NCBI RefSeq assembly: GCF_000711225.1
Contig: NZ_JOMG01000002.1
Location: 818,501-882,500 of the forward strand
Length of the DNA stretch: 64,000 nucleotides
Direction: 5' to 3'
Origin: Pelobacter seleniigenes DSM 18267
Lineage (GTDB): Bacteria; Desulfobacterota; Desulfuromonadia; Desulfuromonadales; Geopsychrobacteraceae
Part shown: in pieces, positions 1-64,000 of the stretch
Position numbering within the stretch: the stretch's first letter is position 1
How the letters are laid out: the number at the start of each line of letters is the position of its first letter
Translations under genes and position numbers: made by a program
Notes under the pieces: model-generated
Seen by the model: only the letters and a program-made list of their open reading frames with translations
Database searches by the model: none
Told to the model about the DNA's origin: nothing

Positions 1-1236
1 CAGCAAGGCTTCAATTTCGGGAGGACCGGCCGCCGGAACAACGCTGCCGGAACTGGTGCTGAGTGGAGCGGCCTGGACCGCTACGGGCGGAGAGGGCGCA
101 GGAAGCTCGCCCCGGATTGAGGTAAATCCACTCGGCAGCAACGGTGCGGCCGGAATAGACCCTGTCGGCCTGAGCGGAATCTGCAATTCTGGTAAGGGGC
201 GCTGCTCAGGAAGGTGAGGCCTGACCTCGGTTGCGGGCTGCTGAACGGCTGCAGAGCGGTAAGCGCGTGGCAGGCCTTGGGCCAATCTGGCGGGCATAGA
301 GCCGGATTTTGCAGCAACCTGAACCGCGTCGTCCCGATTTGCTGGAGGAGTCTGCAAAAAATCCTGGGAAAAAACTTTCGGCTCGACCGCCTTGCTCAAT
401 GTCGTCGCGAAACGCTGTAAATCTGTTGCCAGCTGAGGGGTGATGGAGGGGCTCTCCTGCAGCCTGAGGACCACCGCAAGCAACTGCCGGGAGAAAGCCG
501 GGGGAATCTCAAGGGATTGAAATTCCTGTCGCAACTGGGTTAAAAGAGTTCGAGTCCGGGTGTGCCAGCCGGCCCCGGCCGGCTCCGACTTGTCCAATGC
601 CCCGAGCTGATCCCGGAAGGCGTTGAGCAATTGCAGAATATGCCGGAAAGCGCCGGGATCTTCGTCCTGGCGAAAGGCCTCCGGCAGGCCAGCTTGTGCC
701 AGTTCCGGCAGCTCTGCCGGCTGAGAGAAAGCGGGAGATTCCCCCCTCACTCCGAAGCTGCGCAAAAAAACCGCCACCTTGTCCCACAAGGCAGAAGGCA
801 ATTCATTTTCCAGGCTGGTGACGTTTTGCAAATGAGCAAAAAGCGTAACCAACGCTTTGACCTGCGGAGTTTGCTCCGGGGACTCGTCAAGAACGTTCGC
901 CAGCTGAGTCCAGTCATACGACCGCGTCAACAGCGGCAGCAATCGCTCCAGGCTGCTGTCAGCGGCACCATCGACAACCTTAAACTCCAGCTGCGGCTGT
1001 GTCTGGAGAACCTGCAAGAGTAACTTCTGGCCGGGCTGCAGTTCCTGTTCACCCCGGGCAAGATAACGCTGATCAAGAATTTCCAGAACGGCATCCTGCC
1101 CCTTTTCAACGACGACAGCCTGAACAAACTGGGCAATCTGAAAGGTCTGCGGGCGAATTTCAGCAACCCTGCCGGAAACCTCGGTTCCGCGCACAAAAAG
1201 ATTCGCCGGTAATTTTTTACTGTCTACAACTGTCAT
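1..1236 (-). CDS. FliK-like flagellar hook-length control protein (partial, 3' end outside window)
   Basis: An open minus-strand frame runs from an ATG at 1236 off the left edge, giving at least 412 codons with no stop. The N-terminus (about residues 10-85) alternates beta-type segments such as GTEVSGRVAEI and LQPGQKLLLQVLQ, followed by a Gln/Pro/Ala/Leu-rich region. That composition is typical of the N-terminal part of FliK-like hook-length proteins; the conserved C-terminal Flg_hook domain would lie outside the window. A recognisable full FliK lies at 36.6-38.3 kb, so this would be a second, divergent one. It sits beyond the fliS/fliT/pilZ end of the flagellar locus, which supports a flagellar role. 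The function call is inference only. Confidence 0.5.
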   Translation of the reverse strand, partial: MTVVDSKKLPANLFVRGTEVSGRVAEIRPQTFQIAQFVQAVVVEKGQDAVLEILDQRYLARGEQELQPGQKLLLQVLQTQPQLEFKVVDGAADSSLERLLPLLTRSYDWTQLANVLDESPEQTPQVKALVTLFAHLQNVTSLENELPSALWDKVAVFLRSFGVRGESPAFSQPAELPELAQAGLPEAFRQDEDPGAFRHILQLLNAFRDQLGALDKSEPAGAGWHTRTRTLLTQLRQEFQSLEIPPAFSRQLLAVVLRLQESPSITPQLATDLQRFATTLSKAVEPKVFSQDFLQTPPANRDDAVQVAAKSGSMPARLAQGLPRAYRSAAVQQPATEVRPHLPEQRPLPELQIPLRPTGSIPAAPLLPSGFTSIRGELPAPSPPVAVQAAPLSTSSGSVVPAAGPPEIEALL

Positions 1237-1320
1237 CTGTCCCTATCGGTCGTTGCCAAGCAAGACTTTATCCTTAACAAGATAGGGGAAAGGCCCTATC
1301 AGGGCTGCTCCAACGAACAG

Positions 1321-1510
1321 CAACTAAATAGTTTTCATCCGGAAACGGCCTTTTTCCGCCGTGGCGGTGTCAATCTGCGGGCTTATTTGTGTGGCGTAAA
1401 GAACTACGCCTCCGCATAAGCCCTTGATTTCCTTGCCACAACGAAAAATTGCTCGTTTCCAATCTGAAAACTTATGCGTTGGCATCCGGCGTTTCCGGAT
1501 GCCAACTAAA
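1321..1510. repeat. ~190-bp dispersed element with terminal inverted repeats, copy 1
   Basis: The segment has ends reading TAAATAGTT...CATCCGGAAAC and its inverse GTTTCCGGATGCCAACTAAA, so it carries terminal inverted repeats of about 20 bp. Its interior is nearly identical, in the opposite orientation, to 44383-44570. Internal hairpins are visible: GGCGTA...TACGCC and CGCATAAG...CTTATGCG. Short ORFs across it are interrupted and show no family resemblance. It looks like a non-autonomous mobile or structured repeat. It fills most of the 690-bp gap between the FliK-like gene and the diguanylate cyclase. Confidence 0.8.
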
Positions 1511-1849
1511 TGCACTTTCTTCAACGAACTCGGCGTCTTCCATCCTTTCCTGTCAATATTTCGACACTACAAAATCAAACTTCTCCTAAAACTTACAAGT
1601 CTGTCAAAAAAACTTTCCCACCCCGACCCCATTGCCGCTGGCACAAGCCCCGAACAAATAGGTCCCAGCCCGAGCCGAGCCACCTTGGGGAAGATTCTCA
1701 AAAAATTCATCATTCCCATTAAAATCAACAGGATAAGAAACAACCTCAAGTCACTTCCGCTTCCTCGCCCTGGCAGAGACAGGGGCAAAGCGATCTGCCA
1801 GGCAGACAATTCCCCACTTGGCACGGATTTAGCTAATACCTAAAAAAAC

Positions 1850-1877
1850 TAAAGATTTTTTCACCGTCTGCCGAAAA
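1850..1877 (+). promoter_or_regulatory. Sigma-28 (FliA)-like promoter of the diguanylate cyclase gene
   Basis: TAAAGATT at 1850-1857 is followed, with 16 nt between TAAA and the second box, by GCCGAAAA at 1870-1877. The same layout precedes fliC1, csrA and the DUF5610-flgM cluster. It lies about 50 nt upstream of the start codon. Compared with the enteric FliA consensus (TAAA-N15-GCCGATAA) the spacer is one base longer and the -10 box ends differently. Confidence 0.5.
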
Positions 1878-1926
1878 ACTGGAGAAGAGGGACTTTTCTT
1901 CGAAGTATATCGGGGAATGAAAGGAA

Positions 1927-2901
1927 ATGAAAACCATGAATAATACAGCTCTGGTCATCGCGGCTGACGACGCCAGAAAGGGGCGCATAGTCGACAACCT
2001 TTCTGCAACCGGGCTATTTGAACATATCAAACCCTTGAGTTCTCCGGCCGCCTTATTCCGCCATCTCAAATCGGACCAGGTCGACATGGTTTGCTGGGCC
2101 GTTGAGGAGGATATTCCATCGACAACCTGGCTCGACAAGTTACAGGCCAACGAATACTGGCATGACCTGCCGGTCATCGCCTTTGCCGAAGATCAGCAGA
2201 GCCTGCTCAAAGGATTTCTGCTCGGGGCCAGCGACTCCGTCCACGTGGAAATCAACCAGCATGAGTTGAATGCCAGAATAAATCGTCATCTGCAGCATTG
2301 GCAAAAACTGCTTGACCTGCGCAAAAGCCAGGAACAGCTGCAGAAGATGGCCTTGACCGACCCACTGACCAACCTCGCCAACCGGGCGGCCTTTGACCTG
2401 AACATCAAACAGGTCGCGGCAAGATCCCAACGCAGCGGGGTTCCCTACAGCCTGCTGTTGATTGACCTTGATCATTTCAAAAGTATCAATGATACCTTTG
2501 GTCACCCCACCGGCGACCAGGTGCTACGCCAGGCTGCTGAAGCGATCAGGCAATCTTCCCGCGACTCCGATATCTGCTGTCGTTACGGCGGCGAAGAATT
2601 CGTTGTCATTCTGCCGGATACCAACGCCCGAAATGCTGAAGTCCTGGCAACGCGCATCCACCGCAAGCTGGCTAAACAGATGTTGCCGGAACAGATTCAG
2701 GTCAGTGTCAGCATCGGCATCAGCAGCTCAAACCACCACAACGGCGGACATCCTGCAGCTTTGGTTGAAGAAGCCGACCAGGCGATGTATAGAGCCAAGG
2801 AAAAGGGGCGTAATCGGACCGAAATCTGGAGAATTGATATCCTGAACCCGAAAGTCCAGATGGCCTTTTCCTCTTCGCCGCGCCTGGCATTCGGAGCCTG
2901 A
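1927..2901 (+). CDS. Diguanylate cyclase with degenerate receiver domain
   Basis: The protein (324 aa) should make cyclic di-GMP from two GTP. Residues about 5-125 fold like a response-regulator receiver, keeping the acidic pair (ADD) but having Ala where the phosphoacceptor Asp should be. Residues about 145-305 are a GGDEF domain with active-site GGEEF at 221-225, the usual DPLT and DHFKSINDTFGH motifs, and an RxxD inhibitory site (R212, D215), so feedback inhibition is likely. It is the only plus-strand gene in the flagellar region. ATG at 1936 has better spacing from AAAGGAA than ATG at 1927, so the true start may be 1936. A PilZ effector lies next to it on the other strand. Confidence 0.9.
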   Translation: MKTMNNTALVIAADDARKGRIVDNLSATGLFEHIKPLSSPAALFRHLKSDQVDMVCWAVEEDIPSTTWLDKLQANEYWHDLPVIAFAEDQQSLLKGFLLGASDSVHVEINQHELNARINRHLQHWQKLLDLRKSQEQLQKMALTDPLTNLANRAAFDLNIKQVAARSQRSGVPYSLLLIDLDHFKSINDTFGHPTGDQVLRQAAEAIRQSSRDSDICCRYGGEEFVVILPDTNARNAEVLATRIHRKLAKQMLPEQIQVSVSIGISSSNHHNGGHPAALVEEADQAMYRAKEKGRNRTEIWRIDILNPKVQMAFSSSPRLAFGA

Positions 2902-3110
2902 CCGAACCCAGCAATTAGGCTGCAGGAATCCCCGCGGAAGAGTCTGATTTATAGAGGAAGTAAATTTTTCGGGTGGTGGGCCAGACGCTACACTACAGTT
3001 CTGGCCTGCAAAAAGATCAGCAAAAGGGAACCATCGAGAAGCGATCAACAGAATCGCCCAGAACCCTGTCGTCACCGACTTGTCCTGAGTCAAAAAAGCG
3101 CATCCGGCAA

Positions 3111-3776
3111 TCACTCTTCACTGTTGCCGAGAACCTTGACCTTCAAGCGCAGTTGTTTACGTTGTTCGGCCAGGCAATAAGCCACGATGGCGTCCTGGGC
3201 CTCTTCTTCAATATCCGTAAATTTCAGAGCAATCTGGTGTTCACCGCCTACATCGTAATTTCCGACCACCTGGCCGACACATTCAATGACGACAGCCTGC
3301 GGTTCATCGATAATAATTTCCAGGCCCAATTCACTGCCATTGGCAATTTTCTCCGCAACCGGCAGGCGCATGCCTCCTCCGCTGATATTGACCGGCTTTT
3401 GTACCGACTTGGCGCTGGGATTTTCTTCATCAACCTTCCAGTAACTGACCGACAGTTCAGCATCAATCCGGAAATAATTGCGCTTTTGCTGATGGGTAAA
3501 GGAATCAATCATTTCCAGCAGCAGCTTGGCGGGCTCAGGGGAGGAATCGATGCGCGCCTTGATGATCTTATTTTCTCCGGCGACATCGAAACTGATTTGG
3601 CTGAATTCTTCCTTGTTAATCAATGAAGGATCAAGCTGATTGGGCAGGAAAGTTATTTCAAACAGAGGTGGCCGGGTCGCTTTGGCAACCCCGTCCAGGA
3701 CCTGTTGGCGGTCATCCTGGAGGGTCAGAACAGCTTTAACGACACGATACTCTTTCAAATGATCAAGAACAGACAT
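3111..3776 (-). CDS. PilZ-domain c-di-GMP-binding protein
   Basis: 221 aa. An N-terminal YcgR-like region (about 1-95) is followed by a PilZ domain with both ligand motifs: RxxxR at R99-R103 (RNYFR) and NxSxxG at N130-G135 (NISGGG). It is therefore expected to bind cyclic di-GMP and, as in YcgR-type proteins, to adjust motor output. It follows the fliS/fliT-like genes on the same strand with a 47-bp gap and converges on the diguanylate cyclase. The YcgR-like role is inference; c-di-GMP binding is well supported by the motifs. Confidence 0.85.
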   Translation of the reverse strand: MSVLDHLKEYRVVKAVLTLQDDRQQVLDGVAKATRPPLFEITFLPNQLDPSLINKEEFSQISFDVAGENKIIKARIDSSPEPAKLLLEMIDSFTHQQKRNYFRIDAELSVSYWKVDEENPSAKSVQKPVNISGGGMRLPVAEKIANGSELGLEIIIDEPQAVVIECVGQVVGNYDVGGEHQIALKFTDIEEEAQDAIVAYCLAEQRKQLRLKVKVLGNSEE

Positions 3777-3823
3777 GGCGGCCCCAAGGATTGGTTCGAA
3801 ATTTCATCGCAAGCAAATGTCGC

Positions 3824-4225
3824 TTAACCGACACCCCTGACTAACGACCTTTTATTCTTGTGCAGGGTCTGATTGTAGCCGTTCATCGCTGTCCGTCCGG
3901 CTTTGATCTGCGCTATTTCATGAGCAGCAACAGCCATCATGCCACGGATTTTCGGTAATAGCAAATGGTTCATTTTCACTATTTCTTCAATCAACTCGGA
4001 ACGTTCAATAAACAGTGGATGGTTTCGCCAGGCCTCTGAATTCCGTGAAAAAAGCTCATAGAAAACCCGATCGTTCAGACTCGCCTCATCCTGCAGTTCC
4101 TGCAGTTGAGCGGTATATGACCCCAACTCACTGGGATCGGACTTGCGCAGCAACCGCTCCAGCTGCTGAGCATGGTCAACGATCCTGCGATATTGCTCGA
4201 TCGATTTTTTCAGACAAGCTTCCAT
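3824..4225 (-). CDS. fliT: FliT-like flagellar export chaperone
   Basis: 133 aa, mostly helical and rich in charged residues. It begins 14 bp after the fliS stop, with an AGGA ribosome site 8 nt before the ATG. Position and size fit FliT, the chaperone of the filament cap FliD, but FliT is poorly conserved and no diagnostic motif is visible. The C-terminal stretch YNQTLHKNKRSL is of the kind seen in small FliT/FlgN-type proteins next to fliS. The assignment rests mainly on synteny fliD-fliS-fliT. Confidence 0.6.
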   Translation of the reverse strand: MEACLKKSIEQYRRIVDHAQQLERLLRKSDPSELGSYTAQLQELQDEASLNDRVFYELFSRNSEAWRNHPLFIERSELIEEIVKMNHLLLPKIRGMMAVAAHEIAQIKAGRTAMNGYNQTLHKNKRSLVRGVG

Positions 4226-4239
4226 GACATTGTCCTGAG

Positions 4240-4668
4240 TTAAAAGGTTGCAGCGAGCCTGTTTTCCCCGGAGAGGCCAACGGACGAAGGCTGCTGTTGC
4301 CGATTAACCTCAATCGCTCCGGCAAATCCTTCCCGCAGGTCGAGCAGGATCTGTTCCACCGGATCAAGTTTTGCAGCGTCTCGCTGAACATTGGCGGCGG
4401 ACAGCTCACGCAGCATGAAATCATAAAGATTACTCAGGTTTTCAGCGACGGCGCCGCCCATTTCACGATCCAAAGTGTTGGAGAACTCAGCGACAATGGC
4501 AACCGCCTTCCCGATCGCTTTGGATTTTTCAAGCTCATGCTTGTCGAGCATCGCCTGTCTTGCCTGGCGGACAAAGCGGATCGCCCCATCGTAAAGCATG
4601 ATCAGAATCTGCTCGGGTGAAGCATTCAGGATCTGGTTGTTTTTATATTGATTGACATAAGCATTCAT
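4240..4668 (-). CDS. fliS: Flagellin export chaperone FliS
   Basis: 142 aa with the FliS signature near the N-terminus (NAYVNQYKNNQILNASPEQI, then LIMLYDGAIRFV) and a helical-bundle pattern. FliS binds the C-terminal helices of flagellin in the cytoplasm and delivers it to the export gate. In FliW-containing bacteria it also helps release FliW from flagellin. The start codon overlaps the fliD stop (TGATG, 1 nt), indicating translational coupling. The last ~20 residues are variable. Confidence 0.93.
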   Translation of the reverse strand: MNAYVNQYKNNQILNASPEQILIMLYDGAIRFVRQARQAMLDKHELEKSKAIGKAVAIVAEFSNTLDREMGGAVAENLSNLYDFMLRELSAANVQRDAAKLDPVEQILLDLREGFAGAIEVNRQQQPSSVGLSGENRLAATF

Positions 4669-6134
4669 CAGTTATTTCCCGTCATCATATTGGTCAACAT
4701 GTCCATCTGCTGGGTCAGAAAATCGCTCTGGGAGTTCATACTGCTGACCAGCTGTTCCATGGCACTGAATTGAGAGCGTAAGGTTTCTTCTTTTTTGTCG
4801 ATCAGCGGTTCCAGACGCAGGATATTGGCATCAATACGGTCAACCGCAGTTTCATAGCGATCCTGTTTGTTCGCATACATACCACTGCTGTAACTGGTCA
4901 GATCCAGCAAGGCATAGTTGAACTTTTTCATGACCCCATCGGTGCTGCCTTCACCGGCCAGCAATTTGGCGACATCGTCAAAATTCTCTTCAAGAGCAGT
5001 ATCCATGTCGTCTTCGTTGATATTCAGAGAACCGTCGCGCTGGGTGGAAATGCCTAAAGACGACAGAGTCTTGAGAGAGCCACTGGTGCCGATGACCGAA
5101 GTCAGCAGCCCCTGTAACTGGCGTTTCACTCCATTGACCGTGCTGTCGCCGCGGAGAATACTGCTCAAAGATTCTTCTGCCCCGGCGGCAATTTCTTCCT
5201 CGGTCGGTGCGGAAGCGCCAAACTCGTCATAACCGGACGAAATCCAGTCCATGATCTCATTGTAACTATCGACAAAGCTGGTCAGCTTTTCTTTCAAAGT
5301 GTCGGTGTCAGGAGTAACAGTCATTGACGTGGTTTCATAAACCGGCGGATCAGCCCAGTCCAACGGGTCGACCCCGGCTTCTTCGGTACCGGCGTAGCTC
5401 ATGGCACTGGTCGAACTGAGATTGATGGTAACCCCGGTGAGCACACCTTTGAGGGTATTGCTGCCACTGACCACTTTGACGCCGTCGACATACGCGACAG
5501 CCTGTTGTGCCTCGCGGGTCTTGGTGATGCCCGGGTCGATGGCGTTGCCGCTGCCGTCGGTCAAAGCGAAGATCGGGTCGAAGGAGGTGGACGCATCCTT
5601 ACCGGTCAATACCAGGCGGTAAGGGGTATCATCACTGCCGTCGTTAATGATGCTGGCCTGAACGCCGCTCTTCTCGGAAACCGCGTTAATGGCGTCGCGC
5701 AACCCGGATAGGGAATTGTTATCAGCATTGATATGAATCGACTGGCTTCCCAGAGTCAAAGTGCCGGTACCGAAAACCGAATCCGTCTGTGAAGCATAAC
5801 CGTTGCTCACCGACTTTTGAACCTGGGCCAACTGCACAACCGAGATATCATAGCTGCCGGTGCCGGCCCCGTTACTTACCGCGGTGAAGGGAGCATCGGC
5901 ACTTACAGAGATTTGACTGCTTTGCACCTGACTGGTCAGGGTCATATCGCTGACCGTTGCTTTTAACGCCTCCAGCTTGTCATTCAACTGACTGAAGGCC
6001 TTCAAACGATTTTCTTCCGTCGTTTTCTGCGCTTCCAGGCGATCCAGCGGCTGCCGCTCCAATTCCATCAATTGAGTAATGATGTCGTCTGTCGCCAACC
6101 CTGATGCCAAGCCGTCAAATGTGATCCCTGCCAT
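4668..6134 (-). CDS. fliD: Flagellar filament cap protein FliD
   Basis: 488 aa starting at MAGITFDGLASGLATDDII, the conserved FliD N-terminus. An in-frame upstream start exists, but this ATG has a GGGAG site 7 nt upstream. The N-terminal coiled coil (about 25-60), variable central D2/D3 domains, and C-terminal coiled coil ending in SDFLTQQMDMLTNMM fit the family. FliD caps the filament tip and promotes flagellin folding. The order flaG-fliD-fliS-fliT is the usual late-gene order. Confidence 0.95.
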   Translation of the reverse strand: MAGITFDGLASGLATDDIITQLMELERQPLDRLEAQKTTEENRLKAFSQLNDKLEALKATVSDMTLTSQVQSSQISVSADAPFTAVSNGAGTGSYDISVVQLAQVQKSVSNGYASQTDSVFGTGTLTLGSQSIHINADNNSLSGLRDAINAVSEKSGVQASIINDGSDDTPYRLVLTGKDASTSFDPIFALTDGSGNAIDPGITKTREAQQAVAYVDGVKVVSGSNTLKGVLTGVTINLSSTSAMSYAGTEEAGVDPLDWADPPVYETTSMTVTPDTDTLKEKLTSFVDSYNEIMDWISSGYDEFGASAPTEEEIAAGAEESLSSILRGDSTVNGVKRQLQGLLTSVIGTSGSLKTLSSLGISTQRDGSLNINEDDMDTALEENFDDVAKLLAGEGSTDGVMKKFNYALLDLTSYSSGMYANKQDRYETAVDRIDANILRLEPLIDKKEETLRSQFSAMEQLVSSMNSQSDFLTQQMDMLTNMMTGNN

Positions 6135-6218
6135 AGCTTTCTCCCTCAAACTGCCCGAACGGCACCCTGATGATCCGTGCTAAATTTTGTTTTCGTCCTG
6201 ACCGACCCGCAGTTTTTA

Positions 6219-6569
6219 CTACCCTTCGGTATCAACAATATTGCCGCGCAAATCTTTGAGCCGTTGGGTCAGGTTAAGCAGTTCCTCGGCAGGAATCTGC
6301 CGAATCACTTCATCTGTTTTGGGGTCAACGACCTTGACGACCATTTCACCCGCTTCTTTGTTGTTTTCAAACCGCACACTGTAAAGACCATCCTCGGTCA
6401 AAGCCTTGATCTGTTGCAACAGCTCTTCCGGTTGGACATCTTTTTGTTCGCTGCTATCAACCAGAGTCAGGTCTTGCGATTTTTTGCGCGCCACACTGAT
6501 GTCATCCGCCCCTTTACTCAGTTGCGTCTGCGTCGTACTTGGCATGCTGACTGCTTCAACGTTCATCAT
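6219..6569 (-). CDS. flaG: FlaG family protein
   Basis: 116 aa. The C-terminal two thirds hold the FlaG pattern: LYSVRFENNKEAGEMVVKVVD followed by TDEVIRQIPAEELLNL. FlaG proteins influence filament length and are usually found just upstream of fliD, as here (84-bp gap). Two adjacent ATGs follow a GGAGG site, so the start may be 3 nt later. It lies just past the fliC1 terminator hairpin, so it probably has its own promoter or depends on readthrough. Confidence 0.9.
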   Translation of the reverse strand: MMNVEAVSMPSTTQTQLSKGADDISVARKKSQDLTLVDSSEQKDVQPEELLQQIKALTEDGLYSVRFENNKEAGEMVVKVVDPKTDEVIRQIPAEELLNLTQRLKDLRGNIVDTEG

Positions 6570-6612
6570 CGGAACCTCCGTTAGCGATGATCAAACTTGC
6601 CATCAAGGGGAA

Positions 6613-6639
6613 ATGGGGGCCGGGAAACCCGGCCCCCAT
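6613..6639 (-). terminator. Terminator hairpin after fliC1
   Basis: A perfect GC-rich palindrome (ATGGGGGCCGGG-AAA-CCCGGCCCCCAT; on the coding strand the loop is TTT) lies 46 bp past the fliC1 stop. The downstream coding-strand sequence is only moderately T-rich. It separates the flagellin from flaG-fliD. Confidence 0.7.
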
Positions 6640-6684
6640 TCCATTTTCAGGGCAGTAAGTTCATCGCCCTGTTTCGTCAGACGA

Positions 6685-8880
6685 TTAACCGAGCAGGCTC
6701 AGAGCCAGCTGCGGAGCCTGGTTGGCCTGGGCCAGAATCGACACACCAGCCTGTTGCAGAATATTCTGCTTGGTCATGTTCGAAGTCTCTTGAGCGATGT
6801 CCGCATCGAGGATCCGGCTACGGGCGGAACTCAGGTTTTCGGAGACGTTCGACAGGTTGGCGATGGTGCTTTCAAAACGGTTCTGAACAGCACCCAGGTT
6901 ACCACGCATGCTATCGATCTGGGCCAAAGCGCCGTCGATGGAGTCAATAGCATTAGCTGCGCCATCAACCGTGGTGATATCGACATTGTTGATGGAATTC
7001 AGTTCACTGACGTTGGCGCCGTCAGCGGAGGTTGCGAACAATGACTGGTCACCTGCGGCAATGGAACTGGTCACGTTGAAGCCGGTCGAGCTGTTGAATT
7101 TCACTTCACCACCGACGATGGTGGAATCAGCTTGAAGCTCTTCGGCAACCGTCCCGCCATCAGACAGAACCGTACCGCCACCCTGGTTACCGGAGACGGT
7201 CATAGTTTCGACGACCTCGGTCCCACCGCTGCCTGTATCGGTCACGGCATTACTATGGGAAAACTCCGAGATCTTGATGTCGTAACCAGCAGACTGCTCC
7301 AGAGAAACACTGGCTTTATCCGCACTCAGAGTGGCAAAGATGCCAGTATTACCGGCTTGGTCGTTGATGGCCGTCACCAGGTTGGTCAGGTCATCAGACA
7401 GAACCGTGGCATTGATGGTCACGGCATCAGTATTGGTTCCCTGCAGGTTGAAGGAGATACTTCCGTCATTCGTAAGACCACTGATGGTCGCTTCGGTACT
7501 CGCCGAAGCGGTCACACCGGTATCTGCGGAAACGGCATTGACTTTACCGGCAATCTTGGCTGCGGTGTCGCCATCCGCAACTTCAACTTCTGCCGAACCG
7601 TTACCACCGACCACGGTCAGGGTCTGAGCAGCAACATTATTATTACCGGTTGCATCGGTCAGACCGATGCCGCCGAGGCCTTCTTCACCGGCAGCAACAC
7701 CCAGAGAAGTGCCGTTAGAAGTGATAGATGCGATATCGGCATCACTACTGAACTGATAGGTTGCAGTGGCACGTTGATCCAAAGTAGCAGAGGTTACCGC
7801 AACGCCGTCGCCGCCATTAACAATTGCAGTAGCGGAAGATTCCGAAGACCCTTGATAGGTAATATTTCCCGAAACAGCACCGGTCCCATCATTCCAGGTC
7901 ACACCGCTGGTGCCATCAATAGCAAGATTGGTCCCAACGGTAGATTTTTGAGTATAGGTTAAGGTTGTTCCATCATCCCCAAAAGCCCAATCGCCGCTCG
8001 TCCCTGCTGCACCAGCGGAAATCGCCATGCTATCCGTATCGGCGACATCAGTAACCGTAACGGTTACGGTATCTCCATTAGCAAGAGCGATATCAATCGA
8101 TCCGTTAGTACCTGTTGCAGCATCCAACGCACTCAGATCAAAACTGACTGAGTTTGCATATGTCCCTGTGACCGAAGTAGCTCCGGTCGCATCTTTAAGA
8201 TTGGTTGCCATCGTAGCGGCATCAGCACCTGCAGCAACCGTTTTTTCCGAGCCATCAGCCAGAGTCACAGTAAAGCTATCAGCACCTGCGGTAGCGTCAG
8301 TTGAGACTGCCCGCGCAGAAAAAGTTGCAGCTTCGATCCCGCTGGCGTTATTGGTGGTTAGACTGTTGTTACCGAGATCGGTCGATTTGGCCGAGGAGAT
8401 CCCGAAGGAGATGGTCTGGTTAGCATTGGCACCAACTTGGAACTGGGCGCTGGTCATGCTGCCGTCGAGCAGGTTTTTGCCGTTGAAGGTGGTGGTTTCA
8501 GCGATCCGGCTCAGTTCCTGCTTGAGCTGGTTGACCTCAGACTGGAGGGACTGACGGTCGGAAGAGCTGTTGGTGTCGTTGGCCGACTGTACGGCCAGCT
8601 CACGCATCCGCTGGAGAATGTTGGTACTTTCCTGCAGAGCGCCCTCAGCGGTCTGGGCCAGGGAGATACCGTCGTTCGAGTTACGGACGGCCTGGTTCAG
8701 GCCGGTAATTTGCGAAGTCATCCGGTCGGAGATACCGAGACCGGCGGCGTCGTCTTTAGCGCTGTTGATACGCAGACCTGAGGACAGGCGCTGCATTGAC
8801 TCATTAAGAGCGGATTGAGAAGTACCCAGGTTACGTTGGGCGTTCAAAGAAGCGACGTTGGTATTAATTGTTAAAGCCAT
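6685..8880 (-). CDS. fliC: Flagellin (large, 731 aa)
   Basis: The N-terminal D0/D1 ([18 protein letters not shown], then [23 protein letters not shown]) and the C-terminal D1/D0 ending in [12 protein letters not shown] are classic flagellin. Between about residues 170 and 640 sits a long, Thr/Ser/Ala/Asp-rich insert, making it roughly one and a half times the usual length. It shares long stretches, including parts of the insert ([24 protein letters not shown]), with the second flagellin at 9142-11283, so the pair arose by tandem duplication. A sigma-28-like promoter and a GGAGG site inside a possible CsrA-binding motif lie upstream. Secreted through the flagellar export gate. Confidence 0.95.
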
Positions 8881-8884
8881 GAGT

Positions 8885-8896
8885 TTCCTCCGTGAA
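8885..8896 (-). promoter_or_regulatory. Ribosome binding site / possible CsrA site of fliC1
   Basis: The coding strand reads TTCACGGAGGAA just before the start codon. It contains the ANGGA core recognised by CsrA, overlapping the Shine-Dalgarno. The identical 12-mer precedes the second flagellin gene, and csrA-fliW lies nearby. Confidence 0.5.
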
Positions 8897-9018
8897 AGTT
8901 TGTTTGCGGGCGTCCGTGCCCTGTTGAATTAAGTGGGTTTCATGTCTTTTTCATTTTTGGGGAGCGCTGATCTGTTTCTTGACACCTCCTGTGCGATAAA
9001 TTTTCCCCGCTTGTCATC

Positions 9019-9046
9019 TCTTCGGCAGCAGCCTTGAGAAACTTTA
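9019..9046 (-). promoter_or_regulatory. Sigma-28 (FliA)-like promoter of fliC1
   Basis: On the minus strand TAAAGTTT is followed by GCCGAAGA with 16 nt between TAAA and the -10 box. It matches the csrA promoter candidate in both boxes and spacing. It would give a leader of about 130 nt before fliC1. Confidence 0.6.
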
Positions 9047-9082
9047 AGAGTTTTTTTGTTTTTTTTTATTTTTTTTTGCCGC

Positions 9083-9118
9083 ACCGTTTCCCTTCCTCAT
9101 CCAAGGAAGGGAAACGGT
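9083..9118 (-). terminator. Hairpin after fliC2
   Basis: A perfect 14-bp stem (ACCGTTTCCCTTCC with its inverse) with an 8-nt loop lies 24 bp past the fliC2 stop. On the fliC2 coding strand it is followed by A-rich rather than T-rich DNA, so it is an atypical intrinsic terminator, or an mRNA 3'-end stabiliser. Confidence 0.5.
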
Positions 9119-9141
9119 CGGAATCAATTCATTTTTATTTA

Positions 9142-11283
9142 TTAACCTTGCAGCAGGCTCAAGGCCAGCTGCGGGGCCTGGTTGGCCTGGGCCAGGATCG
9201 AGACACCCGCCTGCTGCAGAATGTTCTGCTTGGTCATGTTCGAGGTTTCCATCGCGATGTCCGCATCAAGAATCCGGCTGCGGGCCGAGCTCAGGTTTTC
9301 GGAGACATTCGACAGGTTGGCGATGGTGCTTTCAAAACGGTTCTGTACCGCCCCCAGGTTCCCCCGGATGGTGTCGATCTGGGCCAGGGCGCCGTCCACG
9401 GCTTCGATAGCCAACCCTGCTCCTTCAACCGTCGTGATGTCAACGTTATTGATGGAATTCAGCGTACTGACATTGGCGCCATCCGCTGCAGCCGCAAACA
9501 GGGACTGAGCATTGGCAGCGACGGAGCTGGTCACGTTGAAACCGGAAGAGCTGCTGAATTTCACTTCGCCACCAACCACCGCCGAGTCAAGTTGAGCATC
9601 TTCAGTCAGAGATCCGCCATCGGTCAGGATTGTCCCACCACCCTGATTCCCGGTCAATTTCATGGTTTCAGTACCGGTGGCCACCCCGGTGACCGCAGCG
9701 CTATGTTCAAAATTGGACACCTTGATGTCATAACCGGCTGACTGCTCCAGAACCACACTCGCCTTATCAGCACTCAGAGTCGCGAAGATTCCGGTATTGC
9801 CGGCCTGATCGTTAATCGCGCTGACCAGGTTGGTCAAATCATTGGCCAAGACCGTTGCGTTAATGGTGACAGGCGACGTATTGGTCCCCTGCAAGTCAAA
9901 AGAAAGGCTGCCGTTCGCTGACAGGTCACTGATAGTCGCGACCGTGTTGGCAGAAGCGGTCACTCCGGTATCGGCAGCAGTCGCATTGACTCCAGCGGCG
10001 ATCTTGGCTGCACTATCACCTGCACTGACCTCAACTTGTGCAAAACCATTTCCACCGGCAACCGTCAGGGTCTGCGCACCAACATTGTTATAGCCGTTGG
10101 TTCCTTCCAAGTTGGCCAGGCCGGTCCCGCCAAGGCCTTCTTGTCCGGCCGCAACGCCAAGAGAATCGCCAGTCGATGTGATGGAAGCGATATCTGCCGC
10201 CGCATCAAAGGTGTAAAAAGCTGAAGAGCGCTGATCATAACCCACATCGGCAACATTACCTGCGGACTGTGCAAAGGTCTGAACATCGCCATCAGCCTCG
10301 GTCATGGAAATACTTCCCGTGAGGCTGCCACCGGCGGTCGTATAATCAATTCCATTGACCGCGATATTTGATCCATCCGTAACAGCATAAGTGACTGTCT
10401 GAGTGGCTGTATCCACAGTAAATCCGGCAGCGACTCCGCCAAGAGTTCCATCGGCCGCTTTGGTGAGCGCCAGGGTTGTGGTTCCAACCGTAATGGAAAC
10501 GGTATTCCCTGATCCCGCGCCAGTCAGTCCGGAGACATCAAAAGTAACGCTATTCGAATAAGTCGGCGTCACTGTGCCGCCTGTCGCAGCCGCAAGGTTG
10601 GCGGCAAAAGCAACAGCGTCAGCTCCAGCGGCAACGGGCTGGGTTGTTCCATCGGCCAGGGCAATAGTAAAAGACTCTACTGCAGAGGCATCGGTCGCAG
10701 CAACGGTCACCGCCCGTTGCGAATTTGTCGCCGCTTCAATACCGCCAGCATTATTGGTAGACAGGCTGTTATTACCGAGATCGGTCGATTTGGCCGAGGC
10801 AATCCCGAAAGAGATAGTCTGGTTGGCATTGGCACCCACCTGGAACTGGGCATTGGACATGGTGCCGTCCAGCAACTGTCTGCCGTTGAAGGTGGTGGTT
10901 TCAGCGATCCGGCTCAACTCCTGCTTGAGCTGGTTGACCTCGGCCTGCAGGGACTGGCGGTCGGAAGCGCTGTTAGTGTCGTTGGCGGACTGGATAGCCA
11001 GCTCACGCATCCGCTGAAGAATATTGGTTCCTTCCTGCAGAGCACCTTCAGCGGTCTGAGCCAGGGAGATTCCGTCGTTGGAGTTCCGCACCGCCTGGTT
11101 CAGGCCGGTAATCTGTGAGGTCATCCGGTCAGAAATGGCCAAGCCCGCGGCGTCGTCTTTGGCGCTGTTGATCCGCAACCCGGAAGAGAGCCGCTGCATC
11201 GACTCATTCAGGTCAATCTGCGACCGACCAAGATTACGCTGTGCGTTCAAAGAAGCAACGTTTGTATTAATAGTTAAAGCCAT
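9142..11283 (-). CDS. fliC: Flagellin (large, 713 aa), second copy
   Basis: Same architecture as its neighbour: N-terminal [18 protein letters not shown], conserved D1 helices, a long variable centre (about 170-620) and the C-terminus [13 protein letters not shown]. The termini are nearly identical to the first flagellin, while the centre differs by substitutions and indels. The two filaments may be co-assembled or used alternately. The start codon is preceded by the same TTCACGGAGGAA leader. Its promoter region is very AT-rich with only a weak sigma-28-like match. Confidence 0.95.
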
Positions 11284-11287
11284 GTCA

Positions 11288-11299
11288 TTCCTCCGTGAA
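11288..11299 (-). promoter_or_regulatory. Ribosome binding site / possible CsrA site of fliC2
   Basis: Coding-strand TTCACGGAGGAA, identical to the fliC1 leader and containing the ACGGA core that fits CsrA's ANGGA motif directly at the Shine-Dalgarno. Confidence 0.5.
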
Positions 11300-11386
11300 T
11301 TTTCTTTTAAGCTCTATTGTGTTATATGTTCCCAAAACCCCGGACCTGGATCCAACGATGAGATTCAATATTTTTTTTCTAGTTAC

Positions 11387-11413
11387 TCTTCGTTCGTAAT
11401 TTTTTTTTCTTTA
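11387..11413 (-). promoter_or_regulatory. Weak sigma-28-like site upstream of fliC2
   Basis: TAAAG is followed after a 15-nt spacer (including an A9 run) by AACGAAGAG, which shares CGAAGAG with the fliC1 and csrA sites but has AA for GC. The 11284-11575 gap is otherwise strongly AT-rich with no gene. Confidence 0.3.
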
Positions 11414-11575
11414 GTATTTTTTTCTTAAAAATTGATATTTTACAGGTAGATGACTTTTTAATATAAGAAAAGAAAGGATAAATCAGGATTTATCATCGAT
11501 GATATTATTCAAACTCAATTTTTAAAAAATATATTAAGCAAGAATAACTATTGGCGAGAGAATATTTTAAAAGAA

Positions 11576-11613
11576 TCAGCCATACGAAACATCATCATGT
11601 TCCGTATGGCTGA
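11576..11613 (-). terminator. Intrinsic terminator after fliW
   Basis: A 16-bp stem (TCAGCCATACGGAACA on the coding strand, pairing with one G-U) with a 6-nt loop is followed by a TTCTTTT tract on the coding strand. It lies 12 bp past the fliW stop and separates csrA-fliW from fliC2. Confidence 0.8.
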
Positions 11614-11624
11614 TCAGCATGATC

Positions 11625-12083
11625 TTATTCAGCAGAACTGGAAGCTGCTTTTACATCTTCTACTTTTGGGAGGGGCGTTTGCGGGCTGAACTGAGTCCCC
11701 TCTAGAACCACCTGTAAGGCCTTGTTGCTTTTGGGGGCGAACAGAATCGGCGCAGCCAGGTTCAGAGTGATGTTCCGATCCGGCGGAACCGTCACCACGA
11801 CAACCACGAAACATTCATCCTTTTCGTCAATGCCCAGCTTCTGCCGTTCGCGGCCATCCGGCACGACCTTGTAGTCGAAATAGAAATTGGTCGGATCGGT
11901 TACAATGAAAGCCACATGCGGATCCTCAATGCTCTGAATCCAGAACAGCGGACCTTCTTTTTCATTGGGCATAACCACAAAATTCTGCAGGTCTTCAAAC
12001 CCGACCAGACCTTCCGGAAAAAGCAGGGTTTGCTCAGGATCATATTCAATTTCTCCAAACCGGGACTGAATCTTTTTTTTCAT
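11625..12083 (-). CDS. fliW: Flagellar assembly factor FliW (CsrA antagonist)
   Basis: 152 aa from MKKKIQSRFGEIEYD, with the FliW features LLFPEGLVGFEDLQNFVV, PLFWIQSIEDPHVAFIV and a C-terminal region with NITLNLAAPI. FliW binds CsrA allosterically and is in turn sequestered by cytoplasmic flagellin, so flagellin synthesis is coupled to export. The ATG overlaps the csrA stop by 4 nt (ATGA), with its GGGAGG site inside csrA; the longer upstream frame is the csrA region read in another phase. The two flagellins lie immediately downstream. Confidence 0.95.
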   Translation of the reverse strand: MKKKIQSRFGEIEYDPEQTLLFPEGLVGFEDLQNFVVMPNEKEGPLFWIQSIEDPHVAFIVTDPTNFYFDYKVVPDGRERQKLGIDEKDECFVVVVVTVPPDRNITLNLAAPILFAPKSNKALQVVLEGTQFSPQTPLPKVEDVKAASSSAE

Positions 12084-12319
12084 TTTTTCCTCCCCGCATT
12101 CAGCACGGAACTCAACTCGTTCAGATCGGCAAGATCCCATTGTGTGGCCTCCCTATTTTCCTTCTTGATCTGGTCAAAAACTTCCTGGCGGTGAACTTTC
12201 AGTTCCCTTGGGGCATCAATGCCGATGCGCACTCCGCCACCTTTAAGTTCGACGATGGTAATTTTGATATCATCACCAATGATGATGCCTTCACCCTGTT
12301 TTCGCGTCAGTACCAACAT
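12080..12319 (-). CDS. csrA: Carbon storage regulator CsrA (translational repressor)
   Basis: 79 aa with the CsrA core MLVLTRKQGEGIIIGDDIKITIVEL and RIGIDAP..L.VHR. CsrA dimers bind GGA motifs in mRNA leaders. The C-terminal extension after the VHRQEVFDQI helix is longer (about 25 residues) than in gamma-proteobacteria, which is common in CsrA proteins that work with FliW. It overlaps fliW by 4 nt and has a sigma-28-like promoter about 70-100 nt upstream. The likely target is the flagellin mRNA leader. Confidence 0.95.
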   Translation of the reverse strand: MLVLTRKQGEGIIIGDDIKITIVELKGGGVRIGIDAPRELKVHRQEVFDQIKKENREATQWDLADLNELSSVLNAGRKK

Positions 12320-12390
12320 ATGACATGCCTCCTGGCTGTGTTGTCCGTATCGCCTCCGGATACGGTTCTCCTGCTTGACTCACTGTTATC

Positions 12391-12418
12391 TCTTCGGCTA
12401 TCAGGCCGGAAAACTTTA
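12391..12418 (-). promoter_or_regulatory. Sigma-28 (FliA)-like promoter of csrA-fliW
   Basis: On the minus strand TAAAGTTT and GCCGAAGA are separated by the same spacing (16 nt from TAAA) as at fliC1. The last four bases (AAGAGAT in place of ATAA) are also shared with fliC1, so this may be the genome's own FliA consensus. Confidence 0.6.
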
Positions 12419-12448
12419 ACGGGTTTTACAAGGCAACCTATTTAAATA

Positions 12449-12602
12449 CCTGATTAGCACTGATCTTCCGCTACAGAAGAATCCCCCCCCCCTTTGCAAA
12501 GGGGGAAGGGGGGATTTGTCAGCCAATACAAAAGTCAAATCCCCCTGGCTCCCCCTTTAAAAAAGGGGGAGCCGACTTTGCGGAAGATTCGTATTAATCA
12601 GT
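12449..12602. repeat. MITE-like palindromic element between csrA and flgL
   Basis: About 150 bp with ~22-bp terminal inverted repeats (CTGATTAG.AC..ATCTTCCGC and its inverse). Inside are two G/C-run hairpins (C-run/TTTGCAAA/G-run and C-run/TTTAAAAAA/G-run). An 8-bp direct repeat TTTAAATA flanks it at 12441-12448 and 12603-12610, as a target-site duplication would. There is no coding capacity. It abuts the flgL stop codon and could act as its terminator. Confidence 0.7.
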
Positions 12603-12603
12603 T

Positions 12604-13560
12604 TTAAATATAGTCGAGAATAGACAGTTCCGAGACCTTCCCGGTCACACTCAAAGCCGCCTGAAAACTTTGCTGCTGTTGTTGCATGCCGGTGATGGTT
12701 TCCAGGATATCGGCATCTTCGAAGCGACTGCGGAATGCCTCCATGTCGACTTTGATCTGCGACATATGATCGCGGGCGGTTTCCAGACGCCGGCCGATAT
12801 TCCCTTTCATACTGCGTTGCGAACGAATCTGGTCGGCAGCGCTCTCAAGATCATCGGTGGAGGTTTGCAAGCCAGCAATGTCTCCGGCCCGCAGGTTCTC
12901 TTCCAGGGTCGTCATAACACGGAACAGATCAACCGCGCCGGCATCCGGCAGGCCATCGTTATCCTGATCCCCCTGCATCAGGCTGTTGCCGCTGACGTTG
13001 ACATTGATCAGCTCATTGGGAGCGATTTCAAAATCCAGCTGGCCGGTATCCCCTTGGTACAAAACCGGGTAAGTGGTCGGATCTGCCGGATCATAAGTGG
13101 CCGGGTCATAAGCCGTATTCATGATGAACGGCTGGCTGTCCTCGGCAAACCCGGCAAACAGAAATTTTCCGTCAACCTGGGCATTGGCGTCGGAGAGCAG
13201 GCTTTCCCGCAGCTGATGGACTTCGTCGGCGTAGGTCGCCATGTCCGCCTGACTCAGGGAGCCGTTGACGGCCGCAATGCTGATCTCCTTGGCGCGTACC
13301 AGGGTGTTCTCGATACTGTCCAGATAGCCGTCCATATTGTCGATGCGGTCAAGACCGCTCTCGATAGTTTCAATATAACGATCCGAGCTCTGAATCTGGG
13401 TTTTAGCACTGAGCACCGGGCTGATTGCGGTCGGATCGTCGGACGCGCGATTAATGCGTTTCCCCGTGGCCGCCTGCAATTGCAGCTGCTGTAATTTATC
13501 GCTGGTCCGATCCAAAAAAGACTGAAGACTGCGGTATGTCGTTGTCTGCGTCGCTCTCAT
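12604..13560 (-). CDS. flgL: Flagellar hook-associated protein 3 (FlgL)
   Basis: 318 aa with the flagellin-like N-terminus (MRATQTTTYRSLQSFLDRTSDKLQQLQLQ) and a C-terminus ending in VTGKVSELSILDYI. FlgL forms the second junction ring between hook and filament, after FlgK. It follows flgK by 7 bp. The central domain is short. The TAA stop lies inside the TTTAAATA repeat that flanks the MITE-like element. Confidence 0.95.
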   Translation of the reverse strand: MRATQTTTYRSLQSFLDRTSDKLQQLQLQAATGKRINRASDDPTAISPVLSAKTQIQSSDRYIETIESGLDRIDNMDGYLDSIENTLVRAKEISIAAVNGSLSQADMATYADEVHQLRESLLSDANAQVDGKFLFAGFAEDSQPFIMNTAYDPATYDPADPTTYPVLYQGDTGQLDFEIAPNELINVNVSGNSLMQGDQDNDGLPDAGAVDLFRVMTTLEENLRAGDIAGLQTSTDDLESAADQIRSQRSMKGNIGRRLETARDHMSQIKVDMEAFRSRFEDADILETITGMQQQQQSFQAALSVTGKVSELSILDYI

Positions 13561-13567
13561 GGTTCAC

Positions 13568-15229
13568 CTACCTCTTCAAGGTCAACAAGGTTCCCATCAT
13601 CTCATCGACACTGGACAGGAACTTGGCTGAGGCTTCGAAACTGCGCTGATACTGCAACAGATTGATCATCTCATCTTCGAGCGAGACGCCGTCAATGCCG
13701 TCGCGCAGATTCTGCAGCTGAATCAGGCTGTCTTCATAACCCTGCTGGGCCTGGCGATTGCGGGCAGCTTCAACCCCAAGGGTCGAGACGATTTTGCCGT
13801 AATAGGAAACAAAGGTGTCATTACCGCCCAGATCAGTCGAAGTCTGCTTTTCAAGATCAAGGATCGCCAGGGCATTGGTATTGTCGCCGGCAGCACCGCT
13901 GGTGCCAGCCGCCAACTGAGCTGTAGAAGTCAGATGCATCGACATCGAGGAAGCCATACCGCTGGACGTGAACCGCGGGGCATCATAAACCCCTGCGGCC
14001 AACCCCGAAGCGTCGATGGTGACATTCTGACCGGTCACGTTGGGCGTCAAAATAAGAGAATTGTTATCCGGATCGACCGTCGCGGTCACAGCCGCGCCGG
14101 AAGCATTGATGGCAGCCGCTACCCCGTTGACGGAATTGGCCCCGGCGCCAATGGCGACCGTGGTCAGCGTGCCGTTCACATTCAGGTCAATGCTGCCGGT
14201 CCCAAAATTCAAGGCAGCAGGGTCGGCATAGGCCTGGCTCTGATGCGTTCCCGGAGCGGTGAAGAAATTTTCTCCGGCGGCCCCGGTCAAATCCGTTCCA
14301 GCCTGATGCATGGCGTTGACCTGGGTCGTAAACGAATAGGCCAGTTGATCAAGCCGATTGACCAGATCGGGGATGGTGACATCACGGACTTCGTAGAGGC
14401 CACGGAATTCGCCGCCCATCGCCGTCCGGTCAAGGGGGATGGTTCCGGTCCCGAACTCCAGAGAAAGGTTGACATCGGTATCGTTATAGGTTCCGACAAT
14501 GTGCGTCGACTTATCCCCTTCAACCAGCGGCATCCCGTTGCCAAGCTGGACCGAAACGGTCCCGTTGGAGGTCTCAAAACTGGTTGCCCCGATCGATTGG
14601 GACAATTCCTTCAGCAACAGGTCACGGCGGTCTCGGTCAGAGTTGGCATCCTGTCCGGAAGTTTCCAGAGCCGAGATTCGGTTGTTCAACTGGGCGATTT
14701 CATCCACCCGCAGATTGACGCCATCAATCTTGGAGACGATGGTCGTATTGATGTTCTTGACCACCCCTTGAGTTTCATTATAGGCCCCGACAAAAGCGTT
14801 GCTGATCAATTCCCCGCGCTGCAGAACCATCTGCCGTTCAACCTCGCCACCGGGGTTGGTGGACAGCTGCCGCCAGGAATCGAAGTACTGATCAAATTGG
14901 TCGGAAAGGCTGTTGTCGCCGATCCCCAGGACCCGCTCCAATTCGGCCAGCGGGTTGGACATACCGCTTTCCAGGCCGACATCGGCGGATTTCGTTTTGA
15001 TCTGCCCATCAAGGAAAACATCATGGGAGCGTTCTATGGAGCCGACCGTAACTCCGGTGCCAACAAAAAAGTCACCGAAGCTCAAAGCCGGATAGGGGGT
15101 CAGGTTAGGGGTCTGCCGAGAGTATCCTTCGGTATTCACATTGGCGATATTCAGACCGGTGATCTCGATCGCCTTCTGATTCGTCTGTAATGACGTTCGC
15201 CCGGAATTAAGCGCTGCATTCAGTCCCAT
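13568..15229 (-). CDS. flgK: Flagellar hook-associated protein 1 (FlgK)
   Basis: 553 aa. The N-terminus GLNAALNSGRTSLQTNQKAIEITGLNIANVNTEGYSRQ is the FlgK/rod-hook type motif, and the C-terminus has the NLLQYQRSFEASAKFLSSVDEMM helix. FlgK is the first hook-filament junction protein and is exported with help of FlgN. It lies 3 bp after flgN and 7 bp before flgL, so flgM-flgN-flgK-flgL is one unit. Confidence 0.95.
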   Translation of the reverse strand: MGLNAALNSGRTSLQTNQKAIEITGLNIANVNTEGYSRQTPNLTPYPALSFGDFFVGTGVTVGSIERSHDVFLDGQIKTKSADVGLESGMSNPLAELERVLGIGDNSLSDQFDQYFDSWRQLSTNPGGEVERQMVLQRGELISNAFVGAYNETQGVVKNINTTIVSKIDGVNLRVDEIAQLNNRISALETSGQDANSDRDRRDLLLKELSQSIGATSFETSNGTVSVQLGNGMPLVEGDKSTHIVGTYNDTDVNLSLEFGTGTIPLDRTAMGGEFRGLYEVRDVTIPDLVNRLDQLAYSFTTQVNAMHQAGTDLTGAAGENFFTAPGTHQSQAYADPAALNFGTGSIDLNVNGTLTTVAIGAGANSVNGVAAAINASGAAVTATVDPDNNSLILTPNVTGQNVTIDASGLAAGVYDAPRFTSSGMASSMSMHLTSTAQLAAGTSGAAGDNTNALAILDLEKQTSTDLGGNDTFVSYYGKIVSTLGVEAARNRQAQQGYEDSLIQLQNLRDGIDGVSLEDEMINLLQYQRSFEASAKFLSSVDEMMGTLLTLKR

Positions 15230-15232
15230 CGT

Positions 15233-15586
15233 CTAAACCCTTCCTGACAGCAGGCGCCCGCCCTCTGTCAGGGTCCGAGACCGCCCTCCTCCGCCATAAA
15301 CCTGAGGCATTGCCGCCTTACCGAAAAATCCCATCATATCGCGGACCCAATTGAGCCCGGTCCAGAGCAGAAACGCATTCCGTCGGTTTTCATGATCGAT
15401 CTGCCTGAGCAGGTCTTCCATCCCCTCGACATCCTCTTGCTGCAGTTGCAGGCCGGCCAGCAGTTCCTCTTTGGCGGCTACGACCTCCTGCAGTCCCGGA
15501 GCATCGAGAGCCAGAGCCTTTTCCCGCTCCTGCCGGAGTAAGTCAAGCAGGGCTTCGAGTTGAGATCTGATCTGTTCCCGGGTCAT
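15233..15586 (-). CDS. flgN: Flagellar export chaperone FlgN
   Basis: 117 aa, helical, with N-terminal LEALLDLLRQEREKALALDAPGLQEVVAAKEELLAGLQ, the pattern of FlgN. FlgN carries FlgK and FlgL to the export gate. It sits between flgM (4-bp gap) and flgK (3-bp gap), the standard place. A glycine-rich patch (VYGGGGRS) near the C-terminus is unusual but lies in a region that varies. Confidence 0.85.
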   Translation of the reverse strand: MTREQIRSQLEALLDLLRQEREKALALDAPGLQEVVAAKEELLAGLQLQQEDVEGMEDLLRQIDHENRRNAFLLWTGLNWVRDMMGFFGKAAMPQVYGGGGRSRTLTEGGRLLSGRV

Positions 15587-15590
15587 GGTC

Positions 15591-15878
15591 TCAGCTGTCC
15601 TTCAGCATGAACGGCAGCAGACTGGAAGCAACTTTTTCCAGGTCAGGCTGATAGCAACCGCTGTCGATCTGCGCTTTTAAGGCCTGCAGCTTTTCAGCCC
15701 GGGCCGTATCCTGAGCAGCACTCGTTTCACGGGTCTGGGAAGCGTTTTGCAAAACGCTGGAGAAATCAACCCGATCGGACTTGCTGGAAGCACCCTTTTT
15801 GGTTGCTGCGTTTTTTCCGGTCTGGCTGACATTCCCGAGCGGCCCGAAGCCTCTGTTGCCCATAATTTTATCGACCAT
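15591..15878 (-). CDS. flgM: Anti-sigma-28 factor FlgM
   Basis: 95 aa, mostly disordered in the N-terminal half, with the FlgM C-terminal pattern EKLQALKAQIDSGCYQPDLEKVASSLL. FlgM holds FliA inactive until the hook is complete and is then exported. It lies 11 bp after the DUF5610-like gene and just ahead of flgN-flgK-flgL. Confidence 0.9.
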   Translation of the reverse strand: MVDKIMGNRGFGPLGNVSQTGKNAATKKGASSKSDRVDFSSVLQNASQTRETSAAQDTARAEKLQALKAQIDSGCYQPDLEKVASSLLPFMLKDS

Positions 15879-15889
15879 AACGGACTCCT

Positions 15890-16435
15890 TTATTGTCCTG
15901 ATTCTTCAAACTGGGCGGCAAAATCGTCCAGTTTTTGCATAATTGCGTCATAAGTTTGTTGCGATATCTCCGGCAGTGAGCCACCGAAAGCGTCCTGAGC
16001 CGCCATAAACCCCTTATCGATGGCATCCTTCATTTCCTGCAATCGGGCAGGATCGCCGGAAAAAGCGTTAATAGCAAAATTAACGATCCGGTCGGAAGTT
16101 TTATCGACTCCGAAATAGCCGTCTTCGGCCACCAGAGCCTGCGCCTCTTCCGGGGTCAGGGTGGTCAGATCGATGGTGCTGTCACCAGTACTGATCTGCA
16201 GGGTGACACCCTGCTCTTCAAGGTTTTTGACCACCAGCTTCCGCAACAGTTCATAAGCGGAGGAGACTTTCAGCCCCGGCCCGTAGGTGGCACCGACTTT
16301 GTCCTGATCCCCCAGCGAAACCCGATCACCGCCGGACAGACTATTTTTTTCGGCCTCTTTACGCGGTTGCGACTCATCGAGTCCGGCCACCGGAAGCACG
16401 CTTTTTCGATAGTTTGAATCAATTCGATCAGACAT
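15890..16435 (-). CDS. DUF5610-like protein of the flgM operon
   Basis: 181 aa, soluble, no signal peptide. Residues about 55-80 (AYELLRKLVVKNLEEQG) and 110-175 (FAINAFSG ... AFGGSLPEISQQTYDAIMQKLDDFA) form helical segments resembling DUF5610 proteins, as far as I recall that family. It opens the flgM-flgN-flgK-flgL cluster and has a sigma-28-like site upstream, so it is probably made with the late genes. Its job is unknown; a role in export or in FlgM/FliA control would be a guess. Confidence 0.7.
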   Translation of the reverse strand: MSDRIDSNYRKSVLPVAGLDESQPRKEAEKNSLSGGDRVSLGDQDKVGATYGPGLKVSSAYELLRKLVVKNLEEQGVTLQISTGDSTIDLTTLTPEEAQALVAEDGYFGVDKTSDRIVNFAINAFSGDPARLQEMKDAIDKGFMAAQDAFGGSLPEISQQTYDAIMQKLDDFAAQFEESGQ

Positions 16436-16467
16436 TTTCTTCTCCGCTGGAAATCTCTTTGGAGATC

Positions 16468-16495
16468 CTATCGACCGAATTAGAGTGAATCTTTA
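16468..16495 (-). promoter_or_regulatory. Sigma-28 (FliA)-like promoter of the DUF5610-flgMNKL cluster
   Basis: On the minus strand TAAAGATT is followed by GTCGATAG with 16 nt after TAAA. It differs from GCCGATAA at two positions. It sits about 35-60 nt upstream of the DUF5610-like start, in the 203-bp gap after flgJ, which holds no gene. Confidence 0.5.
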
Positions 16496-16638
16496 GGGAT
16501 TTCAGGAAAAAATCGGCAGGAAGGAGTTACGGGCAGGGGGAGCGTGTTCAAGTGGATGAAAACCAACGGGTCCGGGTGATCAGGCCGCCTCCTCCCGCAG
16601 GGGCCGGCAGCACAATCGAGCAACGCAGCAACCAGCGC

Positions 16639-16947
16639 TCATTCGCCCAACAACTGTTTCATCATCATATCCGCCAGCCCGATCCCCCCCTGTTTGGCGG
16701 TTACCCGGGCCGCTTCCAGATCCTGCAACTGAATATACATATCGTCGGCGTTGCCGCGTTCAATCAGACCGTCATTCGGGATGGTCTTGCGCATTTCCTT
16801 ATACATCTGCTGAATGAAGATAGCCTCAAATTCCTGGGCCTGTTCTTTAACCTTTTCCGGGTCGCGCCCCCTTGCGGCCTTACCGGTCTTGGCCGTCTGA
16901 CTGGTCACCTGACTGAGTAATTGCGCTGTATCAATTCGCGGATCCAT
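16639..16947 (-). CDS. flgJ: Rod-binding protein FlgJ (single-domain)
   Basis: 102 aa containing only the rod-binding domain (QAQEFEAIFIQQMYKEMRKTIPNDGLIERGNADDMYIQLQD). The C-terminal peptidoglycan hydrolase domain of gamma-proteobacterial FlgJ is absent, as is usual in many delta-proteobacteria. The protein would act as a scaffold for rod assembly in the periplasm, with a separate hydrolase needed. It follows flgI, with the gap expected in a flgHI-flgJ order. Confidence 0.92.
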   Translation of the reverse strand: MDPRIDTAQLLSQVTSQTAKTGKAARGRDPEKVKEQAQEFEAIFIQQMYKEMRKTIPNDGLIERGNADDMYIQLQDLEAARVTAKQGGIGLADMMMKQLLGE

Positions 16948-17005
16948 CTTTCACAACCTCTTTGGACAAAAATCTCACGTTCTGCGAGCAGTGCTTAGGC
17001 GACAG

Positions 17006-18115
17006 CTAGAGCACCACCAGATCGGCATAAAGTGCTCCGGCCGCCTTGATGGCCTGAAAAATAGCGATCAGGTCGCGCGGCGTCGCGCCGATGGCATTCA
17101 GTGCCGAAGCGACCTCGCCAATACTGACACCCTGCTTCATCACCACCAGGTTGCCTTCTTCTTCCGTCACATTCACCTGGGTCTGCGGGGTTACCGTGGT
17201 CTGCCCTCCGGACAACGGTGCCGGCTGCGACACATTGCTCTGTTCGTTGATCACCAGACTGAGGTTACCGTGGGAGACGGCCACTGTCGATATTCTGACT
17301 TGTTCGCCCATGACAATGGTGCCGGTTTTTTCATTCACCACAATCCGGGCCAGGGTATCAGGGGTCACATCCAGCTTTTCGAGCTCAGCGACAAAATCGA
17401 CGACCTTGTTACGATAGGCGCTTGGAACCTGGACTTTCATCTCGCCGGCGTCCACCGCAGTGGCAACGTTGCCGCCGAAGTGCTGATTCACGGCGTCACT
17501 CATCCGTGAAATGGTCGTAAAATCCGAGTCCTTGAGGCGATAACTCAGGACGCTCTGGACTCCGAAGTCAAAAGGAACCTCACGTTCGACAAAAGCACCA
17601 TCCGGGATTCTCCCCACGGTCGGATGATTTTTCTGCACTTTGGCCGCTTTGCCGCCAAAAGCCAGCGAACCGACCACCAAGGCGCCCTGGGCAACGGCAT
17701 AGACTTTGCCGTCCGCCCCGTTCAGGGGGGTCATCAGCAGGGTCCCGCCAGCCAGGTTTGAAGCATCGCCGATGGAAGAGACCGACACATCGATTTTGTT
17801 GCCGGCGCGGGCAAAGGCCGGCAATTCCGCCGTGACCATAACCGCCGCGACATTGTCGACCTTGACGTCGGCCGGGTTTACAGTGACCCCGAGCCGTTCC
17901 ATCATATTGACCAGGGATTGAATGGTGAACTGGGTTTTGGTACTGTCACCGGTTGCGTTAAGCCCGACCACCAGACCGTAACCGACCAACTGATTACCGC
18001 GAACCCCTTCGATCTGGGCCAGATCCTTGATGCGTGAGGCCTCGGCGGTCCCCAGCAGCAACAGGCCCCAGACCACCAGCAGCACGATAATAATTTTTTG
18101 TGAAGACTCTCTCAT
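17006..18115 (-). CDS. flgI: Flagellar P-ring protein FlgI
   Basis: 369 aa with an N-terminal signal peptide (hydrophobic IIIVLLVVWGLLLLG, cleavage near TAEA) and the FlgI signatures RIKDLAQIEGVRGNQLVGYGLVVGL and TVNPADVKVDNVAAVMVTA. It forms the periplasmic P ring around the rod, with FlgA as chaperone. It lies 15 bp after flgH. Confidence 0.97.
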   Translation of the reverse strand: MRESSQKIIIVLLVVWGLLLLGTAEASRIKDLAQIEGVRGNQLVGYGLVVGLNATGDSTKTQFTIQSLVNMMERLGVTVNPADVKVDNVAAVMVTAELPAFARAGNKIDVSVSSIGDASNLAGGTLLMTPLNGADGKVYAVAQGALVVGSLAFGGKAAKVQKNHPTVGRIPDGAFVEREVPFDFGVQSVLSYRLKDSDFTTISRMSDAVNQHFGGNVATAVDAGEMKVQVPSAYRNKVVDFVAELEKLDVTPDTLARIVVNEKTGTIVMGEQVRISTVAVSHGNLSLVINEQSNVSQPAPLSGGQTTVTPQTQVNVTEEEGNLVVMKQGVSIGEVASALNAIGATPRDLIAIFQAIKAAGALYADLVVL

Positions 18116-18130
18116 AACAAGGCTCCTGCC

Positions 18131-18817
18131 TTAAAACGGCCAGACCTGATCCAGGGCTCTGACCAACCAGCCCTGCTGTTGTTTGTCGCTGATCACCCCT
18201 TTGCCGACATAAGCGATCCGAGCGTTGAGAATACTGGCCGAATCAACCAGGTTGCCGGGGGTGATATCGTTGGTACGGACAATGCCACTGAGTTTGACGA
18301 TCTGCATTTCGTTATTGACCGTCACGGTTTTATTACCAGCAATCCGCAGATTGCCATTGGGCAACACTTCGACCACCTGGGTGGTCAGGGTCGCGACCAG
18401 GTTTTCCTTGCGCGCGGTTTTACCGCTGCCGGCAAATTTATTGGTCGTGGTCGCATCCACCAAAGCGGACGGATCGCCATCCGTAGCCCGGCCGATACTG
18501 CGTTCAAGACCGAACAGTGTTGAGATCCCGGCAGACATGTTGCTGGAACGATCCGTCGAGGTTGTGGCCTCTTTGCTGGCGCTGGCACTCTCGGAAATCA
18601 CCACGGTAATGATATCGCCGACGGTACGCCCCTTGTTGTCACCGAACATTCCACCACGGCTCTGCGTCCACAACGACCCTTCGGTCTGCGGCGGCGCCGG
18701 TTCCATAACAATCGGCTCGAGCTCGTCGACGGCATCGGGATCAACCCGGCTGGCTGGCCCGATACAGCCGGCAAGAAGTAAAATCAAGGGAATCAACAGA
18801 AGCGTATTTTTGAACAT
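18131..18817 (-). CDS. flgH: Flagellar L-ring lipoprotein FlgH
   Basis: 228 aa. It begins with a lipoprotein signal (LILLLAGC, lipobox Cys at residue 18), then the FlgH motifs SLWTQSRGGMFGDNKGRTVGDIITVVI and GNLRIAGNKTVTVNNEMQIVKLSGIVR. The L ring sits in the outer membrane, confirming a diderm cell. It starts 1 bp after flgA and continues into flgI. Confidence 0.97.
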   Translation of the reverse strand: MFKNTLLLIPLILLLAGCIGPASRVDPDAVDELEPIVMEPAPPQTEGSLWTQSRGGMFGDNKGRTVGDIITVVISESASASKEATTSTDRSSNMSAGISTLFGLERSIGRATDGDPSALVDATTTNKFAGSGKTARKENLVATLTTQVVEVLPNGNLRIAGNKTVTVNNEMQIVKLSGIVRTNDITPGNLVDSASILNARIAYVGKGVISDKQQQGWLVRALDQVWPF

Positions 18818-18818
18818 A

Positions 18819-19541
18819 TCAGAACTCCACTTTCACCAGTCCCGGCGCAACCACCTGACACAGGACTTCCTTGTGTGAATTGCTGTTCATCACTTTGATC
18901 ATTTCGCCCGGCCGCCCGTCCTGTTTGGCTTCCCCGGCGGCAGAGAGGATCAGCCCCGGACCTTGCGCCTTAATCACCACATGTTCGCCGCGTTTGACAA
19001 CCGGAGGGAATTCAATCTGTTGCTGCTCCAACGGTTCGCCAAGGCGAATCGAACGCTTGAGCTCCCGGCCGACCACATCGGCGACGGAAAAGATCGGCTC
19101 ATCAAGCTGCGAAATATCCTGCAGCCGCAGTTCAACATCCTTGGCTTCGAGAATTGAACCGCGGCGCAAAGCGGACGCTGCAACCGCAACCTTTGCCATC
19201 GCCTCCAGATCGACCCGCAACGATTTATTGCTGTAAATCTCGCCATCGACCCGGGTCAACAGGGTGATGCGACGGCTGCCGATCACGCCGGGATTGGACG
19301 GGATCAGCTGATGCTCGATCCGTCCCTGCGGTACTTCATAGGGATCGGGATAATCGATCGACTTGAAACGCAACTGAACTTGCGGCAGCTGTTTGGACTG
19401 CCGGGCCAGAAAGGCATTGAGAACCTGCTCCATTTCATGGCGGTCGATCACCACCTGTCCTGCCGTTGCAGGTTGCTGTGCCGCAACCGAGGTCACAGCG
19501 GGAACCAGAACGAGAAGCAATAACGGAAGCAGATATTTCAT
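18819..19541 (-). CDS. flgA: P-ring assembly chaperone FlgA
   Basis: 240 aa with a signal peptide (LLPLLLLVLVPAVTSVAA) and a C-terminal SAF-like domain (ALRRGSILEAKDVELR ... GREHVVIKAQGPGLILSAAGEAKQDGRPGEMIKVMNSNSHKEV) typical of FlgA. It helps FlgI polymerise in the periplasm. Encoded between flgG and flgH with very short gaps. Confidence 0.93.
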   Translation of the reverse strand: MKYLLPLLLLVLVPAVTSVAAQQPATAGQVVIDRHEMEQVLNAFLARQSKQLPQVQLRFKSIDYPDPYEVPQGRIEHQLIPSNPGVIGSRRITLLTRVDGEIYSNKSLRVDLEAMAKVAVAASALRRGSILEAKDVELRLQDISQLDEPIFSVADVVGRELKRSIRLGEPLEQQQIEFPPVVKRGEHVVIKAQGPGLILSAAGEAKQDGRPGEMIKVMNSNSHKEVLCQVVAPGLVKVEF

Positions 19542-19553
19542 GTGTCTATCCTT

Positions 19554-20339
19554 TTAGCGGACCAGGCCGCTGGTCATTTGCAGCATCTCATCGGCGGTCT
19601 TGATCGCCTTGGAGTTCACTTCGTAAGCGCGTTGGCCGGCAATCATGTTGACCATTTCTTCCATGATATTGACGTTGGAGCCTTCCAGAAACCCCTGCGA
19701 CAGGGTGCCGAACCCTTCTTCCCCCGGGGTGCCGGTCACCGGCGCGCCGGTGGTCGAAGTTTCGGCATACAGATTCCGCCCCAGGCTGTTCAAACCGCCC
19801 GGGTTACCAAAGCGGACCAGTTGAACATTACCGACTTCGGTGGCTTCATTCTCGCCGTCCAGCATGACTTCAACCAAGCCGCTTTCGGAAATGGTGATCG
19901 ACGTGGCATTCTCGGGAATCACCACCTCCGGGACCAGCGGATAGCCGTCAGAGGTGACCAGCCGGCCGGTACTATCTTTTTTCAAGGCTCCGGAACGGGT
20001 ATAGGCATCGCTGCCGTCAGGCAGGGTGACCTGGAAAAAACCGGGCCCTTCAATCGCCAGATCCAGTTCATTCTCGGTCTGCTGAAAATCGCCGGTGGTG
20101 AACACCTTCTGCACCGCAGCAACCCGTGAACCGAGCCCGATCTGGACTCCGGTGGGGATTTCGCTACCGTTGGTGCTGGTCCCGGCAACCCGGTTGGTCT
20201 GATACAGAATATCCTGAAAATCGGCTCGGCTTTTCTTGAAACCGGAGCTGTTGACGTTGGCCAGGTTGTTGGCAATGACATCCATATTGACCTGTTGTGA
20301 CTGCATGCCGGAGGATGCGGTCCAGAGTGCTCTGATCAT
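19554..20339 (-). CDS. flgG: Flagellar distal rod protein FlgG
   Basis: 261 aa. The N-terminus [47 protein letters not shown] and the C-terminus ending in [23 protein letters not shown]-type helix (here [23 protein letters not shown]) are diagnostic for FlgG. It forms the distal rod and is exported without a cleaved signal. Follows flgF by 41 bp. Confidence 0.97.
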
Positions 20340-20380
20340 GTTTGACTCCTTTAAGCGCTGCGCACGCGCTTCACTGTGAC

Positions 20381-21109
20381 TTACTGGATCTGGCCGATAT
20401 CAGACGCCTTTGAATCCATGTCGCTGTAAATTTTCAGGGCCTTTTGAGTGGCCTCAAATGCTCTGAGGTTTGAGGTCATGTCCGCCATGGTCTTCATCAT
20501 GTTGACATTGGCCCCTTCCAGATTTTTCTGCAGCAGCACCGGATTCGGTTCGAGCACCGGCTGACTGTCATCCTGCGGCACAAACATTTCCCCGCCCCGT
20601 TTCCGTAGCACCGAGGTGTCGGCAAATTTGAAAATCCCCACCTTGCCGACCTGCTGCTCGCCGTTCCAGATGGTGCCGTCAGTCATGATTTCGACATCCG
20701 GCTCGGGCAGCACAATTTCTTTCCCGTCCTGACCGAGCACCGGGTAGCCATTGGTATCGATCAGCTGGCCGTCGCCGTTCAGTTGAAAATTCCCTTTGCG
20801 GGCATAACCGACGCTGCCATCCGGAAGTTTGATTTTAAAAAAGCCGTCCCCGTTGATCGCCACATCAAGAGGATCACCACTGTATTCGATGGATCCCATG
20901 GAAAAATCGATTTCAGGGCTGGTCAGGCGGGTGTAGTTGGTCGCCTGGGTGGCCATGCCGGAATTGGCTTCTCCCAGGCGCGCGGCAAAGGTGGTGACAC
21001 CTTTTTTGTAGCCTGGGGTTTTGAGTGCGGCAAGCTGTTCACTGATACTGTTCAGCTTCTCCATCCGCCCCATGGCACCTGAAATTGCGCTGTACTTTCC
21101 ACTCGACAT
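20381..21109 (-). CDS. flgF: Flagellar rod protein FlgF
   Basis: 242 aa, a FlgF/FlgG-type basal-body rod protein: N-terminal [26 protein letters not shown], central [31 protein letters not shown] and C-terminal [27 protein letters not shown]. It is shorter at the N-terminus than FlgG and precedes it, so FlgF is the natural call. A 95-bp gap separates it from the membrane protein upstream. Confidence 0.88.
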
Positions 21110-21204
21110 CCTGCTGCTCCAATCTGCTGCTGTCTGCTTGTCGACCTCTTGCCGAAAAAAGTTTAACCGCTCTGTACTTGCGCCGGCCGCGCTGTCAAAA
21201 TAAT

Positions 21205-21591
21205 TCAGTGCTGCCCGGCGATGTTCTGCTTCAACCTGGCCAGTTGCAGCAGCTGCTCGATCTCCGCCGGAGCCATCTGCAGAGCCGCGGCAATTTTCCC
21301 GGCGTCCAGCCCCTGCGCCGCGAGCGCTTCGACATAGCGATATCGATCCGCCTGGGGGATGGTCCGGGGCACTGCCGGAACGGTTGCCCGTTCAGTCCGC
21401 TCAGCCTGGTTGAGGCTGGCCGAAAAACTGGCTTTGGGCTCCGGCTCCCGTTGCGCGGTGGTGGTGTTCTGCAACTGGCGCAGCTCCCGCTTGAGCTGGC
21501 GGACGGTTTTCAACAGCCACAGGCTCAGCAGTAATGCCAAAACCGCCGTACTGCCAACGGCTACCAGTCCAAAGAGAACGCCCACGGGCAT
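21205..21591 (-). CDS. Small membrane protein next to fliA (DUF2802-like)
   Basis: 128 aa with one N-terminal membrane helix (about 5-27), a coiled-coil-like stretch (LLKTVRQLKRELRQLQN), a low-complexity linker, and a C-terminal helical part (RYVEALAAQGLDAGKIAAALQMAPAEIEQLLQLARL) that looks like a small helix-turn-helix. Similar proteins are found directly after fliA in related flagellar loci, and I recall the C-terminal part as DUF2802. The gap to fliA is 2 bp. Function is unknown. Confidence 0.7.
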   Translation of the reverse strand: MPVGVLFGLVAVGSTAVLALLLSLWLLKTVRQLKRELRQLQNTTTAQREPEPKASFSASLNQAERTERATVPAVPRTIPQADRYRYVEALAAQGLDAGKIAAALQMAPAEIEQLLQLARLKQNIAGQH

Positions 21592-21593
21592 GA

Positions 21594-22352
21594 TTAGCCC
21601 GCTGTGCGCAGCGCATTGATGCTGCGTTTCATCCGGGTTCTCAATTTACTGAGAGCCTGGCTGTGAAGCTGGGAAATACGCCCCTCGGACAGCTCAAGGA
21701 CCTCGGAGACCTCCTTCTGCGACAGCTCTTCGTAGTAGAGAAGGGCAATCACCAGCCGCTCTTTTTCCGAGAGTTGTTCCAGGTACCCGGCCAGCTCATG
21801 GGTGAGTTCATTGGCCTCCATGCGCTCTTGAACGCTTTCCTGGCTGGTATCCTCGATATTGTCGATAAAGGATTTGCCGTTCTCCTCGTTTTCGTCCAGG
21901 TTTTCATTGAGGCTGACGTAACCGAGTTGGCTGACCTGAAACTGCAGCTCATGAAATTCGTCCAGAGACAGTTCCAGTGCCACGGCCAGTTCTTCATCGT
22001 CTGGCGCACGGCCCAGTTTTTTGCCCAGAGCTTCGGTGGTTTTCGTCAGCCGCGATTGTTTTTCCCGCAGGGAACGCGAAAACCAGTCCATCCGCCGCAC
22101 TTCGTCGAAAACCGATCCCCGGATCCGCCGCTCGGCAAAGGTCTTGAACAGCACCCCGCGCCTTGGATCAAAGCGGTTTGCGGCATCCATCAGGCCCATG
22201 AGCGCGGCACTGCGGATATCGTCGCGACTGACAAAGGAGGGAACCTGGGTCATCATCCTGTCGACCAGAAAATCAACCAATGACAAATGGTTCTCAATCA
22301 TCTTTTCCCTTTCCGCCGGCCCCGGCGGACCGTAGCTGTTACTGTAGGTCAT
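21594..22352 (-). CDS. fliA: Flagellar sigma factor FliA (sigma-28)
   Basis: 252 aa with sigma-70 family regions: 2 (LVDFLVDRMMTQVPSFVSRDDIRSAALMGLMDAANRFDPRRGVLFKTFAERRIRGSVFDEVRRMDW), 3, and 4 (LSEKERLVIALLYYEELSQKEVSEVLELSEGRISQLHSQALSKLRTRM). It directs late flagellar genes and is inhibited by FlgM, encoded about 6 kb downstream. It overlaps flhG by 1 nt. The TAAA-N16-GCCGAAGA-like sites in this window are its likely targets. Confidence 0.97.
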   Translation of the reverse strand: MTYSNSYGPPGPAEREKMIENHLSLVDFLVDRMMTQVPSFVSRDDIRSAALMGLMDAANRFDPRRGVLFKTFAERRIRGSVFDEVRRMDWFSRSLREKQSRLTKTTEALGKKLGRAPDDEELAVALELSLDEFHELQFQVSQLGYVSLNENLDENEENGKSFIDNIEDTSQESVQERMEANELTHELAGYLEQLSEKERLVIALLYYEELSQKEVSEVLELSEGRISQLHSQALSKLRTRMKRSINALRTAG

Positions 22353-23251
22353 CAGCTTGCCTCCGAACCGACTCCGAGAAACTGTTTCCAGAAAAACTGC
22401 AGCGTGCCCTGAGCCTGGTTGTCGGCCGGGATCTCCAGCAGCGTTTCCGCCAATTCAACAAAAGACTTTGCCACTTTATGCTCGGGATAAAGATCAACCA
22501 TGACCTGTTGCTGGCGCACAGAATCATGCATTTTTTTGTCGTAGGGGATGCAGCCGAGGTAATCGAGGAAAATATCCAGGTAGCGTCCCGACACCATGGT
22601 CAGTTTTTCAAAGACGTCCAGCCCTTCGTCAGGGTTGCGCACCGAATTGACCGCCAGCAGAAAGCGTTTCTGATGGTATTGGGTGGAGAGCAGCTTCATC
22701 AGCGCATAGGCATCGGTAATCGCCGTCGGCTCCGGCGTGGTCACGACCAGGATATCCTGGGCAGCGACATTGAAATAGGTCACGTTGTCGGAAATACCGG
22801 CCTCGGTATCGATCAGCACGACATCGAACTGTTCGTCCAGAGCATCCAGGGATTCGATCAGGCGCATCTTCAACTGCGAATCGAGGCGGGTATATTGTTG
22901 CACCCCCGATCCCGCCGGCAGGATCTTCAGTCCATGCGGACCTTCGACCATGACTTCGCGCAGGGTCCGTTCGCCGCTGAAGAAATGATTCAAGTTGTAG
23001 GTTGGCGACAGACCGAGAACGACATCGATATTCGCCAGGCCAAGGTCGGCATCGATAATCAGGACCTTTTTCCCCTGTTTGGCCAAGGCAACGGCCACAT
23101 TGGAGACCACCGCCGTTTTGCCAACACCGCCCTTGCCGCTGGTAATGGACAGGACGCGGGTCTGCGGCATCCGCAACTCCGCGACTGTTTTGTCTAGTTG
23201 CCCGTGCATCGTGCGCAGGGTTCCAGCCTGATCCATGGCTCCGCTCGTCAT
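22352..23251 (-). CDS. flhG: Flagellar number regulator FlhG (MinD-like ATPase)
   Basis: 299 aa ParA/MinD family ATPase with deviant Walker A SGKGGVGKT at about 38-46, Walker A' DADLGLANIDVVLG and the MinD-type DTEAGIS. FlhG limits the number of flagella by acting on the GTPase FlhF and on the master regulator. The start overlaps the flhF stop by 4 nt. The flhF-flhG pair is typical of polar flagellation. Confidence 0.95.
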   Translation of the reverse strand: MTSGAMDQAGTLRTMHGQLDKTVAELRMPQTRVLSITSGKGGVGKTAVVSNVAVALAKQGKKVLIIDADLGLANIDVVLGLSPTYNLNHFFSGERTLREVMVEGPHGLKILPAGSGVQQYTRLDSQLKMRLIESLDALDEQFDVVLIDTEAGISDNVTYFNVAAQDILVVTTPEPTAITDAYALMKLLSTQYHQKRFLLAVNSVRNPDEGLDVFEKLTMVSGRYLDIFLDYLGCIPYDKKMHDSVRQQQVMVDLYPEHKVAKSFVELAETLLEIPADNQAQGTLQFFWKQFLGVGSEAS

Positions 23252-24630
23252 ACTGCCATCCTCCGTGATTCAGTTTCATGTCCCATGACCAGTTCGGCCA
23301 CTTTCTGCGCTTCAGCCAGCATGATATCTTCTGGCACTTTCTGACCGTTGGTCAGGTAGGCCAGCGGCAGGTTGCTGCTGGTCGGCAGGTTGATCAATGC
23401 CCCGCAGCGATCCGTTTCATCCAGCTTGGTAAAGATAAGACGACTCAGCGGCAATTTGCTGAACGCTTGCAAGGTCCGCTGCTGCAACCGCTCGTCAGTG
23501 GTCGCGGCCAGGACCAGGCAGTTTTCAACCCCTGCCCCCTGGCCGAGAAATTCATTCAGCTCTTCAATCCGCAGCTGATCCTGGGGACTGCGTCCGGCGG
23601 TATCGACCAGAATCAGGTCCTTGTCGCGATGACGCCGGAAAGCCTCCTGCAATTGCTCCGGAGAGAGCACCACCTCGACCGGCAGGCCCATGATGTCGCC
23701 ATAGACCTTCAACTGCTCGACAGCAGCGATCCGGTAGGTGTCGATGGTCACCAGAGCCACCCGGGCACCGCACTGGATGGCTTCGGCAGCCAGTTTGGCG
23801 ATGGTAGTGGTCTTGCCGACCCCGGTCGCGCCAATCAGGGAAACTCTTTTTTGCGGTTGTCCCGGCTGCCACAACGGACCGGTGGTTTGGACCAGTCCGG
23901 CCACGGTTGCGGTGAGAAATTCCCGGCAGGCGCCAGCATCCTGGCGTTGCCGGGTGTTCAACTGGGGTGCGGCGAAACGAGCGATGGTGGCGGCAGCCTC
24001 GGAATCGATCCCCCGCTCGGTCAGCATCCGGATCAGCTCCTCCAGGGTTTGCTCGCCGGCGGTCTTAAATCTGGCAACCGGAGCGGCTGGCGAAGCATGA
24101 CGCAGCGGTACCTCCACCCGTTCCTCGACAGCGGGTTGAGCGGGCTGGGGCACGGGTTCAACCGGCACCGGTCGCGCGGCCTGGGCAAATTGCTGCATCA
24201 GCTGCTTCAGTTCATTAATCTCCTGCTGCAGCTGGCCGACATCCTGAGCTTCCAACTGCGCCCGCAGCTGGCGAACTTCGGCTTCCAGCGGATTTTCGGT
24301 AACCTCGACTTTTTGACTGCGACTGATGGCCTGACGGGATAATGACACCGCTTCGTCCTCCAGTGTTTCCACCCGTTGGCTGTAAGCGGCGGGAAGCCGG
24401 CCGAAGCTGGAAACCGGAGCCCCGCTGTCGGGGACGGCCTGACGCAGGTTCGACTTCATGGACGGAGACTCGATCGCCGCGGTCACTTCGATCATCTGCC
24501 GCCCGAGGACGCCAAGGCCTTTTCTGCCGATGGTCCGAGTGGACAGGATCAGCGCTTCAGCGCCGAGGGTTTCCTTCACCTGCTTGAGGGCCGCTGCCAT
24601 ATTTTCCGCTTCAAATTTTTTAACCAACAT
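23248..24630 (-). CDS. flhF: Flagellar placement GTPase FlhF (SRP-type)
   Basis: 460 aa. N-terminal domain begins MLVKKFEAENMAAALKQVKETLG, then a proline/glutamine-rich linker (about 120-190), then an SRP-type NG domain: P-loop GATGVGKT at 267-274, TIDTYRIAAVEQLKVYGDIMG, DTAGRSPQD and TKLDET. FlhF recruits early flagellar components to the pole at the inner membrane. It overlaps flhA by 11 nt and flhG by 4 nt. Confidence 0.96.
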   Translation of the reverse strand: MLVKKFEAENMAAALKQVKETLGAEALILSTRTIGRKGLGVLGRQMIEVTAAIESPSMKSNLRQAVPDSGAPVSSFGRLPAAYSQRVETLEDEAVSLSRQAISRSQKVEVTENPLEAEVRQLRAQLEAQDVGQLQQEINELKQLMQQFAQAARPVPVEPVPQPAQPAVEERVEVPLRHASPAAPVARFKTAGEQTLEELIRMLTERGIDSEAAATIARFAAPQLNTRQRQDAGACREFLTATVAGLVQTTGPLWQPGQPQKRVSLIGATGVGKTTTIAKLAAEAIQCGARVALVTIDTYRIAAVEQLKVYGDIMGLPVEVVLSPEQLQEAFRRHRDKDLILVDTAGRSPQDQLRIEELNEFLGQGAGVENCLVLAATTDERLQQRTLQAFSKLPLSRLIFTKLDETDRCGALINLPTSSNLPLAYLTNGQKVPEDIMLAEAQKVAELVMGHETESRRMAV

Positions 24631-26713
24631 CGACAGTCACCGTTCCTATCGACCGCACTTTCAGATGAGGCGCGATCTCGTTGTGAGAGATAATTGCCAG
24701 TCCCGGCAGGTAGCGTTCAGTCAACCTTTTGACATGGAGTCGGATTGTTGGCGTACAGAGCAGCACCGGGGTTGCCCCGGCAACCTTCTGGATCGCCTTG
24801 TTCAAGCTGGCGATCAAGCCTTGGGCAAAGCCGGGATCAAGGGCCAGGTAAGTCCCTTGATCAGTGCTGTGCAGCGCTTCCTGGATCCTGGTTTCCACTT
24901 TTCGGTCAAAGGTCATCACTTCAAGTACCTGTCCGTCATCGCTGTAACTGTTGCTGATCGAACGGGCCATCACGGCACGCACATGTTCGGTCAGTTGATC
25001 TGGGTCATGCACAACTGGTGCCCAATCTGCCAAAGTTTCTAAAATAGTTCTAAGATCGCGGATAGAAACATTCTCCCGCAGCAGATTTTGCAGTACCCGC
25101 ATGATCACCCCGAGGCTGAGCAGGTTCGGCACCAGCTCTTCCACCAGCTTGGGATAGTCCTTGGCGATATTGTCGAGCAGGTTCTGGGTTTCCTGGCGGC
25201 CGAGCAGCTCGTGACCGTGCCGTTTGATCAACTCGCTCAAATGGGTGGCCACCACAGTGGTATTGTCGACCACGGTATAGCCGGAAATTTGGGCGCGCTC
25301 TTTCTTATCCTCCGAAATCCACACCGCCGGCAGGTTGAAGGCGGGTTCGACGGTCTCCACCCCTTTGATGGTCTCGGTGGCGGTGCCCGGATTCATGGCC
25401 AGATAATGGCCGGGTAGCAATTCGCCGCCACCGATCCGCACCCCTTTGAGAACAATGGCGTATTCGTTGGGTTTGAGCTGCAGGTTATCCTTGATATGCA
25501 CCGGCGGCACGATGAAGCCAAAATCGAGGGCGAACTGTTTGCGGATCGATTTAATGCGCGGCAGCAGTTCGCCATTCTGGGCGGTATCGACCAACGGAAT
25601 CAGCCCGTAACCGACCTCCATCTCCAGCAGATCGACGCTGAGCATCTTTTCGTAGTTTTCCTCTTCGATCTGCTTGGGCGGCGGTGCCGTATCAACCTCC
25701 AGCTGCTTTTGCTCAACCTGTTGCCGCGACTTCTGCACCTGCCAGGCAATCCCGCCAAGGATCAGAGAGAGCATGAAGAACGGCAGCTGCGGCAGGCCGG
25801 GGATCAGCGCAAAGCCGAGGAGAATGCCCGCCACCACCCAGATAGCACGCGGATGGACCGTAAACTGGCGCTTCATTTCCGTACCGAAATCCTCGTCCCC
25901 GGCGGTCCTGGTGACCATGATGCCGGCACCGGTGGAAATGATCAGCGCGGGAATCTGCCCGACCAGACCGTCACCGACAGTCAGGATGGTGTAGTTGGCG
26001 GCGGCCTCGGCCATGGGCATGCCTTTCTGCATGACCCCGATGACAAAACCCGCGCCGATATTGATCAGGGTGATAATGATGCCGGCGATGGCATCCCCCT
26101 TGACGAACTTGCTGGCCCCGTCCATGGCACCGAAGAAATCGGATTCCGAGGACACCTCCTTGCGCCGGGCGCGAGCCTCCTCATCGTTGATCAGACCGGC
26201 GTTGAGGTCGGCGTCGATAGCCATCTGCTTGCCGGGCATGGCGTCCAGGGTAAAGCGCGCCGCCACCTCGGCAACCCGGCCGGCACCCTTGGTGATAACC
26301 ATGAAGTTGATGACCACCAGGATAACGAAAATAACAATCCCGACCACGTAATTGCCGCCGACCACGAACTGACCGAAGGCCTGGATGACATTCCCCGCGG
26401 CCGAGGGCCCCTCATCGCCATGGAGCAGGATCAGGCGGGTGGACGCCACGTTGAGAGACAGCCGAAACAGAGTGGTAATCAGCAGGATACTGGGAAAGAT
26501 CGCAAAATCGAGCGCGCGCGTGGTATAGAGGGCGATGATCAGGATCAGCAACCCGATGGTGATGTTCATGGACAGGAAAAGGTCCAGCAGCATCGGCGGA
26601 ACCGGCAGAATCATCAGCATCAGGATCAAGACCAGTCCCAGCGCCACCAGAATATCACTGCGCAGCAGCGCTTCCTTCCACCGGTTGTTGATTACGCCAT
26701 CAAGTGTCGCCAT
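24620..26713 (-). CDS. flhA: Flagellar export gate protein FlhA
   Basis: 697 aa from MATLDGVINNRWKEALLRSDI, with a GAGG site about 9 nt upstream; a longer frame adds five residues. Eight predicted membrane helices occupy the first ~320 residues, with the FHIPEP motif region (KGAGRVAEVAARFTLDAMPGKQMAIDADLNAGLI). The C-terminal cytoplasmic domain receives substrate-chaperone complexes. It is the core of the flagellar type III gate with FlhB and FliPQR, all encoded just upstream. Confidence 0.97.
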   Translation of the reverse strand: MATLDGVINNRWKEALLRSDILVALGLVLILMLMILPVPPMLLDLFLSMNITIGLLILIIALYTTRALDFAIFPSILLITTLFRLSLNVASTRLILLHGDEGPSAAGNVIQAFGQFVVGGNYVVGIVIFVILVVINFMVITKGAGRVAEVAARFTLDAMPGKQMAIDADLNAGLINDEEARARRKEVSSESDFFGAMDGASKFVKGDAIAGIIITLINIGAGFVIGVMQKGMPMAEAAANYTILTVGDGLVGQIPALIISTGAGIMVTRTAGDEDFGTEMKRQFTVHPRAIWVVAGILLGFALIPGLPQLPFFMLSLILGGIAWQVQKSRQQVEQKQLEVDTAPPPKQIEEENYEKMLSVDLLEMEVGYGLIPLVDTAQNGELLPRIKSIRKQFALDFGFIVPPVHIKDNLQLKPNEYAIVLKGVRIGGGELLPGHYLAMNPGTATETIKGVETVEPAFNLPAVWISEDKKERAQISGYTVVDNTTVVATHLSELIKRHGHELLGRQETQNLLDNIAKDYPKLVEELVPNLLSLGVIMRVLQNLLRENVSIRDLRTILETLADWAPVVHDPDQLTEHVRAVMARSISNSYSDDGQVLEVMTFDRKVETRIQEALHSTDQGTYLALDPGFAQGLIASLNKAIQKVAGATPVLLCTPTIRLHVKRLTERYLPGLAIISHNEIAPHLKVRSIGTVTVDVG

Positions 26714-26816
26714 AAATTTTATCCTCAAGTCTGAATTCTGACGGGCTTGTCAAGTTTTTGGCACGGCGTTGAGCTGCAAAAAACACCTAAACAATCCCTA
26801 TATTTTCAATAAGTTA

Positions 26817-27872
26817 TTATTTCTTCAAGCTGTACACATAGGCCAAAATCTCGGCCACGGCGGTAAACATGCCCTCAGGAATTTCCTCGCCCACTTCCTG
26901 CTGGTACAAAGCTCGTGCCACCGGCTTGTTTTCGACGATGGGAACCTTGTTTTCGCGGGCGATTTCGCGGATGCGAAACGCCAGATGATCAGCTCCCTTG
27001 GCGACAATCGTCGGTGCGTTCATCTCCTCACGCCGATAAGACAGGGCGATGGAGAGGTGGGTCGGGTTGGTGACGATGACATCGGCCTTGGGGACCTCGG
27101 CCATCATCCGCCGCCGCGCCATCTGCGCCTGCAAAGAGCGAATCCGCGATTTGATCTGCGGGTTCCCCTCGGTATCTTTGTATTCTTCCTTGATCTCCTG
27201 CTTGGTCATCTTCATCTTCTCTTCCATCTCAAACTTGGTAAAACCGTAATCGATGACCGCCAGCACAATGATGATGCCGCAGGTCTTGCCCATCACCAGA
27301 AAGGCGACCTGGGCCAGAAACAACAGCGTCTGCTCAAGGTCGACCAAGGGCAGATTCAAGGACTTGTCGAATTCGGCGGCAACGGTCTTGTAAGCAACAA
27401 GACCGATCAGGGAGACTTTGGCCAGGGATTTGACCAGTTCAATCGCGGACCGCTTGGAGATGAACTTGGACATCCCGGCGATCGGATTGAACTTGTTCAG
27501 ATCGGGCATGAAGACTTTGGTGGAAAAGAGCGGCCCGACCTGCAAAAAGGACGCAAAGAAGCCGATCACCAGGGTCATCAGAAAGACCGGCCAGAGCACC
27601 TTGGCCATGACCAGCCCCATGTCCCAGCCCAGGTGCATCACAGCTGCCGCGGTCAGCTCCATGCTGCCGAAAGAGCCGAGCAGCTGCAGATAGAGCTGCT
27701 CGAGATCACGCCAGAAAAAACGCGCATAGAACACCCAGAGCAGCAGCGAAGAAGTGAGCAGGGCGGCTGTGGCGACTTCCTTACTCTGGGCAACCTGGCC
27801 TTTTTCGCGAAAATCCTGGCGACGCTTCTCCGTCGCCTGTTCGGTACGTTCCTGTCCTGATTCTTCCGCCAT
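26817..27872 (-). CDS. flhB: Flagellar export switch protein FlhB
   Basis: 351 aa with an N-terminal polar segment (EESGQERTEQATEKRRQDFREKGQVAQSKE), four membrane helices, and the C-terminal cytoplasmic domain holding the autocleavage motif NPTH (VIVTNPTHLSIALSYR). Cleavage at NPTH switches export from hook to filament substrates, in concert with FliK. The upstream gap to fliR (96 bp) contains a small hairpin. Confidence 0.97.
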   Translation of the reverse strand: MAEESGQERTEQATEKRRQDFREKGQVAQSKEVATAALLTSSLLLWVFYARFFWRDLEQLYLQLLGSFGSMELTAAAVMHLGWDMGLVMAKVLWPVFLMTLVIGFFASFLQVGPLFSTKVFMPDLNKFNPIAGMSKFISKRSAIELVKSLAKVSLIGLVAYKTVAAEFDKSLNLPLVDLEQTLLFLAQVAFLVMGKTCGIIIVLAVIDYGFTKFEMEEKMKMTKQEIKEEYKDTEGNPQIKSRIRSLQAQMARRRMMAEVPKADVIVTNPTHLSIALSYRREEMNAPTIVAKGADHLAFRIREIARENKVPIVENKPVARALYQQEVGEEIPEGMFTAVAEILAYVYSLKK

Positions 27873-27934
27873 CCTGCGCTCCCGGCACCTGTTCCGCTCT
27901 GATCCGTGCGTCCCTGGGGAAACAACGGCCGGTG

Positions 27935-27952
27935 GTGACAGTTTTTTGTCAC
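27935..27952. other. Small hairpin between fliR and flhB
   Basis: GTGACA-GTTTTT-TGTCAC forms a 6-bp perfect stem with flanking partly paired GGTG/CACC. It could modulate expression of flhB relative to fliR, but it lacks a T tract on the coding strand. Confidence 0.3.
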
Positions 27953-27968
27953 GGCACCGTTAAAAAAA

Positions 27969-28745
27969 TCACATCAGGCTGAACAGACGCAAGAACCGTT
28001 CCGAAAGCGTAAAAAATTCGTGTTGCAGGAGATTGGCCACGATCCCGAGGGTCAACCCCATGACAATAAAGGAGATACCGATGTTGAGGGGATAAGAGAG
28101 CAGGAAGACGTTGAGCTGGGGAAAGACCCGCGCCATGACGCCGAGGGTCAGGTTGGACAGAATCAGCAGGACCAGGATCGGTGCCACCAGACGAATGCTG
28201 AGGATCAGGGAATGATTGGCCACTTCGACAATCATCGGGATGGCGCCGCCGGACAGGGTCAGGCTGCCTGGTGGGAGCATTTCGAAGGAGGAGACGATCG
28301 CTTCCAGAAAGAGGTGGTGAATGTCCAGGGAAAGAAACAGCAGTATGGCAAAGATGCCTTGAAAGCGGGAGATCAGCGCCACCTGGGACTGGGTCGTCGG
28401 ATCAAAGAGATTGGCGGCGGCAAAGCCCATCTGATAGCCGATCACCGAACCGGCGAACTCGGCGGCCATGAACACCAGTTGCGCCAAAAACCCGACCAGC
28501 AGGCCGAGGATGACCTCACCGCCCAGCCACATGGCCAGTTCGAACGGCGCCAGGCTTGCGGCCGGAATGAACCCCTTCACCACCGGGTAGGTCAATAACG
28601 AAAACAGAAAGGCAAAGCTGACCCGGACCTGAGCCGGCAGCTGCGAACCGTTGAACACCGGGATGGCCGCAAACATTGCGGCAATACGGGAGAAACAGAT
28701 CAGGAATCCCTGAATCAGCGGCACGGAGAGTTGTGGCAACTCCAT
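27969..28745 (-). CDS. fliR: Flagellar export gate protein FliR
   Basis: 258 aa, highly hydrophobic with about six membrane helices. Landmarks are LICFSRIAAMFAAIPVFNGSQLPAQVRVSFAF, the FAAELAG-type segment (here FMAAEFAGSVIGYQMGFAAANLFDP), and NVFLLSYPLNIGISF. FliR joins FliP and FliQ in the export gate. It lies 14 bp after fliQ. Confidence 0.95.
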   Translation of the reverse strand: MELPQLSVPLIQGFLICFSRIAAMFAAIPVFNGSQLPAQVRVSFAFLFSLLTYPVVKGFIPAASLAPFELAMWLGGEVILGLLVGFLAQLVFMAAEFAGSVIGYQMGFAAANLFDPTTQSQVALISRFQGIFAILLFLSLDIHHLFLEAIVSSFEMLPPGSLTLSGGAIPMIVEVANHSLILSIRLVAPILVLLILSNLTLGVMARVFPQLNVFLLSYPLNIGISFIVMGLTLGIVANLLQHEFFTLSERFLRLFSLM

Positions 28746-28759
28746 AAATCAACGTTCCG

Positions 28760-29029
28760 TCAACGGCCGACGTTGGGCAGCTGGTTGAAGATTTCGATGA
28801 TGAATAAGGACGCTTTCTGCAGAATCCAGGGGGCAAAAATCAGCAGGGTGACGAAAACGCCGACGATTTTAGGGATAAAGGTCATGGTCTGTTCGTTGAT
28901 CTGGGTTGCGGCCTGAAAAATACTGATGATCAGGCCGACCACCAAGGCCACGATCAGCATCGGGGCCGCACACATCAAGGTGGTTTCAATCGCCTGCCTG
29001 GCGATACCGACAACATATTCCGGGGTCAT
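28760..29029 (-). CDS. fliQ: Flagellar export gate protein FliQ
   Basis: 89 aa starting at MTPEYVVGIARQAIETTL, the conserved FliQ start; the longer frame adds four residues. Two membrane helices frame FQAATQINEQTMTFIPKI, the FliQ hallmark. Located between fliP and fliR. Confidence 0.95.
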   Translation of the reverse strand: MTPEYVVGIARQAIETTLMCAAPMLIVALVVGLIISIFQAATQINEQTMTFIPKIVGVFVTLLIFAPWILQKASLFIIEIFNQLPNVGR

Positions 29030-29111
29030 AAGCTCTCTCACTGTTAAAATTTTGACAGCCGCTGGCGCCGGCTGCCCGTCACCCGTCCGCGCTCCCTGCA
29101 GGGGCGGACGC

Positions 29112-29849
29112 TCAGCCGAAGCTCTTCACCAGGGAGCCGATGACCAGTGACCAGCCGTCCACCAACACAAACAGCAGGATCTTAAACGGCAAGGAAATAA
29201 TGATCGGCGGCAGCATCATCATCCCCATGGCCATGAGGATCGAGGCAACGATCATATCGATCATCAAAAACGGGACAAACAGCAGAAATCCCATCTGGAA
29301 AGCCCGCTTCAGCTCCGACAGGACAAAAGCCGGGATCAGGGTCAACAGGGAAATGTCATCCTGATTTTCCGGTTGCGGCGCTTTGGAGATATCGACCAGC
29401 AGCTGCAGGTCCTTTTCGCCGACTTGGGAGAACATGAACTGGCGCATCGGCTTCAATGCCTCGGTCAGCGCCTGATCCTGGGTGATCTGCTGGTTCAGGT
29501 AAGGCTGCAGGGCCTGCTCGTTAATCTGATTGAACACCGGCGCCATGATGAAAAAAGTCAGGAACAGGGACAGACCGACCACAATCTGATTGGATGGCGC
29601 CTGTTGGGTCCCCAAGGCTTGGCGAACAAACGAAAGGACGATGACGATGCGGGTAAAGCCGGTGGTCATTAACAGAATGGCCGGAGCCACCGAAAGGATG
29701 GTCAGCACCATCAGGATCTGCAGCGCCGTTGACACCTCGCCCGGTTCCGTGGCTTCACCGACGCCCAAAGTAATGGTCGGCAAGCCCTGCGCGTAGGCCG
29801 TCAGCGGCAGCAGCAACAGAACCAGCAGGCAAAGGGTTTTGACCTTCAT
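29112..29849 (-). CDS. fliP: Flagellar export gate protein FliP
   Basis: 245 aa with a cleavable signal peptide (VKTLCLLVLLLLPLTAYAQ) and four membrane helices. Diagnostic segments are FTRIVIVLSFVRQALGTQQAPSNQIVVGLSLFLTFFIM and PFLMIDMIVASILMAMGMMMLPP. The start overlaps the fliO stop by 4 nt. Confidence 0.97.
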   Translation of the reverse strand: MKVKTLCLLVLLLLPLTAYAQGLPTITLGVGEATEPGEVSTALQILMVLTILSVAPAILLMTTGFTRIVIVLSFVRQALGTQQAPSNQIVVGLSLFLTFFIMAPVFNQINEQALQPYLNQQITQDQALTEALKPMRQFMFSQVGEKDLQLLVDISKAPQPENQDDISLLTLIPAFVLSELKRAFQMGFLLFVPFLMIDMIVASILMAMGMMMLPPIIISLPFKILLFVLVDGWSLVIGSLVKSFG

Positions 29850-30220
29850 GACTGCTCCTCACTGGCTTGCTGCAGGCTGTCTGCAAAGCTATCGGCGGCA
29901 GGAGTCAGTTTGCTCAGGCATTCGATCCGATCGTTGCTGAGCCCCAACAGCAATTCCTCATTACGCACCCTGACGATACAGAGGAATTTGCGCCCGCCCA
30001 GCGGACGGGTTTCAATCACCTTGATCAAGCCACCCTTTTTCTGCGGCAAAAACGCATAGCCTTTTTTAGTGGCCGCATAGAAGAGCAGCAGAATCCCGAT
30101 GATCACCGCCAGCGCCGCAACCATTTTCAGCGCCGACCCGAGCAGACTCGGTTCGGCGATCGGATCCGCCGCCCAGGCCGGCGTGGCAATCAAAAGCAGG
30201 GGGAGAATGGCAAAACGCAT
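29846..30220 (-). CDS. fliO: Flagellar assembly protein FliO
   Basis: 124 aa with a signal peptide or first helix (RFAILPLLLIATPAWA), one membrane helix (MVAALAVIIGILLLFY) and a cytoplasmic tail with the FliO pattern VIETRPLGGRKFLCIVRVRNEELLLGLSNDRIECLSKL. FliO helps FliP assemble. It is translationally coupled to fliP by a 4-nt overlap and follows fliN by 2 bp. Confidence 0.9.
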   Translation of the reverse strand: MRFAILPLLLIATPAWAADPIAEPSLLGSALKMVAALAVIIGILLLFYAATKKGYAFLPQKKGGLIKVIETRPLGGRKFLCIVRVRNEELLLGLSNDRIECLSKLTPAADSFADSLQQASEEQS

Positions 30221-30222
30221 GA

Positions 30223-30543
30223 TCAGCCCAGCTTTTCAATCCGTTCGGACGGGCTGACAACATCGGTCAGCCGCAAGCCGAACTTGTCGTTGACAACAAC
30301 CGCCTCGCCTCTGGCGATCAGCCGCCCGTTGACATACAGGTCGAGGGGCTCTCCGGCCAGCTTGTCGAGCTCGACCAGCGATCCTTCCTGCAACTGCAGC
30401 AGATCGCGAACCAGAATCCGCGAACGGCCGACTTCGACGGCCACTTCCAGGGGGATATCCAGCAGCAGATCGATTCCCCGCCCTTCCAGCCCTTTGTCAG
30501 CCGGTTCGGGTTGCCTACTGTTTTGTTTCACGTCACTCATCAC
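30223..30543 (-). CDS. fliN: Flagellar switch protein FliN
   Basis: 106 aa, essentially only the SpoA/C-ring domain: LLLDIPLEVAVEVGRSRILVRDLLQLQEGSLVELDKLAGEPLDLYVNGRLIARGEAVVVNDKFGLRLTDVVSP. FliN forms the bottom of the C ring with FliM and docks FliH. There is no CheC-like domain, so it is FliN and not FliY. Confidence 0.96.
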   Translation of the reverse strand: MMSDVKQNSRQPEPADKGLEGRGIDLLLDIPLEVAVEVGRSRILVRDLLQLQEGSLVELDKLAGEPLDLYVNGRLIARGEAVVVNDKFGLRLTDVVSPSERIEKLG

Positions 30544-31548
30544 CTATCCTCCGTGGGAAATCCGCTCCAATACGCGGACCGCTTTTTTGCCATCCTGGAC
30601 CCCGGCCACGCCGAAAAATTTCGGCCGCTGCTCAACCATGATTTTCAGCGGGGTTTCCGGTTTGCAGCCGAGTTCGATCACATCACCGACCTCAAAATTG
30701 AGAATATCCCTGACCCGCAACGACACCGTCGCCAGCAACGCCTGGACCTCGACCTCCATCTGTTCAAGCTCGGTACAAACCAGCGCCTGCCATTTGCTAT
30801 TCTGCAATGCACTGGTCGGGACGGCTTTGAGCTGTTGCAGCTTCTGCAGCGGCTCCAGGGCTGAATGGGGCACCACCAGGGTGACCGAGCCTTCCAGATT
30901 ATCGATGGCCACCTTGAACCGGGCCGCAACCACACCAACCTCGGCCGCCACGAAGTTCAGCAGACGCAGGTTGCTGACCACTTCGACCAGAGAGGATTCG
31001 ACATCCATGACCTGCTTGAAACCTTTATTGATTTCCGGGCAGGCCGCGTTAATGACGTCGCGGATGACATTGAGTTCGATGGGACTCATGCCGCGATTCG
31101 GGATAACCATATGGACATCGGCGCTGCCGCCCAGCACCATTTCCACCATCGAAAACGAAATCTGTTCGTCGAACACCAACAGCGCGCCGCCGGTCAGAGG
31201 CTCCAGTTGCATGATCCCGATCGCTCCCCGCCCGGACAGGCGCTGTAGCAAGGTATCGAAGACCATCGATTCCATGGCCTCAAGCTTGACATGGGCAGCC
31301 CGCTGAAAACGGGTTGACAGAGACAGGGCATAGTTACGCGCAAAGCTGTCCAGAATCAGATCGTAATTCTTCAGCTTCCAGCTTTCCGGGCCATCGGCTT
31401 TGAACAGGTTGCAGCTCCTCGCCTTGCGAATCCTGTTCTCTTGCGCCGGTTGGGCGGACTCCGCGCCGGTCTCCTCGATGTCGATCTCACCATGTCTGAC
31501 CGCGGAGAGGAGGTCGGCAATTTCTTCTTTACTGAGGATCTTTTCCAC
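30544..31548 (-). CDS. fliM: Flagellar motor switch protein FliM
   Basis: 334 aa. The N-terminus EKILSKEEIADLLSAV is the usual FliM start region (in many species the CheY-P-binding segment lies here). The middle CheC-like domain contains GRGAIGIMQLEPLTGGALLVFDEQISFSMVEMVLGG, and the C-terminal SpoA domain (LRVRDILNFEVGDVIELG) pairs with FliN. It abuts fliN with no gap. Confidence 0.96.
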   Translation of the reverse strand: MEKILSKEEIADLLSAVRHGEIDIEETGAESAQPAQENRIRKARSCNLFKADGPESWKLKNYDLILDSFARNYALSLSTRFQRAAHVKLEAMESMVFDTLLQRLSGRGAIGIMQLEPLTGGALLVFDEQISFSMVEMVLGGSADVHMVIPNRGMSPIELNVIRDVINAACPEINKGFKQVMDVESSLVEVVSNLRLLNFVAAEVGVVAARFKVAIDNLEGSVTLVVPHSALEPLQKLQQLKAVPTSALQNSKWQALVCTELEQMEVEVQALLATVSLRVRDILNFEVGDVIELGCKPETPLKIMVEQRPKFFGVAGVQDGKKAVRVLERISHGG

Positions 31549-31557
31549 AGCCAGCCC

Positions 31558-32046
31558 CTATTGGACGACAAAGTCCGTAAAATAGATACGCTTGACCTTC
31601 CCTTTGACCAGAATGCTGTTCAATTTGTTGATCAATTCAGCCCGCAGCTGAATTTTTCCCTGCAGGTCGCTGAGTTCACTGAATGTTTTGTTGCCGACCA
31701 GCAGCAAAATCGCGTCCTTGATCTGCGGCATACGCTGATTCAGCTCCTGTGCGGCGGCATCACTGTCAACCTCGATGGTGATGGCGGCTTTCAGGTAGCG
31801 GCTCTCCTCATCATCCAGAATATTGACGATAAAGCTGTCGATATTGACCATCGGGCCGACCTGTTTTCCCTGGGTCGCTGCGGCGGCCTGCTCCGCTTCT
31901 GGGGTTTTGCTATCATCCCCTTTCAAAAACAGAAAGCCACCAATGCCTGCACCGATCAGCAGGACCAGGACCACGGCGATGATGATGATCAGCTTGGTCT
32001 TTGATCCGCCACTGCCTTCTGGTTGTTTTGTCGGTTCCTTTGCCAT
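31558..32046 (-). CDS. fliL: Flagellar basal body protein FliL
   Basis: 162 aa: a cytoplasmic tail, one membrane helix (LIIIIAVVLVLLIGAGIGGFLFL), and the periplasmic FliL domain (GPMVNIDSFIVNILDDEESRYLKAAITIEV ... AILLLVGNKTFSELSDLQGKIQLRAELINKLN). FliL rings surround the stator units. Encoded between motB and fliM. Confidence 0.95.
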   Translation of the reverse strand: MAKEPTKQPEGSGGSKTKLIIIIAVVLVLLIGAGIGGFLFLKGDDSKTPEAEQAAAATQGKQVGPMVNIDSFIVNILDDEESRYLKAAITIEVDSDAAAQELNQRMPQIKDAILLLVGNKTFSELSDLQGKIQLRAELINKLNSILVKGKVKRIYFTDFVVQ

Positions 32047-32135
32047 CGATTGTTCCTTCCTTTACTCCGCTGCTGACAGCGCAGAATTACAGATTTGAAA
32101 TTTCAGCGTTGCAATACCCTGCCGACAGTCACCTG

Positions 32136-32867
32136 TCAGAATGGGGCCTGATCATTGGCATCGATCAGGTAGGGCAGCTCCTGGTTCGGATCGCCCTGGT
32201 TTTCCAGGACAAATTCCACCCGCCGGTTTAGCGCTCTTTCCCGGTCGCTGTTATTGGGAAACAGAGGCTTTTGCGAGCCATAGCCGGTTGCCGAGAGCCG
32301 GTTTAACGGCAGCAACTGCTGGGTCGCAAAAAACCGCAGCACCGCAACCGCCCGGTTGACCGACAGTTCCCAGTTGGCCATCTCCGAACCGCGGTTATCG
32401 GTATGCCCTTCGATTTTCATATTCAGCGGTAACGGCCTGACCAGCTCTGCCACTTTCCGCAGGATCGGATCCGCCGCAGGGTCCAGCCGACTCGATCCGG
32501 ACGCGAACAGGACGGCTTCATCGACGCGCAGAACCACGGCGCCACGATCCTTGACCAGTTCGATCTTCTTGTTCAGCTTCAACTCATTGATCTTGGTCTT
32601 GATGCGTCGATAGACCCGCGAAGTGAAATCATCGTCGATGGGCGCATAGGAGACCACCCGCGGCGGCGCTGCTTCGGTCTTTCTGCTACTGGCCAACACC
32701 CCGAAAGCACCCGCCAGGGAATCGCTGGCCTTGTCGAACTTGACCTGATCCATATTCGCCATCGACAGCATCAGCACAAAGAAAGTCAGCAGCAGGGTCA
32801 CCATATCACTGAAGGTGACCATCCACATAGGTGCTCCTGGCGCTTCCTTTTTCTGTTTCCTCGCCAT
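32136..32867 (-). CDS. motB: Flagellar stator protein MotB
   Basis: 243 aa. A basic N-terminus leads to one membrane helix containing the proton-carrying Asp (FSDMVTLLLTFFVLM, near residue 21), then a plug segment and a C-terminal OmpA-type peptidoglycan-binding domain (MKIEGHTDNRGSEMANWELSVNRAVAVLRFF). It anchors the MotA ring to the wall. Lies 12 bp after motA. Confidence 0.95.
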   Translation of the reverse strand: MARKQKKEAPGAPMWMVTFSDMVTLLLTFFVLMLSMANMDQVKFDKASDSLAGAFGVLASSRKTEAAPPRVVSYAPIDDDFTSRVYRRIKTKINELKLNKKIELVKDRGAVVLRVDEAVLFASGSSRLDPAADPILRKVAELVRPLPLNMKIEGHTDNRGSEMANWELSVNRAVAVLRFFATQQLLPLNRLSATGYGSQKPLFPNNSDRERALNRRVEFVLENQGDPNQELPYLIDANDQAPF

Positions 32868-32879
32868 GCTCGCGACTCC

Positions 32880-33644
32880 CTAGCCGAAGTTGCTCTGGCG
32901 CTCTTTAGGCGCGACAAAGGCATGCAGGCGCTGTTCCATCAGGCGCGGATTTTCCCCCTCGAGAATCGCTTTCATCCCTTCGGTGACCAGCGTCTTGTTC
33001 AAGACTTCGCTGGCGGAACGGATCTTCAGTTTTCCGGAAATCGGGCTGGCAATAACATTAGCGATGACCGCGCCGTAAAAGGTCGTCAACAGCGCCACCG
33101 CCATAGCCGGACCGATGGACGAAGGGTCACTCATATTTTGCAGCATCTGCACCAGCCCGATCAGAGTACCGATCATCCCCATCGCCGGGGAATAGGTGGC
33201 AATGGTCGCAAAGATCTCCGCCCCCTTGTCATGCCGATCCATGACGTACTCGATCTCCTTTTCCAGCATCTCTTTCAGCGCGTCCGGCTCCTGACCGTCC
33301 ACGGCCATCTGCAGCCCTTTGAGAAAAAATTCATCGTCGATATCATTCATCACCGACTGCAGCGAGAGAATCCCCTCTTTGCGCGCCTTACCGGCGTAGG
33401 TGATCAATTTTTCAATGGTTTCGACGGGCGACTGCGATTTATGAAAGAACGCTTTGCGAGCGACATTGAAAGCCCCCATCAGGTCGCCGAAAGGAAAATG
33501 CACCAGTACGGTACCGATGGTTCCACCGACGACGATGGTGACGGAAGGTATATCGATGAAAATCATCAGGGAGCTGCCCTGCATGATGGCGGAAACCATC
33601 AAACCAAAGGCGGCAAGTAGACCGATTACTGTTGCGATATCCAT
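32880..33644 (-). CDS. motA: Flagellar stator protein MotA
   Basis: 254 aa with four membrane helices. The first is GLLAAFGLMVSAIM; the pore region has YSPAMGMIGTLIGLVQMLQNM and AMAVALLTTFYGAVIANVIASPISGKL, both hallmarks of MotA. The cytoplasmic loop carries charged residues that contact FliG. It heads the motAB-fliLMNOPQR-flhBAFG-fliA run; a sigma-54-like site lies about 100 nt upstream. Confidence 0.96.
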   Translation of the reverse strand: MDIATVIGLLAAFGLMVSAIMQGSSLMIFIDIPSVTIVVGGTIGTVLVHFPFGDLMGAFNVARKAFFHKSQSPVETIEKLITYAGKARKEGILSLQSVMNDIDDEFFLKGLQMAVDGQEPDALKEMLEKEIEYVMDRHDKGAEIFATIATYSPAMGMIGTLIGLVQMLQNMSDPSSIGPAMAVALLTTFYGAVIANVIASPISGKLKIRSASEVLNKTLVTEGMKAILEGENPRLMEQRLHAFVAPKERQSNFG

Positions 33645-33741
33645 AAACGTCCTCTATCCCATGAAATCCTTGTTCCGGTGAAGGGAGACAATAACAAAAT
33701 CTTGACGGCAATTCATAGAATTAACACCGCTAAATGTGATA

Positions 33742-33757
33742 AGCAGATTACATGCCA
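33742..33757 (-). promoter_or_regulatory. Sigma-54-like promoter upstream of motA
   Basis: The minus strand reads TGGCATGTAATCTGCT, fitting TGGCAC(G)N4-5TTGC with one change in each half and the invariant GG/GC spacing. It lies about 98 nt before motA, downstream of the flgE terminator. Confidence 0.45.
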
Positions 33758-33818
33758 GTTCAATAAAAAGCTCCAATAAAATGAGCCGTCCGCTATTTTA
33801 AAGGTCGATGGCAGCCAA

Positions 33819-33910
33819 ACCGGGACTGTCCCCGCACGGGGGCTGTCCCAGGTCTTTGCGGTGCTAACCGCGACAGTTTCATGGCTCGCAAACTCTTGGG
33901 ACAGCCCCCG
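33819..33910. repeat. Structured inverted repeat in the flgE-motA gap
   Basis: CGGGGGCTGTCCCA at 33837-33850 is the exact inverse of TGGGACAGCCCCCG at 33897-33910, with a further GCGGT...ACCGC hairpin inside and an adjoining self-complementary GGGACTGTCCC. It has the look of a REP-type dispersed palindrome. No gene is seen in the 33645-34081 gap besides this, the terminator and the promoter. Confidence 0.55.
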
Positions 33911-34020
33911 ATGGCCCTCCCGAGTTTACTGCAAAGTCGCTTTAACCAGCTCCATTCGGGACAATCCGCGGTCGGTCATTTTTTCGACACACGAATAGAG
34001 CATACTTCCCGGCGCAAAAA

Positions 34021-34052
34021 GAAAGCCGTTCGGAATCAACCGAGCGGCTTTC
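34021..34052 (-). terminator. Intrinsic terminator after flgE
   Basis: A 13-bp stem (GAAAGCCG.TCGG, one G-T mismatch) with a 6-nt loop is followed by TTTTTG on the minus strand. It lies 30 bp past the flgE stop and closes the flgB...flgE transcription unit. Confidence 0.85.
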
Positions 34053-34081
34053 TTAAAAGTCATGATTTTGACTCTCCCGGA

Positions 34082-35431
34082 TTACCGTTTGAGATTGATA
34101 ACCTCGGAGAGCATTTCATCCGTTGTCGTGATGGTTTTGGAGTTGGCGGAAAAACCGCGCTGGGTGGTAATCATTTTGACAAACTCCTGAGCCAGGTCGA
34201 CGTTGGACAGTTCCAGCGCGTTAGTGAAGATGTTACCGACCCCGGAACCAACCGTACCGATAACCGGAACCCCGGACCCGGTACTCTGGGCATACATATT
34301 ATTCCCCGCCTTGTCCAGGGCATTCGGGTTGGTGAACTTGGCCAGGGCGATCCGCATCAGTTTGCGCGGAGTGCCGTTGGAAAAGTTACCGATGACATTG
34401 CCGGCTTCGTCAACACTCAGCTTGACCAGGGTGCCGGTCCCGAAGCCATCCTGCTCCTGAGACACAACCACTGAAGGGCTGGAGTACTGGCTGGTCTGCA
34501 TGTCGATGGAAATCTGTTGGTTCTGGACGGCGCCGTTGTTCCAGGTGAAGGACCCGGCAGTGGTCAACGCAGTCGGCCGGGGAATTACGGCATCGCTGCT
34601 GGTATCGCCCGGGATGGTATAGAGGTCTTGGCCGTCAACCCGGATCAGGTCGCCGCTGGCATCGAATTCAAGGCTCCCGCTGCCGACGATGGACAGTTCT
34701 CCGGCCGTACCGCCGGTCAGATCACCGCCATCGACCACGGAGTGCCATTCCCAGTTCTGATCCGAGGTCTTGGTAAAATAGGTGGTCATCAGGTGGGTAC
34801 TGCCGAGGCTGTCGTACACCTGGATAGAGGTCGCGTAGTTCGAGGTCCCGGAAGGGTTGAGGGGATCAAATGCTTCGGTCGCCGGAGCCACGATGGGGAT
34901 GGCGTTGGAGTCCGAATCGAGGTTGGTGTTCAGATCCAGACTGGAGGTCGGTCCGGCCTGGGTAAAGGACTGGGTGTTGGCCCAGATCGGCGTCAAATCC
35001 CCCACCGTGTTCCCGTTTTCATCCAGCTGATACCCCATGACATTGTAACCTTCGGGATTAATCATGTAGCCGTCGGCATTAAAACGGAACGCTCCGGCCC
35101 GGGTATAGTTGTTGACGGCGTTGCCGGTGGTGGGATCACTGACAATGAAAAAGCCCGCGCCTTCAACGGCGAGATCGGTATTGGTCTCGGTATTGTCAAA
35201 GGTGCCCTGGCTAAAAATATTATCGACGATGGACATGCCGACCCCGCGGCCGACCTGGGAAATACCGCCTGACCCCGAAATCTGACTGGAAAGCAGATCG
35301 CCGAAGATCGCCCGGCTCGATTTGAAGCCGATGGTATTGGCATTGGCAATGTTATTACCGATAACGCTCATCGCATTACCGTTGGCATTGAGGCCACTGA
35401 CGCCACTGTACAGAGAACTGGAAACTCCCAT
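34082..35431 (-). CDS. flgE: Flagellar hook protein FlgE
   Basis: 449 aa starting at MGVSSSLYSGVSGLNANGNAMSVIGNNIANANTIGFK, with AGGAG 7 nt upstream; a longer in-frame start has no support. The C-terminus (NVDLAQEFVKMITTQRGFSANSKTITTTDEMLSEVINLKR) is standard. It polymerises into the hook, with FlgD as cap and FliK as ruler, both encoded just upstream. Confidence 0.96.
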   Translation of the reverse strand: MGVSSSLYSGVSGLNANGNAMSVIGNNIANANTIGFKSSRAIFGDLLSSQISGSGGISQVGRGVGMSIVDNIFSQGTFDNTETNTDLAVEGAGFFIVSDPTTGNAVNNYTRAGAFRFNADGYMINPEGYNVMGYQLDENGNTVGDLTPIWANTQSFTQAGPTSSLDLNTNLDSDSNAIPIVAPATEAFDPLNPSGTSNYATSIQVYDSLGSTHLMTTYFTKTSDQNWEWHSVVDGGDLTGGTAGELSIVGSGSLEFDASGDLIRVDGQDLYTIPGDTSSDAVIPRPTALTTAGSFTWNNGAVQNQQISIDMQTSQYSSPSVVVSQEQDGFGTGTLVKLSVDEAGNVIGNFSNGTPRKLMRIALAKFTNPNALDKAGNNMYAQSTGSGVPVIGTVGSGVGNIFTNALELSNVDLAQEFVKMITTQRGFSANSKTITTTDEMLSEVINLKR

Positions 35432-35503
35432 GGTAAAACTCCTTTCGTAAGCCGCGTCAATCGGTCGGCGGCTTGCGAACCTCCTCAAAGAGGACCGGTT
35501 CGG

Positions 35504-35887
35504 TTAAGCAATCACTGCGCTGTCAATATTGGTAAAAACGTTATTCTTCAACTGGCTTTTATCGACCACTGTCACCACTGTTTCGTTTTTGACGCTCACC
35601 ACCAACGCGGTATCGTCGAGCATGACCAACGATTCACGCCCCCCTTTGTTATTGACCTGGGAGACCGCTGACTCGAGCCGTTGCAGCTGATCCGGCGAAA
35701 ACTGGATCCCGCGGCTTTGCATCCGTTCGCTGGCATGACGGGAAAACTTGACGCTCCCCTGATCGATGCGGTTCTGCAGCAGCTGGTCAAAACTGCCGGA
35801 TGTGCCACTATTGTGTTGTCTGCCGCGTGCTGTCGGAGTCCGGGGCGTCCCGATCGGCTGCGGGAAAATGGTGATGTGCTCACTCAT
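35504..35887 (-). CDS. Flagellar operon protein (TIGR02530-type)
   Basis: 127 aa. After a disordered N-terminus comes FDQLLQNRIDQGSVKFSRHASERMQSRGIQFSPDQLQRLESAVSQVNNKGGRESLVMLDDTALVVSVKNETVVTVVD, the pattern I recall for the small flagellar operon family TIGR02530, regularly found between flgD and flgE. The precise role is not known. It overlaps flgD by 4 nt. Confidence 0.85.
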   Translation of the reverse strand: MSEHITIFPQPIGTPRTPTARGRQHNSGTSGSFDQLLQNRIDQGSVKFSRHASERMQSRGIQFSPDQLQRLESAVSQVNNKGGRESLVMLDDTALVVSVKNETVVTVVDKSQLKNNVFTNIDSAVIA

Positions 35888-36549
35888 AGGCTGGCTCCGG
35901 CTTTTTCCACCTTTGCCATGGCAAAGATTCCGGCGCTGGTTTCCAGCTGCGTACTGCTGCTGCCCAGGTCAACCGCGGTCACCGTCCCTTTCACAAGCGG
36001 TGCTGAGTCAACCAGGGCCTCATCCTTATCGACCGCCCGCACAACCAGGGTGTAGTTGCCAGGTTCAAGGGGCAAGCCCAGGTCGCTGGTCCCATCCCAT
36101 TCGAGGAAATGATCTCCGGCGTCGGTCTCGGTTGTGTTGATGGTGGCCAGGGTCGAACCATTTTCATTGAGGACATAAAGCTTGATGTCCTCAGCCGGCA
36201 GTTCGGTCCGATAACCGAGTTGCAGGGGCTCACCCTCAAACCGGAATTGATCAGTCTGGGCGATGACCTCCTGACCGACCAGACCCAGCGCCGACATGCG
36301 CTGCATTTCGGTACTCATGGTGTTGAGCCCTTCCAGGCTCTTATTGGCATTGCTCAGTTGTTCAAGCTGACTGAACTGGGCCAGTTGCGAAGTAAATTCG
36401 GTCGGATCGGACGGGTTCATCGGATCCTGATTTTGCAGCTGGGCAACCAGAAGCTTGAGAAAATCATCCTTGCCCATGGCTACATCATCGGTCGATGCCG
36501 AAGATAGTGCGCTGGAGTAGCCGCTATTGATTCCGCTGATCGCTGACAT
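35884..36549 (-). CDS. flgD: Hook cap / assembly scaffold FlgD
   Basis: 221 aa with N-terminal KDDFLKLLVAQLQNQDPMNPSDPTEFTSQLAQFSQLEQLSNANKSL, the FlgD export/cap region, and a C-terminal FlgD Ig-like domain plus Tudor-like segment (ALGLVGQEVIAQTDQF; PLEPGNYTLVVRAVDKDE). It caps the growing hook and lies between fliK and flgE as usual. Confidence 0.95.
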   Translation of the reverse strand: MSAISGINSGYSSALSSASTDDVAMGKDDFLKLLVAQLQNQDPMNPSDPTEFTSQLAQFSQLEQLSNANKSLEGLNTMSTEMQRMSALGLVGQEVIAQTDQFRFEGEPLQLGYRTELPAEDIKLYVLNENGSTLATINTTETDAGDHFLEWDGTSDLGLPLEPGNYTLVVRAVDKDEALVDSAPLVKGTVTAVDLGSSSTQLETSAGIFAMAKVEKAGASL

Positions 36550-36578
36550 TCGTTACGCCACCTCCTTTCTCGAAGTTT

Positions 36579-38276
36579 TCAAACGTGCAGGCTGATGCCA
36601 CCGCCGCCGTTCTGCAGCAGATGAACCAGAGGAATGCTGTCCTCTTCAGGGGCCTCCTGGTAAAATCTGCCGTGCTGCTGATGGGACTGCCCAAACTGCT
36701 GCTGTTGCCTTGACAGGTTATCGTACTGCCCCTGCTGACCGCCTTGCTCGACACTCACCTGGAACTGCTCGACCTTCAGCCCCTGTTCGGCCAGGGCATT
36801 GCGCAGTTGCGGCAGGTGCCGCTCCAACACTTCCCGGACCTGTTGGCTCTGGGCATGGATATTGGCGCTGATTTTGTCCCCCTCGATCGCCAGATCCAGT
36901 TTAAGTGAACCGAGTTCCGCCGGTTGTAACCTCAGCACCATACGGCCGGATTCGCCGTTGACGCTGCCTGACAGATGGCTGACCACCTGGTCAAAAATCT
37001 GACTTTCCGCGACCTGCTGCCCGCTGGGCAACTGGAGGACCGGATTTTGCGGCATGGCTTTGGCCGTATCCGGGCCGGCAACGGGTCCCTGCCCCGGTTG
37101 AGCATGATGGGCCTGGGGGGAAAGCCCGTCCAGAACATGTTTTTCACCCTGTTCCGTCATCTGGCTCAAATGACTGGCAGGGGCTTTTTGCTGGCCATGT
37201 TCCACCACCAGACCTTCCGTTGCGGTCGCAGCGCGTTGTTCTCCATGAGTCTCTTGAGCCTGCTGCAACTGTGTGCTGGCAGCCTGATTGGCCGGTGCCG
37301 ACGCGGCTGTCCGATGAGTCGGTTTGCCCTGGGAAACACGCTGTTCGGCGCGCGGATTGAGCAGCCCGGCGAACCGCGGGTCAAGCTCCTCGGCTGTTTT
37401 GGCATTATTCCCTGCGCCATCCTCGGCAGCATTGGCCGTGGCGACGCCTTCAGTGGCAACCGGTTCGGTCTGGTTCTGTGCTTTGACCGCATCAATAACC
37501 TGCTGGAGAATCTGCCGGGCCTGTGCCAGAGTTTCAGCTTTCCCGCCCGGTTGTTCCTGGGCTGCGGTCGCTTCCGGCGCGGTCGCTACCTGAACCGACG
37601 TCGCGGTCACTTCAGCCGGCACAGCAACCAGCTGGTTTTCGATCCCGCTGAGCAGTTGTGTCAACAAGTGATCCTTGTCTTCACTCTTCTTCAGTTCTTC
37701 AAGCTGATCGGCCAGGGCGGACAAATCGATTCCGGCCAGGACCTCCTCACCATGAAGATCGGTGGAATCGAGTTGCTGCACCAGATCGGTCAGCAGGCTG
37801 TCGAGTTGCTCCCGGGTATCGGCATCGGTAGCGTCCCCCTGCTTGGACATCACCTTCATCAGCTTGACCAGGGTCTGCTGGATCTGCTGCATGGCTTCTT
37901 CTGCCGAAGCGGCCTCCGCCGGCTGGTCAGCTATCGCTGCGGCGGTTTGCTCGTCGTTCTTTCCAGTGACCTCGTCCTGCTTGGCAGCGGCATCTTTTCC
38001 GGCAGTTTTTTCCCGGCAGTGGTCCGGTGCGGCGGATTTCTGTTCTGCCCTTGCCGACTGCCCCTCTGTATCCCGGCTCTTCGTCCGGTCGGGCTTGTCC
38101 GCTGTGCCTGCGCCGTCTTTGCTGCGCGTCTGACGCGCTACGGCCGGGTCTTGCTCCGGCTGCTGTTTTTCATTGAAAATCCGATCGAAAGCCTCGTCAT
38201 TTTTGCTGGAGCTGCGTTTGGCTGCCGGCAAATCGGGCGTTGCGGTCATCCGTTCGATTCTTGCTGTGTCCTGCAT
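36579..38276 (-). CDS. fliK: Flagellar hook-length control protein FliK
   Basis: 565 aa. A long, Gln/Ala/Glu-rich, low-complexity N-terminus (about 1-400) serves as the ruler, and the C-terminal Flg_hook domain (GRMVLRLQPAELGSLKLDLAIEGDKISANIHAQSQQVREVLERHLPQLRNALAEQGL) switches FlhB. The start is taken at the ATG with GGGGGTGA about 6 nt before it; a GTG nine bases earlier is in frame but overlaps that site. Confidence 0.92.
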   Translation of the reverse strand: MQDTARIERMTATPDLPAAKRSSSKNDEAFDRIFNEKQQPEQDPAVARQTRSKDGAGTADKPDRTKSRDTEGQSARAEQKSAAPDHCREKTAGKDAAAKQDEVTGKNDEQTAAAIADQPAEAASAEEAMQQIQQTLVKLMKVMSKQGDATDADTREQLDSLLTDLVQQLDSTDLHGEEVLAGIDLSALADQLEELKKSEDKDHLLTQLLSGIENQLVAVPAEVTATSVQVATAPEATAAQEQPGGKAETLAQARQILQQVIDAVKAQNQTEPVATEGVATANAAEDGAGNNAKTAEELDPRFAGLLNPRAEQRVSQGKPTHRTAASAPANQAASTQLQQAQETHGEQRAATATEGLVVEHGQQKAPASHLSQMTEQGEKHVLDGLSPQAHHAQPGQGPVAGPDTAKAMPQNPVLQLPSGQQVAESQIFDQVVSHLSGSVNGESGRMVLRLQPAELGSLKLDLAIEGDKISANIHAQSQQVREVLERHLPQLRNALAEQGLKVEQFQVSVEQGGQQGQYDNLSRQQQQFGQSHQQHGRFYQEAPEEDSIPLVHLLQNGGGGISLHV

Positions 38277-38312
38277 CTCTCTCACCCCCTTTCGACATTT
38301 GGCAGACCGTTC

Positions 38313-38843
38313 TCACTGACCGGTCGTGTCCCCCACCGGTATTTCGGTGAAAGCCTTGCTCAGCTGGGTGGCGGTTTGCGAATCAAGATTGTCGAGAATC
38401 TTCCCGGCGGTCTTTTTCTTGATCCCGAGGAGAATATCGACGGCCAGTTGCTGGTCCAGACCCTTGATCAGGACGGCTGCTTTCTGGGGAGCCATCTTTT
38501 CGTAAATCAGGCTCAATTCGCCGATTCGTTCGCCTTCCGCCTCTTGCTTACGATCCAAAAGTTTCGTCAGTTCATCCCGTAACTTCTGCATCGCTGCGAG
38601 CTTCTTATCGACCTCGCTGGCAAGAGTCTTTAGCTGCATTTCCCGGCTGTCGATTTCGGCCTTTTTTTCTGCCAGCTTGGTATATTCATCTTCGATAGAG
38701 ACCAGAATCCGCCGCTCTTCAACCGACGAAATCGGCTTGTTGCCGACCAGATCAGCCGGGGCTGTCGAGGTTGCCGGAGCAGCATGAAGCAGCGGTGCTG
38801 GCAACAACAGGGCCAGCAATAACAGACCAGCGCTGGTTTTCAT
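38313..38843 (-). CDS. MotE-like periplasmic chaperone (MgtE N-terminal-like domain)
   Basis: 176 aa with a signal peptide (AGLLLLALLLPAPLLHAA), a coiled coil (about 45-120) and a C-terminal MgtE-N-like helical domain (IYEKMAPQKAAVLIKGLDQQLAVDILLGIKKKTAGKILDNLDSQTATQLSKAF). This matches MotE-type proteins encoded after fliJ, which in other bacteria help MotC or stator assembly in the periplasm. It overlaps fliJ by 4 nt. The function is by analogy. Confidence 0.8.
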   Translation of the reverse strand: MKTSAGLLLLALLLPAPLLHAAPATSTAPADLVGNKPISSVEERRILVSIEDEYTKLAEKKAEIDSREMQLKTLASEVDKKLAAMQKLRDELTKLLDRKQEAEGERIGELSLIYEKMAPQKAAVLIKGLDQQLAVDILLGIKKKTAGKILDNLDSQTATQLSKAFTEIPVGDTTGQ

Positions 38844-39280
38844 GAGCCTTCTCCTTTAAGCCGGAGGCTGATTTCATCGAGCATCTCCCGTTCCTTGCGG
38901 TCCAGTTCATGCCGGTATTCGGCCTCCTGTTTTTCTTTCAGTTTTTCCATCACCTGCCGCTCGCGAGCTGTTTTGAGCAAAGTGTTGCGCTCCTCCGTTA
39001 TACGCCGATCAAGGACCAGCAGCTTTTGCTGCAACTGCTGAATCTGCTGGCGACAGTGCTGAATGCCGGCTTCGAACAGCTCCATTTCGGCCACGGTCAT
39101 CCCCTCCTGCTGGCGAACCCGCAATTGGGCATCGTGGTTCTGCAGCCGCTGACGAAATTCTTCGATCTTCTTCAGCATCCCGGCCTGTTCCTGCAGGCTC
39201 AGGCTGAGCACTTGTTGGGCCTGGTTTTCCAATAACTGGCGATAATTCAGGACCGCCTGCAATTTAAATTTCCCGGCCAT
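38840..39280 (-). CDS. fliJ: Flagellar export protein FliJ
   Basis: 146 aa, one long coiled coil rich in Gln, Glu, Arg and Leu. The start KFKLQAVLNYRQLLENQAQQ is typical for FliJ. It links the FliI hexamer to FlhA and activates export. It lies 3 bp after fliI. Confidence 0.92.
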   Translation of the reverse strand: MAGKFKLQAVLNYRQLLENQAQQVLSLSLQEQAGMLKKIEEFRQRLQNHDAQLRVRQQEGMTVAEMELFEAGIQHCRQQIQQLQQKLLVLDRRITEERNTLLKTARERQVMEKLKEKQEAEYRHELDRKEREMLDEISLRLKGEGS

Positions 39281-39283
39281 GGG

Positions 39284-40609
39284 TTACCTCGCCGCCTTGC
39301 GTCGGTCGAGCAGCAGAGTATTCAGCTCGGCCAGGGTCGTCTCCAGATCAACCGAATCGTTCATCCCCTGGCAGAGGAAATCGTTGACCGCTTCAATCCG
39401 CGAGATGGCGTAGTCGATCTTGCCGTTACTCCCTTCCACATAGGCGCCGATATTGATCAGATCCTCCGCTTCCTTGTGGGTGGCCATGATTTCCCGGGTC
39501 TGACCGTTCATCTGCAGATGCTCCGGGGTCACGATATCGCGCATGACCCGGCTTGCGGAGCGGAGGATATCAATGGCCGGGAAATGATTGCGGGCGGCCA
39601 GATCGCGAGACAGAACAATGTGGCCGTCAAGGATCGAACGCACCGAGTCGGCCACCGGTTCGTTCATGTCGTCCCCTTCGACGAGCACGGTATAAAGGCC
39701 GGTAATACTCCCCTTGTTCTTAAAATTCCCGGCCCGTTCCAATAGCTTGGGCAAGGTGGCAAAAACCGACGGGGTATAGCCTTTGGTCGTCGGCGGCTCA
39801 CCGATGGCCAGGCCGACTTCGCGCATGGCCATGGCAAACCGGGTGACCGAGTCCATCAGCAGCAACACGTTTTTGCCCTGGTTGCAGAAGTACTCGGCGA
39901 TGGTGGTCGCCACAAAAGCGCCGCGCATCCGCAACAGCGGCGATTGGTCCGAGGTCGCCGTGACCACCACCGAACGGGCCAGGCCCTCCGGTCCCAGATC
40001 GCGTTCGATGAATTCCCGCACCTCCCGCCCCCGTTCGCCGATCAGGGCGATGACATTGATATCGGCCTGGGTATGTTTGGCCATCATCCCCAGCAGCACG
40101 CTCTTACCCACCCCCGAGCCGGCCATGATCCCCATCCGTTGACCGATGCCGCAGGTCAGCAGGCTGTTGATCGCCTTGATGCCGAGGTCAAGGGGCTGGA
40201 CAATGGGCTTGCGGGCCATGGGACTGGAAGGCAGGGCATAAAGGGGACATTCGTCTTCACAGGGGAGCAGTGGCTTCTCGTCCAGAGGTTGCCCCAGAGC
40301 GTCGATGACCCGGCCCAGCAGCTGTTCGCCCACCGGCAGGGTAGCGCTGCTGCGCATGACCTGAATCAGGCTGCCGGGACCGAGCCCGCGCAGTTCCCCC
40401 AAGGGCATGAGCAGAGCGCGCGAATCACGGAAACCGACCACCTCGGCCGGCACCGCTGCGCCGCCGTCAAGGGGCAGCAGTCGGCACAATGTGCCAACGG
40501 TGGCAGTCGGACAGTAGCCTTCGACGACCAGGCCGACGATCTGGATCACTTTGCCGCTGACCTTGATCGGGTTCACCGCTTTGACACAAGCCACCAGATC
40601 AGTCATCAC
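39284..40609 (-). CDS. fliI: Flagellar export ATPase FliI
   Basis: 441 aa, F1-beta-like ATPase. Walker A is GSGVGKS at 164-170, Walker B LLLMDSVTRFAMA, with the signature IGEPPTTKGYTPSVFATLPKLLERAG. It forms a hexamer under the export gate. It overlaps fliH by 4 nt. Confidence 0.97.
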   Translation of the reverse strand: MMTDLVACVKAVNPIKVSGKVIQIVGLVVEGYCPTATVGTLCRLLPLDGGAAVPAEVVGFRDSRALLMPLGELRGLGPGSLIQVMRSSATLPVGEQLLGRVIDALGQPLDEKPLLPCEDECPLYALPSSPMARKPIVQPLDLGIKAINSLLTCGIGQRMGIMAGSGVGKSVLLGMMAKHTQADINVIALIGERGREVREFIERDLGPEGLARSVVVTATSDQSPLLRMRGAFVATTIAEYFCNQGKNVLLLMDSVTRFAMAMREVGLAIGEPPTTKGYTPSVFATLPKLLERAGNFKNKGSITGLYTVLVEGDDMNEPVADSVRSILDGHIVLSRDLAARNHFPAIDILRSASRVMRDIVTPEHLQMNGQTREIMATHKEAEDLINIGAYVEGSNGKIDYAISRIEAVNDFLCQGMNDSVDLETTLAELNTLLLDRRKAAR

Positions 40610-41262
40610 TGCTCCGTCATCGCTGCGGTTAAGGCCTGGCGAATACTGTCCAGTTGGGTTTCCAGGGTGGCGTCGACCTCTCCCAGTTCCGAATCAACCC
40701 GGCAGCCGCCGGCCGAAATGGTCGCATCAGCTTCGATATGGAGGTTTTTCAGACCGCTGACACTGGCGATAAAGAGTGGTTTCTGCTCGTTCACCGCAGC
40801 CAGATCGGCCGGATTGATCCGCACCCGGTAACGGTCGGAACGCACCGCAGATTGCAGGGCGTGGTCGATAATGTTCATGACCACGCTCGAATCGACGGCC
40901 GCCTGCTGGCGAATGACCTGCTCTGCCACCGCCATCACCAGGCGCAGCATATCCTGACGGCTGTTCTGGGCCAGTTTTTCGCGCAGGCGACTGACCTCGT
41001 CCAGGGCATCGGCCAAAGCCTTGGTGGCCGACTCCAGTCTCTGCCCGGCTTTCTCCAGCCCTTCGCGAAGGCCGCGGGCATAGGCGTCTTCAACCTCCTT
41101 GGCGCTGTGCCCGGCAACGGCCGCCGTCGGCGGTGGCGGCGCCACCGGGGCCGCCTTCTTTTCTGCCGGAGCCGCGCTCGGCGCGGGGCCACCAAAAGAC
41201 TGGAATTCAAAAGACTTCAGTTCGCTCGCGTCACTGCCGCGGTAAATCTTAGACAAGCTCAT
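40606..41262 (-). CDS. fliH: FliI regulator FliH
   Basis: 218 aa from MSLSKIYRG. It has an Ala/Pro-rich N-terminus (about 20-45), a coiled coil with small-residue repeats (GLREGLEKAGQRL), and a C-terminal V-type stator-like domain (LKNLHIEADATISAGGCRVDSELGEVDATLETQLDSI). FliH binds FliI and the C ring through FliN. It overlaps fliG by 14 nt. Confidence 0.92.
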   Translation of the reverse strand: MSLSKIYRGSDASELKSFEFQSFGGPAPSAAPAEKKAAPVAPPPPTAAVAGHSAKEVEDAYARGLREGLEKAGQRLESATKALADALDEVSRLREKLAQNSRQDMLRLVMAVAEQVIRQQAAVDSSVVMNIIDHALQSAVRSDRYRVRINPADLAAVNEQKPLFIASVSGLKNLHIEADATISAGGCRVDSELGEVDATLETQLDSIRQALTAAMTEQ

Positions 41263-42262
41263 CGCCACCACCACCTCGGCCCGGTATCACGACCGACCCT
41301 TCTTCTTCAAGCTTCATGGCGATTTTGACCACCTCGGTCTGCATCGCTTCAACTTCAGACAGTTTGCGCGGCCCCATCGCCTCGAGGTCTTCCATGATCA
41401 TATCGGCGGCCCGCTGAGAGATATTGGCAAAAACCTTCTGCTTGAGGGTATCGCTGGCGGTCTTTAGCGCCAGGGTCAGCATGTCGGTGCTGACCTCGCG
41501 CAGGATCGCCTGCATGCCGCGATTATCGATGGAGGCCATATCTTCGAAGGTAAACATGCGCCGCCGGATCTCTTCGGCCATATCCGGATCAACCGCTTCG
41601 ATGCTGGTCAGAATCATCTGATCAGCACCCTTTTCCATCTTGCCGAGAATTTCCACCACTTTTTCGATCCCGCCGACTTGTTTGCGGTCTTTGCCGACGA
41701 TCACGCCGACTTCACGCTGCAGCGCTTCTTCGATCTGGCTGATCACTTCCGGCGAGACATTTTCGATCTTGGCAATCCGGTACATCACCTCGCCGCGCAG
41801 TTCGTCCGGCAGTTCGGAGAGGATTTTGCTGGTGTGATCCTCCTTCTGAGTCGACAGAATCAGCGCCACGGTCTGCGGATGCTCGTTTTCCAGCAACCCG
41901 GCGACCATCCGCGGATGCATCTTGGAGATGGTCTCCAGCGGCCGCCCTTCGATGCCGGCTGAGACCTGATCAAGCAGGTACTGGGCGCGTGCGGCATTGC
42001 CGCCGCCCAGAATCGCGTGTTTGGCAAATTCATCGCCGCGCACATAAACGCCGATGTCGCCGCCGCGGGCCTCCTTGAACTCTTCAAGGATCTCCCGGGC
42101 CAGAAGCGGGTCGACATGGTCGATGTTGATCATGCAACGGCTGATTTCCCGAACCTCGGAATCATCGAGGGCCTCGAAAATCTTGGCCGTAGCATCTTCA
42201 CCGAGGCAGAGCAGCAGAATCGCCGCTTTTTTGGCACCGGTTAAATGTTTTGCTTTTTTCAC
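41249..42262 (-). CDS. fliG: Flagellar motor switch protein FliG
   Basis: 337 aa: N-terminal LTGAKKAAILLLCLGEDATAKIFEALDDSEVREIS (FliF-binding), armadillo-like middle with EHPQTVALILS, and C-terminal torque domain containing MFTFEDMASIDNRGMQAILREV and ALKTASD, with the charged helix that contacts MotA. Located after fliF (50-bp gap). Confidence 0.97.
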   Translation of the reverse strand: MKKAKHLTGAKKAAILLLCLGEDATAKIFEALDDSEVREISRCMINIDHVDPLLAREILEEFKEARGGDIGVYVRGDEFAKHAILGGGNAARAQYLLDQVSAGIEGRPLETISKMHPRMVAGLLENEHPQTVALILSTQKEDHTSKILSELPDELRGEVMYRIAKIENVSPEVISQIEEALQREVGVIVGKDRKQVGGIEKVVEILGKMEKGADQMILTSIEAVDPDMAEEIRRRMFTFEDMASIDNRGMQAILREVSTDMLTLALKTASDTLKQKVFANISQRAADMIMEDLEAMGPRKLSEVEAMQTEVVKIAMKLEEEGSVVIPGRGGGGDELV

Positions 42263-42312
42263 AGGTTGCTCCAGGTCATACGGTTATAAACGCACTAGCT
42301 TCAGGGGCCAGA

Positions 42313-43911
42313 TCAGGATTCAGCCGGTTCCTGGCGCAGCCAGTTCTTGACCACCTGCACCGGCAACATGTCGCCGCCAAGCACTTCCTGGCGGATCTGT
42401 GCCAGCGGATCGCTCGGGCCACCCAGCAACGGGGTCTGCTCTATCCCGCGCAATTCCGCTTCCAGCTCTTCCACTGTTTTCATCGGTTGAGTCTCCTCAT
42501 TGGCTCCCCGCAGAGTCCGGATGATGGGCCGCAGGAAGATCATGTAAACCATCAGCGCGGCCAGGGCCAGCAGGCCATATTTGATGACCGGCAACCAAGG
42601 GTAGACCTTGTCCACCACTGAAGGCGATGGCAGGGGCTCATCCAGGAAATCGGTTTCAAACGGCATCGACACCACCGAGATCAGATCGCCGCGGGTGTCG
42701 CTGATGCCCAGCGCGGTCCGCACCATCTGCTCGATATCTTTCAGCTCCGTGGCGCTGCGCGGCACTGACTTCGGCTCGCTGCCTTCGGCGCCCGGCTCCA
42801 TGCGGTCGGCCACCAGGACCGAAACGGAAAGATTCTTCAGGTTGCCGACCGAGCTGACAGTCTTGCTGGTCACCTTGCTCAATTCATAATTGACAGTTTC
42901 CGACGAGCGCGACGATGGTGTCGTGGCCACGGTCATCCCTTTGGTCTGGTCCAGGTTGCTGACCACACCGGGAACACCGCTCGAACTCTCCCCGCTGCCC
43001 TGTTCGGTGCTGTTCTGCTCACTGACGACGACCGCCCCTTTGGGATCAAGGGCTTCCTCGACCCGTTCACGCTGGTCGAAATCGATATCCGCATTGACCT
43101 TGACCAGCGAGTTGCCCGCCCCCAAGGCCCGATCCAGCAACGCCTGGGCCCGACTTTCCAGCCGTCGTTCCATGGTCTGTTGATAGGTCAGCATCCCCGG
43201 CGTCATCGGTCCGTTCATTTCGTCGCCGCGGGTCCGCGACAACGCCTTGCCGCTGGAATCGACCACCGTGACATTCTCGGCTTCCAGCCCTTCGACACTC
43301 CCTGCCACCAGGTGGATAATCCCCTGCAGCTGGGCTTCATTCAGGGTTCGGCCCGGGGTCAGCTTGACGATGACCGAAGCCGTTGCCGGCTGCTGCTGCT
43401 CACGAAACAGCCGCTTTTCCGGCAGCGCCAGGTGAATCCGCGCCGACTCCACCGGGGCCAGCGAGGAGATCGTCCGCATCAATTCCCCCTGCAGCGCGCG
43501 ACGATAGTTGACCTTCTGGGCAAAATCGGTCATCCCGAAGCTTTGCTTGTCAAAAATTTCGAAACCGACCCCGCCTTCGGAAAGGCCGGAGCCGGCCAGT
43601 TCGATCCTGGCCTCATAGACCTGATCGGCCGGAATCATGATCTTTTTGCCGCCATCTTCCAACCGGTAAGGGATCTTGCGCTCCTTCAGCCATTCAACGA
43701 TGGATGCGGCATCCCGGCTCGGCAGGTTGGCGAACAGCAGACTGTAGTCGGCCACCCGGGACTGCATGATGATCAGGGAGAACAGGACGACGCAGACCAG
43801 CGCCACAGCCACCAGGCTCAATTTACGCGCCAGTGACCACTCCATGATGACATTTAACAGGTTCTTTTTTACGGGTTCGCTCTGAACGATGTCTTTTGAC
43901 TCTGCGGCCAT
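42313..43911 (-). CDS. fliF: MS-ring protein FliF
   Basis: 532 aa with a membrane helix at each end (LSLVAVALVCVVLFSLIIM about 31-49; VIKYGLLALAALMVYMIFL about 448-466) and the ring-building motifs between (IMIPADQVYEARIELAGSGL; ELMRTISSLAPVESARIHLALPEK). The C-terminal tail after the second helix binds FliG. Encoded after fliE. Confidence 0.97.
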   Translation of the reverse strand: MAAESKDIVQSEPVKKNLLNVIMEWSLARKLSLVAVALVCVVLFSLIIMQSRVADYSLLFANLPSRDAASIVEWLKERKIPYRLEDGGKKIMIPADQVYEARIELAGSGLSEGGVGFEIFDKQSFGMTDFAQKVNYRRALQGELMRTISSLAPVESARIHLALPEKRLFREQQQPATASVIVKLTPGRTLNEAQLQGIIHLVAGSVEGLEAENVTVVDSSGKALSRTRGDEMNGPMTPGMLTYQQTMERRLESRAQALLDRALGAGNSLVKVNADIDFDQRERVEEALDPKGAVVVSEQNSTEQGSGESSSGVPGVVSNLDQTKGMTVATTPSSRSSETVNYELSKVTSKTVSSVGNLKNLSVSVLVADRMEPGAEGSEPKSVPRSATELKDIEQMVRTALGISDTRGDLISVVSMPFETDFLDEPLPSPSVVDKVYPWLPVIKYGLLALAALMVYMIFLRPIIRTLRGANEETQPMKTVEELEAELRGIEQTPLLGGPSDPLAQIRQEVLGGDMLPVQVVKNWLRQEPAES

Positions 43912-44043
43912 GATTCTGCTCCGGTTAGGTTTGGTTCTGGATCTTCTTAACGCCGGTTGTTACTGAACGGACAAACTGCGGTTATTCTCGACCAAGGGCC
44001 GCGATCCCCCTGCAGCACAGCGCTGAGCGGGACGGCCCGGGCA

Positions 44044-44349
44044 TCAGACCTGCATCCGCATCACTTCCTGATAGGCATCGAGCGCCTTGTTGCGGATCTG
44101 CACCATCAGGCGCATGGAGATGTCAGCCTCTTCCAGCTTGATCATCGCTTCGTGCAGGTTCTTGGTTTCGCCGGCGGCAATCTGTTCGGCCGCCTTGTCG
44201 GCACTGACCTGGGCCGAGTTCACCTGGGAGATGGAGTTTTTCAGAGCTTCGCTGAATTTGTTGCCGATATCACTGACCGAAGGGGCATGCTGCGGTTTAG
44301 CCAGGCCCTTCAGATGACTGCTTAAGGTAATGTCCGATACACTTTTCAT
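44044..44349 (-). CDS. fliE: Flagellar MS-ring/rod adaptor FliE
   Basis: 101 aa with the conserved C-terminal half (AAGETKNLHEAMIKLEEADISMRLMVQIRNKALDAYQEVMRMQV). It joins the MS ring to the rod. The usual close flgBC-fliE spacing is broken here by a ~190-bp repeat element, so fliE may depend on readthrough across a structured element. Confidence 0.95.
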   Translation of the reverse strand: MKSVSDITLSSHLKGLAKPQHAPSVSDIGNKFSEALKNSISQVNSAQVSADKAAEQIAAGETKNLHEAMIKLEEADISMRLMVQIRNKALDAYQEVMRMQV

Positions 44350-44382
44350 TGTCGACCTCTGATATTTTAGATTGGGTTAAAA

Positions 44383-44570
44383 CTATTTAGTTGGCATCCG
44401 GAAACTCCGGCTGCCAGCGCATAAGTTTTCAGATTGGAAACGAGCAATTTTTCGTTGTGGCTAGAAAATCAAGGGCTTCTGCGGAGGCGTAGTTCTTTAC
44501 GCCGCACAAATAAGCCGGCAGATTGACACCGCCACGGCGGAAAAAGGCCGTTTCCGGCTGCCAACTATTT
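44383..44570. repeat. ~190-bp dispersed element with terminal inverted repeats, copy 2
   Basis: Nearly identical to 1321-1510 in inverse orientation, with 20-bp terminal inverted repeats AAATAGTTGGCA.CCGGAAAC. It lies between flgC and fliE; the last ~6 bp overlap the 3' end of flgC and provide its TAG stop. Internal hairpin GGCGTA...TACGCC. No coding capacity. Confidence 0.85.
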
Positions 44571-45002
44571 ACCGATGTCCAGCGCTTTCAACGCCATCCG
44601 CTTGGCTGATTTGACCACCGTGACGTTGGCTTCATAAGCGCGGGACGCCGACATCATGTCTGCGGTCTCTTCCACCAGGCTGATGTTCGGCATGGCCACT
44701 TCTCCGTTCTCATTGGCATCGGGATGGGACGGATCGTAGACCATCCGCGGCGGCAGCGGGCTGGCCTGCACATAACTGACCTTGACCCCCTGGACCGCAT
44801 CACGCATTTGGCTGTCGAGGGTTTCTGCAAAGCCCTGTTGGGTGCTCTGGAACACCACTTCCCGCTTGCGATAGGGACCGCCGTCCGGCGTCCTGGTGGT
44901 TTCGATATTAGCCAGGTTGGAGCTGATGGCGTTCATCCGCACCCGCTGGGCCTTGAGTGCCGAAGCACTGATTTTCATCGTTGTGAACATGTCCATAAGC
45001 AA
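44565..45002 (-). CDS. flgC: Flagellar proximal rod protein FlgC
   Basis: 145 aa: N-terminal MDMFTTMKISASALKAQRVRMNAISSNLANIETTRTPDGGPYRKREVVFQ and C-terminal PNISLVEETADMMSASRAYEANVTVVKSAKRMALKALDIGK are typical. It follows flgB by 76 bp. The TAG stop is provided by the inserted repeat copy at 44383-44570, so the C-terminus may have been trimmed or replaced by a residue or two, although LDIGK is a normal FlgC ending. Confidence 0.95.
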   Translation of the reverse strand: MLMDMFTTMKISASALKAQRVRMNAISSNLANIETTRTPDGGPYRKREVVFQSTQQGFAETLDSQMRDAVQGVKVSYVQASPLPPRMVYDPSHPDANENGEVAMPNISLVEETADMMSASRAYEANVTVVKSAKRMALKALDIGK

Positions 45003-45078
45003 TTCTCCTAACGGGGTTTCTTCCAGAAACGACCCTTTTCAACAAGCTCTGCAGCCAGCGCCAGCTTCCAAACGGGCA

Positions 45079-45498
45079 CTAGCCGCCACTGCCGTTATTG
45101 GCGGCGTATTTCAGCAGGGACAGCTTCTTGCGAATAATCTGACTGCCGGCTTCATAGAGCAGCTGGTTTTCGGCCAGGTCAAACATTTCGTCTTCCATCG
45201 AAACCGTATTGCCGTCGCCCAAAGGGCTGTGGTCGATATCCTTGTCCAGGGTTCCCTGCACCGCTTCGATCGATCCCGAGCCGATGGGGAAATGCCGGCT
45301 GTTGGTCTGGCGGGCGGCAATTCCGGGATTATTGATGGCATCGCGCAGATTCTCCTCAAAACTGAACTTGCGCGCGGCATAGCCGGGGGTCTCGGCATTG
45401 GCGATATTGCCTGCGATCACCTGCTGTTTCTCAGACCGCAGATCAAGACTTTTCTGCAGCACCGCAATCGTCTGCCCGGTAATTTTAAAATCTGCCAT
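45079..45498 (-). CDS. flgB: Flagellar proximal rod protein FlgB
   Basis: 139 aa from MADFKITGQTIAVLQKSLDLRSEKQQVIAGNIANAETPGYAARK, with AGGAG upstream; a longer frame adds nine unsupported residues. The C-terminal AENQLLYEAGSQIIRKKLSLLKYAAN is conserved. First of the rod genes, 42 bp after the TPR protein. Confidence 0.95.
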   Translation of the reverse strand: MADFKITGQTIAVLQKSLDLRSEKQQVIAGNIANAETPGYAARKFSFEENLRDAINNPGIAARQTNSRHFPIGSGSIEAVQGTLDKDIDHSPLGDGNTVSMEDEMFDLAENQLLYEAGSQIIRKKLSLLKYAANNGSGG

Positions 45499-45540
45499 GA
45501 TGCACTCCTGACTAATCTTTGACACTTTTAACTGACAGAA

Positions 45541-47958
45541 TCAGCGTTTCTTCTGAATGAGCAAATCCCGCGCCAACTTCCCCCAGGGGCTGGCACCATC
45601 CTGCTCGACCAGCTGCTGCAGCATGGCCAGAGCCGGTTTACTTTCCTCCCGCCGCAGCAGCAGTTGTGCGGTTCGATAGCGGGCCTGCGGGCCGAATTCT
45701 TTGTCATCCAACAAGCTCCGATAATTTTTTTCCGCCTGTTGATTACGCCCCACCTGATAGCAGGCTTCCGCCAGCAGTGCCATTTCTTTGACTTGCAGTT
45801 GAGCGCCGGCCTGGCGCGCCCGCTCCAGACTGTCGATAGCGTCCGCGGGACGCCCCAACCGCCAATAATCCCAGGCGGCCCGGATATCCAGCTCGGGGCT
45901 GGACGGACGATCAGGCTTATGCAACCAGGCCAACAACTGATCATTGTCGCCCTGGTGTTGATAGGCATCCAGCAGCAGCCCGTAAATGGCACCCGCATCC
46001 TCGCCTTGGGGGTATTTATCCAGGTAACGGCCGGCAAAGTCCGTCACCTCCGCATATTCGCCCCGCTTGAAATAGGATTGAATCAGCGGCAGATAAAGAT
46101 ACTTCTGATCCGCTTGCCCGTCCAAGCGGTCGAGCATATACAGCAGCACCCGCGCGGCCCGCTGATAGAGGCCCAGGTTGTCGAATGCGGTGGCCAGATC
46201 CTGCAGGAATTCACGGTCAAGATGGCCGCTGAGCAGCAATTTACGGTTCTGCTCCACCAGCACCACCGCATCCAGGTCATTGTGGTCTGCCAGCAGCTGA
46301 TGGACCACGCCGGGCAGTTGCCGGGCCAACAGCAGATCAGCCTCACGACGTAAGGTGGAACTGTGGAAATCGCGCCGAAACTTCATCAATTCATTTACGC
46401 TGAGTGTGTTCTCCGCCAGCAGATAATGGGCCAGGGCCTGTTTGAAAAAGCTTTCCTCGCGCACAACCCGATACTTTGAGGCTTGCGCCAGCTGGCCGAA
46501 CTTGATGGCAGCCTCGGCCAGTTCCAGTTCGCCACCTTTCAAAATCTGATGATCAAGCAGCCGCAGCCGGGCACGGTCGGAGCCTTCGCTCCCCGGTTCG
46601 TCCAGGGACGCCCGCTCCAGGCCGATCATGCCCCAGGTCTCGTCACCCGCTTCATAAGCGGATAACCCGCTCGCAAACAGCACCAGGTCATGCCCGGGCA
46701 GATCTTCGGTCGGCGGGATCAGCCGCCGGTACAGGTCACCGGCAAAGGTGTAGGACTTGGACCGGAATGCACTGAAAGCTGCGCGGTTGCAGGAAAACAG
46801 CTGCTGTTCGAAAAGCCCCGGCACTTCGGCCAGGTCACGATAAGCATCCAGCGCCGGGCCCGTGTGGCCCAAGCCGGCCTGGGCGTCAGCCCGCCGCAGC
46901 GCCACCATCCGTTCCAATGCTGCGGGCCAGGTCACCTTGGTTGCGGTCAGTTGGTCGAGGGCGACCTGGTTCTGCTGCGAAGCCAGAGCTGCTTCGCCAT
47001 AAAGCAGGTGCAGTAACGGCAGCAACGGGCTCCCCTGGCTCAGCCGGGGCAGGAGGGACTGCAGTGTCAATTGTGCGACAACCGGCTGCCCGCCAACAGC
47101 TTGACCATAGGCTGTCAAATATTCGACACGGGCTTTGAGGGCCTGGGGCAGGTTGGGGTCGTTCCGTAACTGGTCAAGCAGAATCACAGCGCTTTCCAGC
47201 GCATCGCTGCGCAGGCGGGCTTCCGCAACCAGCAGCGTCCTGCGCAGGGTTTGCTCGTCATTCAGCCCGGACAGATTTTCAGCAGCATGCTGCAAACTCA
47301 GGTACTTGCCCTGCACGGTATACTGTTGCAACGGCCACAGCGGGCTGTGCTCATCCGTCACCAGCGGGGGGAGCTCGGGCAGGGTAAAACGCAACGGCAG
47401 CTGCAACTTCCAGTATTGCCGGTATTCGGCAAAAAATTCCCGCCAGCGCCCATCCCAGGGAGACTGTTGCGCATAGGCCGAGGCTCCGCTGCCGGCCTTG
47501 CGCGGGGGCATGTCGGCGATTCGAAAGGCCACGGCAGGGCGGGCCGCAGAGGAATCCTCCCAGTACAGGTCCAGAACCACCCGCCCCGGATTGTCCTTAC
47601 TTTCAGCGACAACCTGCTTGGGTGGCCGCCGCAGCAAAATAGAAACCATCAGGTCATGATGCTTCTTGGCCAACAGGATTTTGACCACGGCCTCATCTTC
47701 TGGCAGTTTGCGCAATTGACCGGAAATATCCGCATCGTTTAACAGCAAGTCGACCCGCTGCCCCGATTCTTCCATCTGGAATTGCGGCACCGCCGACATC
47801 TCCAGGGTGATGCGGGTATGATACGGCGTCTCTTCTTTGCTCATCCCGATCAGGCTCACCGCCTGGGCGGCCCTGACCGGCAAAATCGTGCTCAGCAGAA
47901 ACAGCACAAAAAAGAGAATCATTCCAAGAATTTTAAGAATCGACAAAGGTTGATTCAT
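45541..47958 (-). CDS. Large periplasmic TPR protein heading the flgBC-fliE operon
   Basis: 805 aa with an N-terminal signal/anchor helix (ILKILGMILFFVLFLLSTILPVRA), a beta-rich AMIN-like part at about 30-130 (TRITLEMSAVPQFQM ... PGRVVLDLYW), and then many TPR-type helical repeats up to the C-terminus (for example NDLDAVVLVEQNRKLL, YLPLIQSYFKRGEYAEV, KEMALLAEACYQVGRNQQAEKNYRSLL). Located in the periplasm by prediction. It is the first gene after a good sigma-54-like promoter and is followed at 42 bp by flgB, so it is co-transcribed with rod genes. A role in placing or stabilising the basal body in the wall is possible but unproven. Confidence 0.75.
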   Translation of the reverse strand: MNQPLSILKILGMILFFVLFLLSTILPVRAAQAVSLIGMSKEETPYHTRITLEMSAVPQFQMEESGQRVDLLLNDADISGQLRKLPEDEAVVKILLAKKHHDLMVSILLRRPPKQVVAESKDNPGRVVLDLYWEDSSAARPAVAFRIADMPPRKAGSGASAYAQQSPWDGRWREFFAEYRQYWKLQLPLRFTLPELPPLVTDEHSPLWPLQQYTVQGKYLSLQHAAENLSGLNDEQTLRRTLLVAEARLRSDALESAVILLDQLRNDPNLPQALKARVEYLTAYGQAVGGQPVVAQLTLQSLLPRLSQGSPLLPLLHLLYGEAALASQQNQVALDQLTATKVTWPAALERMVALRRADAQAGLGHTGPALDAYRDLAEVPGLFEQQLFSCNRAAFSAFRSKSYTFAGDLYRRLIPPTEDLPGHDLVLFASGLSAYEAGDETWGMIGLERASLDEPGSEGSDRARLRLLDHQILKGGELELAEAAIKFGQLAQASKYRVVREESFFKQALAHYLLAENTLSVNELMKFRRDFHSSTLRREADLLLARQLPGVVHQLLADHNDLDAVVLVEQNRKLLLSGHLDREFLQDLATAFDNLGLYQRAARVLLYMLDRLDGQADQKYLYLPLIQSYFKRGEYAEVTDFAGRYLDKYPQGEDAGAIYGLLLDAYQHQGDNDQLLAWLHKPDRPSSPELDIRAAWDYWRLGRPADAIDSLERARQAGAQLQVKEMALLAEACYQVGRNQQAEKNYRSLLDDKEFGPQARYRTAQLLLRREESKPALAMLQQLVEQDGASPWGKLARDLLIQKKR

Positions 47959-47999
47959 CCACTCCTCCGGGCTTGCGAAAAGAATCCATCAACCCGATA

Positions 48000-48015
48000 G
48001 GCCAGAATCGTGCCA
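48000..48015 (-). promoter_or_regulatory. Sigma-54 promoter of the TPR-flgBC-fliEFG operon
   Basis: The minus strand reads TGGCACGATTCTGGCC, a near-consensus -24/-12 element (TGGCACG-N4-TTGC with one change). It lies about 42 nt before the TPR start codon, which fits a short leader. The divergent 47959-48251 gap contains no gene. Confidence 0.6.
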
Positions 48016-48176
48016 AAAAATTAAACAATATTTATTTTCTATAGATTTCAAGATATTAGGCCATAGCAATCGTGCCATAGGTCTCTTTGGTGGCCCTTAT
48101 CGATAACTGAGTCGTGATTTTGACGGACTGTCAGCGCCCCGCTCTTTCAATTATGACAATTTATGTAATAATTTGA

Positions 48177-49358
<1,182 letters not shown>

Positions 49359-49387
49359 CCGCCCCGGCTGCATAAGGAGAGGACGCT

Positions 49388-50236
49388 ATGCCGTTTAACC
49401 AACTCGCTGCCAACAAATGCTTTGCAGGACAACAACTCCGCTTCCGCCACCTGTCCCAGGTTCTCGGCTGCGACATGACCTTTTCGCTCTACATGCCGCC
49501 ACAAGCACAGCAAAGACAGGTTCCGCTGCTGCTGTGGCTGTCCGGGTTGACCTGCACAGATGAAAATTTTGTCCAGAAAGCCGGAGCACAGCGTTACGCT
49601 GCGCACCACGGGATCGCCATCCTCTGCCCGGACACCAGTCCGCGCGGCGAGAATGTTCCCGATGATCCGGACGGCGCCTGGGATTTTGGTCAGGGGGCCG
49701 GATTCTATCTCAACGCCACTCAAACGCCCTGGGATCAGCACTATCATATGGAGCAATATCTGATCGATGAGCTGCTTCCCCAAGTGATTCATAACTTCCC
49801 CATCAGCCCCGAACGGGTCGGTATTTCCGGACACTCCATGGGCGGGCATGGGGCGCTGACTCTGGGGCTCAATTACCCGGCCAGGTTCCGTTCAATTTCC
49901 GCTTTTGCGCCGATCTGCGCCCCCTCTCAGGTGCCGTGGGGAAAAAAAGCCTTCAGCCGCTATCTGGGAGAGGATTCCAGCACCTGGTTACGTTACGACG
50001 CTTGTGAGTTGATTCGTCAGCACACCTCCCCGCCTCCGCTGTTGGTGGACCAGGGCACCACCGATCAGTTCCTGGTCGAACAGCTCAAACCAGACCTGCT
50101 GCAGCAGGCCTGCAGTGATCACGATGTCCCCCTGCAGCTGCGCATGCACCCCGGCTATGATCACAGTTACTTTTTCATTGCGACCTTTATCGAAGACCAT
50201 ATCCTGTTTCATTGCGAACGACTTCTGGAAAGTTAA
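49388..50236 (+). CDS. fghA: S-formylglutathione hydrolase
   Basis: 282 aa esterase-D type serine hydrolase. The nucleophile is in GHSMGGHGAL, with GTTDQF and HPGYDHSYFF carrying the likely Asp and His of the triad; LLWLSGLTCTDENFVQKAGAQRYA is a family hallmark. It splits S-formylglutathione to formate and glutathione. AAGGAGAGGA lies before the ATG. Confidence 0.96.
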   Translation: MPFNQLAANKCFAGQQLRFRHLSQVLGCDMTFSLYMPPQAQQRQVPLLLWLSGLTCTDENFVQKAGAQRYAAHHGIAILCPDTSPRGENVPDDPDGAWDFGQGAGFYLNATQTPWDQHYHMEQYLIDELLPQVIHNFPISPERVGISGHSMGGHGALTLGLNYPARFRSISAFAPICAPSQVPWGKKAFSRYLGEDSSTWLRYDACELIRQHTSPPPLLVDQGTTDQFLVEQLKPDLLQQACSDHDVPLQLRMHPGYDHSYFFIATFIEDHILFHCERLLES

Positions 50237-50337
50237 GCTTCATCAAAAGGAATGCTTTGCTGATTTTATTGCAACCCTGCCGGGGCATTGCTAGAATCCG
50301 CCTCAATGACAAACCGATTTGACCCGGGAGGATGGTG

Positions 50338-52008
50338 ATGAACTTTTTTTGCAGCAAGGATTGCCCCGACCTTTGTGCCGCCAGAATCACGGCCGTTGCC
50401 CCGGAGTTCAAAGTGGAGGGGATTGCCGAACCCTGGTCCGATCCCGGATTTGTCTGCGCCAAGTTCAAAACTTTTGCCCGGCGCGAAATCAACAATGGCC
50501 TCAAATCATGGCAAAGCATGGCTGGCGGATCATGTGAATACGCCACCGATCAGGACGCGCTGACCGCCCTGGCCACTTTTCTGGAACCGTTCCGCAAGAA
50601 AAAAATTCTTTTCCAGCGCGGCTCGGGCAGCCTGGCCTATAACATGTACTGCTGGGACCAGCTCTTTGCCAGCTTCGGCAACTGCTGGAACGTCTCCGGC
50701 GGACCCTGCGACGATACCGGCACGGCTGCGCACATCGCTGATTTCGGAGTCCTGGCCAACCCGGACATCACCGGACTGGAAAACGCCGCCACCATCATCA
50801 TTTACGGCAGGAACGCCGCGGCAACCAGCCCGCATCTTTATGCCTACCTGAAGAAGCTGCGCCGGGCCGGAAAAAAAATCATCTATATCGACCCGGTCAA
50901 AACCCGCACCGCCGACCTGGCTGATCGGTTCATCCTCATCAATCCGGGCTGTGACGGCCTGCTCGCCTGCGCCCTGCTGGTCGAACTGGGCCACCAGCGC
51001 GGCTACAACGCCGCCGCGCTGTGCGCAACCGCCGGAGTCTCAACGGAGGACTTTGCTGACCTGCTAGCCTGTATCCGCGGTGGCCGGACCGCCCACATCC
51101 AGGGCTCCGGGCTGCAGCGCCAGCGCAACGGCATGAACGCCTTTCGCTGGATCAACCGGCTGGCGGTGAAAACCGGCATGCAGGATCTGCTGTTCTGGGG
51201 CCACGGCTCCAAGCGGCTGTGGGAAAAACCGCACGCCAACTTTGCCGGCCAGATCCATGTCGACCAACTCGCCACAGTTCTAGCCGCCGGCGAATTCGAC
51301 CTGTTTGTCAATGTTGCCGCCAATCCGCTCATGACCATGCCGGACATCCACCTCTGGCGCTCCGGGATGAGCGCAACCCCCAGTTTGGTGATCGGCACCA
51401 ATCACGATGAGACTGCGCAGCAGGCGACCTTTTTCCTGAAAGTCGGCGGCATGTTCGCGCAAAGCGATTTCATGGCCAGCAACTTTTTCTCCCACAATTA
51501 CAGCCGCACCAACCTGACCAGCGAACTGAGCGATGTCGACGCCGCCACCCTGCTGGCCGGCAAACTGCACCTGCCCCTGAAGATCAAGGAACGCGCCCAG
51601 ATCAAAAAAACTGAAATGCCCCAACGCACCTACCGGACCCAAGAACTTGATCTGACCATGCCCGAATCGCGGGACAAGTTCCAACTGCTGACCGCCTCCC
51701 ACGCCAGCTACCTCAACTCACAAACCCTGCCGGGGATGGAGCAGGGGCTGCAGGTGGTTCACCTCAACAGCGCCGACGCCAGCACCCGCGCCATAAAAAC
51801 CGGCGACGATCTGCGCATTTGCGGTCCTTGCGGCGAGTTTGTCGCCAGCGCCCTGGTCACGGACGACATTGCCCGGGGCACCCTGATGTGCTGGAAGAAT
51901 ATTCCGATGAAACAAGGCTATACCAACAACGCCATCCCGAACCGACTGACGGATTCAGGGGACGGGCTGGCCTTGTATGCGGTGTATGTGGAGATTGAGA
52001 AGATTTGA
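50338..52008 (+). CDS. Molybdopterin-dependent oxidoreductase (short, FDH-like Cys ligand)
   Basis: 556 aa. An N-terminal [4Fe-4S] motif (CSKDCPDLC ... GFVCAKF, C-x3-C-x3-C-x~30-C), a bis-MGD-binding region (TIIIYGRNAAATSPHLYAYLKKLRRAGKKIIYIDP), and a C-terminal MopB domain (QGYTNNAIPNRLT). By hand alignment, Cys in GGPCDD falls where formate dehydrogenases have Sec/Cys, but the following His is Asp here. It is shorter than usual FDH or DMSO-reductase proteins. Being next to formate-producing genes suggests formate or a related substrate, which is inference. Start taken at the second ATG, 7 nt after GGGAGG. Confidence 0.8.
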   Translation: MNFFCSKDCPDLCAARITAVAPEFKVEGIAEPWSDPGFVCAKFKTFARREINNGLKSWQSMAGGSCEYATDQDALTALATFLEPFRKKKILFQRGSGSLAYNMYCWDQLFASFGNCWNVSGGPCDDTGTAAHIADFGVLANPDITGLENAATIIIYGRNAAATSPHLYAYLKKLRRAGKKIIYIDPVKTRTADLADRFILINPGCDGLLACALLVELGHQRGYNAAALCATAGVSTEDFADLLACIRGGRTAHIQGSGLQRQRNGMNAFRWINRLAVKTGMQDLLFWGHGSKRLWEKPHANFAGQIHVDQLATVLAAGEFDLFVNVAANPLMTMPDIHLWRSGMSATPSLVIGTNHDETAQQATFFLKVGGMFAQSDFMASNFFSHNYSRTNLTSELSDVDAATLLAGKLHLPLKIKERAQIKKTEMPQRTYRTQELDLTMPESRDKFQLLTASHASYLNSQTLPGMEQGLQVVHLNSADASTRAIKTGDDLRICGPCGEFVASALVTDDIARGTLMCWKNIPMKQGYTNNAIPNRLTDSGDGLALYAVYVEIEKI

Positions 52009-52058
52009 GGCGCGACAGAAGAGCTGCACAAAGAACCGGATCGTAAAAAGAGGATACC

Positions 52059-52376
52059 ATGGCAGAGCTTGCTACCACTCCGCAACCGCCTTATTACGCA
52101 GTCATTTTCAGCAGTCAGCGAACCGCTGATGATAACGGTTATGCCGACATGGCCACCCGAATGCTGGAGCTGGCGGCCAAGCAGCCCGGCTTTCTGGGGG
52201 TTGAATCGGCCCGGGACGGTTTGGGCATCACCGTTTCCTACTGGGAAAGCTTGGACGCGATTAGCGCCTGGAAACAGAACGCCAAGCACCAACTGGCGCA
52301 AAGGCGGGGACGGGACAAATGGTACTCCGCCTTTCGGGTTCGGGTCGCCAAGGTCGAGCGCGACTACGGTGTTTAA
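52059..52376 (+). CDS. Antibiotic biosynthesis monooxygenase-fold protein
   Basis: 105 aa with the ABM dimeric barrel pattern: YYAVIFSSQRT, MATRMLELAAKQPGFLGVESARDGLGITVSYWESLDAISAWKQNAKHQLAQRRGRDKWYSAFRVRVAKVERDY. Such small proteins act on or bind quinone-like or reactive compounds, and the substrate cannot be told. A GAGG site precedes the ATG, and the gap to the molybdoenzyme is 50 bp, so it may be in the same operon. Confidence 0.85.
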   Translation: MAELATTPQPPYYAVIFSSQRTADDNGYADMATRMLELAAKQPGFLGVESARDGLGITVSYWESLDAISAWKQNAKHQLAQRRGRDKWYSAFRVRVAKVERDYGV

Positions 52377-52464
52377 TTCCCCCCGCCGGAAAAGTCAGAT
52401 CTGGAGCTAAGCCACGGATAACAGATCAGCCGAAACCGCCCCAGAACATCCGTCCGCAATACCA

Positions 52465-53664
52465 CTAAACATCACTGGTCATGATGAACAGCGGCTGCCG
52501 GGAAAAGGACTCGTAGCGGGGGCGCAGACGCTCGGCGTTGTAGTACTTGTGGACATCGACAATTTTCTTCCGCCCGGTGACCACGTCAATGGGCACATTG
52601 TCGTAGCAACCGTTGCGCAGGCTGACCAGACGGCCGGAGATCCCCTGCAGCACCAAATCCAGAGCCAGGTTGCCAAACGCCATGGGCACGATGGAATCGA
52701 TGGCATCGGGGTCACCGCCACGAACCAGGTAGCCGAGGCGCTGATTCACGACATTGACCCGTCGGCCGTCATTGAATTGCGGTGACAACTCTTTCAGCTC
52801 ACGGGCCACCTGATCACCGATCCCGCCAAGCTTCTTATGCCCGTACTGATCCTGCTCATCCCCTTCAAAGGACATATTGTTCTGATGCAACATGGTTGCG
52901 CCCTCGGAAATCAGCACGACCGAGTAGTTGCTCGGATGTTTATGTCGATCCTGGCTGAGGAGCTCCACCAGCTTCTCGATGGCAAAAGGATACTCGGGGA
53001 TAATACAACGATCCGACGCCCCGGCCATAGCCGGCAACAACGCTGAGAAGCCGGCATACCGACCGAACACCTCCAGCACCAGGAACCGTTCGTGGGAACC
53101 GGCGCAGGTGCGCAGGCTGTGGGTCATTTCGATGGTACGGGTGACGCAGGTGGAAAAACCGATGCAGTAGTCGGTGCCGGGAACATCGTTGTCCATGGTT
53201 TTCGGAATAGCCACCACCTTGACCCCTTCCTGATGCAGCCGGAGCCCATAGCTGAGAGTATCGTCGCCACCGATTGGGATCAGCGTATCAATGCCGAGAA
53301 ATTCAATATTCTTCAGCACATCCGCGGTCACATCATTGATGTCGTCCTGATATTTATCACGCAGATGGGAAGGCAGGTTGCTCAGCGGCAGATGGCTCGG
53401 CCGAGTCCGCGAGGTATGCAGAAAGGTCCCGCCGGTCCGCCCTGCACGGTTGACCAGATCTTCGCTCAGTACGCGATAATTATTGCTGTTGTCCGCCTGC
53501 GGATCGGGAATCATATCCACCAGCCCGGCCCAGCCGCGCCGAATACCGATGACCTTGAACCCCTCGCGCAACGCCCGCACGGTAATCGCCCTGATCGCCG
53601 GATTCAGCCCGGGGACATCGCCGCCGCCAGTCAGAATTCCAATCGTCCCTTTATATGCCGTCAT
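52465..53664 (-). CDS. pfp: 6-phosphofructokinase, probably pyrophosphate-dependent
   Basis: 399 aa with the PFK fold: ILTGGGDVPGLNPAIRA at the N-terminus, GGDDT at 132-136 and PKTMDNDVPGTDYCIGFSTCV from 154. Asp in GGDD (ATP enzymes have Gly) and Lys in PKT (ATP enzymes often have Gly) both indicate pyrophosphate as the phosphoryl donor. Residue RERFLVLEVFGRYAGFSA-like segment (here SHERFLVLEVFGRYAGFSA) binds fructose 6-phosphate. AGGAG lies 6 nt upstream. Convergent with the monooxygenase gene; next to the distal end of the cassette array. Confidence 0.9.
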   Translation of the reverse strand: MTAYKGTIGILTGGGDVPGLNPAIRAITVRALREGFKVIGIRRGWAGLVDMIPDPQADNSNNYRVLSEDLVNRAGRTGGTFLHTSRTRPSHLPLSNLPSHLRDKYQDDINDVTADVLKNIEFLGIDTLIPIGGDDTLSYGLRLHQEGVKVVAIPKTMDNDVPGTDYCIGFSTCVTRTIEMTHSLRTCAGSHERFLVLEVFGRYAGFSALLPAMAGASDRCIIPEYPFAIEKLVELLSQDRHKHPSNYSVVLISEGATMLHQNNMSFEGDEQDQYGHKKLGGIGDQVARELKELSPQFNDGRRVNVVNQRLGYLVRGGDPDAIDSIVPMAFGNLALDLVLQGISGRLVSLRNGCYDNVPIDVVTGRKKIVDVHKYYNAERLRPRYESFSRQPLFIMTSDV

Positions 53665-53756
53665 AGTCGTCTCCTGTCCTGGGAAAAAGCATCTTACTCA
53701 TTAAAGAGTAGTGCCTTCCTGGGTTCTGGCAAGGGACATTTTTTGCCGAAATATAA

Positions 53757-54320
53757 CTACAACAATGACGATCCGATTCCTTTCATAGTCATATCAAGGC
53801 CTTCTCTTTCATGCGCTGGTCCATTTCTCATACCCGCAATCACATGTACTCCTCTCACATCAAACTCAAGTAACTGGAACATGCTTTTCGTATAATCAAA
53901 ATACACCTTGAACATGTCAGTATCAGGATTACCCTGAGTAAATACAAGAATCAGCTTCATTTTTATAACTTTTTCTTTGTAATACGGTGAGAATCGCGGA
54001 GAAATTAGAGAAAACAACCTATCGACAAATATTTTCGCCTGTGCACTCATTTGCCCCATATAAACCGGCGAGCCGAGGACAAGAGCATCCGCACTCTCAA
54101 TCGCACCATACAATTCCTGCATGTCGTCATGAATGATACAACTTCGATCTTCCCCATTGTGACAGCAAAGACAACCCTGACAGGGCTTTATGTCGAGATC
54201 GCTGAAATGCCAGGATTGGGTTTCGGCGCCTTGCTCTTTTGCACCTTCAAGTATCTTGTCCATTACCCAGGCGGTATTTCCTTTTTTCCGTGGGCTTGCG
54301 GTAAATCCGATGATTTTCAT
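53757..54320 (-). CDS. Flavodoxin-like NAD(P)H-dependent reductase (cassette gene)
   Basis: 187 aa from MKIIGFTASPRKKGNTAWVMD, an FMN-reductase/flavodoxin fold (phosphate loop SPRKKGNT, then ADALVLGSPVYMGQMSAQAKIFVDR). The segment CQGCLCCHNGEDRSC fits CX2CX2CX7C as in iron-sulfur flavoproteins, so a [4Fe-4S] cluster is possible. AAGGAAG site 6 nt upstream. It is the last unit of the array (next to pfp), and no clear attC is visible past its stop. Confidence 0.85.
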   Translation of the reverse strand: MKIIGFTASPRKKGNTAWVMDKILEGAKEQGAETQSWHFSDLDIKPCQGCLCCHNGEDRSCIIHDDMQELYGAIESADALVLGSPVYMGQMSAQAKIFVDRLFSLISPRFSPYYKEKVIKMKLILVFTQGNPDTDMFKVYFDYTKSMFQLLEFDVRGVHVIAGMRNGPAHEREGLDMTMKGIGSSLL

Positions 54321-54343
54321 TTCTTCTTCCTTGTGCCCTAAAA

Positions 54344-54546
54344 ACATAACGAAGGTGTAGGGAAATCCTACGCCCGAATATTTTTAAAAAATCAGCTTCG
54401 AAATTTGTCCTCAGATCAACTTTTTTGACTCGCTGAATCCTTGAAATTCAATAATTTTGCAACCTCTGAGATTTTTCTACAGCCTCACAGTTTGAGCTCA
54501 AGCCGAAGCCCGTCAGGGCCGTTGCGCCTGCAACGAATGGTTAGCC
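54344..54546. repeat. attC-like recombination site (composite)
   Basis: Starts ACATAAC (near RYYYAAC) and ends GTTAGCC (near GTTRRRY). It includes an inner hairpin GTAGGGAAATCCTAC. The part 54347-54488 is nearly identical to 56728-56880, another attC-like site. A second short palindromic portion (54489-54546) follows, so it may be two sites fused. Confidence 0.6.
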
Positions 54547-54567
54547 GCCAAGGTTGTTGCGGCCTTC

Positions 54568-54990
54568 CTATTTTGCACCTAACGCCCTCAACAGCGACCA
54601 TGCGAGAGACTGTAAGGTTGGTGCGACCGCGGCCAGCGCCAGAACGTATATAAGGGGCAAACCCGCGATAAGTACCGAGTCTGCAAACGAGAGTTGTGGC
54701 CTTACCAGCCGGCCGACCGCCCAATGAGCACCGAACCAGATCAGCGGTGCAACAGAGAAGAGCAGTATATAAAAAACCGCAAGACCTTCCATGCCCGATG
54801 TGCTTCCGGCTGGGATCACAACGATTCCTGCAGCTATCAATGCTGCAGGAATCGACGAGAGGCGAACCTTTAGCCAGGAACTCGCCAAACCCCGTGAGAA
54901 AAACTTTTGACGTTCCCACCGAATTACATACACAAAGCCGAGTAGTGCTACCATAGCAAACAGGATCAGCATCATATAAAAAGGGGACAT
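54568..54990 (-). CDS. Small integral membrane protein (cassette gene)
   Basis: 140 aa with four predicted membrane helices (about 5-24, 46-64, 68-90, 103-127) and a basic loop after the first (RWERQKFFSRGL). No family recognised. An AGGAG site precedes the ATG. Each flank has an attC-like site, so it is a single-gene cassette of unknown function. Confidence 0.75.
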   Translation of the reverse strand: MSPFYMMLILFAMVALLGFVYVIRWERQKFFSRGLASSWLKVRLSSIPAALIAAGIVVIPAGSTSGMEGLAVFYILLFSVAPLIWFGAHWAVGRLVRPQLSFADSVLIAGLPLIYVLALAAVAPTLQSLAWSLLRALGAK

Positions 54991-55046
54991 ACGTTACTCC
55001 TGATTTTGGCACCGTTCATGGTGGTTGGCACACCGTCGCACATGGC

Positions 55047-55103
55047 GGCTAACGTCTGAATTCACAGGCTTTCGCGCAGGTCCGGTGGAATGATGAGTTG
55101 GCC
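55047..55103. repeat. attC site (short, 57 bp)
   Basis: GGCTAAC at one end and GTTGGCC at the other (both one off the RYYYAAC/GTTRRRY core), 57 bp apart. Inner arms AATTCAC / GTGGAAT pair with an unpaired base, as in the classic 59-base element. Confidence 0.7.
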
Positions 55104-55118
55104 AGCAAATGGGTAATG

Positions 55119-55433
55119 TCAATTTACCCACTCCTGATGTTCCGGGACCATTACCCGTTCGCCCCAATCTTGCAGGCCGCTATAGATGTCTGTTCTCGGC
55201 CAAGGCAAACGTTCCTGACTCTTGGACCAAGTGAGATGGACATTTGCAACGCGACCACTTCCGTCCAAGATTTCAAAGAGTGCGTCGTCTCCGTTGCCGC
55301 GAGCTAAGAGCTTTACGGGTTTGCCAAATAAGGAGTGACCGGGCAAAACCTCGATTTGCAGTTGCCGTTGCCAACTCTGAGCAATCTGTTCCCCCATTTG
55401 CATGACGGAGCACCACGGTTCTAGCCATTCCAT
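55119..55433 (-). CDS. Hypothetical cassette protein
   Basis: 104 aa from MEWLEPWCSVM, with AAGGAA 5 nt upstream; a longer start lies inside the attC core and is unlikely. Soluble, Trp-rich, with LFGKPVKLLARGNGDDALFEILDGSGRVANVHLTWS, resembling small beta-rich cassette proteins of unknown role. It sits between two attC sites. Confidence 0.7.
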   Translation of the reverse strand: MEWLEPWCSVMQMGEQIAQSWQRQLQIEVLPGHSLFGKPVKLLARGNGDDALFEILDGSGRVANVHLTWSKSQERLPWPRTDIYSGLQDWGERVMVPEHQEWVN

Positions 55434-55448
55434 GACGGTTCCTTTGAC

Positions 55449-55551
55449 GCCCAACGAGTCTGTAGAAAAACCGAAAAATCAACCGTCCTACAGTTCAGAT
55501 TCTAATTTTGGTTAAGGCCGTTTACCGGCCGGGGCCTGATAAGGGTTAGAC
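55449..55551. repeat. attC site (103 bp)
   Basis: Begins GCCCAAC and ends GTTAGAC, both exact RYYYAAC/GTTRRRY matches. The acetyltransferase TAA stop is inside the right core, as is usual in cassettes. It shares AACGAGTCTGTAG with the fragment at 57601 and GCCGGGGCCTGATAAG with the site ending at 60947. Confidence 0.85.
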
Positions 55552-56277
55552 ATCGGTACACACCCTCAGCGCTTCAACGTCTGCGGACACGATAACGGCC
55601 AAGTGCTTTGTGATTTCTTCAATTGGCCAGTCCCACCAAGCGATTTTCTCAAGCGCCAAGACAATTTCTTGCGAAAAGCGTTCCTTGATTACCTTTGCCG
55701 GGTTGCCTCCGACTACGGCATAGGCAGGCACATCGCTAACGACTACGGAACGCGAGGAAATGATTGCACCATTGCCGATTTTTACGCCGGGCATAATGAG
55801 ACAGTCATACCCTATCCAGACATCGTTGCCAATGATGGTATCGCCTTTGTAAGGAAGGTCACCGGGCTGGGGCATGACCTTTTCCCACCCGTTTCCGAAA
55901 ATCTGGAATGGATAAGTGGAGATGCCGGAAATCTTGTGGTTTGCGCCATTCATGATGAACTTGACGCCACGGGCTATCGCACAAAACTTCCCGATGACCA
56001 GACGGTCCCCAATGAACGGAAAGTGGTAAAGAACGTTACGCTCAAAGTCCTCTGAATCTTCAGGATCGTCGTAGTAGGTGTAGTCACCAATGACGATATT
56101 CGGATTGGTAACAGTATTCTTGATGAAGCATACCTGCGGGAAACCCGCCATCGGGTGCTTGTCTAGTGGATTCGGGCCGTTCAAATGGACTCCTGTTGAG
56201 ATGTCTAACATAGAGCTCGGCGGCAACGCGACCTTGCGAGCACCACTGAACCTTTTCAGATTTAGCAGCTTGGGCAT
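55546..56277 (-). CDS. Vat/CatB-like hexapeptide acetyltransferase (cassette gene)
   Basis: 243 aa from MPKLLNLKRFSG. Left-handed beta-helix repeats (IGDYTYYDD, IGKFCAIARGVKFIMNG, IIGNDVWIGYDCLIMPGVKIGNGAIISSRSVV) plus ANHKISGISTYPFQIFGNGW, the His-bearing segment seen in xenobiotic acetyltransferases Vat and CatB. Members inactivate streptogramin A or chloramphenicol, but many homologues have other substrates, so resistance is not assured. Its stop lies in an attC core, and the AhpD-like gene upstream is only ~40 bp away. Confidence 0.85.
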   Translation of the reverse strand: MPKLLNLKRFSGARKVALPPSSMLDISTGVHLNGPNPLDKHPMAGFPQVCFIKNTVTNPNIVIGDYTYYDDPEDSEDFERNVLYHFPFIGDRLVIGKFCAIARGVKFIMNGANHKISGISTYPFQIFGNGWEKVMPQPGDLPYKGDTIIGNDVWIGYDCLIMPGVKIGNGAIISSRSVVVSDVPAYAVVGGNPAKVIKERFSQEIVLALEKIAWWDWPIEEITKHLAVIVSADVEALRVCTDV

Positions 56278-56316
56278 TCTGTCCGCTTGATTATCTGGTT
56301 GCACAGCCTTTTGAAT

Positions 56317-56655
56317 TTATTGGTAAATTTCGCTTATTACGTCAAGTGCAAATCGAGCTGAGACAGTTCCTGGGCCACCGCTCATTTCAATTCCAACCTC
56401 GATTGCTTCGAGAACCTCTTCTTGTGACGCACCGGCTTGAGCTGATTGTTCAATATGCCATTGCATACAGGATTCACAATTGATAACGACGGAGATTCCG
56501 ACTGCGATTAATTCTTTATGCTTTTTCTGAAGTGCGCCATCGGAAAAGGCAGCTTCTTCCATCTTGAGAAATGCTTTGTAAACTTTTGAATTGAGGGAAA
56601 GTAGTTTTGAATGGGCTTCTTTTCGTTTCTTGGTGAGTTCTTTCAACTTCTCCAT
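56317..56655 (-). CDS. AhpD/carboxymuconolactone decarboxylase-like protein (cassette gene)
   Basis: 112 aa from MEKLKELTKKRKEAHSKL, with AAAGGGG before the ATG. The CMD-type motif (here CESCMQWHI: CxxC followed by His) near the middle indicates a redox-active alkylhydroperoxidase-like fold. No attC lies between it and the acetyltransferase downstream, so both appear to share one two-gene cassette. Confidence 0.85.
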   Translation of the reverse strand: MEKLKELTKKRKEAHSKLLSLNSKVYKAFLKMEEAAFSDGALQKKHKELIAVGISVVINCESCMQWHIEQSAQAGASQEEVLEAIEVGIEMSGGPGTVSARFALDVISEIYQ

Positions 56656-56724
56656 GTTGACCCCTTTCTTCAATTCCAATTTTCATCGGTCGATAAAATT
56701 GCTTTCTTGCTATTTTATTGAGCT

Positions 56725-57010
56725 ATACAACGAAGGTGTAGGGAAATCCTACGCCCGAATATTTTTAAAAAATCAGCTTCGGAATTTACCCTCAGATCAA
56801 CTTTCTTGACTCACCGAATGGTTTTATGACCCTTAAAATTCAATGACTTTGCAATCTCTAGGGTTTTCCTACAGCCTCAACGGTTGGTGATAACCGGCGG
56901 CGACGAAACGCTCGAACATCACCGCAATTTTAGATTTTGCTTTTCAACTTTGCACAGACGTATTTGATATTATCTGCTTAAAAAATCCAATTGCTCTTTA
57001 TTTTTTAGGC
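56725..57010. repeat. Two tandem attC-like sites without a gene between
   Basis: Site A (56725-56889) is nearly identical to 54347-54488 over its first ~150 bp. Site B (about 56875-57010) starts near CAACGGTTGGTGATAACCGG and ends TTTTTTAGGC, matching the layout of 61992-62094. A further complete site follows at 57009. No ORF of note lies among them. Confidence 0.6.
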
Positions 57011-57118
57011 CTAACGCCGCCTTAACCCGCCCAAGAAGTGGCGTGGGCTCGTGTTATAAGCGCAGCAAAGCATAACGCCGCGACGTTTTTGGGATCGGAG
57101 TTGAAGGTCTTGTTAGCT
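57009..57118. repeat. attC site (110 bp)
   Basis: Begins GCCTAAC and ends GTTAGCT. The SRPBCC gene stop (TAA) is inside the right core. It contains a palindromic arm pair (GCCGCC.TAACC / with TTATAAG) and an inner GGCGTGGGCTCG arm. Adjacent to site B at TAGGCCTA. Confidence 0.75.
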
Positions 57119-57580
57119 GGCATTATTGACTGCCTGCTGACTTAAACTACTAAGAACATCGGCCCAAGCCTTACAGCAGAAAGCAAAGTATTTAGAAGAG
57201 GCTGGCCAGCCACAGTGTTCGAATTTGATGACCGTTTGAATCGGCACATTACTAGCCCATTTGTCCATTGCGACCTCAGAACTATCTCTGCCGCCAATTC
57301 TAAAAATAATTTCCGTCCCCGTCCATTCCGACGCCGGGGTGTTATTGGGATGTTTGGAGATACAACGCCACTTCACTAAAGTACTTGGTTCATTAGCCAA
57401 CACTAGAAACTTAACCACTCCATGCTCGGGACCCGGTGAATGTTCCAAAACTGTACCTTCGGAAGTTTCCTTTATGGTTTGCTTGTCCCACCATGTGCTT
57501 ATAGCTTCTGCACTTGATAGGAGCTTGTACACTTTTTCTTGAGGCGCATCTATCCAGACTTCATGTTTAATTGAACTCAT
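57113..57580 (-). CDS. SRPBCC (AHSA1-like) protein (cassette gene)
   Basis: 155 aa from MSSIKHEVWIDAPQEKVYKLLSSAEAISTWWDK, a START-like ligand-binding fold of the AHSA1/polyketide-cyclase type, with DWTGTEIIFRI-like strand (here EWTGTEIIFRI). Such proteins bind hydrophobic ligands; the ligand is unknown. AGGAG lies before the ATG. It is bounded by an attC at its 3' end and an attC fragment beyond its 5' end. Confidence 0.85.
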   Translation of the reverse strand: MSSIKHEVWIDAPQEKVYKLLSSAEAISTWWDKQTIKETSEGTVLEHSPGPEHGVVKFLVLANEPSTLVKWRCISKHPNNTPASEWTGTEIIFRIGGRDSSEVAMDKWASNVPIQTVIKFEHCGWPASSKYFAFCCKAWADVLSSLSQQAVNNAS

Positions 57581-57598
57581 GATTTCTCCTATAAGAAG

Positions 57599-57615
57599 AC
57601 TAACGAGTCTGTAGT
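57599..57615. repeat. attC fragment cut by a RAYT remnant
   Basis: ACTAACGAGTCTGTAG matches the left end of the 55449-55551 site, but the sequence then changes at about 57616 into AT-rich DNA and the RAYT remnant, so the right half is lost. Confidence 0.45.
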
Positions 57616-57640
57616 AAAAAGAAGAGGTCAAAGAGAAGGG

Positions 57641-57951
57641 GGCAAGTCTACGGTTGACTGATTTTCATCTTCCGACACACCTGCACATACATTTCCCGGA
57701 CAGTAACATTCCCCTTCATCATAGACTCAAATCTTGAAATAGCCTTGCTGACAGTGCTGTAGCGGTTGCACTCCAGGACAGCGCCTATCTCTTTCAGCGT
57801 TTTTTGACTCTGCGCTCTTAATACGTACATTGCCATGTCTTTTGGGACATTGGCAACACCACGCTGAACCGCGAACAGTTGCTCTTTGTTAATATCGCAA
57901 ACAGCTCAGATGGCTTGAAAGACCGCCTGTCCGTCAACGGACAGGACTTCA
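57641..57951 (-). pseudogene. Decayed REP-associated transposase (RAYT), C-terminal fragment
   Basis: The coding strand encodes VLSVDGQAVFQAI, then a TGA, then AVCDINKEQLFAVQRGVANVPKDMAMYVLRAQSQKTLKEIGAVLECNRYSTVSKAISRFESM. It is homologous to the copy at 59192-59740, where the stop position reads Cys. It includes the DnaA-like C-terminal HTH found on REP-associated tyrosine transposases; the HUH nuclease domain is missing. The tail (CTACGGTTGAC) is shared with the other copy. Confidence 0.75.
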
Positions 57952-58100
57952 ATTTCATCTGTCGCCATATCAAAAGGCTTACTCAACTAAACTTTTGAAT
58001 TTACAGTGAAGGTAGTGGGCCGATTTTGTGTTCCATAAAAAATCCTGAGATTAAGTCACGATTTTGAGACTCAGAAATCATTTGATCGGCTGAAAGACAT

Positions 58101-59030
58101 TCAGTAGCCAAGCTGACGACTTACAATATTCAATGGTTCTTTTCCCTGACGCAGACGATCATAGTTCGAAATGATTTGCTTCGCTGCGGAAGCAGGATTG
58201 GTGATGCTGGCGATATGCGGAGTTATTTGGATATTATCATGTTGCCAGAAGGGATGTTCTGTCGGTAGCGGTTCTTGCCGAAAGACATCCAGCAGGGCGC
58301 CGGACAGCTGACCTGAGGTAAGAGCCTTCAGCAGGTCTGCCTCGACCAAATGAGCGCCGCGGCCTACATTTATAAGATAGGCTCCCGGCGGGAGCTGATC
58401 GAAAAGTTTGCTATTGAGAATATTCTCCGTCGCCGCAGTCAGCGGCAGAAGACAGACAAGAATGTTACTGTATCCGAGAAACTTTGCCAGCTCTTTCTCG
58501 CCGCTATAGGTCACAATATGATCGAGTTGCTGCGGCGTTCGACTCCAGCCGTGAACCCTGAAGCCAATTGAAGCTAATTTGCCACCAACAAACCGACCGA
58601 TGTCACCACACCCCATGATGCCGACATTCACCTCTGAAATGCTTGGAATCGACAGAGGTTGCCAGGTTTTCATTTCTTGCTGGCTGCTATAATCTTTAAA
58701 GCGTCGGAAATGCCCCAGGGCGGCGAGTTGTACATATTCCGCCATGGACTGCCGCAGATTCGGATCGACCAGACGCACAATTGGGACGCCCGCGGGGACA
58801 TGCGGGTCGTTGAGCAAATGGTCGACCCCTGCCCCGAAGGAAGAAATCAATTTCAGGTTGGGAAGATGATTCAAACTGCCGGGAGGCTGATTCCAGCAGA
58901 GTGCAAGCTCGACCCGCTCCGGAACGCCTATCTGAGGCCAGATTTCGACTTCCAGGTCAGGTTGATGTGTCTGCAGCGCATGGATCCATGCACTACGGTC
59001 ATGGCCGGGAGAGATAATGGCGATAGACAT
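58101..59030 (-). CDS. ghrA: GhrA-like glyoxylate/hydroxypyruvate reductase
   Basis: 309 aa D-2-hydroxyacid dehydrogenase from MSIAIISPGHDRSAWI, with a strong GAGGAGGT ribosome site. NAD(P)-binding GxGxxG is in GIMGCGDIGRFVGGKLA. Catalytic residues lie in NVGRGAHLVEADLL (Arg), FRQEPLPTEHPFW (Glu) and TPHIAS (His). The DHR-type sequence suggests the GhrA branch that reduces glyoxylate or hydroxypyruvate. It is enclosed by the two RAYT remnants and has no attC of its own, so it may have entered the array with them. Confidence 0.88.
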   Translation of the reverse strand: MSIAIISPGHDRSAWIHALQTHQPDLEVEIWPQIGVPERVELALCWNQPPGSLNHLPNLKLISSFGAGVDHLLNDPHVPAGVPIVRLVDPNLRQSMAEYVQLAALGHFRRFKDYSSQQEMKTWQPLSIPSISEVNVGIMGCGDIGRFVGGKLASIGFRVHGWSRTPQQLDHIVTYSGEKELAKFLGYSNILVCLLPLTAATENILNSKLFDQLPPGAYLINVGRGAHLVEADLLKALTSGQLSGALLDVFRQEPLPTEHPFWQHDNIQITPHIASITNPASAAKQIISNYDRLRQGKEPLNIVSRQLGY

Positions 59031-59191
59031 TTTTTTTACCTCCTCACACTCCACAAGCTCAATCAGACGCAGGCTGGTTGTGGCCGTTGCCACGCAACTT
59101 GCCGGAATACGGGTCGAAACAATGAAATTTTCAGATGGAATCCGACTCTCTGGACTTGCAGATGACCAAGAAGGGTCAGAAGGGGTCAAAT

Positions 59192-59740
59192 CTACGGTTG
59201 ACTTATTTTCATCTCCCGGCATAGCCGCACATCCATTTCCCGGACAGTAACATCCCCTCCCACCATAAACTCAAATCTTGAAATAGCCGTGCTGACAGTG
59301 CTGTAGCGGTTGCACTCCAGGACAGCACCTATCTCTCTCAGCGTTTTCTGACTATGCTCTCTGAATGCGGACATTGCCATTTTTTTTTGGGACATTGGCA
59401 ACACCACGCTGAAACGTGAACAGTTGCTCTTTGTCAATATCGCAAACAGCGCAGACGGCTTGAATAACCGCCTGTCCGTCAACGGACAGGACTTCACGAT
59501 TTGAAAGCTCCAGATCTTTATGTAGGTCACCGAACGTCTCTTTGATCATGTCAATAAAGTGTTCAGAGCCAAGTATCGAAGGAAGATTCTTCAGGGAAAA
59601 GAAATGCTGAATGTCCTCAGATTCTTCCTGGCAAACAAAATCGCGATATTCAGCAAAAGCCTTGCCCCCTTTTTGGCGCAATTGAGAAAAAACATTATCC
59701 ACAGCTTCCAACACGACACGACGCTTGGCAGCGTTTTTTG
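59192..59740 (-). pseudogene. Frameshifted, 5'-truncated REP-associated transposase (RAYT)
   Basis: Two overlapping frames together give VVLEAVDNVFSQLRQKGGKAF ... LGSEHFIDMIKETFGDLHKD ... AVCDIDKEQLFTFQRGVANVPKK and, after a shift at a T9 run near 59382-59390, MAMSAFREHSQKTLREIGAVLECNRYSTVSTAISRFEFM. This is the C-terminal part of a RAYT with its DnaA-like HTH; the N-terminal HUH nuclease domain is absent. A related remnant lies at 57641-57951, in the same orientation. Confidence 0.75.
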
Positions 59741-59797
59741 TTTTTGGGCTTGTCTCAAATCATAAAAAAAGAAATGAGCACATTCATTCTTCCTGGA

Positions 59798-59904
59798 ATA
59801 TAACGGCCTTGAATAACCGGCGGCGACGCGAACTTGCGTGTATCACCGATGTATTCGAGAAATTGCGCGGCAATTTTCCGTCCGCGTTGATTCTGGAGTT
59901 ACGC
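59798..59904. repeat. attC-like site (107 bp)
   Basis: Begins ATATAAC and ends GTTACGC (one mismatch each to RYYYAAC/GTTRRRY). It shares AATAACCGGCGGCGACGCG and ATTTTCCGTCCG with the site at 62728-62832. It lies directly after the methyltransferase stop. Confidence 0.7.
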
Positions 59905-59919
59905 GTGCTATGCCATGGC

Positions 59920-60735
59920 TTACCGATAGATTTGCGCAAGCAATTCACCGTGAAGTAGACAAAACCAAGCATCAGGTTCTTCGCCCCATTTGCGCCACGC
60001 ATCGACAATGCCCGCAATATCTGTGTCACTCAGTCCTTGTTCTTTGGCTTGTTGGGCAAAAATTTCACCCGCACAACGGTCAGCCTGCCCATGACCCCAC
60101 CACTGACAAATTTCCGTATTGGCGTAATTCCATACGGAAGCCGTGACTTGTGGGGCGGAGATACCAGCCGCATGCGCCCATGCTCGGAGTCGCCTCCCGG
60201 CATCAGGTTCAGCTCCATTGGCGCGGGCTGCAGCACGATAGGTTTGTCGCCATTGCTCGAGTTCCGGAAGTTCTGGATACCAACACATGGCGGCATAGTC
60301 CGCATCGCGGGCGGCAACCCAACCGCCTGATTTGCACACCCGTACCATTTCCCGCAAAGCGGTTACAGGGTCGGTCAAATGCTGAAGAACCTGATGAGCG
60401 TGTACAGCATCAAAAGATTCGTTCTCGAAGGGCAGTTTCAGAGCATCCCCGAGTTGGAATGTTGTGGTGACATCTGAACGAGCGGCAGCCTCAGCGCGGG
60501 CGGCAAGTAGTGGCGCCTCGACGTTTTCTATACCAACGACCTTTCCTGGTGAGACAAGCGCAGCCAAATCCAAGGTAATCGTTCCGGGCCCGCAACCAAT
60601 GTCTAGGACGTGCATTCCTGACTTTAGATGGGGCAAAAGATAGGCCGCTGAGTTTGTAGCTGTTCGTGCGCTATGAGAAGCGAGGGTGCTGCTCTCATGT
60701 CCGTGCGTATAACGACCGGGTTGGCTTTGGTCCAT
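59920..60735 (-). CDS. Class I SAM-dependent methyltransferase (cassette gene)
   Basis: 271 aa. Motif I VLDIGCGPGTITLDLA, motif II region GDALKLPF, post-motif FDAVHAHQVLQHLTDPVTALREMVRVCKSGGWV: UbiE/MerR-like small-molecule methyltransferase. The C-terminal domain (about 165-271) is helical and Trp-rich, and of unknown substrate. It sits between two attC-like sites. The ribosome site is weak (AGGA about 10 nt before the ATG). Confidence 0.88.
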   Translation of the reverse strand: MDQSQPGRYTHGHESSTLASHSARTATNSAAYLLPHLKSGMHVLDIGCGPGTITLDLAALVSPGKVVGIENVEAPLLAARAEAAARSDVTTTFQLGDALKLPFENESFDAVHAHQVLQHLTDPVTALREMVRVCKSGGWVAARDADYAAMCWYPELPELEQWRQTYRAAARANGAEPDAGRRLRAWAHAAGISAPQVTASVWNYANTEICQWWGHGQADRCAGEIFAQQAKEQGLSDTDIAGIVDAWRKWGEEPDAWFCLLHGELLAQIYR

Positions 60736-60776
60736 ATGCTTGAGGTCCTGGATGGTGAGAGGTTATTTCTGGCTTT

Positions 60777-60947
60777 GCCTAACGAATGGGCTCAGCGCGT
60801 TTGCGAAACGCGCCGCGGAGCAAAGCCCAAGTCAGAACCCGGATGGTTGCTAGTAGATCAGTCGCTTGTCAAAGAACGAAAAGATGAATCTTTTACGTTA
60901 ACGCTATTCTTTACTCTTGACGGCCGGGGGCCTGATAAGTGTTCGGT
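60777..60947. repeat. attC-like site (171 bp), overlapping the 3' end of the upstream cassette gene
   Basis: Begins with an exact GCCTAAC and ends GTTCGGT, where an intact site would read GTTAGRY. The right part GCCGGGGGCCTGATAAG matches the 55449-55551 site. Inside are paired arms GAATGGGCT / AGCCCAAGTC and GCGCGTTT / AAACGCGC. Confidence 0.65.
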
Positions 60948-61313
60948 ATTCTTCAATACGTAGCGAAAAGGGATTTTAAGCTTTTCTCTATTACTAGAAT
61001 TGATGTATTTCCGATGCTCCCCTTTGACTACGTCTGCATCCAGCAGGATTTTCCAGCGATCATTGTCTCCTAAATCGGTATCGTCTAAATCTTCGATTGA
61101 TGGCCCCTGGAGGACTGCTCCGCTATAAATTTTACCAATCACATCGCCCGTCTCTGGATTGGATATGTCAACATCCTGTTTAATTTCCATATAAACTACG
61201 CCATCGCGATAAAAGTACCAACGTAATAAATTGGGTGTATTCGTAATAAAAAGTGCTATGCCGAGGGCAACTATCACAGTTAAGTAAATAATATGGAGTT
61301 TAATATTTTTCAT
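60858..61313 (-). CDS. Membrane-anchored hypothetical cassette protein, reading into its attC
   Basis: 151 aa from MKNIKLHIIYLTVIVALGIALFI, one N-terminal membrane helix (about 6-24), then a soluble beta-rich domain (DGVVYMEIKQDVDISNPETGDVIGKIYSGAVLQGPSIEDLDD). No family recognised. Where the sister cassette at 55546 has TAA in the core (GTCTAAC), this gene has GAA (ACCGAAC), so the frame runs ~33 codons further into attC DNA. The extra tail (from about residue 119) is therefore probably not part of the original protein. Confidence 0.7.
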   Translation of the reverse strand: MKNIKLHIIYLTVIVALGIALFITNTPNLLRWYFYRDGVVYMEIKQDVDISNPETGDVIGKIYSGAVLQGPSIEDLDDTDLGDNDRWKILLDADVVKGEHRKYINSSNREKLKIPFRYVLKNTEHLSGPRPSRVKNSVNVKDSSFRSLTSD

Positions 61314-61325
61314 TATAGCCTGTGC

Positions 61326-61430
61326 ACCGAACGGCTTGAACAAGCCGCGGCAGAGTAACCTCTCAAATTGGCAGAAAGCTTTACGAAAACCGCAGAGCTA
61401 TTAACCGTCGGCTTTATTATCTGGCTGGGC
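61326..61430. repeat. attC-like site (105 bp)
   Basis: Begins ACCGAAC and ends GCTGGGC, each one mismatch from the core pattern, 105 bp apart as in four other sites. The right end follows the ATTAACCG.CGGCTTTATTATCTGGC layout. Weakest of the six long sites. Confidence 0.5.
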
Positions 61431-61434
61431 ATTT

Positions 61435-61986
61435 TCACTGTTTGTCTTCTGCACGTAATGGCGAGTAAGACCATTCACAAAAAGCAAGAAGGCTTTTAGC
61501 GTCCTCATCCATTTCATGCTGATAGTGATGCTGATGTGGAAAGGGTATATTCAACTCACCCTTGCTGAAACCCATTGAACTTAGCTCTGTTGAGAATTTC
61601 TCAAGAGGACCATATGCATATATGAGGTTATGTCTCTCCCAAACTACCGTGGCATTTTCAGACGGAGAATGTGCCCAAATATCAAACCGAGCATCCGCGG
61701 AAAGAAATGATTTAAATCGTGCGATGAATTCGCATAACTGTACTGCTGATAAGCCGGGACTTTGGTAGCGCCCAGGATCGCCCTCGCCTCGTGGAGTGTG
61801 AAGTACATATAGCAAATAATATGGTGGCTTAAGGCACAATGCTAAGCGCTTAAAAACCGCAGGATCACCATTTGGTACGCCCGCGACGATTCGGCATGTT
61901 CCTTCCGACAATTCACTGCACTCATATATTTTCGAAAATGAGTGTTCCTTCCATTCTGTGTCAGATTGATAGTCTAATTTATTCAT
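61435..61986 (-). CDS. Hypothetical cassette protein
   Basis: 183 aa from MNKLDYQSDTEWKEHSF, soluble. Two segments stand out: PPYYLLYVLHTPRGEGDPGRYQSPGLSAVQLCEFIARF and ARFDIWAHSPSENATVVWERHNLIYAYGPLEKF. Similar sequences occur among immunity-like or cassette-borne hypothetical proteins, but I recognise no family with certainty. Bounded by attC-like sites on both sides. Confidence 0.7.
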   Translation of the reverse strand: MNKLDYQSDTEWKEHSFSKIYECSELSEGTCRIVAGVPNGDPAVFKRLALCLKPPYYLLYVLHTPRGEGDPGRYQSPGLSAVQLCEFIARFKSFLSADARFDIWAHSPSENATVVWERHNLIYAYGPLEKFSTELSSMGFSKGELNIPFPHQHHYQHEMDEDAKSLLAFCEWSYSPLRAEDKQ

Positions 61987-61991
61987 TTGAT

Positions 61992-62094
61992 GCCCAACAG
62001 TAAGATAACCGGCTGCGACGGGTCGGTACAATTTAGTAGAAATGTTTTCGAGAATCGCACCTATATCACCAGTCCGGTTTATTATTTTTTAGGC
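61992..62094. repeat. attC site (103 bp)
   Basis: Begins with an exact GCCCAAC and ends TTTAGGC (one change from GTTAGGC). Arms GATAACCGG / CCGGTTTATT pair. Same layout as site B at 56875-57010. Confidence 0.8.
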
Positions 62095-62096
62095 AT

Positions 62097-62717
62097 CTAT
62101 GGTGTTCTAGCCGGTACATACAGGCCCTCGGCATTCAGGAAATTGTCTAACTCTTCAGGTGTAATTGTTACTTTGCCATTATGATGCGCTATAAAATTTA
62201 AACTGTTAAGCGTGATTATTGGTCGTGAATATTTCCCATCGTTTATTTGCGATATCATCCCGAGAGTATAAAGTGAAACATCGGTGTATGATTCACCTTT
62301 TGATGCGTAATATGATTTTATTATTATCGGAATTTTATTGGTAAGCATTTTTATGGTCCCATCTTCAGGCTTTACCCTTTTCAAAATATGGTTTTCCAGT
62401 TCATATAATACGGAACCCATATCCCAAAATTTTCCAGAAGAGTCTATAGGCGTCGGATCTGCATATATCGACGGAGGGAAATATACCTCCCCTTCAAGAA
62501 AATGAGACTCACTGGTTGCCGAAGTAACTTGTATTTCATCACCTTTTTCGCCAAAGCTTCCTTTTAGTATTAAATACCGTTCTTGCTTATATTGCAGAAC
62601 GCTCAATTCGTGGGCTTGATAAGCAAATGTCAAACCCACTAAAGAGATTATGGCAGCAATTAAAGATATTATCAGTGGTGCTAGTGGGTTCTCTGCTAGT
62701 GCTTTTAGCTTTCTCAT
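62097..62717 (-). CDS. Membrane-anchored hypothetical cassette protein
   Basis: 206 aa. A basic start (MRKLKALAENP) is followed by one membrane helix (LAPLIISLIAAIISLVGLTFAYQ, about 11-33) and an ~170-residue soluble domain with beta-type segments (RYLILKGSFGEKGDEIQV; DVSLYTLGMISQINDGKYSRPIITLNSLNFI). No family recognised. The start codon is only ~10 nt from the upstream attC core and has no clear Shine-Dalgarno, so it may be translated from a leader within the site or be weakly expressed. It is the most attI-proximal complete cassette in the window. Confidence 0.7.
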   Translation of the reverse strand: MRKLKALAENPLAPLIISLIAAIISLVGLTFAYQAHELSVLQYKQERYLILKGSFGEKGDEIQVTSATSESHFLEGEVYFPPSIYADPTPIDSSGKFWDMGSVLYELENHILKRVKPEDGTIKMLTNKIPIIIKSYYASKGESYTDVSLYTLGMISQINDGKYSRPIITLNSLNFIAHHNGKVTITPEELDNFLNAEGLYVPARTP

Positions 62718-62727
62718 AATGTTTATT

Positions 62728-62832
62728 GTCTAACGGTAGTGATAACCGGGCGGCGACGCGGGAACCGCATCCCACCGAACTCCTCAATTTAGAACAGACG
62801 TATTTTCCGTCCGGTTGATTGGTTTGTTGAAC
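62728..62832. repeat. attC site (105 bp), right end of the visible array
   Basis: Begins with GTCTAAC and ends with GTTGAAC, both exact or near-exact core matches. Arms GATAACCGGGCGG / CCGTCCGGTTGAT pair. There is no cassette gene to its right; the IS91-family element starts within about 110 bp, so a further cassette was probably cut here. Confidence 0.85.
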
Positions 62833-62943
62833 AAAGCCGCTAGCGCGGCGGGAAAAATCAGCTCACAATCTTACCAACTCCAGCTTCAGGGTAAACTTCT
62901 TGGCATGGCCCAATTCAGGGCCCTCTGAGCAAAGGAGTTTATC

Positions 62944-63869
62944 ATGGAATCATCGGAACAATCCCGCTTTAACGATCTCTACCAACGTCACCTGCGCATG
63001 CTGAAGTTGCAGGGCAAAAGTGACAAGACCATCGATGTGTATGCCCGTGCGGTCCGCCGGGTGGCCCAGCATTTCGATTGCTGTCCCGACCGACTCTCGC
63101 CAGATCAACTGGAAGTCTACTTCGGCCAGTTGGTCGACTCCCACTCCTGGAGTACGGTCAAGGTCGACCGGAACGGCCTGCAATTCTTCTGGAAACATGT
63201 GCTCAAACAAAACTGGCAGTGGATCAACATCATCAAACCGCCAAAAATCCAATCCCTTCCGGACATTCTCACCACAGCAGAGGTGGAAATATTGCTGGCG
63301 ACGGCGCGCAAGCTGCGTTTCCGGGTGTTTTTCCTGACCACTTATTCCATGGGGCTCCGCCTGGAGGAGGCTCTGGCCCTCCAGGTTGGCGACATTGATG
63401 CGTTACAAAAACGGGTTCATATCCGTTGCGGAAAAGGCCGGAAGGATCGTTTTGTTCCCTTGCCCGACCTCACCTATCAGGCCTTGAGGGCCTTGTGGTC
63501 TGTGCATCGTCACCCGCATCTCCTCTTTCCAAATGCCAACGGGTCACCGCAGACGATCCGGCGGGCGACAACGCATATGGACCGGGGCGGCGTGCAGAAA
63601 ACGATCAAGGTCCTTGCCGCGCAGTGCGGGTTTAAAAAAAAATCACCACGCACTCTCTGCGCCACAGCTTTGCCACCCATCTGCTTGAACGCGGTCTGAG
63701 TCTGCGCCATATTCAGAATCTACTCGGTCATGCCAGTCCCACCACCACTGCCCGCTATGCTCACCTAACCAATGTCACTGAAAAAGAGTCTCTGCTCACC
63801 ATTAATCGCCTGATCAATTCCCTGCCTCTTTCTCTGGGAGGCGATGATGGATCTGAGCTCTATCGTTGA
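62944..63869 (+). CDS. IS91-associated tyrosine recombinase, -1 frameshift at an A9 run
   Basis: The first frame (62944-63699, 251 aa) has a SAM-like N-terminal domain ([20 protein letters not shown]) and the start of the catalytic domain ([21 protein letters not shown] with the first Arg; [12 protein letters not shown]). At the A9 run 63634-63642 a -1 shift enters the frame [43 protein letters not shown], which supplies HxxR, H and the Tyr. With the shift the product is 308 aa. The [10 protein letters not shown] part matches IS91-associated enzymes and not integron integrases, and the IntI-specific insert is absent. The unshifted product lacks the catalytic Tyr. Confidence 0.75.
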
Positions 63870-64000
63870 ACGATTTTACGATTCTTTCATGACCCAGTAT
63901 GCCGGCCGGTTGCGCCCTGGTCAGCGCCGTGCTCTTCGGGCCATCAGACGCTGCCGGACTCCCGCCGCAGGGGAGCTGTATCTCCGCTGTCCGGAATGCG
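63844..64000 (+). CDS. IS91-family transposase (5' part, runs off window)
   Basis: From [53 protein letters not shown]: the N-terminal zinc-ribbon region of IS91 transposases, before the HUH rolling-circle domain. It overlaps the shifted recombinase frame by 26 nt, pointing to coupled translation. Only 52 codons are visible. Confidence 0.85.

Follow-up and report, generated by a model that had tools for sequence, protein, structure and literature searches.

Genes and Features of the Locus

The window, that is, the whole 64,000-nucleotide stretch analysed from contig NZ_JOMG01000002.1 of Pelobacter seleniigenes DSM 18267, holds between positions 53757 and 62832 some eleven small minus-strand genes, split by attC sites, followed on the right by the first part of an IS91-like element (Table 1). 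The array, termed array A, has a GC content of 0.469 vs. 0.560 to its left. Six attC in this interval were recognised by the covariance model R1, which was trained on 23 attC from three other genomes only, and a seventh lies in array A beyond the interval. A preliminary description of the sequence had proposed an integron-type array and named an attC covariance search as the check; the six R1 sites in the window bear it out, its five sites of 103–107 bp are likewise present, and both the acetyltransferase gene and the SRPBCC gene do stop inside the R'' core.

Table 1. Features of the window from position 53757 to its right edge.
Feature	Position	Strand	Basis
Last cassette, FMN reductase-like gene	53757..54347	-	Pfam PF03358; no attC recognised after gene
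MITE-like insertion in attC core	54351..54486	.	Repeats D3/D4, copy search, mapped ends
attC of 140-aa cassette, split by MITE-like element	54486..54546 (about)	-	Core equals cassette's 5' core, 10/10; no R1 match
Cassette gene, 140 aa	54568..54990	-	ORF; no Pfam family
Short attC, 57 bp	55047..55103	-	Palindrome-scan arm score 38.5 and cores; no R1 match
Cassette gene, 111 aa	55119..55454	-	ORF; no family found
attC, MITE-like end replacing distal half	55449..55551	-	Sequence reading, repeat D9, MITE-like end at 55456; no R1 match
Cassette gene, Vat-family streptogramin A acetyltransferase-like	55546..56214	-	NF000311 327.3 bits (cut-off 300); stop in R'' core; cores 10/10
attC	56203..56304	-	R1 32.7 bits
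Cassette gene, CMD family	56317..56679	-	PF02627
MITE-like insertion, AAC/GTT on flanks	56732..56878	.	Copy search, mapped ends
attC of gene-less cassette	56876..56983	-	R1 39.9 bits
attC of SRPBCC cassette, gene stop in core	57009..57118	-	Sequence; weak match to own 5' core, 3/7; no R1 match
Cassette gene, SRPBCC-like	57113..57592	-	PF10604 E 0.00054, below PF10604 cut-off
2-hydroxyacid dehydrogenase, two 320-bp repeat copies around gene	58101..59033	-	PF02826, repeats D1/D2; no own attC recognised
attC	59799..59904	-	R1 63.7 bits
Cassette gene, methyltransferase	59920..60735	-	PF13847
Long attC, 171 bp	60777..60947	-	124 bp 99.2% identical to attC stretch of array B; cores; no R1 match
Cassette gene, 161 aa, ORF extends into attC	60858..61343	-	ORF; no Pfam family
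attC	61326..61430	-	R1 41.4 bits
Cassette gene, 185 aa	61435..61992	-	ORF; no family found
attC	61992..62094	-	R1 40.3 bits
Cassette gene, 206 aa	62097..62717	-	ORF; no NCBIfam family
attC body of third cassette (gene past window edge)	62728..62832	-	R1 67.9 bits, E 8.6e-13; last 7 bases (62826-62832) are 5' end of IS91-like element
IS91-like element, first part: tyrosine recombinase (62944 on) and start of IS91 transposase	62826..64000	+	Profile matches, mapped ends; frame change at A-run; element end C2:883650, past window

Evidence for attC Sites

Run genome-wide (5.09 Mb), R1 gave at least 15 matches at E ≤ 1 with 150 of the 1629 first-look candidates scored, a result from which two weaker R1 sites of the array are absent. 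Five further array sites have no R1 match and represent other attC types, recognised by sequence reading and core matching. When the 5' core of each cassette was compared with its own 3' core (20 cassettes, three arrays), 98 of 140 positions were identical, vs. a mean of 52.9 and a maximum of 81 after permutation, with cores placed by eye and partly with known expectation. The comparison left out the FMN reductase cassette, the dehydrogenase block, the gene-less attC, B-c4, C-c3, and array E, and the poor matches in it were c7 (3/7), the SRPBCC cassette (3/7), and B-c3 (1/7). A scan for RYYYAAC..GTTRRRY palindromes came out barely above resampled sequence (24 hits, where 20 resamples gave 10–25 with a mean of 18.2), so that the motif visible by eye would, by itself, be no proof. 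Rfam at gathering threshold gave no match in window positions 50000–64000 or in loci L063–L066. By attC structure and own-core pairing, array A is confirmed as an integron cassette array.

attI, intI, and Other Arrays of the Genome

Array A extends from about C2:872.25 kb to a putative attI at C2:885655–885787, 3.2 kb past the window, and three further cassettes lie between the IS91-like element and this site. The site is 78% identical over 135 bp to the stretch of array B between an intI fragment and the first cassette, and the sequence is present at three places in the genome, namely in arrays A and B and in a third array with an attI-like end. In all three arrays, the core at the attI junction agrees with the R'' core of the first cassette at 8–9 of 10 positions, and the site of array A is thus taken as attI by position and homology. 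The attI of array B had no match in 43 other genomes of the family. Array B also contains an IS110-type transposase. A 180-bp repeat next to both the attI of array A and the intI fragment seemed at first to be a common part of the integrons and was discarded as evidence of a duplicated platform because, with 40 of 127 candidates scored, it matches at least 41 places in the genome.

The intI fragment comprises 112 N-terminal codons, covers positions 1–104 of the TIGR02249 profile, and lies at array B, 0.8 Mb from array A. The integrase of the closest relative in the family is 66.7% identical to it over 108 residues. No full-length intI over the TIGR02249 cut-off was found in the genome (19 of 19 first-look candidates scored). 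Among the features of a complete integron, an attI beside the first cassette is recognised by homology and position only, and a full-length intI was not found. Under the working definition (two or more attC, no intI next to them), array A counts as a CALIN, yet one that retains an attI. The absence of an integrase from the window, stated earlier, agrees with the profile search, which found none there. The description had left a choice between a CALIN and the distal portion of an integron with its integrase beyond 64 kb, and both alternatives require correction: the array is a CALIN by definition and the window has the distal part of a longer array, but this array runs to its own attI and only the distant fragment of intI was found. 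The search proposed for the sequence right of the window accordingly yielded the attI and no intI.

Array A could instead be a CALIN formed by in-trans insertion at a secondary site, without ever having possessed its own attI or integrase. The lack of intI beside it and the presence in the same genome of two attC arrays, E and D, without recognised attI, would fit such an origin, which is nevertheless very unlikely in view of the attI-like stretch at the proximal end, its resemblance to the neighbour of the intI fragment, and the correctly joined first cassette. A functional intI might also be hidden in an assembly gap or have been missed by the search, the array being still mobile, since the assembly is an unclosed draft of six contigs and an integrase over the cut-off occurs in 16 of 44 genomes of the family; with a completeness of 100, and no full IntI among the 19 scored candidates, this too is very unlikely.

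Build and Ends of the IS91-Like Element

The transposase of the IS91-like element scores 373.2 bits with NF033538 (cut-off 125). Its tyrosine recombinase stays below the TIGR02249 cut-off of 265, its own interrupted frame scoring 86.2 bits while two intact plasmid copies reach 161.9 and 164.4 bits, and in this class of bacteria it appears to be made through a frameshift at the A-run. The 5' end of the element is GTTGAACNAAGCCGC in 12 of the 12 copies holding that end. The two ends can pair, an attC-like hairpin lies at the 3' end in the element's own coding direction, and the computed circle junction, without shuffle control, folds to an attC-like hairpin with 12 outer pairs. In array A, the element is inserted within the R'' core of the attC of the third cassette. 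The end of the element was first read as the attC of the upstream cassette; this does not hold, since copies have almost the same 48-bp terminus but differ in the attC body on its other side. By its ends, the element resembles a gene cassette inserted in reverse.

Insertion Sites in Other Genomes

A search for the terminus in the class gave 55 pattern sites, of which 37 were kept and 18 dropped for sharing under 38 of the 48 terminus bases. The kept termini adjoin GTT in 34 copies, 25 of these having GTTAG, the sequence seen in attC cores, and 13 of the dropped sites adjoin GTT as well; several of the dropped sites, and two of the kept ones (L219, L256), are also arms of complete short attC. 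At the opposite, 5' end, an R1 attC begins exactly at the end of the element in five of the eight copies in the order, whereas L167 and L168 have no attC there and L172 has an attC-like start only. A Photobacterium copy (L276) has no attC at its 5' end by eye. Salinivibrio kushneri is among the environmental carriers of the element. A relative of the element splits the aadA1 attC of an Escherichia coli class 1 integron in the same manner; this E. coli copy had no megablast match in ecoli_genomes. A search of the phage collection for relatives of the transposase found none, and no relative was confirmed in viral contigs. When the flanks of 12 copies were joined and tested for palindromes, most were like controls, with L164 and L273 standing out (1 of 400 controls each) and L171 weakly so (20/400); this test misses attC that R1 detects.

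The orientation judged from flanking ORFs was inverted at 22, standard at 5, and unclear at 8 of 35 sites, two of the 37 having too little flank. The earlier remark that the array was disrupted by an IS91-family element is correct as to its place, on the right side and mostly past the window edge, but this is no chance event, as the group resides mostly in attC-like cores.

That these elements merely insert beside GTTA or GTT, attC being struck because its core starts with GTT, is improbable, though several observations speak for it. IS91 relatives use GTTC or CTTG as target, the target at the 3' end is always a short motif, a strict GTTRRRY core is found at only 18 of the 37 termini, and for at least two copies, L167 and L168, the site is not a recognised attC. 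However, attC are estimated to make up well under 0.1% of these genomes, and yet they abut the other end of the element in the copies described above; reverse ORFs end at the core at 22 of 35 element sites vs. 210 of 1863 GTTR control positions, and more distant IS91 loci, with element ends unmapped, gave one weak R1 match in 10 (20.6 bits). It is similarly doubtful that IntI mobilises the element as an ordinary gene cassette and, using the top strand of the target attC, inserts it in reverse. The computed circle junction gives an attC-like hairpin with cores that match, and the GTT-to-GTT boundaries resemble those of a cassette insertion, but a cassette has the same orientation as its array, and all five R1-supported insertions (5/5), as well as that in the aadA1 attC, are inverted. 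The choice of the attC bottom strand by IntI sets a single cassette orientation, according to PMC11023631. Insertions outside attC also happen. On balance, these elements of about 2.3 kb, with a Xer/IntI-type tyrosine recombinase and an IS91 transposase, seem rather to mimic gene cassettes by their attC-like 3' hairpin, complementary ends, and GTT-to-GTT boundaries, and to insert backwards in the attC R'' core, leaving attC on both sides, in the class, on plasmids of Vibrionaceae, and within an E. coli class 1 integron. Strictly backward insertion and a role for the recombinase would be inferences.

Proposed History and Meaning

The interval from 53757 to 62832 is likely the distal part of a chromosomal integron with attI, array A, which lost its integrase and was hit by elements of attC cores, including the cassette-like IS91 group. 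The paired cassette ends suggest that an integron integrase took up its cassettes, and no integrase gene is now left beside the attI. As the only intI found is the N-terminal fragment at array B, movement of the cassettes by a resident IntI has probably ceased. Elements that reside in attC cores, the IS91-like one included, have struck the array as well, and the IS91-like group is mostly inserted in reverse, at the GTT of the bottom strand of attC. The route favoured is a circle of the element and an exchange of strands at GTT, carried out by the tyrosine recombinase that it encodes; alternatively, insertion might be performed by the IS91 nuclease.

According to PMC9024848, CALINs (2961) and complete integrons (2760) occur about equally often, and CALINs were proposed to be degraded integrons. 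Comparison of the arrays within one genome exposed an attI likely to escape any search that has no attI model to start from, and some CALINs, at least, may thus be integrons short of the integrase alone. If confirmed, the attC-directed IS91-like group would be another kind of mobile element exploiting attC hairpins, and its cassette-like build raises the idea of a tyrosine recombinase besides IntI able to use attC, at the other core and in the other orientation.

Comparison with Known Systems

Array A resembles sedentary chromosomal integrons and CALINs (IntegronFinder terms) in having attC cassettes in one orientation and no intI nearby, and differs in retaining an attI; its genome has two more arrays that end in an attI or a similar site, and the sole intI found is truncated. 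The literature covered on attC-directed insertion and IS91, which excluded subscription papers, had no IS91 group targeting attC. Insertion sequences specific to attC sites are reported in the IS1111-attC group (IS1111/IS110 type); they likewise reside in attC, whereas the element described here has an IS91 transposase, none of IS110/IS1111 type, together with a tyrosine recombinase, and targets the R'' core. Group IIC-attC introns are mobile elements that also use attC as landing places, but their mobility is RNA-based and they have no sequence relation to the element; they are named in PMC7923331. The element resembles the IS91 family and ISCR in its transposase, over the NF033538 cut-off, and has a short target beside one end as is the rule in the IS91 family; it differs from them, with its ends mapped by sequence comparison only, in the added Xer/IntI-like recombinase, in ends that pair like cassette cores, and in its location in attC.

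Cassette array A and its attC sites

Array A is the cassette array of the window (C2:818501-882500 of a 5.09 Mb genome in 6 contigs) and continues past its right edge, with attC sites alternating with small genes. The genes encode an FMN reductase, a Vat-type acetyltransferase (NF000311, 327.3 bits against a cut-off of 300), a CMD-family protein, a 2-hydroxyacid dehydrogenase, a methyltransferase and an SRPBCC-like protein matching below the family cut-off; family profile searches assigned no family to several other products. The dehydrogenase gene lies between the two copies of a 320-bp repeat (approximate length), which are 87–94% identical, carry short ORFs and are possibly left over from a gene for a REP-type transposase.

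The preliminary description had proposed a cassette array with attC sites, and a covariance search bore this out. The model made for this analysis (R1) was trained on 23 attC from three other genomes of the family (Geopsychrobacteraceae), and its consensus stem has 9 pairs, 2 of them with pair-keeping changes on both sides. R1 detects 6 attC inside the window and a seventh in array A past its edge. The whole genome has at least 15 R1 hits at E <= 1 (150 of 1629 candidates scored), a search that missed two weaker attC of array B, detected by a separate R1 search. On the two contigs concerned, C1 and C2, all 15 have minus-strand orientation. Outside arrays A, B and C, locus E has three R1 attC and locus D a single one, with no attI recognised at either. 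Two cassette-like loci (L084 and L088) are known solely from MITE-like or IS91-like ends. A dispersed repeat of about 180 bp has at least 41 genome matches, 86–96% identical, and an Rfam search of L065 and L066, which represent it, gave no match.

The 5'-boundary core and the 3' R'' core of a real cassette stem from one attC, so the two should agree. In 20 cassettes drawn from arrays A, B and C, own cores are identical at 98 of 140 positions; 100,000 permutations gave 52.9 on average (SD 5.5) and never more than 81. The test is not blind because the cores were positioned by eye. Per cassette, the match averages 4.90/7 for the own junction versus 3.00/7 for the next one; it is 10/10 in two window cassettes and 3/7 or less in three of the 20 (c7, SRPBCC and B-c3).

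Coordinates of features (L-numbers are individual loci or element copies)
Feature	Location	Strand
Array A, attC sites and genes in the window	window 53757-62832	minus
Vat-family acetyltransferase cassette gene	window 55546-56214	minus
Repeat of about 320 bp	window 57634-57951; 59178-59496	
MITE-like sites, window	window 54351-54486; 55456; 56732-56878; 57605	
MITE-like sites, other loci	L069:9223; L080:7054 and 5567; L084; L049; L054; L170; L171	
Cassettes right of the IS91-like element	L018:2653-4670	
attI-like stretch, array A	L018:4656-4788 = C2:885655-885787	
Palindromes in attI-like stretches	L018:4703; L017:9118; L069:9834	minus
Array B	C2:1.68-1.69 Mb	
Array C	C2:1.98 Mb	
IS110-type element	L017:3265-4308	
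Locus D	C2:457621-457732	
Locus E	C1:140563-143190	
Cassette-like loci	C2:1385 kb (L084); C5:186 kb (L088)	
Dispersed repeat of about 180 bp	L017:9716-9899; L018:5887-6069; window 1320-1511	
Recombinase gene, copies with A-run frame change	L164; L165; L167; L168; L170-L172; L178	

Proximal end of the array

Right of the IS91-like element, which splits the attC of the third cassette, three further cassettes are followed by an attI-like stretch. Over 135 bp it shares 78% identity with the array B interval that separates the intI fragment from the first cassette, and array C begins with a related 40-bp piece. In all three arrays the R'' core of the first cassette fits the attI-junction core at 8–9 of 10 positions. 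By position and homology, these proximal stretches are putative attI. A palindrome resembling CCGTGTTATAACACGG occurs within each of them.

The intI fragment of array B has 112 residues and matches positions 1–104 of the integron integrase profile TIGR02249 with 127.9 bits. A full intI was sought with this profile in the genome contigs and not found, the remaining matches being to the IS91-like element or to long ORFs that encode different tyrosine recombinases; array A is therefore not a complete integron. It is by working definition a CALIN (an attC cluster without adjacent integrase), yet keeps a putative attI. The preliminary description had left the choice between a CALIN and the distal part of an integron, and had pointed to intI and attI as what to look for: each reading needs amending, since the CALIN keeps a putative attI, which lies outside the window, and no integrase appeared beyond 64 kb or elsewhere in the genome other than the array B fragment. 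An attC stretch of 124 bp common to arrays A and B (99.2% identical) suggests a single integrase that formerly acted on the two. Among 44 genomes of the family, 35 have attC of R1 type and 16 an integrase over the cut-off, a difference blurred by draft assemblies.

An IS91-like element in attC cores

The IS91-like element is 2.3 kb long, encodes a tyrosine recombinase and an IS91 transposase, and passes the IS91 transposase test. Transposase relatives at E <= 1e-30 occur in 14 of 136 genomes of the order (Desulfuromonadales). At the 15 loci with the downstream end read, one of them with a 44% identical transposase, a terminus ending CTTATTC is always followed by GTT (GTTA in 14). When 277 genomes of the class were searched for the terminus pattern, 31 of them proved to contain it, at 55 sites in total, against 5 hits for the reversed pattern. 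Counts of targets were limited to 37 sites with at least 38 of 48 terminus bases matching: GTT follows the terminus in 34 (GTTAG in 25 of those), and a strict GTTRRRY core stands beside it at 18 of the 37.

The opposite end reads GTTGAACNAAGCCGC in all 12 copies holding it, 3 of them on plasmids. Among 8 order copies with enough flank, an R1 attC begins exactly at this end in 5, all of which lie inverted within the attC R'' core; L167 and L168 have no attC at that end, and L172 an attC-like start only. In a set of ten IS91 loci of more distant relationship there was a single weak R1 match (20.6 bits). When 35 termini were classified by ORFs, a reverse ORF ended at the core in 22, a standard one in 5, and 8 were ambiguous; the control for the reverse call was 210 of 1863 GTTR positions. 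This genome has four copies of the terminus, those of a full element and of an internally deleted one plus two single ends; each adjoins a GTT at which a convergent ORF has its 3' end.

Relatives with 45–52% transposase identity are present in 6 of 72,556 plasmid records. For example, in a class 1 integron on Escherichia coli plasmid RCS41_p the element is reversed and separates aadA1 from the 3' conserved segment; its flanks are two parts of one aadA-type attC, and the aadA2 cassette of the same record has an uninterrupted attC core of this kind. The flank in Salinivibrio kushneri forms a strong palindrome, equalled by 1 of 400 controls. Three of four Photobacterium flanks, in our estimation, resemble Vibrio-type attC; the fourth (L276) shows no such resemblance.

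Short MITE-like elements with termini like GAGRCTGTAGAAAAAC were also seen, AAC or GTT preceding 16 of 19 listed ends, many in attC cores. They are possibly a second attC-directed element; our guess for their partner is an IS1182-type element.

Cassette-like ends and proposed mechanism

In its own coding direction the IS91-like element ends with CGGGCTTGTYCAAC, an attC-like hairpin and GTT, and its start, GTTGAACNAAGCC, is able to pair with the CGGGCTTGTYCAAC end. For copy L166, the junction predicted for its circle forms a fold with 12 outer pairs when computed with RNA parameters on the natural sequence alone. Complete short attC with the arm sequence of the element exist in genomes of the class (L219, L244 and L256). 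With such ends and short attC of identical arm, the element may therefore be of cassette origin or a cassette mimic. If a circle of the element exchanged strands with a target attC at the GTT of its R'' core, boundaries as observed would result, and either the tyrosine recombinase or the IS91 transposase could act.

Two intact plasmid recombinases have their best score with a XerA-type model and stay under the cut-off for integron integrases, so the recombinase is not classed as an IntI. Of 9 order copies, 8 have a frame change in the recombinase gene at the same stretch of 8–9 A (6 need -1 and 2 need +1), and each examined copy from Vibrionaceae and E. coli has a single frame. This suggests that frameshifting may be programmed in the order copies.

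Comparison with known systems

Integrase-less arrays are already described in PMC9024848 and PMC12444791, and attC-targeting insertion sequences are known for the IS1111 group, in work that the latter cites. Searches of an open-access paper library brought up no attC-targeting IS91 group among the papers listed. The IS110-type element (NF033542) inside an attC of array B is like the known habit of the IS1111-attC group. Compared with a gene cassette, the IS91-like element has cassette-like ends in its own coding direction, but fails the orientation expected of one.
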